Both the position numbers and the translations under genes were made by a program. The notes under the pieces are model-generated. The model did not search any database and was not told where the DNA came from. It saw only the letters and a list, made by a program, of their open reading frames with translations. Shown here one piece after another: positions 1-64,000 of a stretch of DNA of 64,000 nt. Source of the DNA: Candidatus Krumholzibacteriota bacterium (GTDB lineage Bacteria; Krumholzibacteriota; Krumholzibacteriia; Krumholzibacteriales; WJIX01); NCBI GenBank assembly GCA_034520215.1, contig JAXHNR010000001.1:796560-860559 (forward strand), in the 5' to 3' direction. Numbering within the stretch: position 1 is the first letter of the stretch; every line of letters begins with the position of its first letter.

Positions 1-148
1 TCAAATTGGCGATAGAATTAAAAAAGCAGTTGCCGAATATATTAAAGAAGTTAAAGAGGGATCATTTCCAGAATTGAAGCATAGTTACTCGATAAAAAAG
101 AAAAAGAAAAAAAATGCCAAAAATGAAGGTAGTAAAGACTCCCGGTGA
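1..148 (+). CDS. panB: 3-methyl-2-oxobutanoate hydroxymethyltransferase, C-terminal end (partial)
   Basis: Only the last 48 codons are in the window; the frame is open from base 2 and stops at 146-148. The residues AEYIKEVKEGSFPELKHSY match the usual PanB C-terminus, where a helix is followed by FPxxxHSY. PanB makes ketopantoate from ketoisovalerate and methylene-THF. A short lysine-rich tail (KKKKKK, then about 10 residues) follows the usual end and overlaps the start of panC by 35 bases. The panBC order and this overlap support the call, which otherwise rests on a short stretch. The overlap suggests translational coupling. Confidence 0.75.
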   Translation, partial: QIGDRIKKAVAEYIKEVKEGSFPELKHSYSIKKKKKKNAKNEGSKDSR

Positions 149-1022
149 AGTTCGGAAGGTAATCGCGGGGTTTAAGAAAAACTGCAAAAATATCGCCTTA
201 GTGCCCACTATGGGTGATTTACACCGGGGGCATATTAGTCTAATCGAAATGGCCCTTGAAAAATGTGACAGAGTAGTTGTATCTATATTTGTAAATCCAA
301 AACAGTTTGGGCCAAAAGAGGATTACAGCCGGTATCCCAGAAATGAACAAAGTGATAAGGCTATTCTTGAAGAGCTTGGTTGTGATCTGTTGTTTGTGCC
401 ATCTGTTAGAGATTTATATTCCGCGTCTGACAGAACGAGAGTGTCGGTAGAGAAGATAACCGGGCGTCTTTGCGGATTGTTCAGGCCCGGACATTTTGAC
501 GGTGTAACCCTTGTTGTTTCGAAGCTCTTTAATATTGTTGATCCTGATATGGCGTTTTTTGGACAGAAAGACGCGCAGCAAGCTGTAGTTATTCAGAGAA
601 TGAGTGCCGACCTTAATTTTCCAGTACGGATCGTGCTGGGTCCCATTATCAGGGAGGATAACGGATTAGCACTTAGTTCCAGAAACAGGTATTTGGATGA
701 TAATGAAATGATTCGCGCGGCTTCTTTGTATAAATCCTTGTCTGAAGCTTTTAGCTCGATTAAAATGGGCGAGAGGAATCCTGACAGGATTGCCAGCCGT
801 ATGAGGAGCATTATTGAAAATGCCGGGCTACAGGTCGAATACGCTGAGATAGTAGACGGGAAAACAATGGAGGCTGTAAGCCGTATAGAAAATGTAATCC
901 TGGTTGCTGTTGCCGCCAGACTGGGAGATGTTCGTCTGATCGACAATATTGCGGTTAAAATTGAAGATGATTCTGTCGAAGAAGTACTTCTCGAATTTCC
1001 AAATTGGAGCAGCTATGAATAG
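114..1022 (+). CDS. panC: pantoate--beta-alanine ligase
   Basis: Makes pantothenate from pantoate, beta-alanine and ATP, in the cytosol. All family signatures are present: PTMGDLHRGH (31-40, the HIGH-like nucleotide motif), FVNPKQF (59-65), FFGQKD (148-153) and the KMSKS-like LALSSRN (185-191). At 302 aa it is about 20 residues longer than usual, with an acidic C-terminal tail. The start at 114 lies inside the end of panB. An alternative ATG at 123 would give the more typical MKVV start; neither has a clear Shine-Dalgarno sequence, only purine-rich A/G upstream. The last 8 bases overlap the next gene. Confidence 0.95.
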   Translation: MPKMKVVKTPGEVRKVIAGFKKNCKNIALVPTMGDLHRGHISLIEMALEKCDRVVVSIFVNPKQFGPKEDYSRYPRNEQSDKAILEELGCDLLFVPSVRDLYSASDRTRVSVEKITGRLCGLFRPGHFDGVTLVVSKLFNIVDPDMAFFGQKDAQQAVVIQRMSADLNFPVRIVLGPIIREDNGLALSSRNRYLDDNEMIRAASLYKSLSEAFSSIKMGERNPDRIASRMRSIIENAGLQVEYAEIVDGKTMEAVSRIENVILVAVAARLGDVRLIDNIAVKIEDDSVEEVLLEFPNWSSYE

Positions 1023-1758
1023 TAAATCCGGATTTTCAGCTCTGATACTGGCCGCGGGTGAAGGTACGAGGATGAAATCCGATCTTGCCAAGGTACTTCA
1101 CAAATTAAGGGGTATCCCGATGATAAGGTATGTGGTCAACTCCGTAAGGGAGATAAACCCCGATAGAATTGTTTTAGTTGTGGGTTATCAGTCCGAAGCA
1201 ATAATTGATGAATTCAAAGATGAAAATTTGGAGTTTGTTCTACAGGAAGAGAGATTGGGGACAGGTCACGCTGTTATGATGGCAAGAGACAATCTTGAAA
1301 AAGGGACTGGTACAATTATCGTCTTAACGGGAGATACCCCCCTTCTGAACTCTAAAACGTTGAGGGAGTTTATACACTTTCACGGAGAAAATAATAATAG
1401 CGCCACTGTTTTATCTACTGTTATGGAAAACCCTGAAGGTTATGGTAGAATAATCCGTGATAGCTCCGGGGGTTTGGATAAAATTGTTGAACACCGTGAC
1501 GCGAGTGATAAAGAACTTAAAGTAAATGAGGTTAACAGCGGAATTTTCTGCTTTCAGAGCAGTGAGCTTTTTAAGGCTCTTGAAAAAGTGAACAGAAAGA
1601 ACAGTCAAGCGGAGTACTATCTCACTGATGTTATGGCCGTTTTAAACCGAGATGATCGGAAAACGGGTGTGTTTCGTTGTAAGAACAGATTAGAAGTTAT
1701 TGGAATTAATACTTCCGAACAGCTCGAGGAAGCTGAAAGGTTGATAGTTGATGGATAG
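1015..1758 (+). CDS. UDP-N-acetylglucosamine pyrophosphorylase domain protein (GlmU N-terminal half only)
   Basis: A nucleotidyltransferase of the GlmU N-terminal type, expected to form UDP-GlcNAc from GlcNAc-1-phosphate and UTP for the cell wall and LPS. Motifs: LAAGEGTRMKS (12-22), QEERLGTGHAV (77-87) and TGDTPLL (105-111), then GYGRIIRD, VNSGIFCF and EYYLTDV. Residue 25 is Ala where GlmU normally has Pro (LPKVLH becomes LAKVLH). The protein is 247 aa and stops where the left-handed beta-helix acetyltransferase domain would begin, so it is a lone uridylyltransferase. ATG 1015 overlaps the panC stop by 8 bases. A related sugar nucleotidyltransferase activity is possible. Confidence 0.82.
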   Translation: MNSKSGFSALILAAGEGTRMKSDLAKVLHKLRGIPMIRYVVNSVREINPDRIVLVVGYQSEAIIDEFKDENLEFVLQEERLGTGHAVMMARDNLEKGTGTIIVLTGDTPLLNSKTLREFIHFHGENNNSATVLSTVMENPEGYGRIIRDSSGGLDKIVEHRDASDKELKVNEVNSGIFCFQSSELFKALEKVNRKNSQAEYYLTDVMAVLNRDDRKTGVFRCKNRLEVIGINTSEQLEEAERLIVDG

Positions 1759-2230
1759 AGTATACGCTCCATGGAGAAGTAAGTATTTTTCAATGCCGAA
1801 AGAATCCGGTTGTCTCTTCTGTGATATTCAGAACGAGCAGGAAGATGCCCGGGTTGGCATTCTACAAAGAGGTGATCACTGGTTTACGATATTGAACATA
1901 TTTCCTTATACAAACGGGCATATTATGGTTGTGGCAAAACGGCATATAAATAATTTGTCTGATATTACCGAGGAGGAGGGAATTGAATTGATCCGGATGC
2001 TCGCCGAAGCTGAACGCGCTCTCGACAAGGCGTATAATCCCGACGGTATCAATGTTGGAGTCAACAGGGGGGCCGCCGCGGGGGCCGGCATAACCGGACA
2101 TCTTCATTTTCACATTGTGCCCAGATGGGAGGGGGACACTAATTTTATGTCTTCAATAGCGGAACTGAGGGTTGTTTCGGAAGAATTGGGTTCAAGTTAT
2201 GATAATCTTAAATCTTATTTTAACAGGTGA
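1751..2230 (+). CDS. HIT family protein (Ap4A phosphorylase-like)
   Basis: A histidine-triad nucleotide-binding protein of 159 aa. The triad is HLHFHIVP with His117, His119 and His121; an upstream C21-LF-C24 pair resembles the zinc site of mycobacterial-type Ap4A phosphorylases. The N-terminal YAPWRSKYF and the C-terminal helix also fit that subgroup, which cleaves diadenosine polyphosphates. The ATG at 1751 overlaps the previous stop by 8 bases, the same overlap as at the panC junction, so panC, the uridylyltransferase and this gene are likely translationally coupled. The exact substrate is inferred from the family. Confidence 0.88.
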   Translation: MDRVYAPWRSKYFSMPKESGCLFCDIQNEQEDARVGILQRGDHWFTILNIFPYTNGHIMVVAKRHINNLSDITEEEGIELIRMLAEAERALDKAYNPDGINVGVNRGAAAGAGITGHLHFHIVPRWEGDTNFMSSIAELRVVSEELGSSYDNLKSYFNR

Positions 2231-2292
2231 CGGCCATTATTGATATTTATTGTTTATTTTAAGGTGATATTGTTTGTCCGGGATGTCTGCAG

Positions 2293-2736
2293 TTGGTTAG
2301 TAGAAAGAGTAGAAAGAGTGGAAAGAAGAAAGTTCCCCTTTTCAGGATAGCCTTTATTCTTGTTATTCTGTTGATGGTAGTGTCTGTCAGTATAAAATGG
2401 TTGCATATAGGAAGATATTTTGCATCAACCGAAATCCCTTTCCAGATGGAGGTTTTAAATGGAACGGGGGAAGATGACCTGGCAAGAAAAACAACTAGAA
2501 GACTCAGGAGAATGGGGATCGACATTCTAATAGAAGGTAACGCTGAAGAATTTGATTATAACCAGTCATTGTTAATTGATAGAAAGGGTAATCCTGAGCT
2601 TATGAAAATTCTCGAGAAACGTCTTGGTTGTTCAAGGGTGCTGAAGCAAATACAGGAGAATCCTAAAGTGGATGTTACTTTTATTATTGGAAGAGACTGG
2701 CATGATCTAAAAATAAGAATGACGGATTATAAATAA
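2293..2736 (+). CDS. LytR_C-domain membrane-anchored protein
   Basis: Protein of 147 aa: a basic N-terminus (RKSRKSGKKK), one transmembrane helix at about 17-37, then a LytR C-terminal-type domain at 50-135. The domain is recognised by MEVLNGTGEDDLARKTTRRL, which matches the VxVLNGTGxxGLA start, and by the DVTFIIGRDW end. In Gram-positive relatives this domain follows the wall-polymer transferase; here it stands alone as an inner-membrane protein with a periplasmic domain of unknown role. The start is probably TTG 2293, the only good candidate before an in-frame stop at 2266; no Shine-Dalgarno is obvious, so the start is uncertain. Confidence 0.75.
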   Translation: MVSRKSRKSGKKKVPLFRIAFILVILLMVVSVSIKWLHIGRYFASTEIPFQMEVLNGTGEDDLARKTTRRLRRMGIDILIEGNAEEFDYNQSLLIDRKGNPELMKILEKRLGCSRVLKQIQENPKVDVTFIIGRDWHDLKIRMTDYK

Positions 2737-2756
2737 TTTAGGTGAAGGAGTTGCAG

Positions 2757-3026
2757 GTGGCAGTAAGAAGACGCATAGGATTGGTAGCGCTAATTTTTTT
2801 TCTGGGAGTAATTCTCGGAAGTGTTGTTGGAGAAGTAATCGGGATTCTTTTACCTGACGGGAGTGTAATAGAAAAATTGTTTATATCGGGAAGTGAATTT
2901 CATGTTGGCCCGGTTTTCTGCGATTTAATTGTGTTTACTTTTACTATTGGGTTTTCCCTAAAAGTTAATTTAATTAGTGTTCTTGGGATAGTTATTGTAG
3001 CGTTCATGATGAGGTTATATTGTTAG
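2757..3026 (+). CDS. DUF4321-like small membrane protein
   Basis: An 89-aa protein with two or three hydrophobic helices. The sequence VILGSVVGEVIGILLP, a central Gly/Pro region and a C-terminal TIGFSLKVNLISVLG match the DUF4321 pattern of Gly-Glu-Gly helix, DL and GF...N..S..G. The function of the family is unknown. GTG 2757 is chosen because AAGGAG lies 6 bases upstream; an earlier GTG at 2742 has no such site. It sits between a LytR_C protein and a TatA-type protein, all on the same strand with very short gaps. The next ribosome binding site lies across its stop codon. Confidence 0.68.
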   Translation: MAVRRRIGLVALIFFLGVILGSVVGEVIGILLPDGSVIEKLFISGSEFHVGPVFCDLIVFTFTIGFSLKVNLISVLGIVIVAFMMRLYC

Positions 3027-3037
3027 AAGGTGCTATT

Positions 3038-3283
3038 ATGTTCTGTGATATTATGTTAGCGGCTGTTTCGAACAGGTTTCTTCTGATTGGCCCCTTTGGA
3101 TGGTCTGAACTTATAATAGTTCTGGTTCTGATCCTGATTTTTTTTGGTCCTAAGAGGTTGCCTGATGTAGCGGAAGCTATTGGAAAATCTTTGCGGAAAT
3201 TCAAGAAGGCATCTAAGGATATCAAGGATGAGGTCGAATCCTCAACAGAAGAGATAACTGAGGATGAAGAGAAGCGCGGATAA
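3038..3283 (+). CDS. tatA: TatA/TatE family twin-arginine translocase subunit
   Basis: An 81-aa protein with a short periplasmic N-terminus, one transmembrane helix (WSELIIVLVLILIFFG), the FGPKRLP hinge and an amphipathic basic helix (AIGKSLRKFKKASKDIKDEV) followed by an acidic tail. This is the TatA layout: it forms the pore for folded RR-signal proteins. ATG 3038 has AGAAGG 7 bases upstream, preferred over TTG 3020, which would add six residues. tatC is not in the window, so assembly with a TatC elsewhere is inferred. TatB-type function cannot be excluded, but the short length favours TatA/E. Confidence 0.9.
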   Translation: MFCDIMLAAVSNRFLLIGPFGWSELIIVLVLILIFFGPKRLPDVAEAIGKSLRKFKKASKDIKDEVESSTEEITEDEEKRG

Positions 3284-3379
3284 TCTGATAGTCTGCAGCT
3301 GAAAAATTATTTTATTAGAATCTAAAAAGAGTTCAACGCACTTATTGACATAACCGTTACAGAGGATCAGGATGATAGA

Positions 3380-5170
3380 TCATTTAAGAGTCTTGATTCT
3401 GTAATCCTTTATCTCAGCATTATCCCTCAGCTCTGAATACCAATCAGATATTACCTGTCTTGTTTTATTTCTGCGTATTTCTGTAATGATTTCTTCCCTG
3501 TTTTCTGAGAACTTGGTCATGTCGGGCTCGGTTCTTTCTGTAACTATAATTATGTAATAACTATTACTCACTTTAACAGGTTTGCTGAGAGTGTTAAGAG
3601 GCAACAGGTGACATGCCTTGGTGAATAATGAATTTGGGTTAAAACCCTCAGGGGGGTTATTTCTAGTGAAAAGAGGAGTTTCCACGACTTGAAGATTATT
3701 ATTTTCGGCCATGGATTCAAGGCTGCCGTCGAGAGCTTCTTTCCTCAGTTTTTTACTTTTTTCAAGCGCGCCATGTTCAAGTTTTTCCTTTATCACTTTA
3801 TCTTTAAGTTCATCTTTGATTTCTTCGAAAGGTTTTTTGCTTTCGGGGATTATCTTGAGGATTTTCAGAAAATATATTGAATTATTCGTTTCAATAGCTG
3901 AACTAACGCTCCCTTTATCGTGATTGAACGCAAAATCAGATATTTTTGGAGAGTAACCTATGCCTTCAATGAAACTGTGTCTGGTTAATTGAATTTCTTT
4001 TGTTGAAAGCCCCAAGGCTTTCACACCCTCCTCGAAACTTGTGGATTCGACTTTCTCTATAACATTACGAACAATTGTAGAGAGTGAATCCTGTGTCTCA
4101 TATCCGGGTGTTACTTTCATAAGGATATGTCTGGCGTGAACTTTCTCTTCTCCATTTTCAGTCTTCTTATCTTCTACTTTTATCAGATGATAACCGGCTT
4201 CAGTTTTAACTGGATCGCTGATTTCACCTATACTCAAGGAGAATGCCGCTTTCTCAAATTCGGGGTCCATTTGCCCTTTACCAAAAAAGCCGAGGTCTCC
4301 CCCATTTTCTGCTGTTTTCAGATCCTGTGAGTAATTTTTAGCGGCTTCTATAAAATCAGTACCATCTAGAATCTCTGATTTTATTTCATTCATGCTGTTT
4401 CTTACTTCTCTGAAATCACGCTGAGTAGGTTCGTATTTAATTTCAAGAAGTTTGATTTTACGTTTCTCCGGTTCGACAAATTCATCAGAGAGCTTCTTGT
4501 ATTGTTCACTCAATTCTTTTTCCGATGGTTCAAAATCAGATCTTTCTTCAAAGGGGATTGAAACGTACTTTGCCTTAACTTTTACTGTTTCCTTTTTGAA
4601 TTGTTCGAGAACCTCTCTTTCGGAGATATTCACCTTTGCCGAAAGCAGTGTTTCAAGTTTAAATTTCGGCAGTGTCTGGCGCCCCCAGTTCTCGAGGTCA
4701 GTCCAATCATTTGAAGGGTCGGAAAGGGCTTTAAGATATTCCTGATAGCTGAAATTCCCCTTATTGTCTGTAAACGTCTCCTGAAGTGAAGGATGCGGGT
4801 TGTTGCGAAGAAAGCTAACAAGTTCTTTGTCTGTAACACTGATACCTAATTTATTAATACCTTCACGGAACAAAAAATCCTGAATAGTCATTTCCCAGGC
4901 CTGATTATCAATCATATATTCCTCAGTTTCGCCTGGTGTGTAGTTATCTCCCCTTTCCTCTTTCAGCTGATTGTAAAGCATTGACTTGTTTCGGGAATAA
5001 ATCGACCTGTCTATCTCCACCCCGTTTACACTACCTACAATATTGGATTTATTGTCTTGAGTATTTGAATCTCTGTTTCCCATGCCCCAGGCGACGAAAA
5101 TTGTACCAACAAAAGCAACAATAACTATCCAGAGGATAGTTTTGGTTTTTTCTCTTAAGACTTTAAGCAT
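3380..5170 (-). CDS. ppiD: PpiD-like periplasmic peptidyl-prolyl isomerase/chaperone (SurA_N plus parvulin)
   Basis: A 596-aa membrane-anchored chaperone. The N-terminus (MLKVLREKTKTILWIVIVAF) is one signal-anchor helix at about 11-30, followed by a SurA_N_3-type helical chaperone region to about 220. A parvulin (PpiC) domain follows at about 240-355, recognised by NGGDLGFFGKGQMDPEFEKA, GEISDPVKTEAGYHLIKVED and HARHILMKV. The remainder to 596 holds a second, degenerate rotamase-like repeat. PpiD assists folding of exported and outer-membrane proteins, which suits the many barrel genes in this window. The start has AAGGA about 8 bases upstream. It diverges from the M23 peptidase gene across a 219-bp region with an inverted repeat. 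Confidence 0.88.
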   Translation of the reverse strand: MLKVLREKTKTILWIVIVAFVGTIFVAWGMGNRDSNTQDNKSNIVGSVNGVEIDRSIYSRNKSMLYNQLKEERGDNYTPGETEEYMIDNQAWEMTIQDFLFREGINKLGISVTDKELVSFLRNNPHPSLQETFTDNKGNFSYQEYLKALSDPSNDWTDLENWGRQTLPKFKLETLLSAKVNISEREVLEQFKKETVKVKAKYVSIPFEERSDFEPSEKELSEQYKKLSDEFVEPEKRKIKLLEIKYEPTQRDFREVRNSMNEIKSEILDGTDFIEAAKNYSQDLKTAENGGDLGFFGKGQMDPEFEKAAFSLSIGEISDPVKTEAGYHLIKVEDKKTENGEEKVHARHILMKVTPGYETQDSLSTIVRNVIEKVESTSFEEGVKALGLSTKEIQLTRHSFIEGIGYSPKISDFAFNHDKGSVSSAIETNNSIYFLKILKIIPESKKPFEEIKDELKDKVIKEKLEHGALEKSKKLRKEALDGSLESMAENNNLQVVETPLFTRNNPPEGFNPNSLFTKACHLLPLNTLSKPVKVSNSYYIIIVTERTEPDMTKFSENREEIITEIRRNKTRQVISDWYSELRDNAEIKDYRIKTLK

Positions 5171-5246
5171 ACATTGTTTCCTTTTTTAAAAGTGAAAAAA
5201 GCATAAATAAAACTATCAATTACATTTATAAAAATAAAACTATTTA

Positions 5247-5272
5247 ATAAAGATTGAGTCGTCAATCTTTAT
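5247..5272. promoter_or_regulatory. 11-bp inverted repeat in a divergent promoter region
   Basis: ATAAAGATTGA and TCAATCTTTAT form a perfect 11-bp inverted repeat with a 4-base spacer (GTCG). It lies between two divergently transcribed genes, so it is not a simple terminator. On the minus strand it covers a TTGACG (5260-5265) that could be the -35 of the ppiD promoter, with a weak TAGTTT 17 bases further on. An operator for a dimeric regulator is the simplest reading; which protein binds is unknown. Confidence 0.45.
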
Positions 5273-5350
5273 ATGGCGGCTCAATACTCATTATCCGTAT
5301 CTATGCAAATTAGCATAAAATGACCTGTCGCGCAAACTTTTTCAGAGTAG

Positions 5351-5380
5351 TTGACATAAGAATACAAGGGGTGTTAATTT
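5351..5380 (+). promoter_or_regulatory. sigma70-like promoter candidate for the M23 peptidase gene
   Basis: TTGACA at 5351-5356, an 18-base spacer, then TAATTT at 5375-5380. Transcription would begin only a few bases before ATG 5390, giving an almost leaderless message, which fits the lack of a good ribosome binding site there. The -10 is imperfect. Confidence 0.35.
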
Positions 5381-5389
5381 GATTCTGGA

Positions 5390-7618
5390 ATGAATAAGGG
5401 AATTATCATATCGGTTATCGTCTTGTTTGTGTCAGTATCATTAACTGCCGATGATGGCTATATGTGGCCAATGACGGGTAATGCGCAAATAAGTTCTACT
5501 TTTAGCGAGTACAGGGAAGGACACTATCACGCGGGGATAGATATCCGCTGTTTCGGTCGAGTTGGTATTCCATGTATCGCTGTCAGCGGCGGTTATGTCA
5601 AGAGGATCAAGGTCCAGCCGGCCGGTTACGGGAGAGCTCTTTATTTAAGGCTTTTTAACGGTAAAACAGCCGTCTACGCGCATCTTCATAGTTTTGACGC
5701 CGCTCTTGACTCTCTTCAGTATTATAAAATGCTGGAATCCGGAAATAATTGGTCTGACATGTTTCTTAGAGACGGTATCTACAGATTCGAAAGAGGGGAC
5801 ACCCTCGCTTTTGCCGGCTGGGCAGGTACAAAAGCCCCTCATCTTCATTTTGAGATTAGAGGCTCCGCCGGTAATCCGATTAATCCTCTTTTGAACATTT
5901 ATGAGGTTCCGGATAAGGCTCCTCCAATCATTTCAGCACTCGAAGTTATTCCTCTCGAATACGGAAGTAGAACAGGAAAAGATTATTCATCGGAAATTAA
6001 GTTTTTCAGGGCAAAAGAAACAAATTTATATGAAAACACAGACACCCTTCAACTTGACGGCGTATTTGGGTTCGGAGTTTCAGCGTGGGATGAGCAGAGT
6101 GTCGGAGGTTACAAGATGGGCCCTTTCTCTATAGAATTGTTCGTTGATGGAAATCTTTTATACCGTATCGAAAACAGAACTTTCTCTTACGGACAGAGCG
6201 GCGAAATTGATTATGAATTTGATATATATGATGATTCCTGGACGGATAGATTTAATCTTCTATTCAGAAAGAAGGGTAATTCGCGATCAGATCGTGCGGG
6301 GAACGGTGTTATTTGTTCTGATAGCAGCAGGACCGATCTTACGTTTTTGAAGAAGGGTCTACACCGAGGCGAGTTGATAGTAAGCGATTCATCGGGCAAT
6401 AAGGCAAAAGCTCTTTTTAATTTTGCTCTGCATGACTATCCTCGGATTCAGACCGCAAAGAAACTGGATAATGCTTATGAAGCTGTGGTGTCTTCTATCG
6501 ATCTGGACGGCGGCACGGTAGATGAAAAGTTGTTTGAATCCTTAGATGGCGGTGAAAGCTGGAATCCTCTGACTCTCCGTGATACCGGAAAGTACGCTAA
6601 CGCGTTAGTTTCTAAGGTAAAAAGCGCTGTTTACAAATATGAAGTGACTGATGATGAAGGGGCTTCAGTCAGTAAACGTTTTGCTTCTCCCCGGCCGAAG
6701 ATCGGGGAAGATATGGTTTTCTCCCAGTGTAATGTCAGGCGCCTGCCCGAAGCTTTGGCTCTTCTAATCAAGACCGACAGAATATTGGCCTCTCTTCCGT
6801 TAGTTGAATTTATCGGCCGAAACAGAGTTTTGTCTCTTAAGGTCGAAGAGCTTAAAGAGAAATTATATCTTGCCCGTTTAGAATATGAAACAGTGGAAAA
6901 TGGAGAAAATCTATTTCATATCAGGGGAAGAGATTATAGGGGATATGAATTTGATGATTATCACGCTGCCCGGATTGTCATTCTGAAATCAGGCGGGAAG
7001 GTCTCTTTAAGAATATCCGACAGTTTAAGGATTGACCTGGAATCACCCTCGTTAAATGGCAAAGTTCCATGTATAGTCAATTCCGTATCTTTACAGGTGG
7101 GCACCGGCAACGGAATGGATATGATCCGGGCTCCTTTTAATCTGGATTTCGCGGAAGATTATTTGTTTGAATCCATTAAGATATCCGGTAATTTCGGAGA
7201 TGGTGTGGGGCTTTTCAGATTTGACGCCGGTGATTCAGCATGGCGCTGCGTTGGTGTACCGGAAATGGAGGGAGGGGCTGTCGAACTTGATAAGAAGGGC
7301 ACATACGCATATTTTAGAGACGGACTTCCTCCGAGACTGGGAAACTTCGAAAAAACCGAGAGTCCTTCAGGCAGTGGATTTTTCAAGAAATACATTTATT
7401 ATATCCCGATCGAGGATGAAGGAAGCGGAGTTGATTCATATTCGTCAAAGGTTACATGGAATGGCGAATGGACCGTTAGCCAATGGGATGATATTCGAGA
7501 AAAATTATACATACCTGTTCCATCGTCCCGATCGAGAGGAAAGGTATCACTTAGAGTAGAGATAGGGGACAGGGTTGGTAATATTGCAGTTAAAGATTTC
7601 GAGTTTATTGTGGAATAA
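5390..7618 (+). CDS. secreted M23 family metallopeptidase with long C-terminal extension
   Basis: A 742-aa exported protein. After a signal peptide (1-20, cleaved near LTA-DD) an M23/LytM domain spans about 24-175. It carries the zinc ligands in HYHAGID (His47, Asp51) and HLHFEIR (His151, His153), plus AHLH at 97-100. This family cuts peptide cross-links in peptidoglycan or activates amidases. The remaining 560 residues are beta-rich with no recognised catalytic motif; segments such as DGGESWNPLTL and YEVTDDEGASVSKRF look like Ig-like or bacterial surface repeats. dnaE follows after 24 bases. Whether it degrades wall peptides or only regulates hydrolases is not visible. Confidence 0.88.
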   Translation: MNKGIIISVIVLFVSVSLTADDGYMWPMTGNAQISSTFSEYREGHYHAGIDIRCFGRVGIPCIAVSGGYVKRIKVQPAGYGRALYLRLFNGKTAVYAHLHSFDAALDSLQYYKMLESGNNWSDMFLRDGIYRFERGDTLAFAGWAGTKAPHLHFEIRGSAGNPINPLLNIYEVPDKAPPIISALEVIPLEYGSRTGKDYSSEIKFFRAKETNLYENTDTLQLDGVFGFGVSAWDEQSVGGYKMGPFSIELFVDGNLLYRIENRTFSYGQSGEIDYEFDIYDDSWTDRFNLLFRKKGNSRSDRAGNGVICSDSSRTDLTFLKKGLHRGELIVSDSSGNKAKALFNFALHDYPRIQTAKKLDNAYEAVVSSIDLDGGTVDEKLFESLDGGESWNPLTLRDTGKYANALVSKVKSAVYKYEVTDDEGASVSKRFASPRPKIGEDMVFSQCNVRRLPEALALLIKTDRILASLPLVEFIGRNRVLSLKVEELKEKLYLARLEYETVENGENLFHIRGRDYRGYEFDDYHAARIVILKSGGKVSLRISDSLRIDLESPSLNGKVPCIVNSVSLQVGTGNGMDMIRAPFNLDFAEDYLFESIKISGNFGDGVGLFRFDAGDSAWRCVGVPEMEGGAVELDKKGTYAYFRDGLPPRLGNFEKTESPSGSGFFKKYIYYIPIEDEGSGVDSYSSKVTWNGEWTVSQWDDIREKLYIPVPSSRSRGKVSLRVEIGDRVGNIAVKDFEFIVE

Positions 7619-7642
7619 TTCTTAAGTTGGGGAGCACCCTCG

Positions 7643-10600
7643 ATGAGTAATGCCGGCTTCATACATCTTCACAACCATTCTGAATACAGCCTTCTCGATG
7701 GAGCGATCAGAATCAGAGACCTTGTTAAGAGAGCTTCCGATATGGGAATGACTGCCGTGGGGCTTACTGACCACGGTAATATGTACGGTGCCGTGCCATT
7801 CTACAGAGAGGCTCTCAGGGTGGGAATAAAGCCGATAGTTGGAATGGAGACCTATCTGGCGAGAGATGGAATTGACAAGAGAGGCAAAGACGCTCAAAAG
7901 AAGAACGATCATCTGGTTCTTCTGGTAAAAAACAATACAGGATACAAAAATCTTCTTAAACTTTCCTCAATTGCTTACACAAAGGGGTTTTACTACAAAC
8001 CCCGGATAGACCTCGACATTCTGGAGACTTATTCAGAAGGCCTGATAGGGTTGAGCGGCTGTATCCAGGGAAGTATTGCTAAACTCCTTTATGCCGGCAA
8101 AAAGGATGAGGCTGTGATCTTCGCGAGGAGACTGGAATCAATTTTTCATGAAGGGGACTTTTTTATTGAGATACAGAACCACGGAATAGAAAGGGAGTTA
8201 CTTCTTATTCCAAAGTTAACTGATCTCGCGCGTGATCTTAAGTTGCCTTTAGTGGCAACCAATGACTGTCATTATTGCGGCGCCGAAGAACATGAAGCTC
8301 ATGATGTTCTTCTCTGTCTTCAGACAGGGAAAGATCTTGACGATGAAAACAGGGTTCTGAGATCAAATCCCGAGACTTATCTAAAATCACCCGAGCAAAT
8401 GGAAGCTCTTTTCACCGATCATAAAGAAGCATTAAGGAACACACTGAATATTGCTGAAAGATGCAACCTGAAGCTTAAGGATAAAAAAACACAGCTTCCC
8501 AAGTCACCCATACCAAGCCAGTTTGCATCTCCGGACGAATATCTTGAGCACCTCGTTATGGAGGGTGCCGGGGAAGTGCTTGGAGAAATCAATGATGATG
8601 TAATCGAGAGGATTAAATACGAGCTTGAAATTATCAGAGAAATGGGGTTCTCAAGTTACTTCCTTATTGTCTGGGATATTGTTAAATTTGCCAAGGAAGC
8701 CGGTATAGCTGTTGGTCCCGGCCGGGGGTCGGCCGCGGGAAGTCTGGTTTGCTATATTCTTGGTATCACAAGTATTAATCCCTTAGAGAATGAACTTATC
8801 TTCGAGCGTTTTCTAAATCCGGAACGAGTGTCGATGCCGGATATAGATATTGATTTTTGTGATAACAGAAGGCAGGAAGTGATTGATCATGTTGTGTCGA
8901 CTTATGGCAAGGAAAATGTCTGTCAGATAATAACATTTGGAAGAATGGCGGCAAGAGCTGTTATAAGGGATGTCGGCAGGGTATTGAGGGTCCCATACGG
9001 AGAAGTGGACAAATTGGCGAAAATGATTCCCGCTCAACCGGGCGTAAATCTATCTGACGCGATAAAAGATGTACCTGAACTAAAGAATCTATATAATAAT
9101 GATAAATCCATAAAAAAACTTCTCGACCTTTCTCTTTCTCTTGAAGGACTTGCCAGACACGCGTCTACTCACGCTGCCGGCCTTGTTATAACCCCAACCC
9201 CCCTTGTTAACCATGTTCCCCTTTACAGGTCGAGTAAAGGTGAAATAACAACACAGTACGAGATGAAAATTCTCGACAGCATAGGACTGTTGAAAATAGA
9301 TATACTGGGGCTTAAAACACTTTCTCATATACAGAACGTTCTTATCCTGATAGAGAAACATGAGGGACTGAAACTGTCAATCGAAGATATACCAATCGAA
9401 GATCCGGAAACATTCAAATTCCTTGGAGAGGGGAAAACTGTAGCTGTTTTTCAGCTTGAAAGCGAGGGTATGCGTGAACTCTTGAAAAAAATACAACCCA
9501 CTAACTTCGGAGACGTAACGGCTATAAACGCTCTGTATCGTCCGGGACCTCTTGGCAGCAATATGGTTACAGACTTTATCAAATGTAAACATGGTAAAAA
9601 GAAGATCACTTATGAACACCCCATGCTGGAGCCGATTCTCAAAGATACTTATGGAGTAATATTATATCAGGAACAGGTAATGCGTGTGGCCAGTGATCTG
9701 GCGGGATTTTCAATGGGGCAGGCTGATATTCTCAGGCGCGCGATGGGTAAGAAGAAAAAGAGCATTATGTCTCAGCAGAAGGAGCTCTTTGTAAAAGGAG
9801 CGGTTGAGCGGGGGATAAATGAGAAGATAGCGGATAGAATATTTGAACTAATGGCACATTTCGCCGGTTACGGATTCAACAAATCACATTCCGCCGCCTA
9901 TGCCATGGTATCTATGCAGACGGCTTATTTAAAAGTGCATTATCCGGCAGCTTTTATGGCAGCGGCTATGACAAATGATATGGGAAACACAGATCGGCTT
10001 ATGATATTACTTGAAGAATGTCACAATCTGGAAATAGTCTTACGGGGACCAGACGTGAATTCAAGCGGCAAAGAGTTTGATCTATCAAATGGAGAAATAA
10101 CCTATGGACTGGTGGCAATTAAGAATATGGGTGTTCCCGCCGCTGAAGCTATTGTTGATGCCAGGAAAGACGGTCCCTTTGTGGATCTGTATGATTTATG
10201 TGAAAGGGTCAATCTGCGAAGTATCAACAGACGCGCTCTCGAGAGTATGATAAGAAGCGGAGCAACTGACAGTTTGCCCGGGACCAGGTCACAGAAGATG
10301 GCAACTCTTGACACGATTCTGGCTCACGCCCAGAAGCGTCAGAGTGAAAGAGACAGGGGACAGACATTTCTCGGCTTCTTCGAAAATCCGTCGATGTCTG
10401 ATATGATAGAGCTTGAAGATGTTCCTCCATGGGATGAAAGTGAGAGACTGAAAAATGAGAAGGAGTCACTGGGCTTTTATTTTTCGGGACACCCTCTCGA
10501 CAGTTATAAGGGCGTTCTAAGCCATATAGTAAACACTGAGAGCTGCGCTCTTTCGGAGAAAAAGAGCAAAAAGAATGTTGTTATCGCGGGGCTGATTACA

Positions 10601-11071
10601 AGTGTCAGGGTTATTCTCGACAGGCGCGGTAAGTCAATGGCATTTGTGGGGATGGAGGATTTTCTGGGTTCATTTGAAGTTATTGTGTTTTCAAGCTGTT
10701 ATCAGAGTTGCAGAGAGGAATTGAGAGAGGAAAATCTCGTAGTGATAAAGGGAAAGATTTCTTCGAAGGACAGGGGTGAAAGCAAAGTGATAGCTGACAA
10801 AATTTTCTCCATTGACAGCGCGCTGAATTACTTGTCTGGCAAGGTATGTTTGAGCTTGCGCTCAGAGCTTTTTAATGAAAAGGAACTTCTTTCTTTAAAA
10901 CAAACCGTGTCTCGGTTTCCGGGAAAGAAAGAGTTGTTTTTTAAGTGGTGTAAGAATGGTGATAATAAGTTTTCCGTCCGATCGAGGAGTTACAGTGTAT
11001 CTCCAAGTCTGGAGTTTGTAAGAAGCCTCGAGAAAATTACTGGAGTAGAAAATGTCGAAATTGTTTTATAG
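7643..11071 (+). CDS. dnaE: DNA polymerase III subunit alpha
   Basis: The replicative polymerase, 1142 aa, DnaE1 type. An N-terminal PHP domain opens with HLHNHSEYSLLDGA and GLTDHGNMYG. The polymerase domain has GPGRGSAAGSLV and the catalytic PDIDIDF with Asp400, Asp402 and Asp404, close to E. coli Asp401 and Asp403. IDILGLKTL carries the third carboxylate. A helix-hairpin-helix segment and an OB-fold (VIAGLITSVRVILDRRGKSM) follow. The PHP histidines look intact, so intrinsic metal binding is possible. ATG 7643 is preceded by GGGGAGC. The last 20 bases overlap the next gene, an unusual partner for dnaE. Confidence 0.97.
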   Translation: MSNAGFIHLHNHSEYSLLDGAIRIRDLVKRASDMGMTAVGLTDHGNMYGAVPFYREALRVGIKPIVGMETYLARDGIDKRGKDAQKKNDHLVLLVKNNTGYKNLLKLSSIAYTKGFYYKPRIDLDILETYSEGLIGLSGCIQGSIAKLLYAGKKDEAVIFARRLESIFHEGDFFIEIQNHGIERELLLIPKLTDLARDLKLPLVATNDCHYCGAEEHEAHDVLLCLQTGKDLDDENRVLRSNPETYLKSPEQMEALFTDHKEALRNTLNIAERCNLKLKDKKTQLPKSPIPSQFASPDEYLEHLVMEGAGEVLGEINDDVIERIKYELEIIREMGFSSYFLIVWDIVKFAKEAGIAVGPGRGSAAGSLVCYILGITSINPLENELIFERFLNPERVSMPDIDIDFCDNRRQEVIDHVVSTYGKENVCQIITFGRMAARAVIRDVGRVLRVPYGEVDKLAKMIPAQPGVNLSDAIKDVPELKNLYNNDKSIKKLLDLSLSLEGLARHASTHAAGLVITPTPLVNHVPLYRSSKGEITTQYEMKILDSIGLLKIDILGLKTLSHIQNVLILIEKHEGLKLSIEDIPIEDPETFKFLGEGKTVAVFQLESEGMRELLKKIQPTNFGDVTAINALYRPGPLGSNMVTDFIKCKHGKKKITYEHPMLEPILKDTYGVILYQEQVMRVASDLAGFSMGQADILRRAMGKKKKSIMSQQKELFVKGAVERGINEKIADRIFELMAHFAGYGFNKSHSAAYAMVSMQTAYLKVHYPAAFMAAAMTNDMGNTDRLMILLEECHNLEIVLRGPDVNSSGKEFDLSNGEITYGLVAIKNMGVPAAEAIVDARKDGPFVDLYDLCERVNLRSINRRALESMIRSGATDSLPGTRSQKMATLDTILAHAQKRQSERDRGQTFLGFFENPSMSDMIELEDVPPWDESERLKNEKESLGFYFSGHPLDSYKGVLSHIVNTESCALSEKKSKKNVVIAGLITSVRVILDRRGKSMAFVGMEDFLGSFEVIVFSSCYQSCREELREENLVVIKGKISSKDRGESKVIADKIFSIDSALNYLSGKVCLSLRSELFNEKELLSLKQTVSRFPGKKELFFKWCKNGDNKFSVRSRSYSVSPSLEFVRSLEKITGVENVEIVL

Positions 11072-11816
11072 TTTTTTGTTGGCGGTTTTAATAGTTTTCG
11101 CGGGTTTCGGCCGGTCATACGGGCAGTTTAGAGAGGATATAAGGATTGTTGAAAGTCCAACGGCCGGGATTATCCCTCACGGAAGTTATATGTACGATGG
11201 ATCTGTCGGTCCCCTTAATAGTCTCTTGTTCGGCTGCGACGTCGGGTTCCGTGACCGTTTGATGATCGGTGTCTCATTTGGACTTCAGAATTTCATTGGC
11301 CGCGGTGAAATAACTAGTAATGACCGGCCGGGAATAAGAATAAGGTTGAGATTAATTGAGGAAATAATCGGAGGTCCGGCTCTTGCTGTGGGAATCAATA
11401 CTCAAGGGCAGGAAAGATGGCTGCAAAATTGGGAACGATACGAACGTAAGTCTAAGGGGTTTTACGCGGTGCTGAGCAAAAGTTACTATATGCTCAGGTA
11501 TTTTTCACTGCACTGTGGTGTTAATTATTCACTTGAGAACAAATATGAAGAAGGACCGGATCTATTCGCGGGGTTGACCCTCGAAGCTTTCAGCGGACTG
11601 GTCCTTATGGTTGAATACAGCGGAGCTTACGATGATGACAACGGTGACATTCCCTCGTGCTTGACGAGGGGAAAGGGTTATCTGGATACCGGCGTTCGCA
11701 TCGATTACAAAGAGAATCTGAGGTTAAAATTCTTATTCAAAGATCTGCTTGATAATTATACGGCGAATTCAGGGATTTCCAGAGCTGTGGGAATTTCTTA
11801 CGTGAACTATTTCTGA
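11052..11816 (+). CDS. YjbH-like outer-membrane barrel protein, uncharacterised
   Basis: A 254-aa protein with a signal peptide (cleaved near SYG-QF) followed by alternating hydrophobic strands. It begins with a block of the form VESPTAGIIPHGSY, then GCDVGFRDRLMIGVSFGLQN, and ends in an aromatic residue (SYVNYF), as barrel proteins often do. This matches small predicted barrels that I associate with uncultured FCB lineages, sometimes labelled YjbH-like. The function is unknown. ATG 11052 lies inside the end of dnaE with GGAG just upstream. accA begins 15 bases downstream, so all three may be cotranscribed. Confidence 0.6.
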   Translation: MSKLFYSFLLAVLIVFAGFGRSYGQFREDIRIVESPTAGIIPHGSYMYDGSVGPLNSLLFGCDVGFRDRLMIGVSFGLQNFIGRGEITSNDRPGIRIRLRLIEEIIGGPALAVGINTQGQERWLQNWERYERKSKGFYAVLSKSYYMLRYFSLHCGVNYSLENKYEEGPDLFAGLTLEAFSGLVLMVEYSGAYDDDNGDIPSCLTRGKGYLDTGVRIDYKENLRLKFLFKDLLDNYTANSGISRAVGISYVNYF

Positions 11817-11831
11817 TGATTGGTTGGAATA

Positions 11832-12791
11832 ATGACTGGAAATACGAAGAACCTACAATTCGAAACCCCAATAATAGATCTTGAAAACAGGATAGAAACC
11901 CTTAAGCAAAAGGGCTTTTCAGTAGAGTCCAAAGAGATAAAGAAGCTTAAAAGCACACTTGGCGATCTTGAAGAGAAAGTTTACGGGAATCTCACGCCGT
12001 GGGAGGAAGTTCAGCTTGCCCGTCATCCGGACAGGCCGACAATGTCGCAGTATCTGGATTTAATGTTCGACGATTTTCATCAGCTCCATGGGGACAGGTT
12101 TTACGGCGACGACCCTGCTATTGTAGGCGGTGTTGCTACAATGGGAGAGAGAAGACTTATGGTTATTGGACATGAAAAAGGTCGAAATACAAAAGACAGG
12201 CTGAGACACAACTTCGGGATGGCCAATCCTGAAGGTTTTAGAAAATCGCTTAGACTAATGAAGATGGCAGAAAAATTTTCTTTACCAATTCTTTCTTTTG
12301 TGGATACTCCCGGCGCTTATCCGGGTGTTGGAGCTGAAGAGAGAGGGCAACCTGTCGCAATAGCGTCCAACTTGAAAGAGGTTTTTAAGATAAAAACCCC
12401 GATTGTAGTTGTTATTATAGGTGAAGGCGGGAGTGGGGGAGCTCTGGCTCTGGGTATTGGAGACAGGGTGATAATGATGAAACATTCAATATATTCGGTG
12501 ATTTCTCCGGAGGGTTGTGCTGCCATTCTCTGGAAAGATAAAGGCAAAGCGCCTGACGCGGCTTCATCTCTGCGCCTGACCTCGGATGATTGTCTGGAAT
12601 TTAATGTTGCCGATGTAGTAATTGATGAAATACATGGCGCGGCCCACAGGGATCCGGAAGGTAATTCTCTCAAACTGGCTAAATGTATTGAGGATCAATT
12701 CGAAAGCCTCTTGAGTATCTCTATCGATCTTCTTCTCGAAAGGAGAATTAAAAAGTTCACCTCTATTGGTGAATTCAGTTCAGACCGATGA
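11832..12791 (+). CDS. accA: acetyl-CoA carboxylase carboxyltransferase subunit alpha
   Basis: A 319-aa protein, the normal length for AccA. With AccD it moves the carboxyl group from carboxybiotin to acetyl-CoA, giving malonyl-CoA for fatty acid synthesis. Motifs: LEFETPI-like N-terminus (LQFETPIIDLE), HPDRPTMSQYLDLMF, GAYPGVGAEERGQ, GEGGSGGALALG and SPEGCAAILWKD. ATG 11832 gives the expected MTGN start; TTG 11820 would add four residues. accD, accB and accC are not in the window. A 233-bp non-coding stretch follows. Confidence 0.96.
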   Translation: MTGNTKNLQFETPIIDLENRIETLKQKGFSVESKEIKKLKSTLGDLEEKVYGNLTPWEEVQLARHPDRPTMSQYLDLMFDDFHQLHGDRFYGDDPAIVGGVATMGERRLMVIGHEKGRNTKDRLRHNFGMANPEGFRKSLRLMKMAEKFSLPILSFVDTPGAYPGVGAEERGQPVAIASNLKEVFKIKTPIVVVIIGEGGSGGALALGIGDRVIMMKHSIYSVISPEGCAAILWKDKGKAPDAASSLRLTSDDCLEFNVADVVIDEIHGAAHRDPEGNSLKLAKCIEDQFESLLSISIDLLLERRIKKFTSIGEFSSDR

Positions 12792-12879
12792 ACTTATTTG
12801 TGTGTGCCCGAGTGTACCCGGCAGCCGCTTTCTCTGTGGATTTTTTAAGTTTTATTACGGGTTTTTCCGTTTTGAAGAC

Positions 12880-12909
12880 TTGACCTTAATGTACTAAATG
12901 TTCTATAAT
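12880..12909 (+). promoter_or_regulatory. sigma70-like promoter upstream of the Trm112-like gene
   Basis: TTGACC (12880-12885), 18-base spacer, then a perfect TATAAT (12904-12909). It is the best-looking promoter in the window. Transcription would start near 12916 and leave a leader of about 110 bases before ATG 13025; that leader contains the palindrome at 12941-12958. Confidence 0.6.
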
Positions 12910-12940
12910 TATATATGTCAGCTATTAAACAGGAATTAGT

Positions 12941-12958
12941 ATTACAGGTCCCTGTAAT
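12941..12958. repeat. 8-bp palindrome in the leader of the Trm112-like gene
   Basis: ATTACAGG-TC-CCTGTAAT, a perfect 8-bp inverted repeat with a 2-base centre, about 32 bases beyond the -10 box. The tight centre suits a dimeric protein operator better than an RNA hairpin, since a 2-base loop would force melting of the inner pair. No T-run follows, so it is not a terminator. Confidence 0.45.
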
Positions 12959-13024
12959 TTACGATACGAAGAGTTGTGTCTAAATCAGGGGCTTTTCTTT
13001 GTTTTGAAGGTGTGCGTGTAGACT

Positions 13025-13195
13025 ATGGCGATAAAAAAAGAACTTCTGGAAATTCTGGCATGCCCCAAATGCAAGGGTGGAGTTGCCTGCGATGATTCAG
13101 GAGAATATCTGGTTTGCGATAAGTGCCGGCTGCAATACCCTATTGAGGATGATATCCCGGTGATGCTTATTGAAAAAGCTGTTAAAATGGATTGA
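13025..13195 (+). CDS. Trm112/YcaR-like small zinc-ribbon protein
   Basis: A 56-aa protein. Two Cys pairs, CPKC (13, 16) and CDKC (31, 34), form a zinc ribbon, followed by the family's end QYPIEDDIPVML. Trm112-like proteins in bacteria (UPF0434) are small partners or stabilisers of other enzymes; the eukaryotic member activates methyltransferases. No strong ribosome binding site is visible before ATG 13025, but the whole length aligns with the family pattern. It has its own promoter candidate 115 bases upstream and is followed after 53 bases by a membrane protein gene on the same strand. Confidence 0.85.
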   Translation: MAIKKELLEILACPKCKGGVACDDSGEYLVCDKCRLQYPIEDDIPVMLIEKAVKMD

Positions 13196-13248
13196 TCTTA
13201 TGTAACTGCTGTCCGCATCGATCCGGAAGTACCGCGGGAGTATGCTAA

Positions 13249-13653
13249 TTGACTGTTTTTACACATTTTGCCGCTGGAGCTCTAGTCGGATATTTCTCCC
13301 CTGGTGTATTCAGCGCGTCTATTGGCGGCCTGCTGAGTCACGTGTTGCTTGATGTAATACCTCATTATGATTTTGAAAGTCTGAGATTGGAGATATTCTT
13401 AGGTGTTGCTGTTGTGCTGACTCTGGTTTTTACGGGGAGTTGTTCGTTGGTTATCTGTCTTGGCGGTATTTTCGCGGTTATACCTGACCTTGAGAATCTT
13501 TTGTGGAAGACGGGTAAGTTAAGAGAAGATCAAAAGGTGTTCCCCGGACATGCCGGAATTATTTCTCACGGGAGAAAGACCGGAAGAAAAAGTATTTTGA
13601 TTCAGGTCATCTTCGTTATGGCTGTTGTTATTTTTTTGATATGGAGTGTCTGA
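13249..13653 (+). CDS. polytopic membrane protein with His/Asp motifs, uncharacterised
   Basis: A 134-aa protein with three or four hydrophobic segments. Polar residues lie next to the helices: SHVLLDVIPHYDF near 30-43, AVIPDLENLLWKTG near 77-90 and FPGHAGIISHGRK near 99-111. Conserved His and Asp at helix ends recall the YdjM/DUF457-type inner-membrane putative metal-dependent hydrolases, but this is only a resemblance. The TTG start has GGGAG about 9 bases upstream. Its TGA overlaps the ATG of the next gene (TGATG), so it is translationally coupled to the PorU-like peptidase. Confidence 0.6.
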   Translation: MTVFTHFAAGALVGYFSPGVFSASIGGLLSHVLLDVIPHYDFESLRLEIFLGVAVVLTLVFTGSCSLVICLGGIFAVIPDLENLLWKTGKLREDQKVFPGHAGIISHGRKTGRKSILIQVIFVMAVVIFLIWSV

Positions 13654-16600
13654 TGAAAAAGATCTTTATGATTATCTGGATGGCCGCGCTGATATTTCCT
13701 GTTATCGCGAATTGCGCGAAAGTCAATATTCTTGACTACGATATATCCGGTGTAACAGTAGAGGTGAAAATAGATACTCTGATCATCTCCCCCGCCGGAG
13801 ACGCGAGAGATGAAGAAGAAAGCAGAATCACGATACCCGGATTTGAAGAAACAAGGTATGAGGGGTTTCCGGTTCTTCCGGCTCGCAGGTATCTCTTCGA
13901 AGTAACTTCCAAGAAGGGTGTTGGAGTGAGAATCATCGAGAATAACAAGCGGACCCTGGATGGAGTCAAACCAATTATATTTGATGCCGGTGATTCCAAG
14001 AGCAAGAGATTAGTAAAAGACAGTTCCGGGGTAGCCGCGATTAATATAAGTGATTTTGTAACTATAGCCGGAGTGGGAGATTTCAGAAAGACACCAATTG
14101 CTCTTATTGATATCCGCCCTGTAATTTTCGATAAAGAGAATGAAAAACTTCTCTATTCTTCCAGGATCGTTTTCCGTCTGACATTTCCGAAGGCTCAAGT
14201 GTCCGGCAAAGAAGGCGTTTTGGATATGCCCCGGGACCGTTTTATTGCAAACGCGGAGCAGGCAAAACTATGGAGAAATAAATCACGGCCGGTTCAGAGC
14301 GCGGGGCCTTATTCTTTTGAGTTCAGCCTCGCTGATGAATGGGTAAAGATAAGAGTCGATGATCCCGGTATCTACAAGATAACCTACAGTGATTTGTACA
14401 ATTTTGGAGTCAATCCGTCTGATATCGATCCATCAGATATACGTTTATTCTCAAGCCCGGTCTATCCAACGACAAGACCATTTCAGCAGCCGGCTTCTAT
14501 AGATTCCGGCGGTAGTTTCGAGACAGATTATCATATGTCCGAACACGCTATAAAATTTCTGGGCAACTCATCTGACGGAACCTTTGATCCTGGTGAATCG
14601 GTGATTTTTTACGGTGTCGGAGTCGAGGGGTGGCGGGATTATCTGGATCCCGGGACTGATAGGGAGGATACATTTGATAATATCTATGAAACAAGGAATG
14701 TTTACTGGATGGCCTGGAGCAGAGATTTTGAAGGTACTGCGAAGAGAATGAAATCAAGGGATGTCTCACCCTCCTATGACGTTTCTCTTGAAACGCTTAA
14801 CACGTATGAACATAGATTGCATATCGAAGAGGATAATGAATACGATCCGGTTTTTTCCCCAGACAGATGGCTCTGGAAAAATCTCGCTCCCAACATATCG
14901 GGATCTTACACTGATTACTTTAACGTAAGTGATATAGCTGAATCAAATTGCAAGGTACGAACTATCGGGCTGATTCGTACTGAAGGAGGTACTGCTGATT
15001 GTTATTTGAATACAGAAAATGTAGGGGAGCTCGAGTGGATATATTCCTTTAATACCGACATACTGGTTGCCGAAGCCGCAACGTTAAACGAGGGAGAGAA
15101 CAGTTTTAAATATGATAAAGCTGATGATGGAATAGAGATGAATATTTACTGGTATGAAATATTTTTCGACCGGTACCTGATAGCCGATCCTTCGGGCAAT
15201 TTTCTCGATTTCTTTGCTCCCGAGACAAGCGGGTCCGCGAATTTTGTTTTAAGAGGTTTTCCAGAAGAGGAACGGTTCATCTTTGATGTCTCCGATTACC
15301 TCAACCCTGTTATTTTAACCGAAGCTGACAGCAGAGCCGACACTATAAGTTTTGATGACAGTTTCACACCCTCTTCTAACCACTATTTTGCCGTTTCTGA
15401 ATCGGGTCTCAGAAACGCAAGCATAGAATACGCAAGGAATATTCCCTCCCTCAGGGATGAGGCCGCCTCGCCCGCTATGTTAGTTATTTATAATGATCTT
15501 TTCAGTCAATCTGCCCGGCAGTTTGCCGCGTATAGAGCTGAGCATTTTCCGGAAACAGGCTCCGGATATGTTAAGGCCGTCGATATAGAAGATGTTTATA
15601 ATAATTTCTCCGGAGGGCTTAAAGATCCAATCGCCATACGTAATTATCTGAAGTTCCTCTATGACAATTATTCAGAAAACGGGGATCCGGTTATTGAATA
15701 TGTTTTTCTGATTGGTAAGGGTAATTATGATCCTAAGGATATTATGGGAAGGGGGGAAGATTTCATACCCTATTATTTCGACGGCAGCATGGAATTTGAC
15801 GATTACCTGGTAAAACTTGATGAAGGGGGCGATCTGCTGGTTGATCTCTCGATTGGAAGATTGCCTGTGATAAAGGAAAACAGCCCCTTTGTATTTTTGA
15901 ATAAACTATTCGGGTATGAAGCATTAGATAATTATGGTTCCTGGAAAAACAAAGTTGTATTTGTAGCCGATGACGAGATTTCAAGTAACAGTATCACTGA
16001 TACTGTTCATTTGAGCCACACGGAAGGGTTAAGCAAGAGTTTATCTGCCAGGCAGGATTATCTTGATATAACCGAAATCTATCTCCATGATTATCCGACT
16101 GTAAACTCCTTGAAGCCTGAAGCGACAGCTGATCTGATGAAGGAATGGAATGAAGGCGCTTTGATAGTTAATTATATTGGGCACGGATCTCCAGTACAGC
16201 TCGCGGATGAACTTGTAATGAGGAAGAATGACATCTATTCTCTGAAAAACGAAAATAGACTCCCTCTGTTTCTAGGATTTTCATGTTCTGTCGGGGACCT
16301 CGATCAGATTTTCACTAAAAGTCTGGCGCATGAGTTGGTTTTAGCCGAAGGCAGAGGGGCAATCGCGTCGGTTTCAGCAGTTACTTACAGTTACAGTACT
16401 CCGAACAGAGATCTCGATTCATACTTTCTGGATAATGTATTCCCCGACAGTATCCAGTCAGGAACCCAGCCTGTCGGCAGAGCGCTCCTTTTTGCCAAGA
16501 TGACTGATATCAGTGATGAATGGAATAACAGAAAATACACGTTGATTGGAGACCCTGCTATGAAATTGATCTTGCCGGAATTAATGGTTGAGCATGTAAT

Positions 16601-17585
16601 CGATGATATCGATACACTCTCCAGCGGATATATGTACAATTTGAAAGGGGCTGTTATCTCTGGTGGTGAGATATATTCCGGATTCAACGGAACTGCCGAT
16701 ATAATCGTCAGAGATGCCAAAAGGCAGTTCAACGCGCTGGGGATCGATTATGACCATTCAGGCTCTGTCTTGTTCAGAGGAACTGCTGACGTTTCTTCCG
16801 GAGAATTTAATTCTAATTTTGTTGTACCTTTGAGATGCCATTATGGAATAGGCGGCGAAATAAGCAGTTACGTAAGCTCCGGTAATTCCGACGGCGCGGG
16901 TATTTGCGATACGATAGTTGTCTTACAGGGGGATTCTGTAATGGAGAATGACGGCCCTCCGAGTATTGATATGTATTTTGAAAATAATGCGACCAAGGTC
17001 AAAAGCGGTTCAAAACTGGTAGTTGAAATAGAGGATGAAAACGGCATTGCCATAATTGGAACAGACCCGCAGAATTCGATCTTTCTCGAGTTCGATGAAA
17101 ATGGTTACCCGATATATGTAACTGATAATTTTCAGTACAATTACGGATCATACACAAGCGGCCTTGTGGAGTACTTTCTGCAGTCAGAGTTCGAACGCGG
17201 CAGTCATTCCGTTGTCGCGAAGGTTTTTGATAATATGGGAGTTATGTCGAGTGACACCCTTCAATTCGAAATTGTCGAAGAAGGACTTTACAGTATTACT
17301 GATATTTTCAATTTTCCGAATCCGTTCAGAGAAAACACAAATTTTGTTTTTCAATTGAGCGGCGGAGCTGAAATCAATTTAAAGGTGTTTACAGTTTCAG
17401 GTGTTGAGATATGGCGAAGGGAGCTTGTTTGTTCGGAGGGCTTTAACAGTATCAGCTGGGATGGAAGAGACCACTCGGGAAACAGGCTTGCCAATGGAAC
17501 CTATTTATATGTTCTCAATGCCGAATTTGACAATTCGTTAAACCGCAGTGAGACCGCGGAAGGAAAGGTGATATTAATGCGCTGA
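13653..17585 (+). CDS. PorU-like C25 family peptidase with C-terminal sorting domain (type IX secretion)
   Basis: A 1310-aa exported protein. Signal peptide at 1-22, then a beta-rich N-terminal half. A gingipain-type C25 domain carries the catalytic pair His844 in NYIGHGSP and Cys878 in FLGFSCSVGD. YTLIGDPAMKL follows, as in PorU-type proteins. The last 90 residues (NFPNPFRENT, SGVEIWRRE, WDGRDHSGNRLANGTYLYVL) are a FlgD-Ig/type IX sorting-like domain. PorU removes sorting domains at the cell surface and attaches cargo; the adjacent PorV-like gene supports this role. A secreted gingipain-like protease is the alternative. ATG 13653 has GGAG 6 bases upstream; ATG 13641 is less likely. Confidence 0.85.
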   Translation: MKKIFMIIWMAALIFPVIANCAKVNILDYDISGVTVEVKIDTLIISPAGDARDEEESRITIPGFEETRYEGFPVLPARRYLFEVTSKKGVGVRIIENNKRTLDGVKPIIFDAGDSKSKRLVKDSSGVAAINISDFVTIAGVGDFRKTPIALIDIRPVIFDKENEKLLYSSRIVFRLTFPKAQVSGKEGVLDMPRDRFIANAEQAKLWRNKSRPVQSAGPYSFEFSLADEWVKIRVDDPGIYKITYSDLYNFGVNPSDIDPSDIRLFSSPVYPTTRPFQQPASIDSGGSFETDYHMSEHAIKFLGNSSDGTFDPGESVIFYGVGVEGWRDYLDPGTDREDTFDNIYETRNVYWMAWSRDFEGTAKRMKSRDVSPSYDVSLETLNTYEHRLHIEEDNEYDPVFSPDRWLWKNLAPNISGSYTDYFNVSDIAESNCKVRTIGLIRTEGGTADCYLNTENVGELEWIYSFNTDILVAEAATLNEGENSFKYDKADDGIEMNIYWYEIFFDRYLIADPSGNFLDFFAPETSGSANFVLRGFPEEERFIFDVSDYLNPVILTEADSRADTISFDDSFTPSSNHYFAVSESGLRNASIEYARNIPSLRDEAASPAMLVIYNDLFSQSARQFAAYRAEHFPETGSGYVKAVDIEDVYNNFSGGLKDPIAIRNYLKFLYDNYSENGDPVIEYVFLIGKGNYDPKDIMGRGEDFIPYYFDGSMEFDDYLVKLDEGGDLLVDLSIGRLPVIKENSPFVFLNKLFGYEALDNYGSWKNKVVFVADDEISSNSITDTVHLSHTEGLSKSLSARQDYLDITEIYLHDYPTVNSLKPEATADLMKEWNEGALIVNYIGHGSPVQLADELVMRKNDIYSLKNENRLPLFLGFSCSVGDLDQIFTKSLAHELVLAEGRGAIASVSAVTYSYSTPNRDLDSYFLDNVFPDSIQSGTQPVGRALLFAKMTDISDEWNNRKYTLIGDPAMKLILPELMVEHVIDDIDTLSSGYMYNLKGAVISGGEIYSGFNGTADIIVRDAKRQFNALGIDYDHSGSVLFRGTADVSSGEFNSNFVVPLRCHYGIGGEISSYVSSGNSDGAGICDTIVVLQGDSVMENDGPPSIDMYFENNATKVKSGSKLVVEIEDENGIAIIGTDPQNSIFLEFDENGYPIYVTDNFQYNYGSYTSGLVEYFLQSEFERGSHSVVAKVFDNMGVMSSDTLQFEIVEEGLYSITDIFNFPNPFRENTNFVFQLSGGAEINLKVFTVSGVEIWRRELVCSEGFNSISWDGRDHSGNRLANGTYLYVLNAEFDNSLNRSETAEGKVILMR

Positions 17586-17706
17586 TCAACCAGCGACAGG
17601 TCTGCATCGATAGACAGAATCAGTACGGATCTTTATTACTAAAAGACTTGACCGCGTAAGGGCTGGATTATTATTTTAAGCAGGTATAAGAGAGAGGAAA
17701 TAAAGC

Positions 17707-18708
17707 ATGAAAAAAAGTATTATTATTCTGTTGTTTAGCTTCATTCTTGCGTTGAGTTTCGCGCAGGATTCTTCGGCTCAAGGTACAAGCGGCGCGTACA
17801 GCCTCAAAATTCCACCCGGAGCGAGAGCCAATGGTATGGGGCAGAGTAATGTCGCTTTAGTTGAAGATGCAACCAGTCTATGGTGGAATCCGGCTGGTAT
17901 GTCAATGGTTGAAGGTTCAGTTGTTGATCTGATGCATTCTCAGCTGGTACCTGGATTGGCTTCGGATGTTTTCTTTGAATATATAGGCGGAGTTCGTAAC
18001 CTGGGCGGAGGTATTGCTGTCGGTGCCGCGATTCAGTATCTTACATATGGAGAATGGCAGGCGATGTCGGATGATCCTAACGCGCCGCCTCTGGGAACCG
18101 CGAGTTCATTCGAGGTCTCTCCCGTTATAGGCGGATCTATCAAGTTAATGGATAATCTCAGCATTGGTATGAACTTCAAGTTTGTATATATCAGCCTTGC
18201 TCCAAAATGGGCCACGGTGGAAGGAAAAGAGGGAAAAGGGCATTCTGTGGCAGTGGACATGGGAGCAATCTGGAGAGTCCCTGAGCTTGATTTCTTCGGT
18301 CGACGAATAAAAAGGTTAAATCTCGGAATGTGCCTGTCGAATTTTGGGCCTTCAGTTAGCTATGTGGACAGTGATCAGGCGGCCCCTCTTCCTCGAACAG
18401 TAAGGGCCGGATTTTCCTATACCCCTTATCTGGATGAAGTCGTGGAGCTTAGATTTGTTGGAGACATAGAAAGGGAACTTATTATTGTCGATGTCTCCAA
18501 TATATATCACGCGGGTTCCGAATTTGTCTATTCAGATCTATTCGCGGTGCGAGCCGGATATATATATGACGAAGACGGTGATATAAAGGCCCCGACGTAC
18601 GGTCTGGGTTTTATCTTCAATGACCGTATCAGAGTAGACTACGCGAGCGTACCTCAAAGCGTTGAGCTGGGAAGGGTTCACCGCTGGTCGATTGGAGTCT
18701 CGTTTTAA
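17707..18708 (+). CDS. PorV/PorQ family outer-membrane protein
   Basis: A 333-aa barrel of the FadL-like PorV family. Signal peptide at 1-24 (cleaved near AQG), then GARANGMGQSNVALVEDATSLWWNPAGM in blocks typical of PorV/PorQ, which in FadL proteins is the AxxNPAG region. Alternating strands run to the final aromatic residue (WSIGVSF). In type IX secretion PorV shuttles cargo from the translocon to PorU, so its position 121 bases after the PorU-like gene is strong context. AGAGAGG precedes the ATG. A weak TTGACC-N17-TTATTT promoter lies in the gap. Confidence 0.87.
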   Translation: MKKSIIILLFSFILALSFAQDSSAQGTSGAYSLKIPPGARANGMGQSNVALVEDATSLWWNPAGMSMVEGSVVDLMHSQLVPGLASDVFFEYIGGVRNLGGGIAVGAAIQYLTYGEWQAMSDDPNAPPLGTASSFEVSPVIGGSIKLMDNLSIGMNFKFVYISLAPKWATVEGKEGKGHSVAVDMGAIWRVPELDFFGRRIKRLNLGMCLSNFGPSVSYVDSDQAAPLPRTVRAGFSYTPYLDEVVELRFVGDIERELIIVDVSNIYHAGSEFVYSDLFAVRAGYIYDEDGDIKAPTYGLGFIFNDRIRVDYASVPQSVELGRVHRWSIGVSF

Positions 18709-18734
18709 TTTCCCCTGGAGAGGTAGTAATCTGA

Positions 18735-21700
18735 TTGAATCTATTCTTTAGAAAAAAACTGTATATAATATTATTTCTGCTCTTTCTTCCGCTTCCTCTG
18801 CTTGGACTGGATAACGACAGCGGATATATTCCTTTGCTGAAGAAAAGGGTGTCGGGGAATTACGCTGTTACGGGAAGAGTAAAGGGTGTAAAGAGACCCG
18901 CGCGGAGGAGAAAGAAATTCAATTTCGACAGGCCGTCGGGAAGGGGATTCTCGAAAGAACCCTTATCCAGGCCTCTGCTTGGTTCAATCCCCCCAGTTTC
19001 GGGTACATGGCGCGTGGCTGTGATACGGGTAGGATTTAAGACCGACAGGGATGATGACCTGTCGAGCATAGAGACCGGGGGTGAATTTATGCTTCAGCCC
19101 GATTCAACTGTAATTATTGATCCTCCTCCGCATAATAAAGCTTATTTTAATTCTCACATGGAGGGACTTAAGAATTATTATCATTTTCAATCGGGCGGCA
19201 GATTGGATATTACATGGGAAATATTTCCCGTTGAGGAGGATTCCAGCTATAAACTGACAGATATTGCCGATTACGGCCCGGGATATTACGGCGGCTGGAC
19301 AACAGAAAAGCTGGTAGAATTCTTAAGAGATGCTCTTACGGTAACAGAAGCTGACAATGATATAGATTTCACTGAATTTGACGCTATAGTTCTAGCTCAC
19401 GCTGGGGCTGACCTGCAGAGTGATGTCAACAATGACTCTCCAAACGATATACCCTCTTTTTTCGCGAGACTGGGAGAAGATGATTATATTACGGTTGAAG
19501 GCGGCGCTAAAGTTATTACCGATTGTTCAGTGATCCCTGAAACCGGTCTGCAGGATGACTACTACGGAGGTATTGCCGCGGTTCTTGCTCATGAATTCGG
19601 TCATCAGCTCGGGCTTCCCGATCTATACAATACTTACACAGGATCTCCTTCGGTAGGCGTCTGGGACAATATGGACAGCGGCGGTCAGATGAACGCCGTA
19701 ATCGCAGATCCTTCAAATGGTGAGATTTATGTTGTCTCAGGTGTGATTCCAGGGGGCTTAAGCGCCTGGTCGCGGTACTACATGGGTTGGATAGACGAGG
19801 TTGACACTCTTGAAGCATTCAACAGCTCAATCGATTTGAGAGCTGTTGAAAAATCCCCTTCCGAGATTATCAGAGTAGATATTTCAAATGATGAATACTA
19901 TCTTATCGAAAATCGCTGTTGTGAGATTAATGGGGAAATGACTTACTTCGTGCCGGATACTCTGACATCTGTTATCGTGGGGTTGGGGCACATCATTAAT
20001 GGCGATTCACTGAAATTAACCAATGAATATGACGTTCTTCTTCCCACCGCGTCAGATACAATTTCAACGGAGACGGGCCCCGGGCTCTTGATATGGCATA
20101 TCGACGAAAGACTGATAGCTGAGAGATGGAATGAGAATATTATCAATACGGGAGATATATTCGGCGTAAGACTTATGGAGGCTAACGAATTCTTTGACCT
20201 AGGGGACCCGACTTCATGGTACGGGCTTGGATGGTACGATGACGCTTATTACGAGGGAAATAATTCTTTTTTTTCCGATCCATTCGCCTGGAGCAACCTC
20301 AATGTCGCGTCCGGTGTTAGCGTGGAGAATATATCCGGGAGAGACACTCTTATGACATTCGGAGCCGGCGTGAGGGCACTTAGAACGAGTATTACTATAG
20401 CCGCCGATACGGCGCTGTCGGAAATGGGGATCGTCACACTCGAAAAGCCCCGGGATGTTCTTGTTGTTGATGTACTTGGAAGGGGATGGTTGGCGGACAG
20501 CCCGGCACCCGTTTTTTCACTCGGCGAAGCCCCCGTTACACCGGTCGCATTTGCTGACAGCTTCTCTTTAGGAGAAAGCGCCGTTGTGATAGCTGATAAA
20601 ACAGGTGTGATTAACGCTTTTTCAACTCTGAGCTGGAATCAATTTTCCGGCTGGCCTGTCGAGACGGAAGGAATAAGCACACATCCGGTAGTTCTGAAAA
20701 AGGATGAGGGTGTATATATCGCCGTGGCTGATACGACAGGGCGCGTATTAATTTTCGATTCCACGGGAAATTTAAGCCGAAGCAGGCAGCTCTCGGGCCG
20801 AGCCGGGAATATAGCGAACATGGCAGTCTGTGAAGATCAGAATCATTACGCGGACAAACTGATCTATTTAAGTGGTGATTTAAGCGGCGCAGCTGACGTT
20901 AATCTCAACTGGTGGGATTTTGAACTGGATAGTGTGGATTCTCTGTCCCTTCCGCTCAGGGCGGAAGAAACGGCGGGGGACGCGGTATTACTCGCCGGAG
21001 ACATTCTGCCCGACAGGAGCGGAATAGAAGTTTATGTTGTTATAATGTCACGGGGGCAGATTATCCTTTGTTCAAAGGAAGGGATTGTATCGAGCAGGGA
21101 AATAGGCAAGGGTATCGAGAGTTTGCCTCTTATTATCGATATCAACGGTGATTCTTCACTCGATTTAGTTTGTACTGAGGGGGAGGTTATCTACGCGTCG
21201 GGGCCTTCAGGCGCCGACCTTACAGGGTGGCCTCGTAATATCAACGAAATGCATATTACAACCTTCAGGGAACATATTGCCTCACCCCTTTCTGCCGCTT
21301 CAACAGGGGATGAGTCTTATATTATAGCCGTAACTGAGAACGGCCTTTTGTATACTCTGGACCACAAGGGGGAGTTCGCGGGGGGAGGGTATCCGGAAAG
21401 GATAGCCGCTTCAATTACTCAACCGGTTGAATTAACGGCGGGTGAAGACAATGAAGGGCTGATAACATATATTGATCTACTCGAGAACGGAGACGGAACT
21501 TATTATTCGCGAAGGCCCGAAGAGACAGCCGTGGAATCGAGGGAAGGTCCTTTTTCCTCTGAAGACATTTCTCTTTCCTGGTCCGCGGTCTTTGGCAATC
21601 GCCGGAGGACCTCGTTTGCAGTTTCAGGGGAGCGCTGGTCTGAACCCGCTGAAGATTGGGAGAATATGGCAAATTTGATTATCTACCCTAATCCCTCCAG

Positions 21701-21941
21701 CGGCAAACTGGTCGGTTTTCACTTCTCCGCTCCGTCGGGCGCCGAGGCGAGACTTCAGGTTTTCAATATCCTGGGGGAGATTATTCTTGAGAAGACCAAG
21801 ATATGTATCGGAGGAGAAGAACACGGGTTTTCCGTCACGGGGATGTCTGATAAAGCGGCGGGAGTGTATATAGGAAGAGTTGTTATTAAGTCTGAAGGTA
21901 AAAGCGCGGAGATTATTGATAAATTCGCTATAGTTAAATAG
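18735..21941 (+). CDS. M6 family metalloprotease with type IX sorting-like C-terminus
   Basis: A 1068-aa secreted protease. Signal peptide near 1-24; a propeptide-like basic region (RRRKKFNFDRPSGRG); the M6 domain with zinc motif HEFGHQLGLPD (His286, Glu287, His290). The central part (about 545-950) has repeated strands resembling a beta-propeller (LIIDINGDSSLDLVC, IAVADTTGRVLIFDSTG). The end (IYPNPSSGKLVG, LQVFNILGEII, GVYIGRVVIKS) is a type A sorting domain as in type IX cargo. The TTG start has GGAGAGG about 10 bases upstream. Its place next to PorU/PorV homologues suggests it is their substrate. Confidence 0.88.
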   Translation: MNLFFRKKLYIILFLLFLPLPLLGLDNDSGYIPLLKKRVSGNYAVTGRVKGVKRPARRRKKFNFDRPSGRGFSKEPLSRPLLGSIPPVSGTWRVAVIRVGFKTDRDDDLSSIETGGEFMLQPDSTVIIDPPPHNKAYFNSHMEGLKNYYHFQSGGRLDITWEIFPVEEDSSYKLTDIADYGPGYYGGWTTEKLVEFLRDALTVTEADNDIDFTEFDAIVLAHAGADLQSDVNNDSPNDIPSFFARLGEDDYITVEGGAKVITDCSVIPETGLQDDYYGGIAAVLAHEFGHQLGLPDLYNTYTGSPSVGVWDNMDSGGQMNAVIADPSNGEIYVVSGVIPGGLSAWSRYYMGWIDEVDTLEAFNSSIDLRAVEKSPSEIIRVDISNDEYYLIENRCCEINGEMTYFVPDTLTSVIVGLGHIINGDSLKLTNEYDVLLPTASDTISTETGPGLLIWHIDERLIAERWNENIINTGDIFGVRLMEANEFFDLGDPTSWYGLGWYDDAYYEGNNSFFSDPFAWSNLNVASGVSVENISGRDTLMTFGAGVRALRTSITIAADTALSEMGIVTLEKPRDVLVVDVLGRGWLADSPAPVFSLGEAPVTPVAFADSFSLGESAVVIADKTGVINAFSTLSWNQFSGWPVETEGISTHPVVLKKDEGVYIAVADTTGRVLIFDSTGNLSRSRQLSGRAGNIANMAVCEDQNHYADKLIYLSGDLSGAADVNLNWWDFELDSVDSLSLPLRAEETAGDAVLLAGDILPDRSGIEVYVVIMSRGQIILCSKEGIVSSREIGKGIESLPLIIDINGDSSLDLVCTEGEVIYASGPSGADLTGWPRNINEMHITTFREHIASPLSAASTGDESYIIAVTENGLLYTLDHKGEFAGGGYPERIAASITQPVELTAGEDNEGLITYIDLLENGDGTYYSRRPEETAVESREGPFSSEDISLSWSAVFGNRRRTSFAVSGERWSEPAEDWENMANLIIYPNPSSGKLVGFHFSAPSGAEARLQVFNILGEIILEKTKICIGGEEHGFSVTGMSDKAAGVYIGRVVIKSEGKSAEIIDKFAIVK

Positions 21942-21961
21942 CCCAAGGGGAGAAAAATAAA

Positions 21962-22981
21962 TTGAGAGGAAAACTGCTTAAATTCTGCGTACTTTCTTCA
22001 GTGTTATTTTTGCTGTTAATTCCGGTTTCTGAGGGGAAAGCCAAAGGACTGCATAACACAGGGAATCTTTCCAGTCGCCTGACGCTTAATTCTAACACTC
22101 AGAATGATGAAATAGAGAATAATATCGCTTCAGCATCTGTTTTTAATACAAGCGGTTTGCCCGTGGATCTTGAAACTCTTAAAGGGTCTGAGACTATAAA
22201 GCTTCGCGGAGAACGCCTAAAAAGACCTGCATATTCATTTGGAGATCTAATGATTAGAGATAACTCTTTAGACGGTTCTTTTTCCGCCGCAGATAAAAAG
22301 AGAATAGCAGTTTCTATGGTTTCATCCGCTCTTCTCCCCGGACTCGGAGAATTGTATCTGTATCTTGATTCCGGCTCGGACGATCTATCCTTACTTACAC
22401 GAGCGATAGGGTTTATGGCCCTCGATGCCTATTTATGGTATGGGTATAAAGCAAATTATGACGAGGGCAAGGATATAAAACGGGAGTATGAAGAGTACGG
22501 AGACGCCCACTGGAGCGTGGATTCATTTCTGGTTTATCATCCGTGGTGCAGAGATCAGGGTGAAGATCTATGTCCTACCTGGGAGTATTACAATGAGAAT
22601 GCTAAAGATTCTCGCTATTATTTCTTTTATACATCCAAAGAGGATGACCGTGAGGAGTACTATGAGAATATGGGTAAGTATGATGCCTTTCTCTACGGGT
22701 GGGATGACTGGAACGGCGAGTATGAAGATTTAGGGGGAGTTCCCAACTACTGGACACCACACAGGACTCATTTTGTCTATCTGAGGGATGAAAGCAACAA
22801 GTTTCTCCAGAGGGCGGACAACCATATCATGGGATTAATAGCATCCCGGGTTGTTTCAGTTATTCACGCCGGCTGGGTTGCCTACAGAGAGGGAAAGAAC
22901 ACCGGAAATTCAGAGGGATGGTCGCTTAAATTGGAAAACAACGCCGTTAGATCCAGATTAAGTTTAAATTACAGATTTTAG
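21962..22981 (+). CDS. envelope protein, paralogue of the next gene, DUF5683-like
   Basis: A 339-aa protein with a signal peptide (1-26), a low-complexity Ser/Asn-rich stretch, then SALLPGLGELYLYLD and FMALDAYLWYGYKANYDEG, a Gly-rich loop and membrane-type helix. A tyrosine- and acid-rich segment follows (EEYGDAHW, YYENMGKYDAF), then a C-terminal helix-strand end (RLSLNYRF). The LLPGLGE block, the YxxM/GxY region and the RVVSVIHAGW segment recur in the next gene, so the two are paralogues in tandem. No enzyme motif is visible. TTG start with GGGGAG upstream. The function is unknown; outer-membrane association is inferred from the final aromatic residue. Confidence 0.55.
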   Translation: MRGKLLKFCVLSSVLFLLLIPVSEGKAKGLHNTGNLSSRLTLNSNTQNDEIENNIASASVFNTSGLPVDLETLKGSETIKLRGERLKRPAYSFGDLMIRDNSLDGSFSAADKKRIAVSMVSSALLPGLGELYLYLDSGSDDLSLLTRAIGFMALDAYLWYGYKANYDEGKDIKREYEEYGDAHWSVDSFLVYHPWCRDQGEDLCPTWEYYNENAKDSRYYFFYTSKEDDREEYYENMGKYDAFLYGWDDWNGEYEDLGGVPNYWTPHRTHFVYLRDESNKFLQRADNHIMGLIASRVVSVIHAGWVAYREGKNTGNSEGWSLKLENNAVRSRLSLNYRF

Positions 22982-22992
22982 GGGGTACCGCT

Positions 22993-23868
22993 TTGCGCAG
23001 GATTCTGATATTCACACTTTTATTCCTTCTTCCCGGTCAACTGACCGCGGGTTCAATCACTTTCCCCTTGAATGGTGAAAGCAAAGCAGATGGTGATAAT
23101 GAAGAAAATATACTTTTCCCCTCTGAATCTTCACTTTATTCAGGGCGAGCGACAGGTGAAATTCCCCTTGATATTTCATCCTCCCCCTCGGCCGGCTATT
23201 CAGCATCTATGCTGAAAGAAGAGGAAGCCTCGGATACGGGGAGCAGTCAAATCAGCGATATTTCTGCTTCCGGCGCGGCTGCCAGGAGTTTTCTTCTTCC
23301 TGGCCTGGGACAGAGGAAAATGGGGCATTCTATCAGATCAAAGATATATTTCTTTCTGGAAGGAGCCGCCTGGATAGGACTTGGAGCATTTACGTGGCAG
23401 AGTATCGCACGCAAGGATGCCTATGAGGATTATGCCGTTGCGTTTGCCGGCGTAGACGGCACCGGCCATTCCGACAGTTATTATGAAACTATAGGCAATT
23501 ATATGAGTAACGACGGAATAGGCGGATATAATGAAGATGTTAGGCGTGAAGCGAGAGATTACTACAGCGATCCGGATGCCCGTGACAGTTATTATCAGGA
23601 GAACAGTCTAACGGGGGATGACGGCTGGAGATGGGAGACGGAGCGTGATTATGACCGCTACAATTCTCTTCGCAAAGGGAGTCATTCAGCGGAAAGAAGA
23701 GCAATATACACATTGTTTTATATGCTCGGAATAAGAGTAATCAGCGCGGTGGACGCCGGCAGATTGGCCTCGGGCGGTGATTCAGATAATGAATCCGCGT
23801 CTGGTATTTCTGTCAGTATGGAGCAGAGCAAAAGAGGTGTTTCTCTGCTTTTAAACACCTCATTCTAA
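22993..23868 (+). CDS. envelope protein, paralogue of the preceding gene, DUF5683-like
   Basis: A 291-aa protein with signal peptide (1-19). Shared with the previous gene: SFLLPGLGQRKMGHS, a hydrophobic segment (GAAWIGLGAFTWQS), an acidic Tyr-rich stretch with YYETIGNYM and YYSDPDARDSYY, and RVISAVDAGRLASGG near the end. It finishes with VSLLLNTSF, another strand ending in Phe. The LLPGLGQ motif is frequent in DUF5683-type proteins of FCB bacteria, which are of unknown function. The TTG start has AGGGGG about 7 bases upstream; only 11 bases separate it from its paralogue. Confidence 0.55.
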   Translation: MRRILIFTLLFLLPGQLTAGSITFPLNGESKADGDNEENILFPSESSLYSGRATGEIPLDISSSPSAGYSASMLKEEEASDTGSSQISDISASGAAARSFLLPGLGQRKMGHSIRSKIYFFLEGAAWIGLGAFTWQSIARKDAYEDYAVAFAGVDGTGHSDSYYETIGNYMSNDGIGGYNEDVRREARDYYSDPDARDSYYQENSLTGDDGWRWETERDYDRYNSLRKGSHSAERRAIYTLFYMLGIRVISAVDAGRLASGGDSDNESASGISVSMEQSKRGVSLLLNTSF

Positions 23869-24091
23869 GATATTTTCGAGTAAGGGGATTTTGCCCAAAC
23901 GTGTGAGCTGAAGCTTGTCAATGCCAATGTCTCTTAGATAGATTAACTATTTACGCCGCCAGGGAGTAAGTTTTTTATTGATCTTTGAGCCTCGAATATT
24001 CTGAATCGAGTTGGATTTTTACCGCCCCTTAACCGTAGAAGTTTTATGTCCCTGATTAAGCGCAGGGGCAGAATACGGGGAAACGCATAAA

Positions 24092-25066
24092 ATGACGAGA
24101 AGATTATTTTTCGCTGCTGAATTTGTCCTTTTTTCCCTCTTTTTGCCGGTTGACGGATATACCAATGATATTGCTGCTGCTGCCGAAGACAGCACAGCGG
24201 CAAAGATGATAATGCCGGCCGACTCTACCGATGCCGTTATTGAATTGGAGGGTTCCGGGAACTACCTTGGTAAAGGTGAATTGAGAGAACCTCTGGGAAT
24301 ATTTGCCGGACCCAGGGGCGATGTCTATGTCGCGGACGCCATGGCGGGCAAGGTGTATAAGTATGATCAAAGTGGTAATTCAGTTGAGTTTGAGCTTCCC
24401 TCCTTTTCCGGCTCTGTTTATCCAATAGATCTGTCGGGGTCTGCCGCGTTCGTTTATATCCTGGACTATTCAAGTAACAAAATACTCCGTTACGATTACA
24501 GAGGGGCCTATCTGGACATACTGATAGACTTCGCTGAATATAAGAATCTAAAGCCCGTTTCACTGTCGGTAGGAACCGGCGGAAGATTTCTGATGACAGA
24601 TATAGAAAGTCACCACTTTACAATCCTCAATCCTCTGCTGGATATAGAACTTCAGATTGGAGCCTACGGATGGGATAAGGGCTATTTTGATGAACCCATG
24701 AAAGCGTCCCTGCTTCCCGGGGGACGAATCGCGGTTGCCGATTCAGGAAACAGGAGAATACAAATTTTTTCCTCTTCGGGAAGATTCCTTATGCTTCTCG
24801 GGTCAAGTGAAGAGTATGAATTCTGTTATCCGAGATCAGTCTGCGGCGACTCCGAGGGTAATATATTTGTAGCTGACACGGAGTGTGGTGAAGTCTTCGT
24901 TTTCTCGCCTTCGGGAAGGTTTATTATGAGCCTCGATTCGTACTGCGGTAATGATATTGCCCCTTCGGCTCTTTCAGTTAGTTTCGAGGGCAAATTATTT
25001 GTAGCCGACACACAATCATCCTCCGTTATTATCTACAGAATAGTTTATCCGGATTCTCGGCCATGA
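24092..25066 (+). CDS. exported NHL-type beta-propeller protein
   Basis: A 324-aa protein with a signal peptide (1-22) and about five to six NHL-like repeats. They are seen as GPRGDVYVADAMAGKVYKYD, SGSAAFVYILDYSSNKILRYD, LLPGGRIAVADSGNRRIQIF, DSEGNIFVADTECGEVFVF and SFEGKLFVADTQSSSVIIY. Such propellers act as scaffolds for protein or ligand binding; no enzyme site is evident. Its stop overlaps the next ATG in ATGA, so it is translationally coupled to the large barrel-like protein. A role as a periplasmic partner of that protein is an inference from this coupling. Confidence 0.75.
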   Translation: MTRRLFFAAEFVLFSLFLPVDGYTNDIAAAAEDSTAAKMIMPADSTDAVIELEGSGNYLGKGELREPLGIFAGPRGDVYVADAMAGKVYKYDQSGNSVEFELPSFSGSVYPIDLSGSAAFVYILDYSSNKILRYDYRGAYLDILIDFAEYKNLKPVSLSVGTGGRFLMTDIESHHFTILNPLLDIELQIGAYGWDKGYFDEPMKASLLPGGRIAVADSGNRRIQIFSSSGRFLMLLGSSEEYEFCYPRSVCGDSEGNIFVADTECGEVFVFSPSGRFIMSLDSYCGNDIAPSALSVSFEGKLFVADTQSSSVIIYRIVYPDSRP

Positions 25067-28000
25067 AGTATTTTCGAAACGCCTTTCTTTGTTTTCTGAT
25101 TTTTCAATTTATACGGGGTATTAATATTCAATCCGCCGAGGTGCCAGCCCCGGCAAAATCGGCGCGGCAAATAATTCATAAAAAAAGATATATTCTTAAA
25201 GAAGGCCAGACAAGCCTTCTTCTGGGGGTTACTTTTATTATATCCGGGACGGAAGAGATATCAATTGACGGCCGGCCGCTTAAGGAAAAAGATTACAGAA
25301 TCAATACCCTGAGGGGAACTCTTGTTCTGGTTGAACCTGCCCGGAAGGGACAGGTCCTTAAGATAGAATATTCAAGATACCCCTTTTCCTTTCCGCCTCT
25401 AATGGCCAGAAGGTTTCCATCCGTGGAAGAAAGAAAAACCGGCTATAATATTCCTGGGTTTGCCGCGGAAAGTGTCTCTGGAAATTCTAAGAGCAACCCA
25501 TACCGTTTTAATGTTTCAGGCAGTAAGTCGGTAGGGTTTTCTGTAGGATCCAGAAAGGGACTTGGAATTGATCAGAGTTTGAATATCACCCTTTCAGGCA
25601 AGCTGGCGCGTGATCTCGAAGTAAACGCCTTTCTCTCTGATGACAACTTGCCGGTACAGGCTGAAGGAAACACTGAAGAGCTCAAACGGCTGGACAAGAT
25701 CTCGATTAATATAAAGAGCAGGCATACCGAGGTCGACCTCGCGGATATTAATACAGCTATGGTGTGGTCTGAATTTTCCTCGTTTAGAAGAGAACTGAGA
25801 GGGGGAAACGTAGAGGTAAATGCCCGTGGGCAAAGATTCGTCATTGGAGGGGGGATAACCAAGGGAAGATTCGAAACAGTTGAGATAACAGGCTCGGAGG
25901 GAGTCCAGGGTCCCTATGAACTTTTGCCCGCGAGAAGATTTAACGGCGTGATAATAATTCCGGGTTCTGAATCTGTTTACCTGAACGGCTCAGCAATGAA
26001 AAGGGGAAGTGAAAATGATTATATAATTGATTATACAAGAGGCTCGGTAACTTTTTCCGAGAGAGTTCCCATCACGGATGATTCTGAAATTGTCGTTGAA
26101 TATCAGGTTGGCGAAAGAAACTATGAGAGAACTACAATTAACGCCGGATGGGCTTCATCTTATTTTTCTGACGCTCTCAAGTTGAGAGGTTTGTTTTTCA
26201 GGGAAACTGATGACAGCAAGAGGCCTATTGGAGGTGAATTTACCGATGAAGAAAAAGATTCACTTAAAAAGGCGGGCGATGACCCGGATAAGGCCTTCGC
26301 GTCAGGAATTGAGGAGATAGAAGAAGGGGGAAGCGGATATACTTACAACGAAGCGGATTCGTCAACTCCGGGGCATTATACTTTCGTTGAGTCAGGAGCT
26401 CATTACAGACTGGATTTCTATGAAGTCGCCTCTGGCGGGGATTATGAAACAGATGGATTTTCGAGCAGAGGAAAGCTTAAATATAAATATGTAGGCAGGG
26501 GCAATGGAGATTACAGAATAGGCCGGCCGCTGGCTCTGCCGGAGAAAAAGAATGTGGCGGCATTATCCGCGGAAGCCGGCGGTGAACATTATTTCTTTAA
26601 TGCCGAGGGAGACCTCAGCAGTTATGACAGGAACACTATGTCTGATATCGGAGACGGTGATAATGTTGGATACGCGTTTGATATCAAAGGGGGTCTTAGA
26701 GACCTTGATATTATGTCGTCCCGTTTGGCGTTCAGCGGGGAATACTCTTCCCTTAGTGAAAGATTCAAATCGCCGGACCGCGCCAGAAAACCCTACTTCT
26801 ACCGTAACTGGAACCTTCAGGACCAACCGCTGTCCGGCAGGGAAAATATCTCCGGTCTTAATCTTCAGCTCAAAAGGGACCGGTTGTGGCAGATTGAAGG
26901 AAAGTACAAAAGGCTTGAAAGAACAAACGGACTTTCCGCTGATATGGCCGAATCTTCAGGACACATAGGCGATATAGGCAGGAGAGGTATAAGATTCGAA
27001 TGGTTCAAGACGGAAACGGGAAGTGACAGAAAGAGAGATTTTGCCCTTGCTGAGGGTAAATTCGCGTTATGGAAGCTTATTCCCGGTATCTTTTTCGACA
27101 CCGAACGATACAGCAGCCTGTCAGACGCGAAGCCGGATACGGGCAGGTATTACTACAGGAATATTATTTCACTTTCTTCGAGGGATACGGGTGATTTCTC
27201 AGGGAAGCTGTCTTTTTCACATAGAGCTACTGATAATTTGAGAAATTCAGATCGATTCTGGTTCAGGGCGAGAGAAAATGACGAGGTAAGGTTTTCAGGG
27301 TCTTATTCGGGAGGGCGGAAAGTTGTCGATTTTTTTATAAGTCATCGGAAAAAAAAGGATATTCAATACGGCAGCTCCGGTGTCCATGATCTGGCAAGAG
27401 TGAGATATCGCGATTCATGGAGCAGGGTGGGATTAACATCCGATCTCGGATACAGAATTCAATCGGGGGAGGAGAGGAGACGTCAGAGAGCGGTTATATT
27501 CGTTGGTGAAAATGAAGGAGATTATGATGAAGAGGGAAGAGAGGTCGGCCAGAAAAGAGGGGATTATATGGTGGTATACATCCCGGGCGGAGAGAAACAG
27601 GTTGTTAGAGAAGTAAATTTAACATGGCGGTTGAGTTTCGGAAAGGGAATAAGGGGGATCGGGCTTGGAAAGGGTAAAGATTCAGGATGGTTCGGCTTGA
27701 TAAAGAGGAATGTTTCCATGGACAATTTCTTTTCCGTGACTGAAAAATCAAAGACAGACCAGCTGATGAGACTTTATACGCTGGATCCGGAAATTCTTCA
27801 GCGCGATGATGTAACACTCTTCGGTTCCAATAAATTACGTCAGGAATGGAATTTCCTGAAAGATGTAAAGAAATACAACCTGGGATTTATTATGACCAGG
27901 GAAGATGAAGAAGATAACAGAACTGAGGGCGCCCTGGCTTCCCGTTATATGAATGAATATAGACTCCGCGCCGCCGCAATACCAAATTCTTCCTTGAGTA

Positions 28001-28464
28001 TATCGCTTGAAGCAGCTAAGGGTGCTAATCGCAGCCGTTCAGGTAATCCCGCTGCTCAGAACTACAGTGTAGAGTCGACTCTCTTCTCGAATAAAATAGA
28101 ATACCGTTATGGACCTAATTCAAGAGTTTCTATGGAATTCGCTTACGAAAAAAGGGAAGATGAGTTTTCGTTATCCAGGCAGAAGTCTTATTCAGCCAGG
28201 CCGGCTGTGAATATGTCTTTAGGTGTGAAAATAAATATTTCAGCTTTCCTGAAGATGACATATACCGGGGTTGAGGAGGATAACGGGCAACCCCTTTTCT
28301 TTCTTGAAGACGGGATGAGACAGGATTGGAATATTAACGGAAGGTACCGTTTTGGCAAGAATATATCGATGGGCATAAACTACACGGGAAGAAGAGAAAG
28401 AGATTATACGGATGAGATGAGGATTGTACATGTTTTTAAGGTGGAAAGCCGCGCTTCTTTCTAG
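25063..28464 (+). CDS. large putative outer-membrane barrel protein, SprA-like
   Basis: A 1133-aa exported protein. After a signal peptide (1-25) a module at about 45-108 (ISGTEEISIDGRPLKEKDYR, then RINTLRGTL) is repeated at about 300-355 (IPGSESVYLNGSAMKRGS, then NDYIIDYTRGSVTF, IVVEYQVG). Between them lies a segment with LARDLEVNAFLSDDNLPVQ and RRELRGGNVEV, a pattern found in the N-terminal parts of SprA/Sov, the type IX translocon. The last 700 residues are dense amphipathic strands ending in Phe. At less than half the length of SprA it may be a related, smaller barrel. It overlaps the propeller upstream and the Omp85 gene downstream. Confidence 0.6.
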   Translation: MKYFRNAFLCFLIFQFIRGINIQSAEVPAPAKSARQIIHKKRYILKEGQTSLLLGVTFIISGTEEISIDGRPLKEKDYRINTLRGTLVLVEPARKGQVLKIEYSRYPFSFPPLMARRFPSVEERKTGYNIPGFAAESVSGNSKSNPYRFNVSGSKSVGFSVGSRKGLGIDQSLNITLSGKLARDLEVNAFLSDDNLPVQAEGNTEELKRLDKISINIKSRHTEVDLADINTAMVWSEFSSFRRELRGGNVEVNARGQRFVIGGGITKGRFETVEITGSEGVQGPYELLPARRFNGVIIIPGSESVYLNGSAMKRGSENDYIIDYTRGSVTFSERVPITDDSEIVVEYQVGERNYERTTINAGWASSYFSDALKLRGLFFRETDDSKRPIGGEFTDEEKDSLKKAGDDPDKAFASGIEEIEEGGSGYTYNEADSSTPGHYTFVESGAHYRLDFYEVASGGDYETDGFSSRGKLKYKYVGRGNGDYRIGRPLALPEKKNVAALSAEAGGEHYFFNAEGDLSSYDRNTMSDIGDGDNVGYAFDIKGGLRDLDIMSSRLAFSGEYSSLSERFKSPDRARKPYFYRNWNLQDQPLSGRENISGLNLQLKRDRLWQIEGKYKRLERTNGLSADMAESSGHIGDIGRRGIRFEWFKTETGSDRKRDFALAEGKFALWKLIPGIFFDTERYSSLSDAKPDTGRYYYRNIISLSSRDTGDFSGKLSFSHRATDNLRNSDRFWFRARENDEVRFSGSYSGGRKVVDFFISHRKKKDIQYGSSGVHDLARVRYRDSWSRVGLTSDLGYRIQSGEERRRQRAVIFVGENEGDYDEEGREVGQKRGDYMVVYIPGGEKQVVREVNLTWRLSFGKGIRGIGLGKGKDSGWFGLIKRNVSMDNFFSVTEKSKTDQLMRLYTLDPEILQRDDVTLFGSNKLRQEWNFLKDVKKYNLGFIMTREDEEDNRTEGALASRYMNEYRLRAAAIPNSSLSISLEAAKGANRSRSGNPAAQNYSVESTLFSNKIEYRYGPNSRVSMEFAYEKREDEFSLSRQKSYSARPAVNMSLGVKINISAFLKMTYTGVEEDNGQPLFFLEDGMRQDWNINGRYRFGKNISMGINYTGRRERDYTDEMRIVHVFKVESRASF

Positions 28465-30118
28465 TTTCCTTCTTAGCGCGGTATTTATTACCGATGCCGG
28501 CGCTGAGGTTATTAAGAGGGTAACGCGGAGAGGATTTAATATTATTGGAAGCGAAGAGTCGATAGCTCCTTCATTTCTGAAGGAGGGGACCGAATATAGC
28601 GATTCTGTTGTTGAGTTAGAGATAAACCGTCTCGATTCACTCTATTTTCTGCATGGACGTCTGGCGGCACGAATATCTGTTGATACACTCAGGAAAAATT
28701 CCGGTATTGATATTGAACTTGAAGTAAAAGAAGGAGAATTAACCCGCGTAGATGAAATAAATATATCCGGGGACAGATCATTGTTAAGCGGCAGAAAAGG
28801 GGGGCTTGATAGACTCAATAAAGGCGATCCGTTCTATCCGGATGTTATACAAAAGATGATGAGTAACACCATGTATTTGTATAATAATTCCGGCTTTCCC
28901 TTCGCTCAGGTCTGGATGACACTTTTCCGGCTGGATGAAGAGAAGAATGAAGTTGATATATCTTTCTCGATTGTAAGCGGCCGTAAAGCGGTGATATCAG
29001 AAGTCGTATTCGAGGGTTTGACCAGAACAGACAGTTCTTTAGTCCGGATGGCTTCCCGTATTGATATACCGAATGTATTCAGTGAAGAGATGATAAGAAG
29101 GGCGAAAAGGAATCTTGAAAGGAGCGGTCTTTTTAAATCTGTCGGCGAGGGGAAGATTAAGAAGAACAGGGAAGACGTTTTTATACTCGTCATGCCTGTA
29201 GAGGAAAAGAAGAACAGTAGTTTTTTCCAGGGAGCGCTCGGGTTTTCACGCAAAGACAATAGCGGTGACTATAAGATGAACGGCCGGCTTGATATTCAGC
29301 TCGATAATATAGCGGGAACGGGAAGAAAAGCGGGTTTATCCTGGTTCAACGACGGAATAAAATATTCGGAAACCCAGATAAGATATAATGAGCCGTTCTT
29401 GTTTTCCACACCTGCCGCTGTATCATTTTCAATAAAACAGGCGGTTGATGATTCGCTCTACAACATGCATACGGGATTGTTCGAATTAAAACTGCCGTAC
29501 GGGCCCTGGGGAGTTAACAGTGTGATTGGAATTTCCGCGGATAGAAATATAATTCCATCGGGGGGTAATTTGAAGAGGAGCGTCAGGCAGAGTCTCAGGC
29601 TTGGAATGGAAAAGACCTCGGGGGCGATCTTCAGGTTCGACGGGCGGATTGAAGGGGGAAGAAAGAAGAATTACCCGAGGGATGGGGCGGCCAAAATAGA
29701 TTGGCAGTTTATCTATTCAATTGATCTCTCATTGACTATACCGACGATTGAAAACCAGAGTTTATTCTCCGGCGTGGTTTCCAAGGGGGTTTTTTCCCGC
29801 GGTGATATTCATGTAGCGGAGATGTTCCCGATGGGCGGCGCGAGAACACTCAGGGGTTTCCGCGAAAATCAGTTCAGAGGTGAAAGGGTAAGTTATGTAA
29901 ATTTAGAATACAGGCTGGGAGGGGAAAGCCGCGTATTCATTTTTGACGATATCGGAAGTTATTTCAGAGATCCGGGCGGCTGGAAATTGAAAAACGGATT
30001 CGGCTTCGGTTTAAGAACATCTTCTGATATAGGAACTGTCGAATTGAGTTTCGGTCTCGCCGGAAAACTCTCGATGGATGAAGCCAGAATCCATGTTTCC
30101 TTACTCGAAACTTTCTGA
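28430..30118 (+). CDS. Omp85/BamA-TamA family outer-membrane assembly protein
   Basis: A 562-aa protein: signal peptide (1-25), at least two POTRA domains (about 30-100 and 175-265, seen as VVFEGLTRTDSSLVRMASRI and RAKRNLERSGLFKSVG) and a 16-strand-type Omp85 barrel. The barrel has GGARTLRGFRENQFRG (the RGF latch motif of lid loop L6) and VNLEYRL. It is shorter than BamA (about 800 aa), so it resembles TamA or a specialised Omp85. ATG 28430 has TGAGG 7 bases upstream and lies inside the end of the large barrel gene, suggesting that it inserts that protein. Confidence 0.87.
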   Translation: MFLRWKAALLSSFLLSAVFITDAGAEVIKRVTRRGFNIIGSEESIAPSFLKEGTEYSDSVVELEINRLDSLYFLHGRLAARISVDTLRKNSGIDIELEVKEGELTRVDEINISGDRSLLSGRKGGLDRLNKGDPFYPDVIQKMMSNTMYLYNNSGFPFAQVWMTLFRLDEEKNEVDISFSIVSGRKAVISEVVFEGLTRTDSSLVRMASRIDIPNVFSEEMIRRAKRNLERSGLFKSVGEGKIKKNREDVFILVMPVEEKKNSSFFQGALGFSRKDNSGDYKMNGRLDIQLDNIAGTGRKAGLSWFNDGIKYSETQIRYNEPFLFSTPAAVSFSIKQAVDDSLYNMHTGLFELKLPYGPWGVNSVIGISADRNIIPSGGNLKRSVRQSLRLGMEKTSGAIFRFDGRIEGGRKKNYPRDGAAKIDWQFIYSIDLSLTIPTIENQSLFSGVVSKGVFSRGDIHVAEMFPMGGARTLRGFRENQFRGERVSYVNLEYRLGGESRVFIFDDIGSYFRDPGGWKLKNGFGFGLRTSSDIGTVELSFGLAGKLSMDEARIHVSLLETF

Positions 30119-30155
30119 TCCCAATTGAATATTATGCCCCCTTCTTATAGTATTC

Positions 30156-31730
30156 TTAATTACCGGGGGCAAGTCTCGTGCCCTGCTTCGCGTTCCAGAG
30201 TCTGTACTCAAGTGTATTTATGATAGATTTGGCGGTATTAATAGATTCTGCCGCCCTGGAGGTAGTATAATCGGACAGATAATTTCTCGCCCCTTCTTTG
30301 TCCCTTTTATACAGTTTAAGCGCAGTTTCCTCGACCTTTCCCTGCATTCTGAATTGATAATTTTCGAAATCAGACCAAATTTCCTTTACATGGTCTATTA
30401 CGTTTTTGTAATCGGAGTCGACAAGTCCCGCCATAAGACCGAAAATGTAGGAAGCTGAGTCCATATCGAGGTGTCCTTTTTCTTCCGGCATATTAAAGTG
30501 GTATTCGTAAAGGCTTTTATCAGTATCGTAGAAACTGACCGGGGCGTTCCTGAAGGCTTTTGGAATATCTCTCGCGCATAGATACCAGGGCACGAATCCG
30601 CTGCTGCACGGTTCGTAGAGAGCTCTCCAGATTACTGTACCAATTTCCGCGGGCATCCATTCGCGAAGCTGTATTACGGTTGTGCGGCGCGTGTAATATG
30701 TGCATATAGGGCGGCTTTCGGTTTTGTGCGGGGATCTCTCGTATCCGTTGGAAGAGTCCAGTTCTGTTCCCTCGTAATGATTTCTCATAATATTCATCAT
30801 CTCTTTCAATGACAGTTTTCTGTCAGGTTTTATCGATACGGGCATTTTCCCCCGGTCCGCTTCTTCCCTTGAGAGAGGAAAATCTCTATTGACCGCTTTT
30901 GCCATAATCCAGCACCGCCGGGTATTTCTTATGTCGGTATGTGAATCTTTACTGGCGTATGTTTTCGCGAAGTCGAATTTGCCGTCTCTTTCCGGGTTGT
31001 ACCAGCCTCGTTCTTCCGCGTATTTTATTAAATTGTCTGAACATGTAAAATTATCTTCATCGTCGGTATCGACATCGCGAATTGTGTATGTGTTAGCGAT
31101 TGGAACAACTTCGTCCTCTTTTACCCTGCGTGCGACATATTGTTTTCCCCTTACCATCTGAAGGATCCACGCTTCTGATGGAGATACGATGTCAAGCGTT
31201 CTTCCTGACCCCCTGTATCCATATCTGTCGAGAAGTTCTGAGGCAAGCTGGACAGCTTCTCTTGCTGTTTTGCAACGCTCAGCGAGTATAAATCTCAGCC
31301 GCCAGCCGATCCCGCCCTTTGAGATATCTCCCCTCTTTTCAACTTCTTCTATTGAGTCCTCTCTTGATGGGCAGGCGTCGCTTCCAATCGAAAGCCCCCA
31401 TTCGTTGACTACGGCATTTGAATATTCACTGCCCGGAACCTGATCCCAGAAATAGGCGTATGTCTCCGCCGCTTGCGGTATCATGTTACCCCCGCTGAGT
31501 TTTATCATCGCTCCTTTTTTATGTTTCTTCCTCGGCACAAACCAGAGATAGTCGGCATAATCAGCATCGTCGTCTTCGGTTTTGGCAAAAAGTATCGATC
31601 CGTCCTCGGTAGTACCCCTGCCCGCTATGAGGGTAGTACAGCTGTTTGAATCACTGAAAGTTAAGAATATTAAAATAACTACTGTTATGATTACAGTACT
31701 GACATTTTCGATTCCTGATTTTGTTATCAT
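30156..31730 (-). CDS. C69 family dipeptidase-like peptidase
   Basis: A 524-aa secreted or lipid-anchored Ntn-type hydrolase. Signal peptide at 1-30 ends directly before Cys31 (SNS-CTTLIAGRGTTEDGS), which would be the N-terminal nucleophile after cleavage. Family landmarks: AKTEDDDADYADYLWFVPR, NAVVNEWGLSIGSDA, EAWILQMVRGKQYVARRV, VPIANTY and RNTRRCWI. PepD-type members cut dipeptides; the exported form may recycle wall or protein peptides. The start is set at 31730 because GGGAG lies 7 bases upstream and the signal peptide follows; a longer reading to 31811 adds 27 unlikely residues. Convergent with the Omp85 gene. Confidence 0.88.
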   Translation of the reverse strand: MITKSGIENVSTVIITVVILIFLTFSDSNSCTTLIAGRGTTEDGSILFAKTEDDDADYADYLWFVPRKKHKKGAMIKLSGGNMIPQAAETYAYFWDQVPGSEYSNAVVNEWGLSIGSDACPSREDSIEEVEKRGDISKGGIGWRLRFILAERCKTAREAVQLASELLDRYGYRGSGRTLDIVSPSEAWILQMVRGKQYVARRVKEDEVVPIANTYTIRDVDTDDEDNFTCSDNLIKYAEERGWYNPERDGKFDFAKTYASKDSHTDIRNTRRCWIMAKAVNRDFPLSREEADRGKMPVSIKPDRKLSLKEMMNIMRNHYEGTELDSSNGYERSPHKTESRPICTYYTRRTTVIQLREWMPAEIGTVIWRALYEPCSSGFVPWYLCARDIPKAFRNAPVSFYDTDKSLYEYHFNMPEEKGHLDMDSASYIFGLMAGLVDSDYKNVIDHVKEIWSDFENYQFRMQGKVEETALKLYKRDKEGARNYLSDYTTSRAAESINTAKSIINTLEYRLWNAKQGTRLAPGN

Positions 31731-32077
31731 TGTTCTGCTCCCAGTTCTTTGATATATTTTACCGCCGTTCATTCCTATATAATATCTATTACAGATCGGC
31801 TCTACGGGCAAGGTTTAATATCGCCACTTTTGAATCGACTGAAAAACGGCGGCCGGGATATCAAAATTTTCAAATACCCCCGGCATTTGAATGGATCTAA
31901 TTTGAAATTAACCGCCAGATCTATTATCCGGAAAAAAAGGTGTACGGATTTGCTCAAAAGCTGGTATTAATAGAGGGTGAATAGTGCCTGCTGCCGAAGT
32001 GTATCGGCACTTAAGGTTTCAGGTGGATTTTTTAAATTAATAACAGCTGATTCGAGCGGGTAAAAACAGGTGACAGT
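31731..32077. other. non-coding region between the C69 peptidase and SbcD-like genes
   Basis: This 347-bp divergent gap holds no credible gene. On the minus strand TTGCCC (31806-31811) and TAGATA (31783-31788), 17 bases apart, could serve the C69 gene. A small stem-loop at 31992-32009 (TGCCGA, 6-base loop, TCGGCA) lies 68 bases before the SbcD-like start. No terminator and no repeat family shared with the rest of the window were seen. Confidence 0.4.
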
Positions 32078-33130
32078 ATGAAAATATTGCACACAGCGGA
32101 TATCCATTTACGGCATCATCAGGATGAAAGGTGGAAAACCCTTCAGAGGCTGATTGAAATTGCCCGGGAGGAAGGTGTTGGAATATTTGTTATAAGCGGC
32201 GACCTTTTTGATCATGATATTGACGGCGACGCTTTGAGGCCCAAAATCCGCAGCCTCTTTTCTGACAACGGGTTTAAGGTGGTTCTTATCCCCGGCAATC
32301 ACGATATAGAATCTTACGGAGGCGGGGAATATCTTGGAGAAGATGTTGTTAAGTTGACCGATTTGAAAGAGCCCTATAAGTATGAGGATTTATGTATATG
32401 GGGATTACCCTTTGAAAATATAGAAGGTGAGAAGATTCTGCGGAAGCTTGATTGGCTGGCGGAAAACATCGAGAACGAAAAGAAGAATATTCTGCTATTT
32501 CACGGGGAGCTTTTAGACGCTTTTTTTCACAGGAAAGACTTTGGCAGTGAGGGAGAAGGAAGGTATATGCCGGTCAAGCTTTCTTACTTTAAAGATTTAA
32601 ATATCGATTATGTGCTTGCCGGACACTTCCATTCAAAATTCAGGGTGTGGGAGATAGAAAATGGCGGATACTTTGTTTATCCCGGATCACCCGTATCGAT
32701 AACGAAAAGAGAGACGGGAAGAAGAAAGATCAATATCTTTGAGCCGGGCAGGCAACCCGGAGAATATTCTCTGGACACTCCGCATTTCGAAGAAATAAAT
32801 ATCGAACTTGATCCATTCAAGGATGAAGATCCGGTTAAGATAATCACCAAGCATCTCGAAGATGTTCATCGCGGCGCCAGGGTTATATTGAGAATCAACG
32901 GTTTTATAGACAGCAAGAGAACCAATTTGAATGAAACGGAACTTGCCGGAAAGATAAGCGAAATCGCCGACGGTAAAGTGTTTGAAAAGAATCTCGAATT
33001 CAGAGATATCAACACCTTTGAAAGCGTTCTCTTTGAGGATTTTAGAAATAAACTTGAAGGGAAGGGCTTCGACGAGGTTAAGAAAAAGCATCTGCTTAAT
33101 TTGACACTCAGGGCGATGATGAGGGGATAA
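32078..33130 (+). CDS. SbcD/Mre11-type (YhaO-like) metallophosphoesterase
   Basis: A 350-aa nuclease subunit. The five calcineurin-type motifs are present: DIHL (8-11), GDLFD (45-49), GNHD, FHGE and GHFHSKF. The phosphatase domain is about 270 residues; the rest is a capping/coupling region. Mre11 or SbcD proteins cut DNA ends and hairpins with an ATPase partner, and the next gene supplies one, starting 4 bases after this stop. The shorter length and the partner's features match the B. subtilis YhaO-YhaN pair better than E. coli SbcDC. ATG 32078 is preceded by an AGGTGA stretch. Confidence 0.88.
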   Translation: MKILHTADIHLRHHQDERWKTLQRLIEIAREEGVGIFVISGDLFDHDIDGDALRPKIRSLFSDNGFKVVLIPGNHDIESYGGGEYLGEDVVKLTDLKEPYKYEDLCIWGLPFENIEGEKILRKLDWLAENIENEKKNILLFHGELLDAFFHRKDFGSEGEGRYMPVKLSYFKDLNIDYVLAGHFHSKFRVWEIENGGYFVYPGSPVSITKRETGRRKINIFEPGRQPGEYSLDTPHFEEINIELDPFKDEDPVKIITKHLEDVHRGARVILRINGFIDSKRTNLNETELAGKISEIADGKVFEKNLEFRDINTFESVLFEDFRNKLEGKGFDEVKKKHLLNLTLRAMMRG

Positions 33131-33133
33131 GCT

Positions 33134-35467
33134 TTGAAGATAAAGGAATTTTCCATAACACATTACGGTCCGTTAGCCGATAGAGGCAGGACCGTTCTAG
33201 GTGATTTTAATCTGTTATGGGGGGGGAATGAATATGGCAAGACCCTTACAATTGACGCTCTTGTAAAGATGCTGCTGGGAGGGAAGAAGGCTGGTTGCTT
33301 CGAAATGATAAACCGGGTGGAGGAAATTCCGGAGGGTTATCTGATCTTAGATAATAATAACGTGGAGGTAAAACTGCCCGAGGCCGGAACTCTCACGGAT
33401 AATGCTGACCTGAGTGTTTCGGAGTGCCGTAATATCTTCGTTGTAAGGAACAGCGATCTGTCGATTGCCGCCGATCCGAAAGATGAAAGTGATTTCTACA
33501 CAAGTGTAACCGACCGTTTGACGGGCTTAAGGACCGGGGAAATCTCCAGGATAATGAAAAATCTCGAAGATATTGGTAAGATAACACCAACGGGAATTTT
33601 CAAAGACGTTGAAGGTGAGAAACTGAAGACTCGAATTAACAGCGCGGAAAAACTTATCGAGGAGATAAATGTTCTGTCCGATCAAATCGACGAAGAAGGA
33701 TTTGATGAATTTGAACAGGAATCGGCCAGGCTGAATAGAGAAATAGCAAGAATTGACGAAGAGATACAAAGTCTCGAATATGCACGGGAGAGAGAGAAAT
33801 ATAGAAAGGCAAAAGAGGCTTTGGAGGAGTTGAAAAAAGCTCTTTTGAAGAAGCGGGATTTTGGAATTTTCAATGAAGACGACAGGCAATTATGGAGAGA
33901 TTGTGAAAGGGAAATTCAGGACTGCGCCGGTAAAAAAGAAAAATTATCCGTAGAGTTAACAGAGATCCGGGAAGAACTTAAAGAAATAGCTGAAAAATTG
34001 GAAGAGAAGGAAAGGGAATTTAAAATTCTCGATGATAGAAAAAAAACATTAGATTATGATATAAGACCGCAACTGGAGGATTATAAATCCAGTCATAAGA
34101 AACTTGAAAAAAAGAAGAAGAAAAACAGTTTTATTTCGGGAATAATGATTATCTCCGCTATTTTACTCGCGCTCTCGATGGCGGGAATAATTTTTTCTTC
34201 AAAATCGTTATTTTATATTTCCGCTGCGTTGTTTTTTATTCCGTTGCTAACCGCAGTGATAGTTAAGGGGCAGATAGCAAGAGGAGAGGGGAGGCTCACG
34301 GAGAAATTTGAAAGCAGCAGGATTGCCTTATCACAATTTGGATTGGATGCCGGGGATTTATTCGGTGTGATTGAAAAAATACGGCAGTTTGACGAAGAAT
34401 ATAGAGGGAAGAATGATAAATTACACCAGATAAGAAGAAAGAAAGAGAATCTTGAAAGCAGATTCGATAACCTGGATAAAAAAAGAATCCCGGAAGTTGA
34501 GAATGAAATTAAAGCTGCTGAAAGAGAAATCACAAGATTAAAAACAGAGTCCAAAGAAGAATCTTTTGAAAGCTATAAAAGAAAGCTTGAATTGAAGTAT
34601 GAATTAGGAAGATTAATCGAAAAAGAGAAGAATATTTTATCAACTCAGTTTGACAGGAAAGGGGATGAACTAGAAGAGAATATCTTATATTGGGAGAAGG
34701 AAACAGCAGGTCTTAAGAGGTACAGGGATAAGGCCGCAGGTAAAGAATACAATGAATCCTACAGAGTGGAATTAAAAGAAAAGAAGAAAATACTGGGTGA
34801 CAAGCATGAAGAAATAAATAATAAAATGAAAAATATTCTGGGTAAACTAGGGGATGTCCAGCGCCGGGCTAATAACATTCTGATAAACCGGCACGATCAT
34901 TTACTCTGCTCTACCTCGGTTGATCTTAGGGCGGTTAAGGATAAACTCAGGGAGTTTATGGCAACAAGGAAAGACACAAAAGAAAACGTTATGGAAATAA
35001 TAAAGATCTTTGAAGAAATAGAGAGAGAGGAAAAGGAGAAGGTTTCAGAGCTTTTTGGAAAAGAGAGCCTGATTTCGGAATTTTTTGCTGAAATAACAGG
35101 AGGATTTTATAAAGAGGTTATTTACAACAGGGAAACGGATAATATAGAAGTAAGAAGAGAAGATGGCAGAATACTCGAAGCCGTAAAGCTTTCAGGAGGC
35201 GCATATGACCAGTTGTATTTTTCTGTACGCCTCGCCCTTGGTGAAAAACTTCTGAAAGATAAAAGGGGTTTCTTTATTATGGATGATCCATTCATTAAAG
35301 CCGACCCGGAAAGATTACAAAGGCAGATGGAGACTTTAAAGAATATTGCTCGAAGAGGATGGCAGATTATTTATTTCTCCTCAAAGGGAGAAGTTAAAAG
35401 TGTTCTGGAAAAGGATATCAGAAAAGGCGCGGTCAAATATATTGAAATCAAGAGTATCTTTTCCTGA
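33134..35467 (+). CDS. SbcC/Rad50-like ATPase with membrane hairpin (YhaN-like)
   Basis: A 777-aa SMC-type ATPase. Walker A is GGNEYGKT (30-37), the signature is LSGGAYDQ (686-693) and Walker B is FFIMDDP with Asp717 and Asp718. Two long coiled coils flank a central hydrophobic pair at about 333-355 and 359-380, predicted as a transmembrane hairpin at the coil tip where Rad50 has its zinc hook. YhaN proteins are described with similar hydrophobic segments. This would tether an SbcDC-like complex to the membrane. TTG 33134 has GAGGGG 7 bases upstream. It forms an operon with the SbcD-like gene. Confidence 0.85.
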   Translation: MKIKEFSITHYGPLADRGRTVLGDFNLLWGGNEYGKTLTIDALVKMLLGGKKAGCFEMINRVEEIPEGYLILDNNNVEVKLPEAGTLTDNADLSVSECRNIFVVRNSDLSIAADPKDESDFYTSVTDRLTGLRTGEISRIMKNLEDIGKITPTGIFKDVEGEKLKTRINSAEKLIEEINVLSDQIDEEGFDEFEQESARLNREIARIDEEIQSLEYAREREKYRKAKEALEELKKALLKKRDFGIFNEDDRQLWRDCEREIQDCAGKKEKLSVELTEIREELKEIAEKLEEKEREFKILDDRKKTLDYDIRPQLEDYKSSHKKLEKKKKKNSFISGIMIISAILLALSMAGIIFSSKSLFYISAALFFIPLLTAVIVKGQIARGEGRLTEKFESSRIALSQFGLDAGDLFGVIEKIRQFDEEYRGKNDKLHQIRRKKENLESRFDNLDKKRIPEVENEIKAAEREITRLKTESKEESFESYKRKLELKYELGRLIEKEKNILSTQFDRKGDELEENILYWEKETAGLKRYRDKAAGKEYNESYRVELKEKKKILGDKHEEINNKMKNILGKLGDVQRRANNILINRHDHLLCSTSVDLRAVKDKLREFMATRKDTKENVMEIIKIFEEIEREEKEKVSELFGKESLISEFFAEITGGFYKEVIYNRETDNIEVRREDGRILEAVKLSGGAYDQLYFSVRLALGEKLLKDKRGFFIMDDPFIKADPERLQRQMETLKNIARRGWQIIYFSSKGEVKSVLEKDIRKGAVKYIEIKSIFS

Positions 35468-35559
35468 AGATATGCGGATTGTTTAGAGCTTAACCGGAAA
35501 AAACTTTTAATAATTGAATAAATAAGGATAGAGAATACGAGATACTGCTTCAGATTTTT

Positions 35560-36504
35560 CTAATACCTGTATACATCAACCAGACTGTCGCTCTCTGTAT
35601 AGAGATAGGCTTTATCACTGTTGTTGTTCCATATCGTTCCGGTTTCGAAATAGAATACAGTACCTGTAGAATCGCGCACGGCTTTGCCGCTTCTCAGTTT
35701 TATATCCTCTTCGGGGGTTATTGCCGTATTTTCAGGAATTATTAATTTGTCTCCAAATTCATCCAGAATATACCATTCTGAAATATCAATATTGCGGCAG
35801 GTGGAGTTCGCGAGGAGCAGGTATTCTTCATTTCCGCGGTTGTATATATAGATGATAAATACACCCTTCTTTTTGGGTTCCCAGAGTCCTATTCGCTTTT
35901 TTATTGCCCGATTTTGAAGCGCCGAGAGTTCATCATACAGACAGTTGCCCTGTTTTGTGTATAAACGGGCGTAACCCTTAATGAGCAACTCCGAATTGAT
36001 ACAAGTTCCGTCCTTAAGACACACAAATGCGAGAAGACGGCAGAAAGAGTCTCTTTTCCTATCCTTATCGAACACGAGATAGAGTCTTTTTCCCTTAAGT
36101 CTGGCCGAGAGATACTTCAGCGCTTCTTTCGCCGGACGTTCTTCTCTGTCAAGTTCAGGGGCGTCTATACCGAGCAGTCTTACCGTCTCATTGTGGTTGA
36201 GGCCGGGGTGATTTTCTTCGATAATAACTTCAAATGTGTCGCCGTCTTTGCATTTAACCGCTCTTGCGCGAATCGAATGTTTAAAGGTGATTTCTTTGGA
36301 ATCTATAAAAATCTTAAATGATGATTCTTCCCCGCTATATTCCCACGATCCATTCCGGTTGAGAACAAACCTTCTGCCGTCTCCAGAGGTGACAATGGTT
36401 TTTTGACTGATGATGTAACCGGAGTCGCAGCTGGGAATCAGTATTATTAAAAATATAATAAAAGCAATAAATTGTTCCCGTAAGTGACATTTGAATATAA
36501 TCAC
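35560..36504 (-). CDS. secreted thermonuclease with C-terminal lamin-tail-like domain
   Basis: A 314-aa exported protein. The N-terminus has a lipoprotein-like signal ending in IPSC near residue 26. The staphylococcal-nuclease (SNase) domain at about 75-215 has VRLLGIDAPELDREERP, ALKYLSARLKGK, RDSFCRLLAFV and ELLIKGYARLY, with the Arg/Glu/Arg active-site pattern apparently kept. A beta-rich domain at about 220-310 (YLLLANSTCRNIDISEWYIL, TIWNNNSDKAYLY) resembles a lamin-tail domain. Such pairs are found in secreted nucleases that may bind surfaces or DNA. GTG start with AAGGA about 10 bases upstream. Convergent with the YhaN-like gene. Confidence 0.82.
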   Translation of the reverse strand: MIIFKCHLREQFIAFIIFLIILIPSCDSGYIISQKTIVTSGDGRRFVLNRNGSWEYSGEESSFKIFIDSKEITFKHSIRARAVKCKDGDTFEVIIEENHPGLNHNETVRLLGIDAPELDREERPAKEALKYLSARLKGKRLYLVFDKDRKRDSFCRLLAFVCLKDGTCINSELLIKGYARLYTKQGNCLYDELSALQNRAIKKRIGLWEPKKKGVFIIYIYNRGNEEYLLLANSTCRNIDISEWYILDEFGDKLIIPENTAITPEEDIKLRSGKAVRDSTGTVFYFETGTIWNNNSDKAYLYTESDSLVDVYRY

Positions 36505-36588
36505 GATAATTGCGTTCCTTCAGATAGTGACTTTCCCTATTTTCTGTATGGTATTCAAGATGGTCTTTTATATCAATAAAAAGTATTG

Positions 36589-36895
36589 TTGGAGTTCCCC
36601 CTGAAAATTCGGCAAGTATTGTAATAACATTGCGAGATACAATCAGTTATCAGGATTGGTAAGTGGAATAGGGCTTTCATTGCTGATGAGTGCGGCTGAT
36701 TGATATTTTCAAAACCCTCCGGAGGGCGAGCGGGCAAGGATTTCTGGCCCGAAGGGGCAGAAAGAGCGAGCCCGAGGCGGGAGTTGCGGTTTCCTCGCCG
36801 GGGAAACCGACAACGATTTTGAAAATATCAATCAGCCGCATACTGTTACAAATCATCGACTACCTTATAGGTTATAAAAATTGGGAAAACTCCAC
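36589..36895 (-). mobile_element. structured MITE-like element, subfamily A, copy 1
   Basis: A 307-bp element flanked by the 9-bp direct repeat AAAGTATTG (36580-36588 and 36896-36904). The ends are inverted: TTGGAGTTCCCCC at the left and AAAAATTGGGAAAACTCCAC at the right. Inside, 36692-36714 and 36817-36839 pair perfectly over 23 bp and enclose about 100 GC-rich bases with further hairpins, for example GGTTTCC/GGAAACC (about 36787-36807). No protein is encoded. Strand is given by the conserved TTGGAGTTT...AATTTTT end as 5'. It is in the upstream region of the alpha/beta hydrolase gene. It remains a guess whether a transposase elsewhere moves it. Confidence 0.8.
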
Positions 36896-37002
36896 AAAGT
36901 ATTGTTTATTGTCTTTGTTTCAAATGAGGTTTGAGTAGAAATTGTTCCGCTGTTATAATCTGTTATATCAATTATTAAATTTATATTGAGCGGGGAGATG
37001 TT

Positions 37003-38343
37003 ATGGGAATGCGTAACTGGCCGGATCAGAAAACAGCAATTCTCGTTATTCACGGCATAGGGAATCAGCAGCCATTGTCTACACTTGATCTTTTCGGGCG
37101 GTCGCTTATCCGCTCATTTGAAGAAATGGGTCTGTCTGATCTGAAAGTAGAGCATCGTATTGCCAAGAGGGAATGTGATGATTCAGGCTACCGCAACGAT
37201 AATTACATCAGGATCATAAATAAAAGCGGTAAATTCCCTGTAGATATTTACGAGTTTTACTGGGCTCACATTACCGAGAATAAGATGAAACTAAGAGATA
37301 TTCAGAAGTGGGTCTGGCAGGCGGCAGAAGGCGCTAGAAGATTCTATAAAAATAATGCGGAGCTCGCGAAGAAATGCGGTGACGAGAGTATTTTCTTCTC
37401 GGAAAGCGGAGAATTCAGGGTCAATAAGTACAGAGCTGTTTTGATGGGAGCCGCGGGGGTCATCCCTTTTTATAAAGGTTTGTGGCTTAGCTTAGCTTCT
37501 ATTCTCTCTAAAATTCCAATTTTTGGATCTCTCGGGCGGAAGATAGTAGACTTGGTGAATACGAAGATTTCAAATTCACTGGAAGATATTATTGGAGATA
37601 TCGCGATTTATAATTCCGTTGATCCAAGGTCGTCATTCTATCGAATTCGAAGGGAAATACTGAAAGGCGCGGTTGATATGTTGAGATACCTTCTTGGATT
37701 AGAGGGGAATAATGCGGGAAGCGGGATAAACGGGAATGAAGACGCCAGTGATTACGGCAGAATAATTATAGCCGGGCATTCACTTGGAAGCCAGATAGCT
37801 TTTGACGCCGTAAACCATCTTACTCGGATGATATCCGGCGGAGATATAGATGGTTTTGATGAAAACGGAAATTACCTGAACTCTCAAGGGGATGCTGTGG
37901 ATATTTTCGCCCAAGGAGCCACTCTCACGAATATAAGCGAAAAGGTGTGCGGATTAATTACATTCGGAAGCCCGCTTGACAAAATCGCCTTTTTCTTAAG
38001 GCGGCAGACGGAAGATGATCAGTATTTAAGGTGTCAGATGATTCAAAACCGCAGTTCTTTCAAACAGAAAGAGAGTATTGACATCTCGAATGTTCAATAT
38101 ATACTTGCATCGCCCTATAAGAGGATATTCGAAGATATCAGATGGTACAATTATCATGACGCGGCCGATCCGATAAGCGGCAGGCTCGATTATTACTCCA
38201 AGGTTAGGAATATAAGACGTTCATACGGGAAAGGATCGAACCCGTCCACACACGGAGCTTACTGGAGCGACAGAGAGATGTTCGATCAAATTATTAAAGA
38301 TTTTATAATTCCCTCCAAACCGACAAAACATATTTCACTCTAA
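37003..38343 (+). CDS. alpha/beta hydrolase, lipase-like, uncharacterised
   Basis: A 446-aa protein. LVIHGIGNQQP (15-25) is the strand and oxyanion region, and IIIAGHSLGSQIAFDAV (about 255-271) holds the nucleophile Ser in GHSLG. A late His (STHGAYWSD, near 425) and an Asp before it could complete the triad. A hydrophobic stretch (FYKGLWLSLASILSKIPIFG, about 157-176) is probably a cap or membrane-contact segment. No signal peptide is seen, so it is probably cytosolic or membrane-bound. The substrate is unknown; triacylglycerol or phospholipid hydrolysis is only suggested. GGGGAG precedes ATG 37003. It lies alone between structured elements A1 and B1. Confidence 0.75.
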   Translation: MGMRNWPDQKTAILVIHGIGNQQPLSTLDLFGRSLIRSFEEMGLSDLKVEHRIAKRECDDSGYRNDNYIRIINKSGKFPVDIYEFYWAHITENKMKLRDIQKWVWQAAEGARRFYKNNAELAKKCGDESIFFSESGEFRVNKYRAVLMGAAGVIPFYKGLWLSLASILSKIPIFGSLGRKIVDLVNTKISNSLEDIIGDIAIYNSVDPRSSFYRIRREILKGAVDMLRYLLGLEGNNAGSGINGNEDASDYGRIIIAGHSLGSQIAFDAVNHLTRMISGGDIDGFDENGNYLNSQGDAVDIFAQGATLTNISEKVCGLITFGSPLDKIAFFLRRQTEDDQYLRCQMIQNRSSFKQKESIDISNVQYILASPYKRIFEDIRWYNYHDAADPISGRLDYYSKVRNIRRSYGKGSNPSTHGAYWSDREMFDQIIKDFIIPSKPTKHISL

Positions 38344-38413
38344 ACAGGCATTTTCTCAGACTTTAAACCTGATAATATTAGAGGGGCGGAAAGTACGGTG
38401 CCTCAATTTATAT

Positions 38414-38701
38414 CAGGACATTCCTCGAAAATCAAGAGCAATATTTTAGTAACGGCATAACTATCAAGTAATTACCCATATTGATAAGTGGAATTGATAT
38501 TTAGTTTCTATCCGGCTATTGGTATTGTCAAAAACGCCGTCTATTTCCCCTGCGAGGAAATAGCGTCTCCCGCTCTCAGACTCGCTCTTTCCCATTTCCC
38601 TAAAGGAAATGGGAAAACCATGCCCGCTCGTCTTCCGAGAGGGTTTTGAAATACCAATAGCCGGATATACAAAGGAATGTTAAAAATTGGGTAAACTCCA
38701 A
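38414..38701 (-). mobile_element. structured MITE-like element, subfamily B, copy 1
   Basis: A 288-bp element with perfect 9-bp direct repeats AATTTATAT at 38405-38413 and 38702-38710. Left end CAGGACATTCCTC, right end TTGGGTAAACTCCAA. Arms 38509-38533 and 38644-38667 pair (TATCCGGCTATTGGTATT and complement) with one bulged base and enclose 110 bases. These include hairpins CTATTTCC/GGAAATAG and TTTCCCATTTCC/GGAAATGGGAAA. It is nearly identical to copy B2 (58865-59153) in opposite orientation over its whole length. It ends 73 bases before the lipoprotein ATG at 38774, so it may affect that gene's leader. Confidence 0.82.
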
Positions 38702-38773
38702 AATTTATATGATTTGAATCAACACCATGGATATGCTATAAATAAGAGTATAATCTTAAAGAAAGGTGCAGAT

Positions 38774-39568
38774 ATGAAATATAAAATAATGTTTCTCATT
38801 GCGGCAGTCTCTTTAGTTATCACGGGGAGCTGCGGTAATGATTCGATTGAAGGGGCAGATGGTATGAAAATTATTTTCTTACACCACAGTACCGGGAATA
38901 TTATATGGAACGGCGGAGTCAAAGAATGGTTTAAAAATTACAACAAAGAAAACAAGACCCGCTACAGAATAAAGGAAAGAGCCTTCCCGAGTAAATCCCC
39001 ATACGGCTGGAATAACTATCCCTACGATTACTGGAATATATGGGTTAAAAACGCCGGCGAGAAAAAGTACATGAAGGAACCCACATTGGAAATACTTACA
39101 AAAAAATATGATTTAATTATATTTAAGCATTGTTTCCCAGTAAGTAAGATTGTGCCCTGTCCCGCCGGCGGCCCGTCTGTTGATTCTGATATTAAGTGTA
39201 TTGAGAACTACAAACTGCAGTACAACGCCCTGAAAGAAAAGATGCTTTCATTCCCCGAATGCAAATTTCTTGTCTGGACTGGAGCCGCGCTGGTCAAAGA
39301 AGCCACCGATGAGGTTTCAGCAGGCCGGTCCCGGGAGTTCTTCGAATGGGTACGCAGGGAATGGGACAGCTCCGGTGATAATATATATATATGGAATTTC
39401 TATGAATTGGAAACCGCGGGCGGGATCTACATGAAAGATGAATATGCCGTATCTTCTTCTAATTCACACCCGACAGCCGAGTTTGCCGCTATGGCGGCTC
39501 CTATTTTCTGCCGGCGTATCGTAGATATTATGGAGAATAAACCGGACAGTACTGAAAGTTCGAAGTAA
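38774..39568 (+). CDS. putative SGNH-like lipoprotein, uncharacterised
   Basis: A 264-aa exported protein. ATG 38774 has AAAGG 7 bases upstream and gives a clean lipoprotein-like signal (MKYKIMFLIAAVSLVITGSC). IIFLHHSTGNIIWNGG near the start and SSNSHPTAEFAAMAAPIF near the end resemble blocks I and V of SGNH/GDSL-type hydrolases: an early Ser/Gly strand loop and a late His. DLIIFKHCFPVSK could supply the middle block. The canonical GDS motif is absent, so activity is unproven. A longer reading from 38687 would start next to the repeat element and lacks a ribosome site. Confidence 0.5.
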   Translation: MKYKIMFLIAAVSLVITGSCGNDSIEGADGMKIIFLHHSTGNIIWNGGVKEWFKNYNKENKTRYRIKERAFPSKSPYGWNNYPYDYWNIWVKNAGEKKYMKEPTLEILTKKYDLIIFKHCFPVSKIVPCPAGGPSVDSDIKCIENYKLQYNALKEKMLSFPECKFLVWTGAALVKEATDEVSAGRSREFFEWVRREWDSSGDNIYIWNFYELETAGGIYMKDEYAVSSSNSHPTAEFAAMAAPIFCRRIVDIMENKPDSTESSK

Positions 39569-39825
39569 GAAGCTCTGATATTTGATACTCTTGCAGCTTT
39601 TTTAAGGGTTACCGGGAAGAAATTAGAGTGATTACAGGGTAGGGTTGTGTGTTCAAGTCATGATCGCATCGGTGACTTAAAAATTATCTGTTTATCTTAC
39701 TCATAGAGATATCCTCAGCTTAGAGTTTCTTTTCCGTCTTGCTGAATGAATTGAAGCGGACTACAATATATTTTTGTCGGGATTATCGGGTCATTATGGT
39801 GTATAACAGAGGGGTGGAGGCCGGA

Positions 39826-40662
39826 ATGAAAAATAAATATCTAATTGTTTTGTTTATCCTGATCTTCTCCGCCCTCTCATGTGGAATAAATTCGTGCGGG
39901 AATGAAGAAGCTGCTCCGGGAGACGGTTTATTTGTATACGGTGACAGCAGAACAAACCACGATGACCACAGGAGGGTTGTTAGAGCTATTCTGAAGAAAG
40001 ACCCAAAAGCAGTTTTTCACACTGGAGATCTGGTTGATGACGGAACCATCCCCGGTCAATGGGAGATTTTCGATGATATAACTTCCGAGCTTCGAAGCGA
40101 AGCTGAGTTTTTTCCGGCTCTGGGGAATCATGAAAAGGATTCTGACCTTTACTTCGACAGGTTTGAACTTCCCAATAATGAAAGGTGGTATTCGGTAAAC
40201 CGTGCGGGGGTCCATTTTATTATTCTTGACAGCTGTTCCGGTATAGAAAAGGAGTCAGAGCAGTACAAATGGCTCGAATCTGATCTAAGGGAAGCCGAGG
40301 GCGGCTTTTCTTTTATTGTGGCCGTCTTTCATCATCCTCCATTTAGTACAGGTCCGCACAGCGTGGACGAAATGGGACTCAGAGAGATTATAGTTCCCCT
40401 TTTAGAGAAATATGATGTTGATATTGTATTCAGCGGTCATGACCATTCCTATGAAAGATCACTTTGCAACGGTATATACTACGTTGTGTCAGGGGGAGGC
40501 GGAGCGCCGCTGTACGATCAGGAAAGAGACAGTAAATACAGCCAGGTATTCAGGAAGATCAACCATTTTTGTGAAATCTCCGTTACACCCGAAAGTTTAG
40601 TTGTTTGCGCGTATGATACGCTAAACGCCAGGATAGACAGGTTTTCAGTTCCGTCAGAATAG
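39826..40662 (+). CDS. calcineurin-like phosphoesterase lipoprotein
   Basis: A 278-aa exported metallophosphoesterase. The signal (MKNKYLIVLFILIFSALSCG) ends at a Cys, so lipidation is likely. Metal-binding motifs in order: YGDSR, HTGDLVDDG, LGNHEKD, VFHHPPFSTG and SGHDHSYER, the purple-acid/3',5'-cyclic phosphatase arrangement. SGGGGAPLY near the end matches the usual GGGGAPLY loop of this group. The substrate may be a nucleotide or a phosphate ester in the periplasm. ATG 39826 has GGAGG 5 bases upstream. A 257-bp gap before it shows no clear feature. Confidence 0.85.
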   Translation: MKNKYLIVLFILIFSALSCGINSCGNEEAAPGDGLFVYGDSRTNHDDHRRVVRAILKKDPKAVFHTGDLVDDGTIPGQWEIFDDITSELRSEAEFFPALGNHEKDSDLYFDRFELPNNERWYSVNRAGVHFIILDSCSGIEKESEQYKWLESDLREAEGGFSFIVAVFHHPPFSTGPHSVDEMGLREIIVPLLEKYDVDIVFSGHDHSYERSLCNGIYYVVSGGGGAPLYDQERDSKYSQVFRKINHFCEISVTPESLVVCAYDTLNARIDRFSVPSE

Positions 40663-40851
40663 TACTGCCATCTTTTCTGGCGCCTACTTTTTCTTTATAT
40701 GTTACAGAGTGTTCAAAGAAGATCAGGTCATACTGGAGTTTGTCAGTATAATTTCAGCTTGACGTTAAGGGTGATGAAAAAAATTGACTTCAATAGAGGT
40801 TAATTGTTAAGCTCGGTTAAATTAAAGCGAGAGAGGAAAGAGAAACTTAAG

Positions 40852-41142
40852 ATGCTCTCAGATGATGAAATAAAACATATCGAAAAATTAGCTAGGATAA
40901 GACTAGGCGATGAGGACAGAGAAAAGCTTAAAGGGCAGTTGTCTGACATAATAGAATTTGTCCGCGTACTTCAGAAAATAGACACCTCCGGGTTTGAAAC
41001 GGTAGAGCATATAGCGAGATTTAAGCCGATACTAAGAGAGGGAGGGGCCGGAGGCGAACTCGAACGTGAAAAGGTCCTCGAGCAGGCTCCGGATCGTGAG
41101 AACGGTTTCTTCAAAGTGCCGCCGGTAATTAATAAAAAATAG
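40852..41142 (+). CDS. gatC: Asp-tRNA(Asn)/Glu-tRNA(Gln) amidotransferase subunit C
   Basis: A 96-aa GatC. The start ATG 40852 gives MLSDDEIKHIEKLARIRLG, the usual GatC opening; the longer reading from TTG 40804 has a basic leader not seen in the family. LSDIIEFVRVLQKIDTSGFE and FFKVPPVI at the end fit. GatC bridges GatA and GatB. It heads gatC-gatA-gatB. A purine-rich GAGAGGAAAGAG lies upstream with long spacing. Confidence 0.93.
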   Translation: MLSDDEIKHIEKLARIRLGDEDREKLKGQLSDIIEFVRVLQKIDTSGFETVEHIARFKPILREGGAGGELEREKVLEQAPDRENGFFKVPPVINKK

Positions 41143-41189
41143 CAGAGCGGGAAAATTCGCAGGAGAACGGCTAACCGGGAAATCAGGTT

Positions 41190-42635
41190 ATGGAATATAA
41201 CAAAATGTCGATATCGGAATTAAGGAAATTATACTCTGAAAATAAAGTAAAACCCTCTGAAGTCGTAAGGTCTTGCCTTGACTCTATTAGCTCTAATGAC
41301 AGTAGAATAGAGGCATTTATTAATGTAATACCTGAAGATGCCATGAAAAGGGCGCGCCATCTTGACCTGGAATCTTCCGGGGGGATGCCGCTCTATGGAA
41401 TCCCAATTGCCGTAAAGGATAATATATGCACAAAAGGATATGAAACAACATGCGCTTCGAAGATTCTCGAGGGTTACAGGCCCCCTTATAACGCAACTGT
41501 GGTAGACAGACTGCTCGAAGCCGGAGCTGTAATACTAGGGAAGACGAATATGGATGAATTCGCGATGGGTTCGTCAACAGAGAATTCCGCGTATAAAATA
41601 ACAAAGAACCCTTATAACACCGAGTACGCCCCCGGAGGTTCAAGCGGAGGGTCGGCGGCAGCGGTGGCGGCATCTATGGTACCTGTTTCACTGGGATCCG
41701 ACACGGGGGGTTCTATCAGACAGCCTGCCAGTTTGTGCGGAGTGGTGGGATTGAAGGGTACATACGGAAGAGTATCCAGGTACGGGCTGATAGCCTTTGC
41801 GAGCAGCCTCGATCAAATCGGTCCGATTACAAGAACAGTTGAAGATTCAGCTGCTGTAATGAATGTGATCTCGGGATGGGATTCAAGAGACGCCACGACT
41901 ATTCCGGATAGTACGGGTGACTTGACAAGAGGTATTGAAAAGGGGGCGGAGGGCATGAAAATCGCAGTTCCGCGCGGTTATGAAGAGATGGATGTTGCCG
42001 GCGAAATAAAAGAGATCTTAAAAGGTACAATAGAAAAGCTCGAAGCGGAGAACGCGAACGTGGAATTTGTGGAATTGCCTGATATGGATGCGTCGATAGC
42101 CTGTTATTACATTCTGGCTAATGCTGAGGCTTCTTCGAATCTTGCGCGTTACGACGGTGTAAAATACGCCTTCAGAGCGGAATCGGAATCACTCGAAGAG
42201 ATGTATGAAAGGACGAGGGGCGAGGGGTTCGGCGATGAAGTAAAAAGAAGGGTTCTTCTCGGCACATATGTTCTTTCAGCAGGTTATTATGATGCTTATT
42301 ATAAGAAAGCGCAACAAGTTAGAGCCATGATATGCAGTAAATTCGAATCTCTTTTTTCAAGGTATGACCTTGTTATGCTTCCCACGGTTCCGGGGCCCTC
42401 TTTCAGGATTGGTGAGAGGATAGACAATCCTATTGAGATGTATTTGTCGGATATTTTTACTACTCCGGCAAATATTGCGGGGTTACCGGCGATCTCTGTA
42501 CCGGCGGGTTTTGCCGAAAACGGACTCCCGCTTGGAATACAGCTTCTGGCCGGATATGCCGGTGAAGCAAAGCTTCTCAGGGGAGCGGCTGTACTGGAGC
42601 GAATGTACGGTTTTAACGGGAATAAAACGGAATAG
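41190..42635 (+). CDS. gatA: Asp-tRNA(Asn)/Glu-tRNA(Gln) amidotransferase subunit A
   Basis: A 481-aa amidase that releases ammonia from glutamine for transamidation. The Ser-cis-Ser-Lys triad is in place: Lys76 (AVKDNI), Ser151 (GGSSGGSAAAVA) and Ser175 (GSDTGGSIRQPA). The C-terminal region has the GatA-type PTVPGPSFRIGE and TTPANIAGLPAISVP. It follows gatC by 47 bases and precedes gatB by 79 bases. GatCAB indicates that the organism lacks, or supplements, glutaminyl- or asparaginyl-tRNA synthetase. Confidence 0.96.
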   Translation: MEYNKMSISELRKLYSENKVKPSEVVRSCLDSISSNDSRIEAFINVIPEDAMKRARHLDLESSGGMPLYGIPIAVKDNICTKGYETTCASKILEGYRPPYNATVVDRLLEAGAVILGKTNMDEFAMGSSTENSAYKITKNPYNTEYAPGGSSGGSAAAVAASMVPVSLGSDTGGSIRQPASLCGVVGLKGTYGRVSRYGLIAFASSLDQIGPITRTVEDSAAVMNVISGWDSRDATTIPDSTGDLTRGIEKGAEGMKIAVPRGYEEMDVAGEIKEILKGTIEKLEAENANVEFVELPDMDASIACYYILANAEASSNLARYDGVKYAFRAESESLEEMYERTRGEGFGDEVKRRVLLGTYVLSAGYYDAYYKKAQQVRAMICSKFESLFSRYDLVMLPTVPGPSFRIGERIDNPIEMYLSDIFTTPANIAGLPAISVPAGFAENGLPLGIQLLAGYAGEAKLLRGAAVLERMYGFNGNKTE

Positions 42636-42714
42636 ATTACATAACAGGCTTGCTAAATATAAAATTAAGAGTTTTTTCTGTAAACCTTGAATATATATCT
42701 GAGAGGATAGATCG

Positions 42715-44151
42715 ATGAACGAAAATAGTTATGAGACGGTCATCGGACTAGAGGTTCACGCTCAGCTTCTTACCGAAACAAAGTTATTCTGCAGCTGCAG
42801 GCCTGAGTACGGGGCTGACCCGAACACACGTGTCTGTCCGGTATGTATGGGGCTTCCCGGGGCACTGCCCGTTTTAAACAAAGAATCCGTAACGATGGCC
42901 ATTATGATGGGATTAGCATTGGAATGTGATATAGCGCCTGAAAGTGTATTTTCAAGGAAGAACTACTTTTATCCGGACTGTCCGAAGAACTATCAGATCT
43001 CCATGTATGATAAACCATTATGTGGGAATGGTTCTCTCAAGATCGAGACGGACGCGGGCGAGAGAACTATAGGGGTTGAAAGGATACACCTCGAAGATGA
43101 TTCAGGTAAGATGTCGCATGAAACAGGCAGAGGCAGTCTGGTGGATTTTAACCGTTGCGGTGTCCCTCTTATAGAGATAGTAAGCAGACCCGATATCAGA
43201 ACGGGAGGTGAAGCGGCTGAATATCTTATGAGGCTTCAGCAGATTTTAAGGTATCTCGGAATATGTGACGGTAATCTTGAAGAGGGTTCAATGCGTTGTG
43301 ATGTCAATATTTCTCTCCGCCGGACTGGAAGCGGGAAACTTGGAACAAAAACTGAAATCAAGAACCTGAATTCATTTAAAGCCGTGCAAAAGGGGATTGA
43401 ATTCGAAGTAGAGAGGCAGCGCAGTCTTCTTGAGCGGGGAAAGAGGGTAGAGCAAATTACGAACCTGTGGGATCAGGACAGAGGACGGCTTGTTATGATG
43501 AGAAGCAAGGAGGAAGCCCATGATTACAGGTATTTCCCCGAACCGGATCTTCTTCCTCTCGAAGTGCAGGGAGAATGGATCGAACAGGCGAGAGAGATGA
43601 TCCCCGAATTACCAATTGAACGGGAAAGAAGATTTAAGAATGAATACGGGCTGAGCAGCTATGATTGCGGTGTCCTCTGCGCTGATAAGGGTGTTGCTGA
43701 TTATTTTGAAATTGTTGCTAAAACCACAGGCCTTGCAAAGAAGAGTTCAAACTGGGTAATGAGAGAGGTGATGGGAGAGCTTAATAATCTGGCTTGTGCG
43801 ATTGAAGATTTTCCGGTCTATCCCGAAAACTTAGCCAAGTTGATAAAACTCGTGCAGGACGGAACTATTAGCGGTTCGGCGGGGCGGGAAGTATTTGAGG
43901 AAATGATAAAATCTGGCGGCGGTCCTGAAGAAATCATAAAAAGACTCGGTCTCGAGCAGATAAGCAACTCGATAGAGATTGAAAGTATAATAGAAGAAAT
44001 CATTTCCGATCATCCGGATGAAGTTTCGCGTTACAGAGAAGGAAAGAAGAAACTCCTTGGTTTTTTTGTGGGGCAGGTTATGAAGAAAAGCCGAGGCAAG
44101 GCTAATCCGAAGCTGGCCAGGGATATAATCATCGGGAAACTTGGCGGTTAA
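42715..44151 (+). CDS. gatB: Asp-tRNA(Asn)/Glu-tRNA(Gln) amidotransferase subunit B
   Basis: A 478-aa kinase-like subunit that activates the misacylated Glu or Asp on tRNA and receives ammonia from GatA. The N-terminus reads ETVIGLEVHAQL; the four zinc cysteines are Cys26, Cys28, Cys41 and Cys44 (FCSC, CPVC). FYPDCPKNYQISMYD, NRCGVPLIEIVS and the YRYFPEPDLLPL loop match the family, and the C-terminal YqeY-type helical domain is present. GAGAGGATAGATCG precedes the ATG. It is probably the last gene of gatCAB; no clear hairpin with a T-run follows. Confidence 0.96.
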   Translation: MNENSYETVIGLEVHAQLLTETKLFCSCRPEYGADPNTRVCPVCMGLPGALPVLNKESVTMAIMMGLALECDIAPESVFSRKNYFYPDCPKNYQISMYDKPLCGNGSLKIETDAGERTIGVERIHLEDDSGKMSHETGRGSLVDFNRCGVPLIEIVSRPDIRTGGEAAEYLMRLQQILRYLGICDGNLEEGSMRCDVNISLRRTGSGKLGTKTEIKNLNSFKAVQKGIEFEVERQRSLLERGKRVEQITNLWDQDRGRLVMMRSKEEAHDYRYFPEPDLLPLEVQGEWIEQAREMIPELPIERERRFKNEYGLSSYDCGVLCADKGVADYFEIVAKTTGLAKKSSNWVMREVMGELNNLACAIEDFPVYPENLAKLIKLVQDGTISGSAGREVFEEMIKSGGGPEEIIKRLGLEQISNSIEIESIIEEIISDHPDEVSRYREGKKKLLGFFVGQVMKKSRGKANPKLARDIIIGKLGG

Positions 44152-44203
44152 TACTTTTTAAGGTCAGTTTATTCTCGTACATACCATCTTGAAAAGAAGG
44201 AAA

Positions 44204-44233
44204 TTGACTGATTGTTTGTACTTTTTTTAAGAT
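44204..44233 (+). promoter_or_regulatory. sigma70-like promoter candidate for the lamin-tail-domain gene
   Basis: TTGACT (44204-44209), 18-base spacer, TAAGAT (44228-44233). It would give a leader of about 110 bases. A second overlapping candidate (TTGAAC-N17-TAAAGT) starts 34 bases later, so the exact site is not settled. Confidence 0.33.
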
Positions 44234-44349
44234 TTTGCTTGAACAGAAGTTTAACCGCTGTTAAAGTGAAGCCGTACTTGAGTCTGTGCGGCACAGTTCT
44301 TAAGTTAGACAGTTAGTGCTTTTTTTTGGTGTAGTGTGAAGGGAGGAAG

Positions 44350-44985
44350 ATGATGAAGAAAGCGCTTTTTTATTTCTTGTCGATCTTCATTTTAATTACA
44401 GCAGTCCTCTCAGCGCGAGGTTCAGCCGACGTGCTTATCAATGAATTCATGGCTGATCCCGCGAGGGACTACGATGGTGACGGTGATTATAACTACCGGA
44501 ACGATGAGTGGATTGAGATCATAAATACCGGCGACAGTGCCGTCGATCTTTCCGGATATCTCCTTTGCGACGGAAATGAAGATGGATACTTCAGATACGG
44601 ATTTACAGGGATTCTTCAGTCCGGTCAAATACGTATTATCTTCGGAAGCGATTCGAGAATCTGGGAAGAAACAAACGATTTTCCCATCTACGGGTTAAGT
44701 TTGAATAATTCCGGGGATAACGTGTCATTGTTCAGAGTAGGCGGTTCGGATACTCTGCTTGTCGATTCAATTGATTATGAAGACAATGCCGCCCAGGACG
44801 ACCGTTCGGTAGGCAGGAGCCCGGAAAATATAAATATCTGGGAGTTATTTGATGCTTATAATCCCTGCCCCGAATGCGCGCCGATAGGGGGGAACGGTTA
44901 CGTTCCTACTCCCGGCTCCGTAAATACGTGTGTCACTGACGCGGAAAAAGCGAGCTGGGGTAAAGTTAAATCGATGTGCAGGTAA
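44350..44985 (+). CDS. secreted lamin-tail-domain protein
   Basis: A 211-aa exported protein: signal peptide (1-25), then a lamin-tail domain at about 27-145 (VLINEFMADPARDYDGDGDY, DEWIEIINTGDSAVDLSGYLL, YGLSLNNSGDNVSLF). The DxDGDGD loop is a likely calcium site. The C-terminus has CPEC and two further Cys, so disulfides are likely, and no sorting domain is visible. Lamin-tail domains in secreted bacterial proteins are thought to bind surfaces or carry enzymes; here it stands alone. GGGAGG precedes the ATG. Confidence 0.8.
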   Translation: MMKKALFYFLSIFILITAVLSARGSADVLINEFMADPARDYDGDGDYNYRNDEWIEIINTGDSAVDLSGYLLCDGNEDGYFRYGFTGILQSGQIRIIFGSDSRIWEETNDFPIYGLSLNNSGDNVSLFRVGGSDTLLVDSIDYEDNAAQDDRSVGRSPENINIWELFDAYNPCPECAPIGGNGYVPTPGSVNTCVTDAEKASWGKVKSMCR

Positions 44986-44989
44986 ATTA

Positions 44990-45154
44990 CCCGGTATAAA
45001 GCGGACGATTCTATAGATTATTGTCCGAAAATACCGGGAAAATTTCCGCCGGGACCTGTTGTATAGAGTAAGCCGGCGGAAATATCGGATCTAAAGAACT
45101 GATGTCGCGCGGGCTCTTCTCCTAAAGAAATTAATTTTTGTTGGAAAAGAGCCC
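44990..45154. other. three consecutive stem-loops in the gap after the lamin-tail gene
   Basis: Three hairpins lie in 165 bases of the 300-bp gap. (1) CCCGGTAT 44990-44997 with ATACCGGG 45031-45038, enclosing CGGAC 45002-45006 with GTCCG 45023-45027. (2) TTCCGCCGG 45044-45052 with CCGGCGGAA 45073-45081, loop 20. (3) GGGCTCTT 45111-45118 with AAGAGCCC 45147-45154. All outer stems are perfect. No T-run follows any of them, so simple rho-independent termination is not supported. They may be a structured leader or a small RNA. The rest of the gap (45155-45285) shows nothing recognisable. Confidence 0.5.
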
Positions 45155-45285
45155 TGAAAAATCCCCTGTGTAGGAAAATCAATATTTGCCGGATGCACTG
45201 CGGATTTGGTTTATCTAAGAGTCCATCTGGCTCAAAGTGAGTAATTATCTTTGCGTAATTTCTTTCAGTGTGCTAATTTAAAATT

Positions 45286-46977
45286 ATGAAATCAACGGAA
45301 AATAAAAAAGGAAAGACTGAACTTAGAACCTGCTGGGATTTTTTTGACTGCACGGAAAAGAATTGCCCGGCTTATGGTCAGAATAAAGTGTCATGTTGGG
45401 AAATAACCGGGCATAGATGCCGAGATAAGGTCTTTGGCAGAATAGAAGAAAAACTCATCAGATCCTGTTTCAACTGCCCCTTTTTCAAGACGCTCAAGCA
45501 GAGGATGAAAGGTCGAAGGTGGGAGGATATTACACTTCTTGAAACCCTCGAAGACGCTCTCATCCGTTCATCGAACTACTCTAAGAAGGTAGAAAATCTC
45601 TATATGGAAGTCATTAGGCGCAGTAAATTGATGAATTTACTTAGCGAAGTGAGCAAGATTATAACGCGCCTGGATAAGGAAGAAGACATAATACTCGCGA
45701 TTTTAACTGTTATTACAGCCAATGAAGGATTGTCCTACAACAGAGCGTTTGTATTTCTGAAGAGGGATGACCCCGACCTTCTAAGGGGTAAGTACGCCCT
45801 CGGGCCGTCAACCCCCGAAGAGGCGGGCAACCTTTGGAAGGTGCTGGAGAAGGAAAAGGATATTTCTATTGAAAAACTGGTCAGAAAGGGGCAGAGATTG
45901 GCCTATATCAGAAATAGTCCTTTATCGCGTTTGACTGAGGGACTTTCGCTGGATCTGAATGATTCTGAGAGTATCATCTCGAAAGGTATTTCGGAGGTTC
46001 GTTTTGTCAATGCTAAAGATTTGAAGAGTGAAGGGGATAAAAGAATCGCCGAGAAGCTGGGGCTTGAAGAATTCTGCTTCTGTCCGATTGCCACTGAGGA
46101 AGAACGTCTCGGTCTTGTATTGGTAGATAATCTATACTCCGGTAAGGAGATTACACCGGAAGACGCGCATCTTTTAGAGCTCGTCGTTAGTCACGCTACA
46201 ACGTCACTCAGGGCGGCCCAATTAAAAGAATCTTTAGAGACTAATATCCAGAGGCTTAAGGATTCTTACCGGATATTGAAAGCGAATGAAGAACGTATGA
46301 TGAAAGCTGAAAGACTCGCTATTTCGGGTGAAATGACATCTTCCGTTCTTCACGAGATTAAAAATCCCCTTGTGTCGATTGGCGGCTTCGCGCGAAATCT
46401 TTACAAGTCCGGTAATCTCAGTGAAAAGGACAGGGAGAAGGCCGAAGTTATAATGCGTGAGTCTCTGAGGCTGGAGAAATATCTTACAAATCTGCAGACT
46501 AGTGTAAATGAATTGAAATTGGAAGAAGGAGATATAAATCAGGTTATCGAAGAAACTTGCCAGATATTAAATTCTGATATAGAAAAAAGAAAGATAAAGT
46601 TGGAGAAGAATCTGGATTCTGATATTTCAAAGTGCAGATTCGATGAAGTTAAGATTCACGAGGTTCTGCTTAACATTATTCAAAATTCAATTGAAGCGGT
46701 TAGTAAGAATGGATATGTAAAGATACGTACATGGCAGGATGAGTCGAAGATATATGTGGAGATTTCAGATAACGGTGAAGGGATTCACAGCGAACGTCTT
46801 TCTAAAATATTTTCACCCTTTTACACGACTAAAGAAGACGGAGCCGGATTGGGACTTGCTTTTGCCCGTAAGATTGTACAAGACCATGGCGGCAAGATTT
46901 CAGTATCCAGCTCGAGAGGAAAGGGCGCGAGTTTTATAATAACTCTCAAACGTCTGGTAAAAGAGGCAAAAAAGTAA
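45286..46977 (+). CDS. cytosolic sensor histidine kinase with Cys-rich N-terminus and GAF domain
   Basis: A 563-aa kinase with no transmembrane helix. The N-terminus (16-64) has CWDFFDCTEKNCPAYG, SCWEITGHRC and CFNCPFF: seven Cys (16, 22, 27, 37, 45, 61, 64), a two-CW-like pattern that could bind a metal or Fe-S centre. A GAF-like domain spans about 115-310. The H-box is LHEIKNPLVSIGG with His356; the ATPase has NIIQNSIEAV, DNGEGI and GAGLGLAFARKIV. It likely senses an internal redox or ligand signal. No response regulator is adjacent, so its partner is unknown. Its transcription may start after the stem-loops upstream. Confidence 0.87.
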   Translation: MKSTENKKGKTELRTCWDFFDCTEKNCPAYGQNKVSCWEITGHRCRDKVFGRIEEKLIRSCFNCPFFKTLKQRMKGRRWEDITLLETLEDALIRSSNYSKKVENLYMEVIRRSKLMNLLSEVSKIITRLDKEEDIILAILTVITANEGLSYNRAFVFLKRDDPDLLRGKYALGPSTPEEAGNLWKVLEKEKDISIEKLVRKGQRLAYIRNSPLSRLTEGLSLDLNDSESIISKGISEVRFVNAKDLKSEGDKRIAEKLGLEEFCFCPIATEEERLGLVLVDNLYSGKEITPEDAHLLELVVSHATTSLRAAQLKESLETNIQRLKDSYRILKANEERMMKAERLAISGEMTSSVLHEIKNPLVSIGGFARNLYKSGNLSEKDREKAEVIMRESLRLEKYLTNLQTSVNELKLEEGDINQVIEETCQILNSDIEKRKIKLEKNLDSDISKCRFDEVKIHEVLLNIIQNSIEAVSKNGYVKIRTWQDESKIYVEISDNGEGIHSERLSKIFSPFYTTKEDGAGLGLAFARKIVQDHGGKISVSSSRGKGASFIITLKRLVKEAKK

Positions 46978-47152
46978 AAGGATATAACACATCCGGTTTT
47001 CTCTCTTCACGCCCGCGAGGGAGTGGCGCGTCCGGGGCTGACAGCAGGTCAAATTCCTCTAAAATAATCTAAGATATAGTATTTTGAATAAATTTCTTCT
47101 TTCATCATCTGCAGATATTTATATTTTTCATATTAACAGGAACAATCAGTAA

Positions 47153-47181
47153 TTGACAAAATAAGATTATACCTTTATGCT
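47153..47181 (+). promoter_or_regulatory. sigma70-like promoter for the B12/mutase operon
   Basis: TTGACA (47153-47158), 17-base spacer, TATGCT (47176-47181). It lies about 60 bases before ATG 47244, the first gene of the adenosyltransferase-meaB-mutase operon. No B12 box or cobalamin riboswitch pattern was recognised between it and the gene. Confidence 0.5.
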
Positions 47182-47243
47182 ACTGTCTCTTATGGCTGTT
47201 GTCCAAATTATATGCTGGATATATATGGGAGTACTAAAGGAAA

Positions 47244-47768
47244 ATGGGTTCGAATAAAGGAACTGTGCAGGTATATACCGGGAATGGAAAAGGGAAAACC
47301 ACCGCTTCACTGGGTGCCGCGCTCAGGGCCGCCGGACACGGCTGGCATGTTGTTATGATCCAGTTTATGAAGGGGCGCCTCTACGGCGAACTTATCAGCA
47401 GCCGGGAAATAGACGGTTTGATTATCGAGCAGTACGGCCGTGATGAATTTGTTGACCCTCTGAATCCGGAGCAAGTGGATGTAGAGCTTGCTGGAAAGGG
47501 CTGGAGTAGGGCTAAAGAATTGATCGATGATGGAAAGATCGATATGTTGATTCTAGATGAAATAAATGTTGCGGTATCGTTTGGACTTATATCTGTGAAA
47601 GATTTAGCGGAATTTATTGAAAAGAAACCCGAAAGACTCGAACTTATTCTCACTGGGCGTTACGCGGATGAAAAGATTATTGAGCTGAGTGATACTGTCA
47701 CCGAGATGGAAGAGATCAAACACCATTACCGCCAAAAGATTAAATCCAGGAAGGGTATAGAGTTCTGA
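47244..47768 (+). CDS. cobO: cob(I)yrinic acid a,c-diamide adenosyltransferase (CobA/BtuR type)
   Basis: A 174-aa enzyme that transfers the adenosyl group from ATP to cob(I)alamin, giving adenosylcobalamin. YTGNGKGKTTA (11-21) is the modified Walker A, MIQFMKGRLYGEL follows, LILDEINVAV is the Walker B-type strand and LILTGRYADEKI is the usual later block. It is the first gene of an operon that ends in an AdoCbl-dependent mutase, so it probably supplies cofactor directly to that enzyme; meaB starts 6 bases after its stop. Confidence 0.93.
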   Translation: MGSNKGTVQVYTGNGKGKTTASLGAALRAAGHGWHVVMIQFMKGRLYGELISSREIDGLIIEQYGRDEFVDPLNPEQVDVELAGKGWSRAKELIDDGKIDMLILDEINVAVSFGLISVKDLAEFIEKKPERLELILTGRYADEKIIELSDTVTEMEEIKHHYRQKIKSRKGIEF

Positions 47769-47774
47769 TAAGAT

Positions 47775-48740
47775 ATGGTTCGAAATGTTAGAATAGATTC
47801 CGTTCTTGAAGACTTTCGTAAAGGGAAAAGCGCTGCCGCGGGCAGACTTCTTTCAATTCTTGAAAATGGAGGGAAAGAAGCCGAAAAGGCAGTAGAGTTT
47901 ATATTCCCCTACATAAGGGGGGTGTACAGAGTTGGTTTCACTGGTCCCCCAGGCGCTGGTAAAAGCACGATCATCTCAAGGTTAACCTCGCATTACAGAG
48001 AAGACGACAAAAGTGTGGGGATTATCGTCGTTGATCCGACCAGTCCTTTCAGCGGGGGAGCTCTTCTCGGGGACAGGGTGAGAATGCAGCAGTTTTCCGA
48101 TGATCCGGGAGTGTTTGTAAGGAGCCTTGCCAGCAGGGGAAGTCTGGGCGGGATTTCAAACTGTACAGATGAAGCAATAGATATTCTCGACGCCTACGGC
48201 AAAGATATAGTGTTTATTGAGACAGTCGGCGTAGGACAGTCGGAACTGGAAATCGCCGATAAAACTCACACGGTTGTAGTGATTCTGGTCCCCGAATCCG
48301 GTGACTCTATTCAGGCTATGAAAGCGGGGCTTATGGAGATAGGAGATATCTTTGTAATGAATAAATCGGACCATCAGGACGCGGAGATGGCTGCCAGAGA
48401 GATCGAATCTGTCTTGAAGTTAAAGGATGTTTCGGAAAATCAGTGGTCTCCGAGGGTGATTCTGACCTGCGGATTGAGAAATGAAGGGATTGATAACCTC
48501 AAGAAAGCTATTCAGGAACACAGGGATTTTCTGACCGAGAAAAACCTCATGAAAGAAAAGAACAAAGAGATTCTATTTTTACGCGTGAGAAACGCCTTGC
48601 TTGACCGTCTTGAGAGAAGGATAAGGAGCAGCCCGAGAATAAGAAAATTGCTCGATGAGAAAATGAAAGAAGTGTACGCGGGCGATATATCACCCTACAG
48701 TGTCGTCGATGAGCTTGAGAAAATGATAAATATTGAATAA
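47775..48740 (+). CDS. meaB: MeaB-type G-protein chaperone of a B12-dependent acyl-CoA mutase
   Basis: A 321-aa GTPase (ArgK/MeaB family). Walker A is GPPGAGKST (57-65), Walker B/switch has VDPTSPFSGGALLGDRVRM, and SLASRGSLGGIS and ETVGVGQSE are standard. The base-specificity NKSD is at about 196-199. MeaB gates cofactor loading and protects or reactivates the mutase. A C-terminal dimerisation arm is present. The family protects both methylmalonyl- and isobutyryl-CoA mutases, so it does not settle the substrate. It sits between the adenosyltransferase and the mutase large subunit, the expected order. Confidence 0.95.
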   Translation: MVRNVRIDSVLEDFRKGKSAAAGRLLSILENGGKEAEKAVEFIFPYIRGVYRVGFTGPPGAGKSTIISRLTSHYREDDKSVGIIVVDPTSPFSGGALLGDRVRMQQFSDDPGVFVRSLASRGSLGGISNCTDEAIDILDAYGKDIVFIETVGVGQSELEIADKTHTVVVILVPESGDSIQAMKAGLMEIGDIFVMNKSDHQDAEMAAREIESVLKLKDVSENQWSPRVILTCGLRNEGIDNLKKAIQEHRDFLTEKNLMKEKNKEILFLRVRNALLDRLERRIRSSPRIRKLLDEKMKEVYAGDISPYSVVDELEKMINIE

Positions 48741-48796
48741 TATAAATATAGAGTTATCGAGAGGAAGCTTTAGCTTAAGGATCCGAAAGGGTTATT

Positions 48797-50461
48797 ATGA
48801 AAGAGGAAGAAAGAAAACGGTACGAAGAGAACAAGAAAAGGTACTTCGATAAAATAAAAGACCTCAAACAACAGGATATAGATTTCACAACAGTTTCTTC
48901 GCAACCTGTTAAGCCCATTTATACTCCTGATGATACTGAGGAACTGGATTATAACCTTGATCTGGGTTTTCCCGGTGAATATCCATATACACGCGGTGTT
49001 TACCCTAATATGTACCGCGGAAGGTTCTGGACCATGAGACAGTTTGCCGGTTTTGGTTCAGCTGCGGACACAAACGGCAGATATCACTATCTCCTGGGCC
49101 ATGGACAGACAGGACTCAGTGTTGCCTTCGACATGCCTACGATTATGGGTTTAGACTCGGATCATGAGCGTTCTCTGGGTGAGGTTGGGAAGTGCGGTGT
49201 GGCTATAGATTCACTTCGGGATATAGAGATACTCTTTGACGGAATAGACCTCTCGAAGATCACAACTTCCATGACCATTAACGCCCCGGCATCAATTCTA
49301 CTCGCTTTTTATCTTACCGCGGGTGAGAAGAAAGGGATCGGGCTTGATAAAATGGGGGGGACAATACAGAACGATATTTTAAAGGAATATATCGCTCAAA
49401 AATCATGGATATTCCCTCCGGAACCTTCAATGCGTATCATAACAGATATATTGGAATTCTGCTCTAAGAACGTACCAAGGTGGAATACGATCAGTATCAG
49501 CGGCTATCATATAAGGGAGGCAGGTTCTACCGCGGTTCAGGAACTGGCTTTCACTCTCGCTGACGGTTTTGCCTATGTTGAAGCCGGGATAGAAGCTGGA
49601 CTTGATGTGGATGATTTTGCTCCCAGATTATCTTTTTTCTTTAATTCTCATCTGGATTTCTTCGAGGAGATCGTAAAGTACCGGGCCGCAAGGAAAATAT
49701 GGGCAAAGAGGATGAAAGAGAAATACGGGGCGAAGAAGGAAAAATCTCTTCTTCTGAGATTTCACACACAGACCGCGGGTTGTTCTTTGACAGCGCAGCA
49801 ACCGGAGAACAATATAGTGCGCACTGCTTTCCAGGGGCTTTCAGCGGTACTTGGCGGCACTCAATCCCTTCATACCAATTCTATGGATGAAACGCTCGCG
49901 CTTCCATCCGAGAAAGCGGTCCGTATAGCGCTGAGGACCCAGCAGATCATTGCTCACGAAACAGGAACGGCAAATACTATTGACCCTCTGGCGGGCAGTT
50001 ATTTCATCGAAGCCCAGACACGCAAGATGGAAGAGCAGGCTGAGGATTATTTCAGGAAGATCGATGAGCTGGGAGGGGTTATTAAAGCGATAGAGAAGGG
50101 TTTTTTCCAGAAAGAGATAAGCAGAGCGGCATATAAATATCAGAAGCAGGTAGAGGAAAAGAAAAAGATAATAGTGGGGTTAAACAAGTTTGTTATGGAG
50201 AATGAAGAGATAGATATCCCTATCCTCAAGATTGATCCCGAAGTTGAGAAAAATCAGAGCGAAGCTCTGGCCCAGGTTCGTGAAGGTAGGGACAATGACA
50301 AAGTTAAGAGGGAACTTGAAAGGTTATCCAAGACAGCTGAAAGCACAGATAATATCATGCCTGTAATGCTCGATTGTGCCGGATGTTACTGCACAGAGGG
50401 TGAGATAATATCCGAGTTGAAAAAAGTGTTTGGTGAATATCAGGAGCCGATATTTTTATAA
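48797..50461 (+). CDS. B12-dependent acyl-CoA mutase large subunit, isobutyryl-CoA mutase-like residues
   Basis: A 554-aa catalytic subunit with a TIM barrel and no B12 domain. Blocks include [15 protein letters not shown] (188-202), [11 protein letters not shown] with Tyr237 and His238, and [16 protein letters not shown]. Overall it resembles the archaeal-type split methylmalonyl-CoA mutases. The two specificity positions differ: Phe83 in RQFAGFG (Tyr89 in P. shermanii) and Gln201 in YIAQKS (Arg207). Phe and Gln are the residues of isobutyryl-CoA mutase, where Arg is not needed for a free carboxylate. The likely reaction is isobutyryl-CoA to n-butyryl-CoA. AAAGGG precedes the ATG. Confidence 0.9.
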
Positions 50462-50484
50462 AGTAAACGCTGGAGGAAACAGAG

Positions 50485-50886
50485 ATGGATAAGAAGATCC
50501 GAGTGTTGGTTGCCAAGCCAGGTCTTGACGGTCATGACAGAGGGGCGAAGGTTGTAGCAAATGCTCTGAAAGATGCCGGAATGGAGGTTATTTATACCGG
50601 TCTTCATCAAACCCCCGGGATGATCGCGGAATCAGCGGTTCAGGAGGATGTTGATGTTATAGGACTAAGTATTTTATCCGGAGCTCACATGACGATGTTT
50701 CCGAAAGTTATCGAATTGCTCAAGGAAAAGGGAGCCGATGATATTATGGTTTTCGGAGGCGGGATTATCCCCGCTGAGGATATAGAAAGTCTTGAATCTT
50801 CAGGTGTCGCGAAGGTTTTTGGCCCCGGGACTAATACGAAAGAAATTATCGATTTTCTGAAGGCGGAGTTTGGAGGTGAGAAATAG
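50485..50886 (+). CDS. B12-binding small subunit of acyl-CoA mutase
   Basis: A 133-aa cobalamin-binding Rossmann-type domain. DGHDRGAK holds the DxHxxG motif: Asp15, His17 (the lower cobalt ligand) and Gly20. LSILSGAHM and VFGGGIIP complete the base-off B12 site. Together with the large subunit it forms a split mutase (as in archaea or Icm). GGAGG precedes the ATG, 23 bases after the large-subunit stop. A separate small subunit is consistent with either methylmalonyl- or isobutyryl-type enzymes. Confidence 0.95.
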
Positions 50887-51013
50887 CAACAGGTATAACA
50901 ACTATAAATACCAATATAACAAGCATTAATAGTATATACTTAAAGTAACTTATTAATTGTTTATAAGCGATATTGTAAGGGGTATCGCTGAATGTGTGAA
51001 AGGAGAAATCTTG

Positions 51014-52195
51014 ATGAGTGAAGTAGTTATAACAGGGGCTGTAAGGACAGCGATAGGTAAATTTGGCGGAGGGCTCTCGAAACTACGCGGACCTGAGCTG
51101 GGCAGCAAGGTGGTTGCTGAAACGATCAAGCGTGCAGGTATAGATGGTCAGCAGGTTGATGAAGTGATTATGGGAACGGTGCTCGGAGCGGGTTTAGGAC
51201 AGAACCCCGCCCGCCAGGCAGCTATCTACGGAGGAGTGTCAACATCGGTAGGTGCTATGACAATCAACAAGGTTTGCGGTTCTGGACTTAAAGCGGTAGT
51301 ACTCGGCGCTCAGGCAATAAAACTGGGTGATGAGGAGATAGTGGTAGCCGGAGGCATGGAAAGTATGAGTAATGCTCCGTATATTCTACGAAAAGCCAGA
51401 ACGGGATATAGATTGGGAGACGGCAAACTGGTTGACTCCATGGTTTATGACGGACTGTGGGATATTTATAATGATTTTCATATGGGTAATACGGGAGAAC
51501 TCGTAGCTGAAAAGTATAGTGTTTCAAGAGAGCAGCAGGACGAATATTCTCTGAGAAGTCACGAGAAAGCTGTAAAAGCCCGCGAGGAAGGCTGGTTTGA
51601 CGAGGAAATAGTTCCTGTCTCTGTGCCCAGGAGCAAAGGCGAACCTGTAACAATAGATAAGGATGAAGGCCCGCGTTCAGACACCAATATGGAAGCTCTC
51701 TCCAAACTCAAACCTGTATTTAAAAAGGGAGGTACCCTGACAGCGGGTAACTCTTCGCAGATAAGTGACGCCGCCTCCGCTATGACCCTTATGACGGACA
51801 AGAAAGCGAAGGATATGGGCGTGGAACCTATTGCCAGAATAACAGGGTATGCTACAGGGGGAATGGATCCGGAGTGGGTTATGATGGCTCCGACGGTAGC
51901 GGTTTCCAAACTCCTTGATAAAACGGGGATGAAAATCGACGATTTTGATCTAATTGAACTCAATGAAGCTTTTGCTGTCCAGCCGTGCGCTATTATTAAA
52001 GAGCTGGGTATGAATGCCGACAAGGTTAACATTCACGGCGGAGCTGTGGCTTTAGGCCATCCCATCGGGTGTTCCGGAGCAAGAGTACTCGTTACTCTTC
52101 TCTACGCGCTGAAGAGAACGGGAGGCGGCAGGGGCTTAGCGACTCTATGTCTCGGAGGAGGAAACGCTGTCGCTCTGAGCGTTGAGATGATATAG
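51014..52195 (+). CDS. acetyl-CoA C-acetyltransferase (thiolase)
   Basis: A 393-aa type II thiolase. The nucleophile is Cys88 (NKVCGSG); His349 (GHPIGCSGAR) and Cys379 (LCLGGGNA) complete the site, and NEAFAVQP is present. It joins two acetyl-CoA to acetoacetyl-CoA or does the reverse cleavage. The ATG 51014 has AGGAG 8 bases upstream; the longer reading from 50957 has no site. It is followed by the 3-hydroxybutyryl-CoA dehydrogenase, so the two likely make 3-hydroxybutyryl-CoA. A crotonase at 61992 could supply the next step. Confidence 0.94.
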   Translation: MSEVVITGAVRTAIGKFGGGLSKLRGPELGSKVVAETIKRAGIDGQQVDEVIMGTVLGAGLGQNPARQAAIYGGVSTSVGAMTINKVCGSGLKAVVLGAQAIKLGDEEIVVAGGMESMSNAPYILRKARTGYRLGDGKLVDSMVYDGLWDIYNDFHMGNTGELVAEKYSVSREQQDEYSLRSHEKAVKAREEGWFDEEIVPVSVPRSKGEPVTIDKDEGPRSDTNMEALSKLKPVFKKGGTLTAGNSSQISDAASAMTLMTDKKAKDMGVEPIARITGYATGGMDPEWVMMAPTVAVSKLLDKTGMKIDDFDLIELNEAFAVQPCAIIKELGMNADKVNIHGGAVALGHPIGCSGARVLVTLLYALKRTGGGRGLATLCLGGGNAVALSVEMI

Positions 52196-52255
52196 GACTA
52201 TAATAAATTTATCGCAAGCTAATAAAAGCGTTCTTTCTACGGGAGGTCAGTTTAT

Positions 52256-53107
52256 ATGAATATAAAAAAGGTTACGGTCGCGGGCGCGGGTACAATGGGC
52301 AATGGAATCGCTCAGGTATTCGCGCAGAACGGGTTCGAAGTTACAATGCTGGATGTAAAAGAGGAGTTTCTGAAGCGGGCGGTGGAAACTATAAAGAAGA
52401 ACCTCGGAAGAATGTCCAAAAAGGGGAAAATAGAAGAGAAAGAAATAGATGTCATCATGGGCAGGATAAAGACAGTTACTGAAGCCGAAGATGCCTCGGA
52501 TTGTGATTTTCTCGTCGAGGCTATATTCGAAGATTTCAATGCTAAATCTCAGATTTTCAGAAAGTTTGATTCTCTATGCGGCAGCGATGTCATCTTCGCG
52601 AGTAACACCTCTTCTATATCAATAACATCCCTTGCTTCTGAGACGTCAAGGCCCGGGAAGTTTATAGGAATGCACTTTATGAATCCGGTGCCTGTTATGA
52701 AACTGATCGAGGTAATAAGAGGCTTAGCTACAGATGACGAGACGACAAATAAGGTGGTATCACTTAGTAAAAAACTTCAGAAGGTTCCTCTTGAAGCTAA
52801 TGATTATCCGGGATTTGTAGCAAACAGAGTGCTCATGCCCATGATTAATGAAGCCTGCTTCTGTCTTATGGAGGGTGTTGCTGAAAAGGAAGCCATCGAC
52901 GGAGTAATGAAACTTGGGATGGCTCATCCTATGGGACCGCTCGCTCTCGCGGATCTGATCGGTCTTGATATATGCCTTAATATTCTAAGGGTTCTTCAGG
53001 ACGGTTTTGGAGATCCTAAATACAGGCCCTGTCCGCTTCTTGTCAAGAAGGTCGAGGCGGGACATCTGGGGAGAAAGACAGGTCACGGTTTTTACGAATA
53101 TGACTGA
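52256..53107 (+). CDS. hbd: 3-hydroxybutyryl-CoA dehydrogenase
   Basis: A 283-aa dehydrogenase acting on 3-hydroxyacyl-CoA, usual length for the short Hbd type. The N-terminal Rossmann motif is [33 protein letters not shown] and [15 protein letters not shown] hold the catalytic Ser and His; the C-terminal half has [20 protein letters not shown] and the ending [16 protein letters not shown] precedes the ATG by about 9 bases. NAD or NADP preference cannot be read with certainty. It is 60 bases after the thiolase and convergent with the carboxyltransferase gene. Confidence 0.94.
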
Positions 53108-53228
53108 TTAGCCATTCTCTCGCGGGGATACCTTTAAGTACTTTATTGCAAGAAGAGGTTAAGAGACCGCCGCGGCATTCTTTTATATGGAAGTTTCCCT
53201 GTAAGCCCCCCTGAAGCGCGGTATAGTC

Positions 53229-54782
53229 CTACAGCGGAATATTACCGTGTTTTTTAGGAGGCAGCTCCTGTCTTTTATTCAGCAGATTTTCAAGGGCTTG
53301 AATTATCATAGGTCTTGTGTTTTCAGGCATTATTACATCGTCTAAGTAACCCATACTGGCGGCTATATAAGGGTTGGCAAAGGCTTTTTCATATTCATTT
53401 ATCTTTTCCTCCAGTTTTTCTTCCGGGTTCTCTGAGTTCTTGATATCTTTTCTGTATAAGATGTTTGCCGCGCCCTCAGCCCCCATAACCGCGAGCTCCG
53501 CCGTGGGCCACGCAATATTGTAATCTGAACGAATATGTTTGCTGGACATAACGCAATACGCCCCGCCGTATGCCTTCCTGGTCACAATGGTGAGTTTTGG
53601 GACCGTGGCCTCACAGTAGGCGAAAATAAGTTTAGCGCCGTGTTTAATAATACCTTGCCATTCCTGGTCAGTTCCCGGCAGAAAGCCGGGCACATCTTCC
53701 AGTGTAAGAAGGGGAATGTTGAAAGCGTCGCAGAATCTTACGAACCGGGCGGCCTTGATTGAGCCGTCAATGTCGAGAACTCCGGCAAGATGAGCCGGTT
53801 GATTGGCGACTATTCCTACAACGTGTCCATTCATTCTGGCTAGTCCGATAACTACATTCTTGCTGTGAAGGGCTTGGACTTCAAAGAATTGACCGTTATC
53901 GACGATAAGTTCAATGACTTTGAGTATATCGTAAGGGGTTCTCGGATCATTAGGGATAATTTTATTCAATTTCTTTTCTGTGCGAGCGGGATTGTCGCTG
54001 GAAGCTGAGACGGGCGGGTTTTCCAGATTATTCTGTGGAAGGAAAGAAAGCAGTGTCTTTATCATATCGATACAGCTTTCGTCATCTTCGGCTAGAAAGT
54101 GAGCTACCCCGCTCTTGGTATTGTGAGTAACCGCGCCCCCGAGTTCTTCCTGAGATATATCTTCATGTGTAACTTTTTTTATAACATTGGGCCCCGTAAT
54201 AAACATATGACTCGTGTTTTCGACCATAAACACAAAGTCTGTAAGGGCGGGAGAGTAAACCGCTCCTCCCGCGCTAGGTCCCATTATTGCCGAAATCTGA
54301 GGGACAACACCGGAAGAAAGAGTGTTTCTGAGGAATATATCCGCGACTCCCGCCAAGCTCGCTACACCTTCCTGGATTCTCGCTCCCCCGCTGTCGTTCA
54401 TTCCTATTATCGGCGCGCCGTTCTCCAGAGCCTTTTCCTGCAGCCGGGTAATCTTACGGGTGTTGGCTTCGCTTAGAGACCCGCCGAGAACGGAGAAGTC
54501 CTGGGCGAAGGCGTAAGCGTGTCTTCCGTTTACCAATCCATATCCGCATATAACGCCGTCACCGACTATTTTCTTTTTTTCCATTCCCGGCCATGTTGAA
54601 CGGTGGGTAACGAAAACGCCGGTTTCCTGGAAAGTTCCCTCATCGAATAAAATATGAATACGTTCTCTGGCGGTAAGACGTCCGGAGCTGTGGATCTTTT
54701 CTATACGGGCTTTTCCTCCCGCGAGGAGCACTTTTTTTCTGTTTTCTCTTAGCTTTTTATATTTTTCTTCTTTCGATTCCAA
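53229..54782 (-). CDS. acyl-CoA carboxyltransferase beta subunit (PccB/MmdA type)
   Basis: A 517-aa biotin-dependent carboxyltransferase of the propionyl-CoA carboxylase beta or methylmalonyl-CoA decarboxylase alpha family. Motifs: KIHSSGRLTARERIHILFDE, FAQDFSVLGGSLSEANTRKI, MNDSGGARIQEGVASLAG, GPSAGGAVYSPALTDFVFM, LEDVPGFLPGTDQEWQGIIK and RKAYGGAYCVMSSKHIRSD. No biotin carrier or carboxylase is adjacent. TTG start with GGGGAGGG a few bases upstream. It is transcribed toward hbd. Whether it carboxylates propionyl-CoA or decarboxylates methylmalonyl-CoA cannot be told from this subunit. Confidence 0.9.
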   Translation of the reverse strand: MESKEEKYKKLRENRKKVLLAGGKARIEKIHSSGRLTARERIHILFDEGTFQETGVFVTHRSTWPGMEKKKIVGDGVICGYGLVNGRHAYAFAQDFSVLGGSLSEANTRKITRLQEKALENGAPIIGMNDSGGARIQEGVASLAGVADIFLRNTLSSGVVPQISAIMGPSAGGAVYSPALTDFVFMVENTSHMFITGPNVIKKVTHEDISQEELGGAVTHNTKSGVAHFLAEDDESCIDMIKTLLSFLPQNNLENPPVSASSDNPARTEKKLNKIIPNDPRTPYDILKVIELIVDNGQFFEVQALHSKNVVIGLARMNGHVVGIVANQPAHLAGVLDIDGSIKAARFVRFCDAFNIPLLTLEDVPGFLPGTDQEWQGIIKHGAKLIFAYCEATVPKLTIVTRKAYGGAYCVMSSKHIRSDYNIAWPTAELAVMGAEGAANILYRKDIKNSENPEEKLEEKINEYEKAFANPYIAASMGYLDDVIMPENTRPMIIQALENLLNKRQELPPKKHGNIPL

Positions 54783-54884
54783 TTTTCCCTCCCCCTGGGA
54801 GATCTTTCGGTTCAGTAAATTTTATATCCGCGTGCGTAAATTATAATAGGGGAAAATCCCCTCATTGGTCAATCGGAATAAATT

Positions 54885-55199
54885 TTGGAGTTTCCCCAAT
54901 TTTTATAACCTATAAGGTAGTCGATGATTTGTAACAGTATGCGGCTGATTGATATTTTCAAAATCGTGGTCAATTACTCGCCGGCCGAGCAAGTCTGCGG
55001 GCTCTCCCGCCTCGGGCTCGCTCTTTCTCCCCCTTCGGGTCAGAAATCCTTGCCCGCTCGCCCTCCTTTGTGCTTTTTAAGGAAACAATCAACGCATAAA
55101 AATAATGTTTCAAAAATCTATTCCATTTAGAGGTAAAGCTAACCATTGGATATTATTCGTTATAACGGCTTTTGTTCTAGCTTTATAGATGGTCCCAGA
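54885..55199 (+). mobile_element. structured MITE-like element, subfamily A, copy 2 (decayed)
   Basis: An element of about 315 bp, inverted relative to copy A1. Its left end TTGGAGTTTCCCCAATTTTT and the following 60 bases match A1, including TATAACCTATAAGGTAGTC and the stem arm at 54941-54963. The core GCCTCGGGCTCGCTCTTTCT and TTGCCCGCTCGCCCTCC also match. The 3' stem arm (about 55075-55098) is degraded to CTTTTTAAGGAAACAATCAA and the far end is diverged, so the right border is an estimate. Flanks GAATAAATT (54876-54884) and CAATTAATT (55200-55208) agree at 7 of 9 bases, as expected for an old insertion. Confidence 0.65.
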
Positions 55200-55356
55200 C
55201 AATTAATTCTGTTGTTTTTTCCATGTTCTGGTATTAATATTAAAAGAAGAGTATAATAGGCAGATCCGCGGTTTTTCTCTAACGATTGACACGTTTATTT
55301 GTATTTAGATCCGGATCCTGCAAGTTGTAATTCACACTTTTATATGGGAGTTGAAT

Positions 55357-55956
55357 ATGAAGCTGCATAAACTTCTTTTTGTGACTGTTGCCCTTTTTGC
55401 TATAGCGTTTTTCATCTTTTCATGTTCTGATAAAGATAATAGTTCGGCAAAACTTGATTCAAAGTCTGACGGCAAGCAAGAGAGCAATATCAAAAAGGGA
55501 GAGAAAGAGGAAATTCTTTCGTATACTTCCGAGGAAATCAGTTTTGGTGTTTACTTTGATAAAGAAGCAAAAAAGAGGACAATTACCCTTGAGGATGACC
55601 AAGAAGAATTCAAAGGTTATCTCATTGTCAAATACCCTGAAGAGAAGAGTATAAATGCTGTTCAGTGGAGGCTGAGCCTGCCTGAAGGGGTTGAACTCGT
55701 TTCAGACGATTATTACGAGGAAAGAAATCTGACTCTCGGAAGAATTAAGGAAGGAATAAGCGAGGCGTTTCCATGTGTTTCCGGCCCTAACCTTCTTCTG
55801 CATACTTTTACTTTCCGGGTTAATGATAGTTTGAAGAACGCGGTTATATCTATTTTACCCGATAAAAAAGCTGATTTTCTGGGTGTAGTTGATTGTGACG
55901 CGAATATTGAAATAAGAGCCGCTTCCTACAAGGCGGTTGTAAATCCCTAGAGGCTG
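55357..55956 (+). CDS. lipoprotein, uncharacterised, possible cohesin-like fold
   Basis: A predicted lipoprotein of about 197 aa: ATG 55357 has GGAG 6 bases upstream, and the signal ends FIFSC. A low-complexity charged linker (KLDSKSDGKQESNIKKGEKE) is followed by a beta-rich domain of about 130 residues (FGVYFDKEAKKRTITLEDD, INAVQWRLSLPEGVELVSDD, LLLHTFTFRVND). The last part recalls cohesin-like surface domains, where a VQWxLxLPxGVxxxSxD pattern is seen, but the match is weak. The coding frame stops at 55950 (the feature end is generous by two codons). It precedes the M6 protease by 43 bases, so they may be cotranscribed. Confidence 0.5.
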
Positions 55957-55992
55957 AACGGGAAATGCGTTTTGTGTTTAAGGTCAAAATCT

Positions 55993-58836
55993 ATGCAAAA
56001 AAGGTATAGCGGAATAATTCTGCTCCTTTTCATTTCAGTTCTGGCCATCGTCAGAACTGTGGAGGGCGGAGTTGTATCTCCGCGAAACGGCGGCCGATTC
56101 CCTCGAGCTGTCATTAATTTACTGGAAAAAAATAAAGAACTTTTTGTCTTAGAGCACAGGTGGGCGGACAGAAAAATGCTCGAGGGAAGAGAAGGCGCCT
56201 CAGGCAGGCAGGTTCTTACTTATGGTTCAGGAGCAAATGACGCGCAGAGGGGTGTTATATCGGGAGATTTGAATATTCCGGTGTTAATGGGGCTTTACAG
56301 CGATTCGGTTTATACAGTTGGGACTTCAGCTGATTCTGTCCTTCTCCATAGAGCGCTCTTTAGTGGACCAACAGAGACTGGTACTATGAATGATTATTAT
56401 GATGAAGTTTCTCTCGGGCTGCTGAATGTGGAAGGGGATGTGTACGGCTGGGTTCCATTATCCGGTTCAGAGGTATACTATACAGGTGGATTTGAAAACT
56501 GGGGGCTCAATCCGGTTGAATCCAGAACCGGTGAGTTTATTTCACATACCGTTATGGGCGTTGACCCTTATGTTGACTTTGGTAATTATGATAATGACGG
56601 CCCTGACGGGATACCCAATTCCGGCGACGATGACGGGTTTGTTGATATTCTGGTCATTGTTACACCGACGAGAGGAGCGGAATGCGATTGGTTAACAAAT
56701 CATATGTGGTCTCATTCCGCGCGCTTCTCAATCTGGAATGAGGGCGGTGACCCTCTTGCCACTAATGACCAGTCCGCGAACGGCGGCAGTATACTGATTG
56801 AGGATTATATAATAGGCCCGACAGTGTCGTGCAATTCAGACAGATTGATAGAGATTGGGCTTTTCTGTCATGAGCTGGGGCATATGCTTGGACTTCCCGA
56901 TCTTTATGATACAGGGCTCGGTTCTGGTATAGGGAATTGGGGAATTATGGGACGCGGAGCTGTTGAACATCCAGAATCTCCGGCTCATCCGTGCGCCTGG
57001 TCGAAGCAGCAGCTGGGATGGGTCGATGTAATCGATGTCGGCTGGAGAGAGCGGAAGATAAAGCTTGAACCTGTGGCGCTATCTGGAGAAGTCGTAAGAA
57101 TGAACCTGCCGGACGCCAGATTTAAAAGAAGGTTTTGCGGTCAGGGCGAGAACAGTTATTCTCTTCTCTGCGCTTGCGGTGAAGGGGAGGCGGAGGTAAG
57201 AGGGTGGCCTGACGGCTATGGCGCCGGATATGGAAACGGATGGAAAGAATCCATGACGAAGCAGTTCAGTCTTAGCAATTCTTCACCCTGCTCACTTTCC
57301 TACGCCGTTAAGGCGGATCTCGAGGAGGGGTATGATTTTGGATATACACTTCTAGAAGCCGGCGGAGAGACAGACACCCTGGCCGTTTACACAGGCAGAA
57401 TATTTTACCCGGATGAAATGATTGTTCTGTCCGATTATCTTGCGGAGGGGCAGTCTGACTTTACTCTGCGTTTTCTCTTTTTGTCAGATTTCAATAATAG
57501 TGATGAAGACGGAGGGTACGATTCTGACGGCTGCCGGGCTTTCAGTATAGATAATATATCTGTAAAGGGCGGAGGCCTGGATTATTATTCTGATTTCGAG
57601 AATGACGCGGGCGGGTGGAGGCGTGACTCCCTGTCTTCAGAATACTTCCTCGTTTCATATAGAGACCGAAGGGGTTTTGACAGGTATTTGCCCGGAGAAG
57701 GACTGCTGGTCTGGCACGCTGAAAATTCAATTGCCTATTCAGAACTTAAGAACAGCGGAGGTGTTTCTAACGAGCAGGCAAGGGGTGTGGTTCTTGAAGA
57801 GGCGGACGGTGATTACGATATTCTTTCTGGAGATAATTACGGTGATGAGTTTGACCCGTTTCCGGGAGCAACCGGCAGTAGGTCTTTCACATCGGAGACA
57901 ACACCCGACAGCAGAAGTAACGGGGGCTTTGTAACACCGGTCAGTATACGGGATATTAAGTCCGGTTACCGATATATTGAAGCCTTTTTCAGGGCCGGCA
58001 GTCCCGAGCCTGTGATATCAATGGTAACCCCCGATACAGTTATGAAGAATGATAGTAACAGAGAGTTTTATCTAGATATCTCCGGAGAAAATATTCTGCC
58101 TCCAACAGACTGCCGTCTACTAGCTCAAACGGGGTATATCGAGGCCCGCCATGTTAATTGGCTCGGTGAAGGAAGGGTTATAGCGGAATTTAATACCGAT
58201 GAACTCTACGGCGGCTCCTGGTCTCTTAATATACTAAACGGAGATGGACAATCCGCGGTATTGAATGACGCGGTTACCGTAAGTTCAATCTATTCTTACG
58301 CGGAGATTCAGATAAAGTCTTATTTTGCTGATATAGAGTGGGTGGTTGAGGGTGATACCCCCTTCAGGGCACTTGTATACAGAATGAGGACCGGATACAG
58401 TGATACTGTTATAGTGACTCCTGACACACTCTTTAGCGACAGCGGCAGATTTCATTTTAGAGATATAGAGCTTCAGCCGGACAGAGATTATTCATATAAG
58501 ATCGTTTCCTTCTCGGGCTCTGTAAGTGAACCTATTGTGTTTCCGGGCCCATACAGAATCGAAGAGATGGGACTGACTCTCTTTCAGAATTATCCGAACC
58601 CTTTTGAAAGATCGACGACTTTCCAATTTTTCATGCCCGAAAGCGGAAAGGCGAAGATACTTTTCTTCGACGCGTTGGGACGGAAAGTAGATAGTATCGC
58701 GGAAAAATTTTACCAGGCAGGATATAACAGAGTTGTTTTTGAAGCCGACCCTGCCGTTTTTACACCCGGAGTATATTTTTCCGTGTTGGACGCGTCTGGT
58801 AAGCGAGAAGCTATAAAGATAGTGATCTTAAGATAA
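55993..58836 (+). CDS. M6 family metalloprotease with type IX sorting-like C-terminus
   Basis: A secreted protease of 947 aa, related to immune inhibitor A and to the M6 protein at 18735. Signal peptide (1-26); a prodomain to about 60; zinc motif HELGHMLGLPD (His293, Glu294, His297) followed by the Met-turn GNWGIMGRG. A beta-sandwich insert follows (SDYLAEGQSDFTLRFLF, FSIDNISVKGGG), then GEGLLVWHAENS. The end (LFQNYPNPFERSTTF, ILFFDALGRKV, GVYFSVLDASGK) is a type A sorting domain. AAGG precedes ATG 55993 by 9 bases. Presumed cargo of the PorU/PorV system. Confidence 0.88.
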   Translation: MQKRYSGIILLLFISVLAIVRTVEGGVVSPRNGGRFPRAVINLLEKNKELFVLEHRWADRKMLEGREGASGRQVLTYGSGANDAQRGVISGDLNIPVLMGLYSDSVYTVGTSADSVLLHRALFSGPTETGTMNDYYDEVSLGLLNVEGDVYGWVPLSGSEVYYTGGFENWGLNPVESRTGEFISHTVMGVDPYVDFGNYDNDGPDGIPNSGDDDGFVDILVIVTPTRGAECDWLTNHMWSHSARFSIWNEGGDPLATNDQSANGGSILIEDYIIGPTVSCNSDRLIEIGLFCHELGHMLGLPDLYDTGLGSGIGNWGIMGRGAVEHPESPAHPCAWSKQQLGWVDVIDVGWRERKIKLEPVALSGEVVRMNLPDARFKRRFCGQGENSYSLLCACGEGEAEVRGWPDGYGAGYGNGWKESMTKQFSLSNSSPCSLSYAVKADLEEGYDFGYTLLEAGGETDTLAVYTGRIFYPDEMIVLSDYLAEGQSDFTLRFLFLSDFNNSDEDGGYDSDGCRAFSIDNISVKGGGLDYYSDFENDAGGWRRDSLSSEYFLVSYRDRRGFDRYLPGEGLLVWHAENSIAYSELKNSGGVSNEQARGVVLEEADGDYDILSGDNYGDEFDPFPGATGSRSFTSETTPDSRSNGGFVTPVSIRDIKSGYRYIEAFFRAGSPEPVISMVTPDTVMKNDSNREFYLDISGENILPPTDCRLLAQTGYIEARHVNWLGEGRVIAEFNTDELYGGSWSLNILNGDGQSAVLNDAVTVSSIYSYAEIQIKSYFADIEWVVEGDTPFRALVYRMRTGYSDTVIVTPDTLFSDSGRFHFRDIELQPDRDYSYKIVSFSGSVSEPIVFPGPYRIEEMGLTLFQNYPNPFERSTTFQFFMPESGKAKILFFDALGRKVDSIAEKFYQAGYNRVVFEADPAVFTPGVYFSVLDASGKREAIKIVILR

Positions 58837-58864
58837 TTGCCTATTTCATTCAAGTTATGTGATT

Positions 58865-59153
58865 TTGGAGTTTCCCCAATTTTTAACGTTCCTTTGTATA
58901 TCCGGCTATTGGTATTTCAAAACCCTCTCGGAAGACGAGCGGGCATGGTTTTCCCATTTCCCCCAAGGAAATGGGAAAGAGCGGGCCCTAAGAGCGGGAG
59001 ACGCTATTTCCTCGCTGGGGGAATAGACGGCGTTTTTGACAATACCAATAGCCGGATAGAAACTAAATATCAATTCCACTTATTATTATGGGTAATTACT
59101 TGATAGTTAAGCCGTCACTAAAATATTGCTCTTATTTTCAGAGGAATGTCCTG
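58865..59153 (+). mobile_element. structured MITE-like element, subfamily B, copy 2
   Basis: A 289-bp element between direct repeats ATGTGATT (58857-58864 and 59154-59161). Left end TTGGAGTTTCCCCAATTTTT, right end GAGGAATGTCCTG. Stem arms 58899-58922 and 59034-59058 enclose 111 bases with hairpins TTTCCCATTTCC/GGAAATGGGAAA (about 58951-58979) and CTATTTCC/GGAATAG (about 59004-59026). Nearly identical to B1 over the whole length, inverted. It starts 28 bases after the M6 protease stop, so it may also act as that gene's 3' structure. No protein is encoded. Confidence 0.82.
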
Positions 59154-59191
59154 ATGTGATTAAGATGGAGTTTTAAAGCCCTCCCGAGGAT

Positions 59192-61882
59192 TTATTTGAC
59201 CACTAGAACTGAATTTTTTTTACCAAAACCGTCAGGTTCCTCAAGTACGCGAGAGGGATCGCTGATTCTCAGTTTATTGTCGATCAGGAACTTGTAAGTG
59301 TGTTTTCCCGGCGAAAGAACTATTCTTGTTTCCCATTTGCCGTCTTCGACTTGTTTCATTGGATTTATTTCAGGATTCCAGCTGTTGAAAGAACCTATAA
59401 CCGATATTTCCGAGCACCCCTTTCTCGAAAGGGAGAATAATATTTCTTTTGGACTTCCTGAACTTTCATGACTTTTTTTATTCTTATCTGCGCCGGTATT
59501 GATGTTCGCGTATTTAAGGGTAAGCCCTTTGATTGTGTTTTCCATTCCGGCGATCGGCCGCCCGCTTTTATCTGTTATTTCAAAGGATATATGAGAGGGT
59601 GACTTATCCCAGCTTGCGGCTATGAGAATTGAATTCTTTCCAGCACTCAGTTTTATGTTTGCCATTGTATTATCCGGAGTAATATCCGAAAATATCTTAT
59701 TTGAGTTTACCCACAGTGATATTTTGTTTGAGGTATCGATGTGGAAAAAGGCTTCCTTTTTGTTCTTCAGTTTCATAATCGTGTAAAGAAGACAGTTGCC
59801 GCCGGAATTTCCGTTGTACAAGCGCTGCAGAAAAATTTCTCCGTTATTACCCACGGCGCCGTAAGGGACTTTATTCCAATAAATAAGCTCTTTATTGCTT
59901 CCGATATGAGAGTCGCCTATATGATCCTGATACCGCGAGCCGTTTTTTAGAATTCTGTCTTCACCCGATAGGGGGCCGAGATGAATCCAGTCCGAAGGGT
60001 TTGTAAGAATATCATTGAACTTGGCTACTGACTTACCGCCTATAATCACCTTGAGTGAAAAGGGGAATTTGCCGGGCGGCAGAAAATCCGGGTATGAAAT
60101 GGTAAGGGGCAATTTAGTTATACTCGATTCCTTACTAATTCGGAATCCAGCGGGAAGTTCAGGTTGGCTGTACAAGGGCGCGCAGAATGTTCCTTTCAGA
60201 ACTCCCTGAATTGAATAGGCGGGATTATATCTCAGAATAAGATTTAAGGGCAAATTCTTTCTGAGTCTTTTCCCCTCGGGGTAATTGAGTGTTATTTCAA
60301 TTCCTTCTTTTATAGTCAGGCTTCTCCTTTTGTGAATCTCGACCCTTTTATTCCCAGTCATAAAATCGATAAATAAAGGAAGTTCCACAATGCCCGGTTC
60401 GGCTGATGGTGGAAGTGAAAAGGATTCCGTGAATGTAAGCGCCTTTCCACTGGGCTTTAAAGGGGTTAATCCGATCTTGCCTATTTCCCACCTGTTACCA
60501 TTAATCTGAAAAATTACTCTTTTTATATCAGCATTATTATCAAGGGTTTTAAGCGTGGACTTAAAGTTAATTCTATTTCCTTTGATTATAGGGGAGGGTG
60601 GGAAATGAACCTTAAGTTCAAATGAATCATCCTTTGAAAGTTTTTCAGAAAGTTGAGCCTTCGCGCGCATTAATTCCACGGTCGATATTCGGCATGATTT
60701 AACGATAACTCTTCTAAGTTTTGGAGACAGACTATCCCATCTTGATTCATCGACTACTTTCCAGAGTTTCTCCCCTGAATCAAGCACAGAAGAGATTTGT
60801 GACATTTCTGACAAGAGATGGTTTATAGTCGAAATTGATTCTATGTAGGAATCCAAGCTCATATTAGCGCCGCGGAGAGATTGCCGCACTTCGCTGACCT
60901 CTGAAATAATCAAATTGATCCTTTTTTCATCAACTAGAGATTTCTCTTTAAGAAGCGCCGGAAGATGAACCATAGATGCTATTACAGTCCAGTCCTTAAT
61001 GAAGATATTCCCTGAGTCTCTTTTCATCCGGAGCATGTCTCTTAATTTTCCCTCAGGAGAGCTTGGAGCCGCCCCTTCTCTGTTCTGTGGCTCAGAAAGA
61101 AGAGTATTGCAGCTTTCTGAACCGGGAAAGAAGTCGAGAAATGAGAGCAGATTGATAATTAGTGCTCTTTGAAGAGGAGATTCAAGAAATTGCGCCGATT
61201 CTTTTCCATAAGAGTTTTTCCACCTGGAAAATACATTATTTGTGATTCTTTCCTTTGTAATCTGGTCGAGTTTTCTATTTAGAACAAGGGGGATTAAAAG
61301 CTCGGGCGAGTATGTCCGGATAAAATAACCGTTTTTGTCCAGTGGAAAGAAGGAATCCCTGTTGTAGTCATAAAAGGTTTCTGTTATAAGGTCTGAGTAT
61401 TGATATGTCCATAGTAAGTATTCAAGAGCGTCGGCGTGTTTGCCTATTCTGGAAGAGATAAGCAGTAGTGTGTAGACTTCAAGATTTCCAAGTGAGTTCG
61501 TATAGGGAGAGAGATAAACACCTTCTTTGTTATTTATACCGGCAGTACCGAAAAGAAGTCCGGATTTATTTGTTTCTAAGCTGCTGAATCTATTTATAAC
61601 CAGCTGTGATATTTGAGGGTAGAACCTTTTAAGCATTGCGGGGTCGTTTTCCAGTAGGTAGTATGAGGTAATCGCAAAAGCCGGAATATCTTTAAGAGGA
61701 CTTAGAAGGTGCGACTCAGGAATATTCTCGAGTTTTTCCCCGCTCTGCAGAAAAGATATAACTTGTTGTTTTATATGCAGGCTATCATCCGCGGAGTACA
61801 AATCGGAGGAAGCAAATGCCATTTGCACCGAGAATATTATTGTAGCCGCGAGAAGAAATTTATGTTTAAGATTGAAAAACAT
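59192..61882 (-). CDS. exported protein with C-terminal glycogen-binding (CBM48-like) domain
   Basis: An 896-aa protein: signal peptide (1-24), a long helical part to about 430 (DALEYLLWTYQYSDLITETF, SPELLIPLVLNRKLDQ) and beta-sandwich regions to about 800. A CBM48/AMPK-like domain lies at about 812-896 (ISVIGSFNSWNPEINPMKQV, GKWETRIVLSPGKHTYKFLID). Those last residues are the hallmark glycogen/starch-binding fold. The helical half resembles alpha/alpha-barrel glycan enzymes, but no catalytic Glu/Asp pair is identified, so enzyme activity is not claimed. The region near 680-780 may be a PA14-like lectin domain. ATG 61882 lacks a clear ribosome site. Confidence 0.6.
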   Translation of the reverse strand: MFFNLKHKFLLAATIIFSVQMAFASSDLYSADDSLHIKQQVISFLQSGEKLENIPESHLLSPLKDIPAFAITSYYLLENDPAMLKRFYPQISQLVINRFSSLETNKSGLLFGTAGINNKEGVYLSPYTNSLGNLEVYTLLLISSRIGKHADALEYLLWTYQYSDLITETFYDYNRDSFFPLDKNGYFIRTYSPELLIPLVLNRKLDQITKERITNNVFSRWKNSYGKESAQFLESPLQRALIINLLSFLDFFPGSESCNTLLSEPQNREGAAPSSPEGKLRDMLRMKRDSGNIFIKDWTVIASMVHLPALLKEKSLVDEKRINLIISEVSEVRQSLRGANMSLDSYIESISTINHLLSEMSQISSVLDSGEKLWKVVDESRWDSLSPKLRRVIVKSCRISTVELMRAKAQLSEKLSKDDSFELKVHFPPSPIIKGNRINFKSTLKTLDNNADIKRVIFQINGNRWEIGKIGLTPLKPSGKALTFTESFSLPPSAEPGIVELPLFIDFMTGNKRVEIHKRRSLTIKEGIEITLNYPEGKRLRKNLPLNLILRYNPAYSIQGVLKGTFCAPLYSQPELPAGFRISKESSITKLPLTISYPDFLPPGKFPFSLKVIIGGKSVAKFNDILTNPSDWIHLGPLSGEDRILKNGSRYQDHIGDSHIGSNKELIYWNKVPYGAVGNNGEIFLQRLYNGNSGGNCLLYTIMKLKNKKEAFFHIDTSNKISLWVNSNKIFSDITPDNTMANIKLSAGKNSILIAASWDKSPSHISFEITDKSGRPIAGMENTIKGLTLKYANINTGADKNKKSHESSGSPKEILFSLSRKGCSEISVIGSFNSWNPEINPMKQVEDGKWETRIVLSPGKHTYKFLIDNKLRISDPSRVLEEPDGFGKKNSVLVVK

Positions 61883-61991
61883 ATATAAATGGTGTAAAAA
61901 GAAATAACGAAAATTGCTGTAATTTAGTTAATTACTATGAAAAGCATTGTATGTGCCACTTTATCAAATTATTAAGGAAAGGAGAGAATAA

Positions 61992-62774
61992 ATGGGTTTT
62001 AAATGTATAAAATTGGAAAAAAAAGACGCGGTTGCAAAGGTTATAATCAACCGTCCGGATAAATTGAATGCTCTGAGTATTCAGACAGTCATTGAGCTTA
62101 GTGAGGCTTTCAGCGAGATAAAGAAGGATGATGATATAAGGGTTGCTGTTTTCTCGGGAGCCGGCGGAAAGGCCTTTGCCGCGGGCGCCGATATAAAAGA
62201 ACTTCTCGTTCTGGATATGATCGAAGGTAAGAACTTTTCTTCACGCGGTCATAAACTTTGCAATTTGATAGAGAATCTCGGCAAACCGGTTGTGGCTGTT
62301 ATAGACGGATTTGCCCTTGGCGGAGGATGCGAGCTCGCTATGGCTGCTACCGTAAGGATAGCTACAGAGAACGCGAAGCTGGGCCAGCCCGAGATAAATC
62401 TCGGAACAATTGCCGGTTACGGGGGTACACAGAGACTCACCAGGCTGCTGCCGCGCGGAATCGCGATGGAACTCCTGCTGACTGGAAGAGTGATCGGCGC
62501 CAAGGAAGCTCTCAAGTTGGGTCTCGTAAACAAGATTGTAAAAAGCGATGAGCTTGAGAAAGAGGTTGATGATTTTACAGAATTACTGCTAAGCAAACCC
62601 CCATTCGCTACTAAATTGTGTATGGAGGCTGTAAATCACGGAGTAGAAGTTTCATTTGAGGAAGGCTGCAGAATCGAAACGAATCTATTCTCTATGACAT
62701 GCGCGACTGAGGATATGAAGGAAGGGATGAAGGCCTTTCTGGAGAAAAGAAAACCTTCGTTTGAGGGGAAATAG
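61992..62774 (+). CDS. enoyl-CoA hydratase/isomerase (crotonase)
   Basis: A 260-aa crotonase, likely hydrating crotonyl-CoA to 3-hydroxybutyryl-CoA. Oxyanion-hole motifs are KAFAAGADIKEL (A-G-A-D-I) and GFALGGGCELAMA; PEINLGTIAGYGGTQRL holds the second catalytic Glu. RVIGAKEALKLGLVNKI follows. It has AAGGAAAGGAG upstream and stands apart from the other C4 enzymes (51014-53107), which may reflect an insertion or rearrangement between them. The chain length of the substrate is inferred. Confidence 0.92.
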   Translation: MGFKCIKLEKKDAVAKVIINRPDKLNALSIQTVIELSEAFSEIKKDDDIRVAVFSGAGGKAFAAGADIKELLVLDMIEGKNFSSRGHKLCNLIENLGKPVVAVIDGFALGGGCELAMAATVRIATENAKLGQPEINLGTIAGYGGTQRLTRLLPRGIAMELLLTGRVIGAKEALKLGLVNKIVKSDELEKEVDDFTELLLSKPPFATKLCMEAVNHGVEVSFEEGCRIETNLFSMTCATEDMKEGMKAFLEKRKPSFEGK

Positions 62775-62915
62775 AACAGCTTACGAGATGCGCCACGATT
62801 GATTATTGCGTTTCGATCTGTTAGATATTATTTTAAGTTGCAACGCTTGTGAGTATGCGTAATTGGATAATTTAAATCTGGTTGATATGAAGCAACTTAT
62901 AGGATTGCCAAATAT

Positions 62916-63000
<85 letters not shown>

Positions 63001-63061
63001 GGAAATATATTCCGACCGAACATGAAAATATGATTCAATTCGATTCAGAATGGAGAAAAGA

Positions 63062-64000
63062 ATGGATGAAGACAGCATAAAGGTTGGCGTCGATGAAAAA
63101 GAAGACTGCAGAAGAATCATTTCGATAGAAATTGATCAGGATGAGTACAGGGAAGAGAGAGGGAAGGTTCTCGACAGTTTTGTCAAGGAAGCTGCCCTGC
63201 CCGGTTTTAGAAAGGGTAAAGTTCCGCCAGGCATGGTGGAAAAACGCTTTTCCGACGAGATACATTCTGAGGTTATAAAATCGATAATTCCCAAGGCTTA
63301 CAGCCATGCGGTTGCTTCAGAGAACCTTCAGCCGATCGGCGAGCCAGTTTTCAAGGATCTGGTTACTGAAGAGGATAAACCTCTCACATTCAGCGTGGAA
63401 CTCGAGGTCGCGCCGGAAATAGAATTAGACGATTACAGAGGGATCGAGGTCGAAGAGAAGGAGGTTGAAGTTGAAAAGGGAGATATAGAACGTGTTCTGG
63501 AGAATCTCAGTGACCGCTACGCTGACTACGAGACAGTAGATCGAACCTGTGATAATGAAGATGTTGTAGTAATAGATTATCTTCCTCTGGATGAAAATGG
63601 AGATGAAGAAGAAGAGAAACGGGTCAGCGACTACTCCATTCAGCTTGGCGCGGGCCAGATTCTCGCTGATTTCGAGAAGGAATTGAAAGGGTGCGAGGCG
63701 GGTGATAAAAAGGATGTTCAGATAACCTATCCGGATAATTATAAACCTGAAGAGCTCGCGGGAAAAAAGATAAACTACAGGTTTGAAGTTAAGGAAGTAA
63801 AAGAAAAGCATCCAGCTAAACTCGATGACGATTTCGCTTCGAAGATGGATAAGAGTTTTGAATCCCTCGATGACCTCAAGAAGGACATTGCAAAACGTCT
63901 AATCGAGGAAAAACATAAGGAAGCAATGCAGAAAAAGCAGGAAGAGGCTATTGATAAACTTATTGAAGCAAACCCGTTTGAAATCCCTTCCAGTATGATA
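63062..64000 (+). CDS. tig: trigger factor (partial, runs off the window end)
   Basis: A ribosome-associated chaperone; 313 residues are visible. The ribosome-binding signature GFRKGKVP is at 48-55. A FKBP-type PPIase domain follows at about 150-235 (NEDVVVIDYLPLDENG, YSIQLGAGQILADFEKEL, YPDNYKPEELAGKKI) with a long acidic insert (DENGDEEEEKR). The start of the C-terminal arm (LDDDFASKMDK, EAMQKKQEEAIDKLI) is also present. ATG 63062 has GGAG 6 bases upstream. In many genomes clpP and clpX come next, but that lies outside the window. Confidence 0.95.
   Translation, partial: MDEDSIKVGVDEKEDCRRIISIEIDQDEYREERGKVLDSFVKEAALPGFRKGKVPPGMVEKRFSDEIHSEVIKSIIPKAYSHAVASENLQPIGEPVFKDLVTEEDKPLTFSVELEVAPEIELDDYRGIEVEEKEVEVEKGDIERVLENLSDRYADYETVDRTCDNEDVVVIDYLPLDENGDEEEEKRVSDYSIQLGAGQILADFEKELKGCEAGDKKDVQITYPDNYKPEELAGKKINYRFEVKEVKEKHPAKLDDDFASKMDKSFESLDDLKKDIAKRLIEEKHKEAMQKKQEEAIDKLIEANPFEIPSSMI

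What the first reader, a model, noticed from the sequence alone, without database searches (positions are those of the whole stretch)
13653..21941. Type IX secretion-like cluster with its own cargo
A PorU-like C25 peptidase with a sorting-type C-terminus, a PorV-like barrel and an M6 protease with a type A sorting domain are adjacent. A second M6 protease with the same kind of tail lies at 55993. The PorU-like protein ends in a FlgD-Ig-like domain, which differs from typical Bacteroidota PorU. This may be an early-branching form of the system.
Basis: partly seen in the sequence, partly recalled or inferred. Interest (0 to 1): 0.6.

Follow-up and report, generated by a model that had tools for sequence, protein, structure and literature searches.

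The report
Type 9 secretion core without motor

Summary
The window encodes a full-length PorU sortase (catalytic His and Cys invariant in relatives), a PorV-family barrel and an M6 protease with a type A sorting tail; a second tailed M6 lies at 55972. The genome belongs to the Krumholzibacteriota. It also carries a SprA/Sov translocon and at least 33 proteins with the sorting tail, so this is a genuine type 9 secretion core. The claim that PorU's FlgD-Ig-like tail is unusual fails: Bacteroidota PorU proteins end the same way. The new point is what is missing. SprA and PorU occur in 39 of 39 relatives, but motor and ring proteins (GldL, GldM, GldN, true GldK) are not found, while the same model finds GldM in seven of seven Bacteroidota. 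The same split (SprA, no GldM) holds in Balneolota, Ignavibacteria, KSB1, Zixibacteria, Cloacimonadota and Latescibacterota. PorU and SprA trees agree and place motor-bearing Bacteroidota as one inner branch. The genome has only two ExbB/TolQ-type motors: Tol-Pal, and an Oar-type ExbB-ExbD-ExbD-TonB unit in a conserved operon with a PorV-family carrier and a tailed protein. That unit is a testable candidate power source, not a shown one.

The parts
13249..13653 (+). 134-aa membrane protein overlapping the start of PorU; fused in frame to the PorU N-terminus in 11 related loci
13641..17585 (+). PorU-type C25 sortase (1314 aa), predicted catalytic pair H848/C882
17307..17582 (+). C-terminal sorting-type domain of PorU (residues 1223-1314; also scored as FlgD_ig)
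17707..18708 (+). PorV-family outer-membrane carrier barrel (333 aa)
18735..21941 (+). M6 metalloprotease with sorting tail (1068 aa), motif HEFGHQLGLPD; conserved neighbour of PorU-PorV
21681..21896 (+). type A sorting domain of the first M6 protease
21962..22981 (+). 339-aa protein of unknown function, conserved in the cluster
22993..23868 (+). 291-aa protein (weak DUF5683), conserved in the cluster
24092..25066 (+). NHL-repeat propeller protein, conserved in the cluster
25063..28464 (+). 1133-aa predicted giant beta-barrel (about 39 strands) holding a 56-residue domain shared with SprA
   Evidence: weak SprA-model matches in its orthologues
28424..30118 (+). POTRA/Omp85 (BamA-like) protein at the end of the cluster; link to the system unproven
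55972..58836 (+). second M6 metalloprotease with sorting tail (954 aa), motif HELGHMLGLPD
58591..58827 (+). type A sorting domain of the second M6 protease

Best explanation
The cluster encodes the sortase and carrier half of a real type 9-type secretion system in a Krumholzibacteriota bacterium. Sec-exported proteins with the C-terminal sorting domain enter the SprA barrel (encoded elsewhere in the genome), dock on PorV, leave through SprA's side gate and are cut by PorU. The M6 protease is a conserved co-encoded client or accessory. The system has no recognisable GldL/GldM motor and no GldN/true GldK ring. Shown: the genes, and the absences by profile search. Inferred: every step of transport. 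The motor and ring look like a later addition on the Bacteroidota line, so this lineage either uses another proton-driven motor or releases substrate without one.
For: PorU, PorV and tails. SprA is one 2089-aa open frame, 498 bits against a cut-off of 200, matching the F. johnsoniae SprA structures at 2e-26. SprA and PorU are found in 39 of 39 class genomes. GldM: 0 of 39 with a real match, and 0 of 80 phylum genomes over the cut-off with a second model. GldL 0 of 4 and GldN 0 of 12 Krumholzibacteriota tested; GldK matches there only at the level of generic FGE-type proteins. Positive controls: GldM over its cut-off in 7 of 7 Bacteroidota. Balneolota has SprA at 1528 bits and Ignavibacteria at 1090, yet no GldM, so divergence alone is a poor excuse. 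PorU and SprA trees agree.
Against: Absence rests on profile searches, and a motor too divergent to recognise cannot be excluded. GldL and GldN were also missed in one Flavobacteriales MAG that has GldM. No secretion has been measured; the organism is uncultured. PorW/SprE, PorP, PorT, PorE-G, PorZ and PorX/Y were not searched.
Confidence: 0.75

Rival explanations
1. An Oar-type Ton motor replaces GldLM: ExbB, two ExbD and TonB, encoded beside a PorV-family carrier and a tailed protein, pull or release carrier-substrate complexes from SprA, perhaps through the adjacent TonB-dependent barrel.
For: The own genome has only two ExbB/TolQ-type loci: Tol-Pal, and this unit at C2:782.7-792.0 kb. The order TonB-dependent receptor - tailed protein - PorV-family - GWxTD - ExbB - ExbD - ExbD - TonB recurs wherever the contig allows in nearly all Krumholzibacteriota loci examined, and a rearranged version occurs in a Cloacimonadota genome. 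GldLM shares features with ExbBD/TolQR motors (PMC8986121). In Myxococcus an Oar-type receptor (CarboxypepD_reg, plug, barrel) with ExbB1, ExbD1, ExbD2 and TonB1 supports secretion of PopC (PMC6434023).
Against: The Ton unit may simply energise import by its own receptor, with the tailed protein as surface partner. It is not adjacent to SprA or PorU. In Ignavibacteria and Eisenbacteria the receptor-tail-PorV trio lacks an adjacent ExbB. No TonB-box-like motif was found in PorU, PorV or the PorV-like protein by a crude pattern, but that pattern also missed the receptor itself, so it says nothing.
Confidence: 0.2
2. A GldLM/KN motor is present but too divergent for sequence profiles.
For: GldL and GldN models missed one Flavobacteriales MAG; periplasmic parts may evolve fast.
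Against: Two independent GldM models are negative, one of them across 80 genomes; SprA is still recognised at 1528 and 1090 bits in lineages with no GldM; no MotA/ExbB-type protein is left over in the own genome.
Confidence: 0.15
3. SprA, PorU and PorV serve without any dedicated motor: substrate release is driven by folding outside the cell and by PorU cleavage.
For: Substrate loading onto SprA-PorV needs no energy in vitro (PMC10994853); no motor found.
Against: In F. [quoted passage not shown]
Confidence: 0.25
4. Decayed or repurposed relic: the genes remain but secrete little.
For: Motor missing; no experimental data.
Against: SprA and PorU kept in 39 of 39 genomes, catalytic residues invariant, 33 tailed proteins, cluster order kept.
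Confidence: 0.05

Closest known systems
Bacteroidota type IX secretion system (F. johnsoniae, P. gingivalis)
   Same: SprA/Sov translocon, PorU sortase with its own sorting-type tail, PorV-family carrier, many cargo proteins with a type A tail
   Different: No GldL, GldM, GldN or true GldK detected; PorU-PorV sits in a conserved cluster with an M6 protease and a predicted giant barrel
Incomplete type IX gene sets in 'Incertae sedis' Bacteroidetes (PMC7323717)
   Same: Sov, PorU, PorV and others reported present while PorK, PorL, PorM and PorN are not in the list
   Different: That report covers Bacteroidetes only and, in the passages read, does not treat a motor-less core as a system; here it spans a whole class and several other phyla
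Myxococcus Oar-Ton secretion of PopC (PMC6434023)
   Same: The operon elsewhere in this genome has the same parts: Oar-type receptor, ExbB, two ExbD, TonB
   Different: Here a type 9 carrier and a tailed protein are part of the operon; a role in secretion is not shown
NCBI family of T9SS-dependent M6-like inactivated metalloprotease (NF052323)
   Same: The window M6 matches it at 217 bits
   Different: Below the cut-off of 600, and the HExxH motif is intact here

Membership tests
Type IX secretion system | SprA/Sov translocon | tested here: met
   TIGR04189 498 bits against 200; 39 of 39 class genomes; SprA structures at 2e-26
Type IX secretion system | PorU sortase with catalytic His/Cys | tested here: met
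   NF033707 578.8 bits against 420; H848 and C882 invariant
Type IX secretion system | PorV/PorQ-family carrier | tested here: met
   NF033709 189.5 bits against 90; PorV equivalog cut-off not reached
Type IX secretion system | Several cargo proteins with the C-terminal sorting domain | tested here: met
   33 at E <= 1e-3, 25 over the cut-off
Type IX secretion system | GldL/PorL and GldM/PorM motor | tested here: not met
   GldM no real match in 39 and 0 of 80 over cut-off; GldL none in the four Krumholzibacteriota tested; GldM found in 7 of 7 Bacteroidota
Type IX secretion system | GldK/PorK and GldN/PorN ring or track | tested here: not met
   GldN 0 of 12 Krumholzibacteriota; GldK matches at most about 100 bits against 350, as in generic FGE-type proteins also hit in control genomes
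Type IX secretion system | PorW/SprE, PorP, PorT, PorE, PorF, PorG, PorZ, PorX/Y | not tested
Type IX secretion system | Tail-dependent secretion and tail cleavage in cells | not testable with these tools
   uncultured organism
PorU as in Bacteroidota | Ends in a sorting-type domain like Bacteroidota PorU | tested here: met
   Cargo-tail model hits PorU tails of Bacteroidota at 1e-11 to 2e-18 and the window PorU at 1e-14
Oar-type Ton unit as motor of this system | Oar-type receptor, ExbB, two ExbD and TonB linked to type 9 parts | tested here: met
Oar-type Ton unit as motor of this system | Needed for secretion of tailed proteins | not testable with these tools
   needs gene removals in a cultured relative

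The most novel reading that the evidence does not exclude
Type 9 secretion is older than gliding and older than its known motor. In most phyla around the Bacteroidota the SprA-PorU-PorV machine works without GldKLMN, and in Krumholzibacteriota and Cloacimonadota an Oar-type ExbB-ExbD-ExbD-TonB motor, encoded with a type 9 carrier and a tailed protein, supplies the energy.
Probability: 0.2. Interest if true: 0.85.

Novelty: new variant of a known kind. Interest (0 to 1): 0.62.

Why it matters
Current models say the motor is needed to pull carrier and cargo out of SprA (PMC10994853), and a 2025 paper infers that type 9 secretion first arose as part of Bacteroidota gliding (PMC12635249). A wide, motor-less distribution with Bacteroidota as one inner branch of both the PorU and SprA trees speaks against that origin. 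It also makes the energy question directly testable in cultured lineages such as Gracilimonas that have SprA but no detected GldLM.

Tried and rejected
GldL-like hits at model positions 3-37 in two near-identical Balneolota genomes: the neighbouring genes are unrelated, no gldK, M or N, so chance. GldM_1st hit at E 0.001 in the own genome: 54 residues inside a 1201-aa frame, not seen in congeners, so chance. GldK hits in this class: generic FGE-type proteins, far below the cut-off and also found in Bacillus and Caulobacter. Tailed 859-aa protein as PorZ: the match covers the tail only, no PDB sequence match, a low-confidence model (pLDDT 61) with no meaningful fold match. L127, named Gemmatimonadales, appears to be the same genome as G095 inside this class (same contig and coordinates), so it is not counted as a separate phylum; likewise, by matching sizes and coordinates, L077=G036, L079=G033, L100=G029, L124=G030. 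L128 and L130 proved not to be PorU, so no PorU claim is made for Eisenbacteria.

Full report
What is there. The three genes named are real, contiguous and on the + strand. PorU (13641-17585) matches the NCBI sortase model over its full length at 578.8 bits (cut-off 420) and the P. gingivalis PorU structure. In 21 relatives the His of NYxGHG (H848) and the Cys of FSC (C882) are invariant. PorV (17707-18708) is a PorV/PorQ-family protein at 189.5 bits (cut-off 90), but below the PorV-equivalog cut-off. The M6 protease (18735-21941) and the second one (55972-58836) keep HExxH and carry tails over the TIGR04183 cut-off. A tail model built from 20 cargo proteins of the same genome hits exactly these ORFs (both M6 proteases and PorU) in the window and nothing in shuffled controls.

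The PorU tail. It is not. The sortase model runs to position 1093 of 1095 in this protein, the P. gingivalis protein aligns through the same region, and the cargo-tail model hits PorU of Flavobacteriales, Bacteroidales, Persicobacter and Balneolota as well.

Who it is. The window is G000:C1:796560-860559 of a 2.6-Mb, 97% complete genome. Named records with the closest PorU are two loosely named MAGs at about 70%, then many labelled Candidatus Krumholzibacteriota or Krumholzibacteriia at about 40-44%. The kinship labels of the genome search put several of the latter in the same order (matching loci).

The rest of the system. Thirty-three tails at E <= 1e-3, 25 over the cut-off. SprA lies at about C2:663.5-669.7 kb, one open frame of 2089 aa, 498 bits against 200, recognisable against the F. 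johnsoniae SprA structures. All 39 genomes searched in the class have SprA, 37 over the cut-off, and all 39 have a PorU-model match, 32 over the cut-off.

The missing motor. GldM: no real match in 39 class genomes, and a second model, GldM_1st, passes its cut-off in none of 80 phylum genomes. GldL: none in the four Krumholzibacteriota tested. GldN: none in 12. GldK: only generic FGE-type matches. In the mixed panel the same GldM model exceeds its cut-off in all seven Bacteroidota, so the search works. Six of those seven also give GldL and GldN; one Flavobacteriales MAG does not, which is a limit on those two models. Outside Bacteroidota the split repeats: SprA over the cut-off in Balneolota (1528 bits), Ignavibacteria (1090), KSB1 (790), Zixibacteria (658), Cloacimonadota (521), Eisenbacteria (467), Latescibacterota (444) and Chitinivibrionia (437), and no real GldM match in any of them. 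Since SprA in Balneolota keeps about 60% of the score it has in Bacteroidota, a GldM of equal age should have been seen there; this is my inference. The two Balneolota genomes are near-identical and count as one lineage.

Trees. PorU (30 rows) and SprA (16 rows) give the same nested order: Krumholzibacteriota outside, then Zixibacteria and relatives, KSB1, Ignavibacteria, Balneolota, Bacteroidota. Bacteroidota are one clade with SH-aLRT 99 and 100. The roots are weak: a long C25 paralogue for PorU, and Krumholzibacteriota taken as outgroup for SprA. What the trees do show without a root is that the motor-bearing Bacteroidota sampled are one side of a branch and that the other phyla do not come from inside them. 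The simplest reading is that the motor and ring were added on the Bacteroidota line; repeated loss is the alternative. This bears on the published inference that type 9 secretion first evolved within Bacteroidota gliding (PMC12635249).

Surroundings. dnaE, a 254-aa protein, accA, a 134-aa membrane protein, PorU, PorV, M6, 339 aa, 291 aa, NHL and 1133 aa keep this order in many Krumholzibacteriota loci; PorU, PorV and M6 hits are also found together in Ignavibacteria and Balneolota loci. The 134-aa protein is fused in frame to the PorU N-terminus in 11 related loci, which suggests a functional link. The 1133-aa protein is predicted as a very large beta-barrel of about 39 strands (pLDDT 74, pTM 0.59). 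Its four best structural matches are all SprA, but with TM-scores near 0.25. Sequence profiles show a shared 56-residue domain only (95.8%). I call it SprA-like in size and one domain, not a proven SprA paralogue.

A candidate power source. The own genome has two MotA/ExbB-type loci. One is Tol-Pal. The other, at C2:782.7-792.0 kb, reads: TonB-dependent receptor with CarboxypepD_reg, plug and barrel domains; tailed 859-aa protein; PorV-family protein (177 bits, cut-off 90); ExbB; two ExbD; TonB. In relatives a GWxTD protein sits between the PorV-family gene and ExbB. The order recurs across nearly all Krumholzibacteriota loci examined, and a rearranged version occurs in a Cloacimonadota genome. 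The Myxococcus Oar system has the same parts and supports secretion of PopC (PMC6434023), and GldLM shares features with this motor class (PMC8986121). Ordinary import by the receptor explains the operon equally well or better, so I give the power-source reading 0.2.

Mechanism, step by step. Sec export and tail recognition: inferred from families. Passage through SprA with PorV as carrier: inferred from F. johnsoniae (PMC10994853). Tail cleavage by PorU: inferred from conserved catalytic residues. Energy: open.

Known or new. Type 9 genes outside Bacteroidota have been suggested (PMC11285876), and a list without PorKLMN exists for 'Incertae sedis' Bacteroidetes (PMC7323717). I found no paper in the held library on type 9 secretion in Krumholzibacteriota, nor one treating the motor-less core as a system; the library is partial and the search was by words.

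Noticed in passing
L157/L158 (G000:C2:650000-686000): sprA is divergent from an lptF-lptG pair and followed by an M28-family protein (possibly a glutaminyl cyclase, from motif memory only). LptF-type genes flank sprA in Balneolota and Ignavibacteria too.
   Followed up: partly
L082, L088, L089, L096, L099, L109, L110, L112, L122, L123, L127: The 134-aa membrane protein is fused to the PorU N-terminus; in the three printed examples its last hydrophobic stretch ends in an AxA-like site before the PorU part.
   Followed up: partly
L184:6150-6938 and L184:14134-14961: Two nearly identical short tailed proteins lie about 8 kb apart in the own genome.
   Followed up: no
G000:C1:221064-222254 and G000:C2:892080-893201: Two further large C25-type proteins (1378- and 1673-aa frames), each with likely counterparts in many relatives.
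   Followed up: no
L190:7689-9200; L157:8542-10251; L177:18211-19500: GWxTD-domain proteins sit both beside sprA and in the Ton/PorV-like operon.
   Followed up: no
G030:C867:10527-12722: A PorU-like frame with one internal TGA in a relative, perhaps a broken copy.
   Followed up: no
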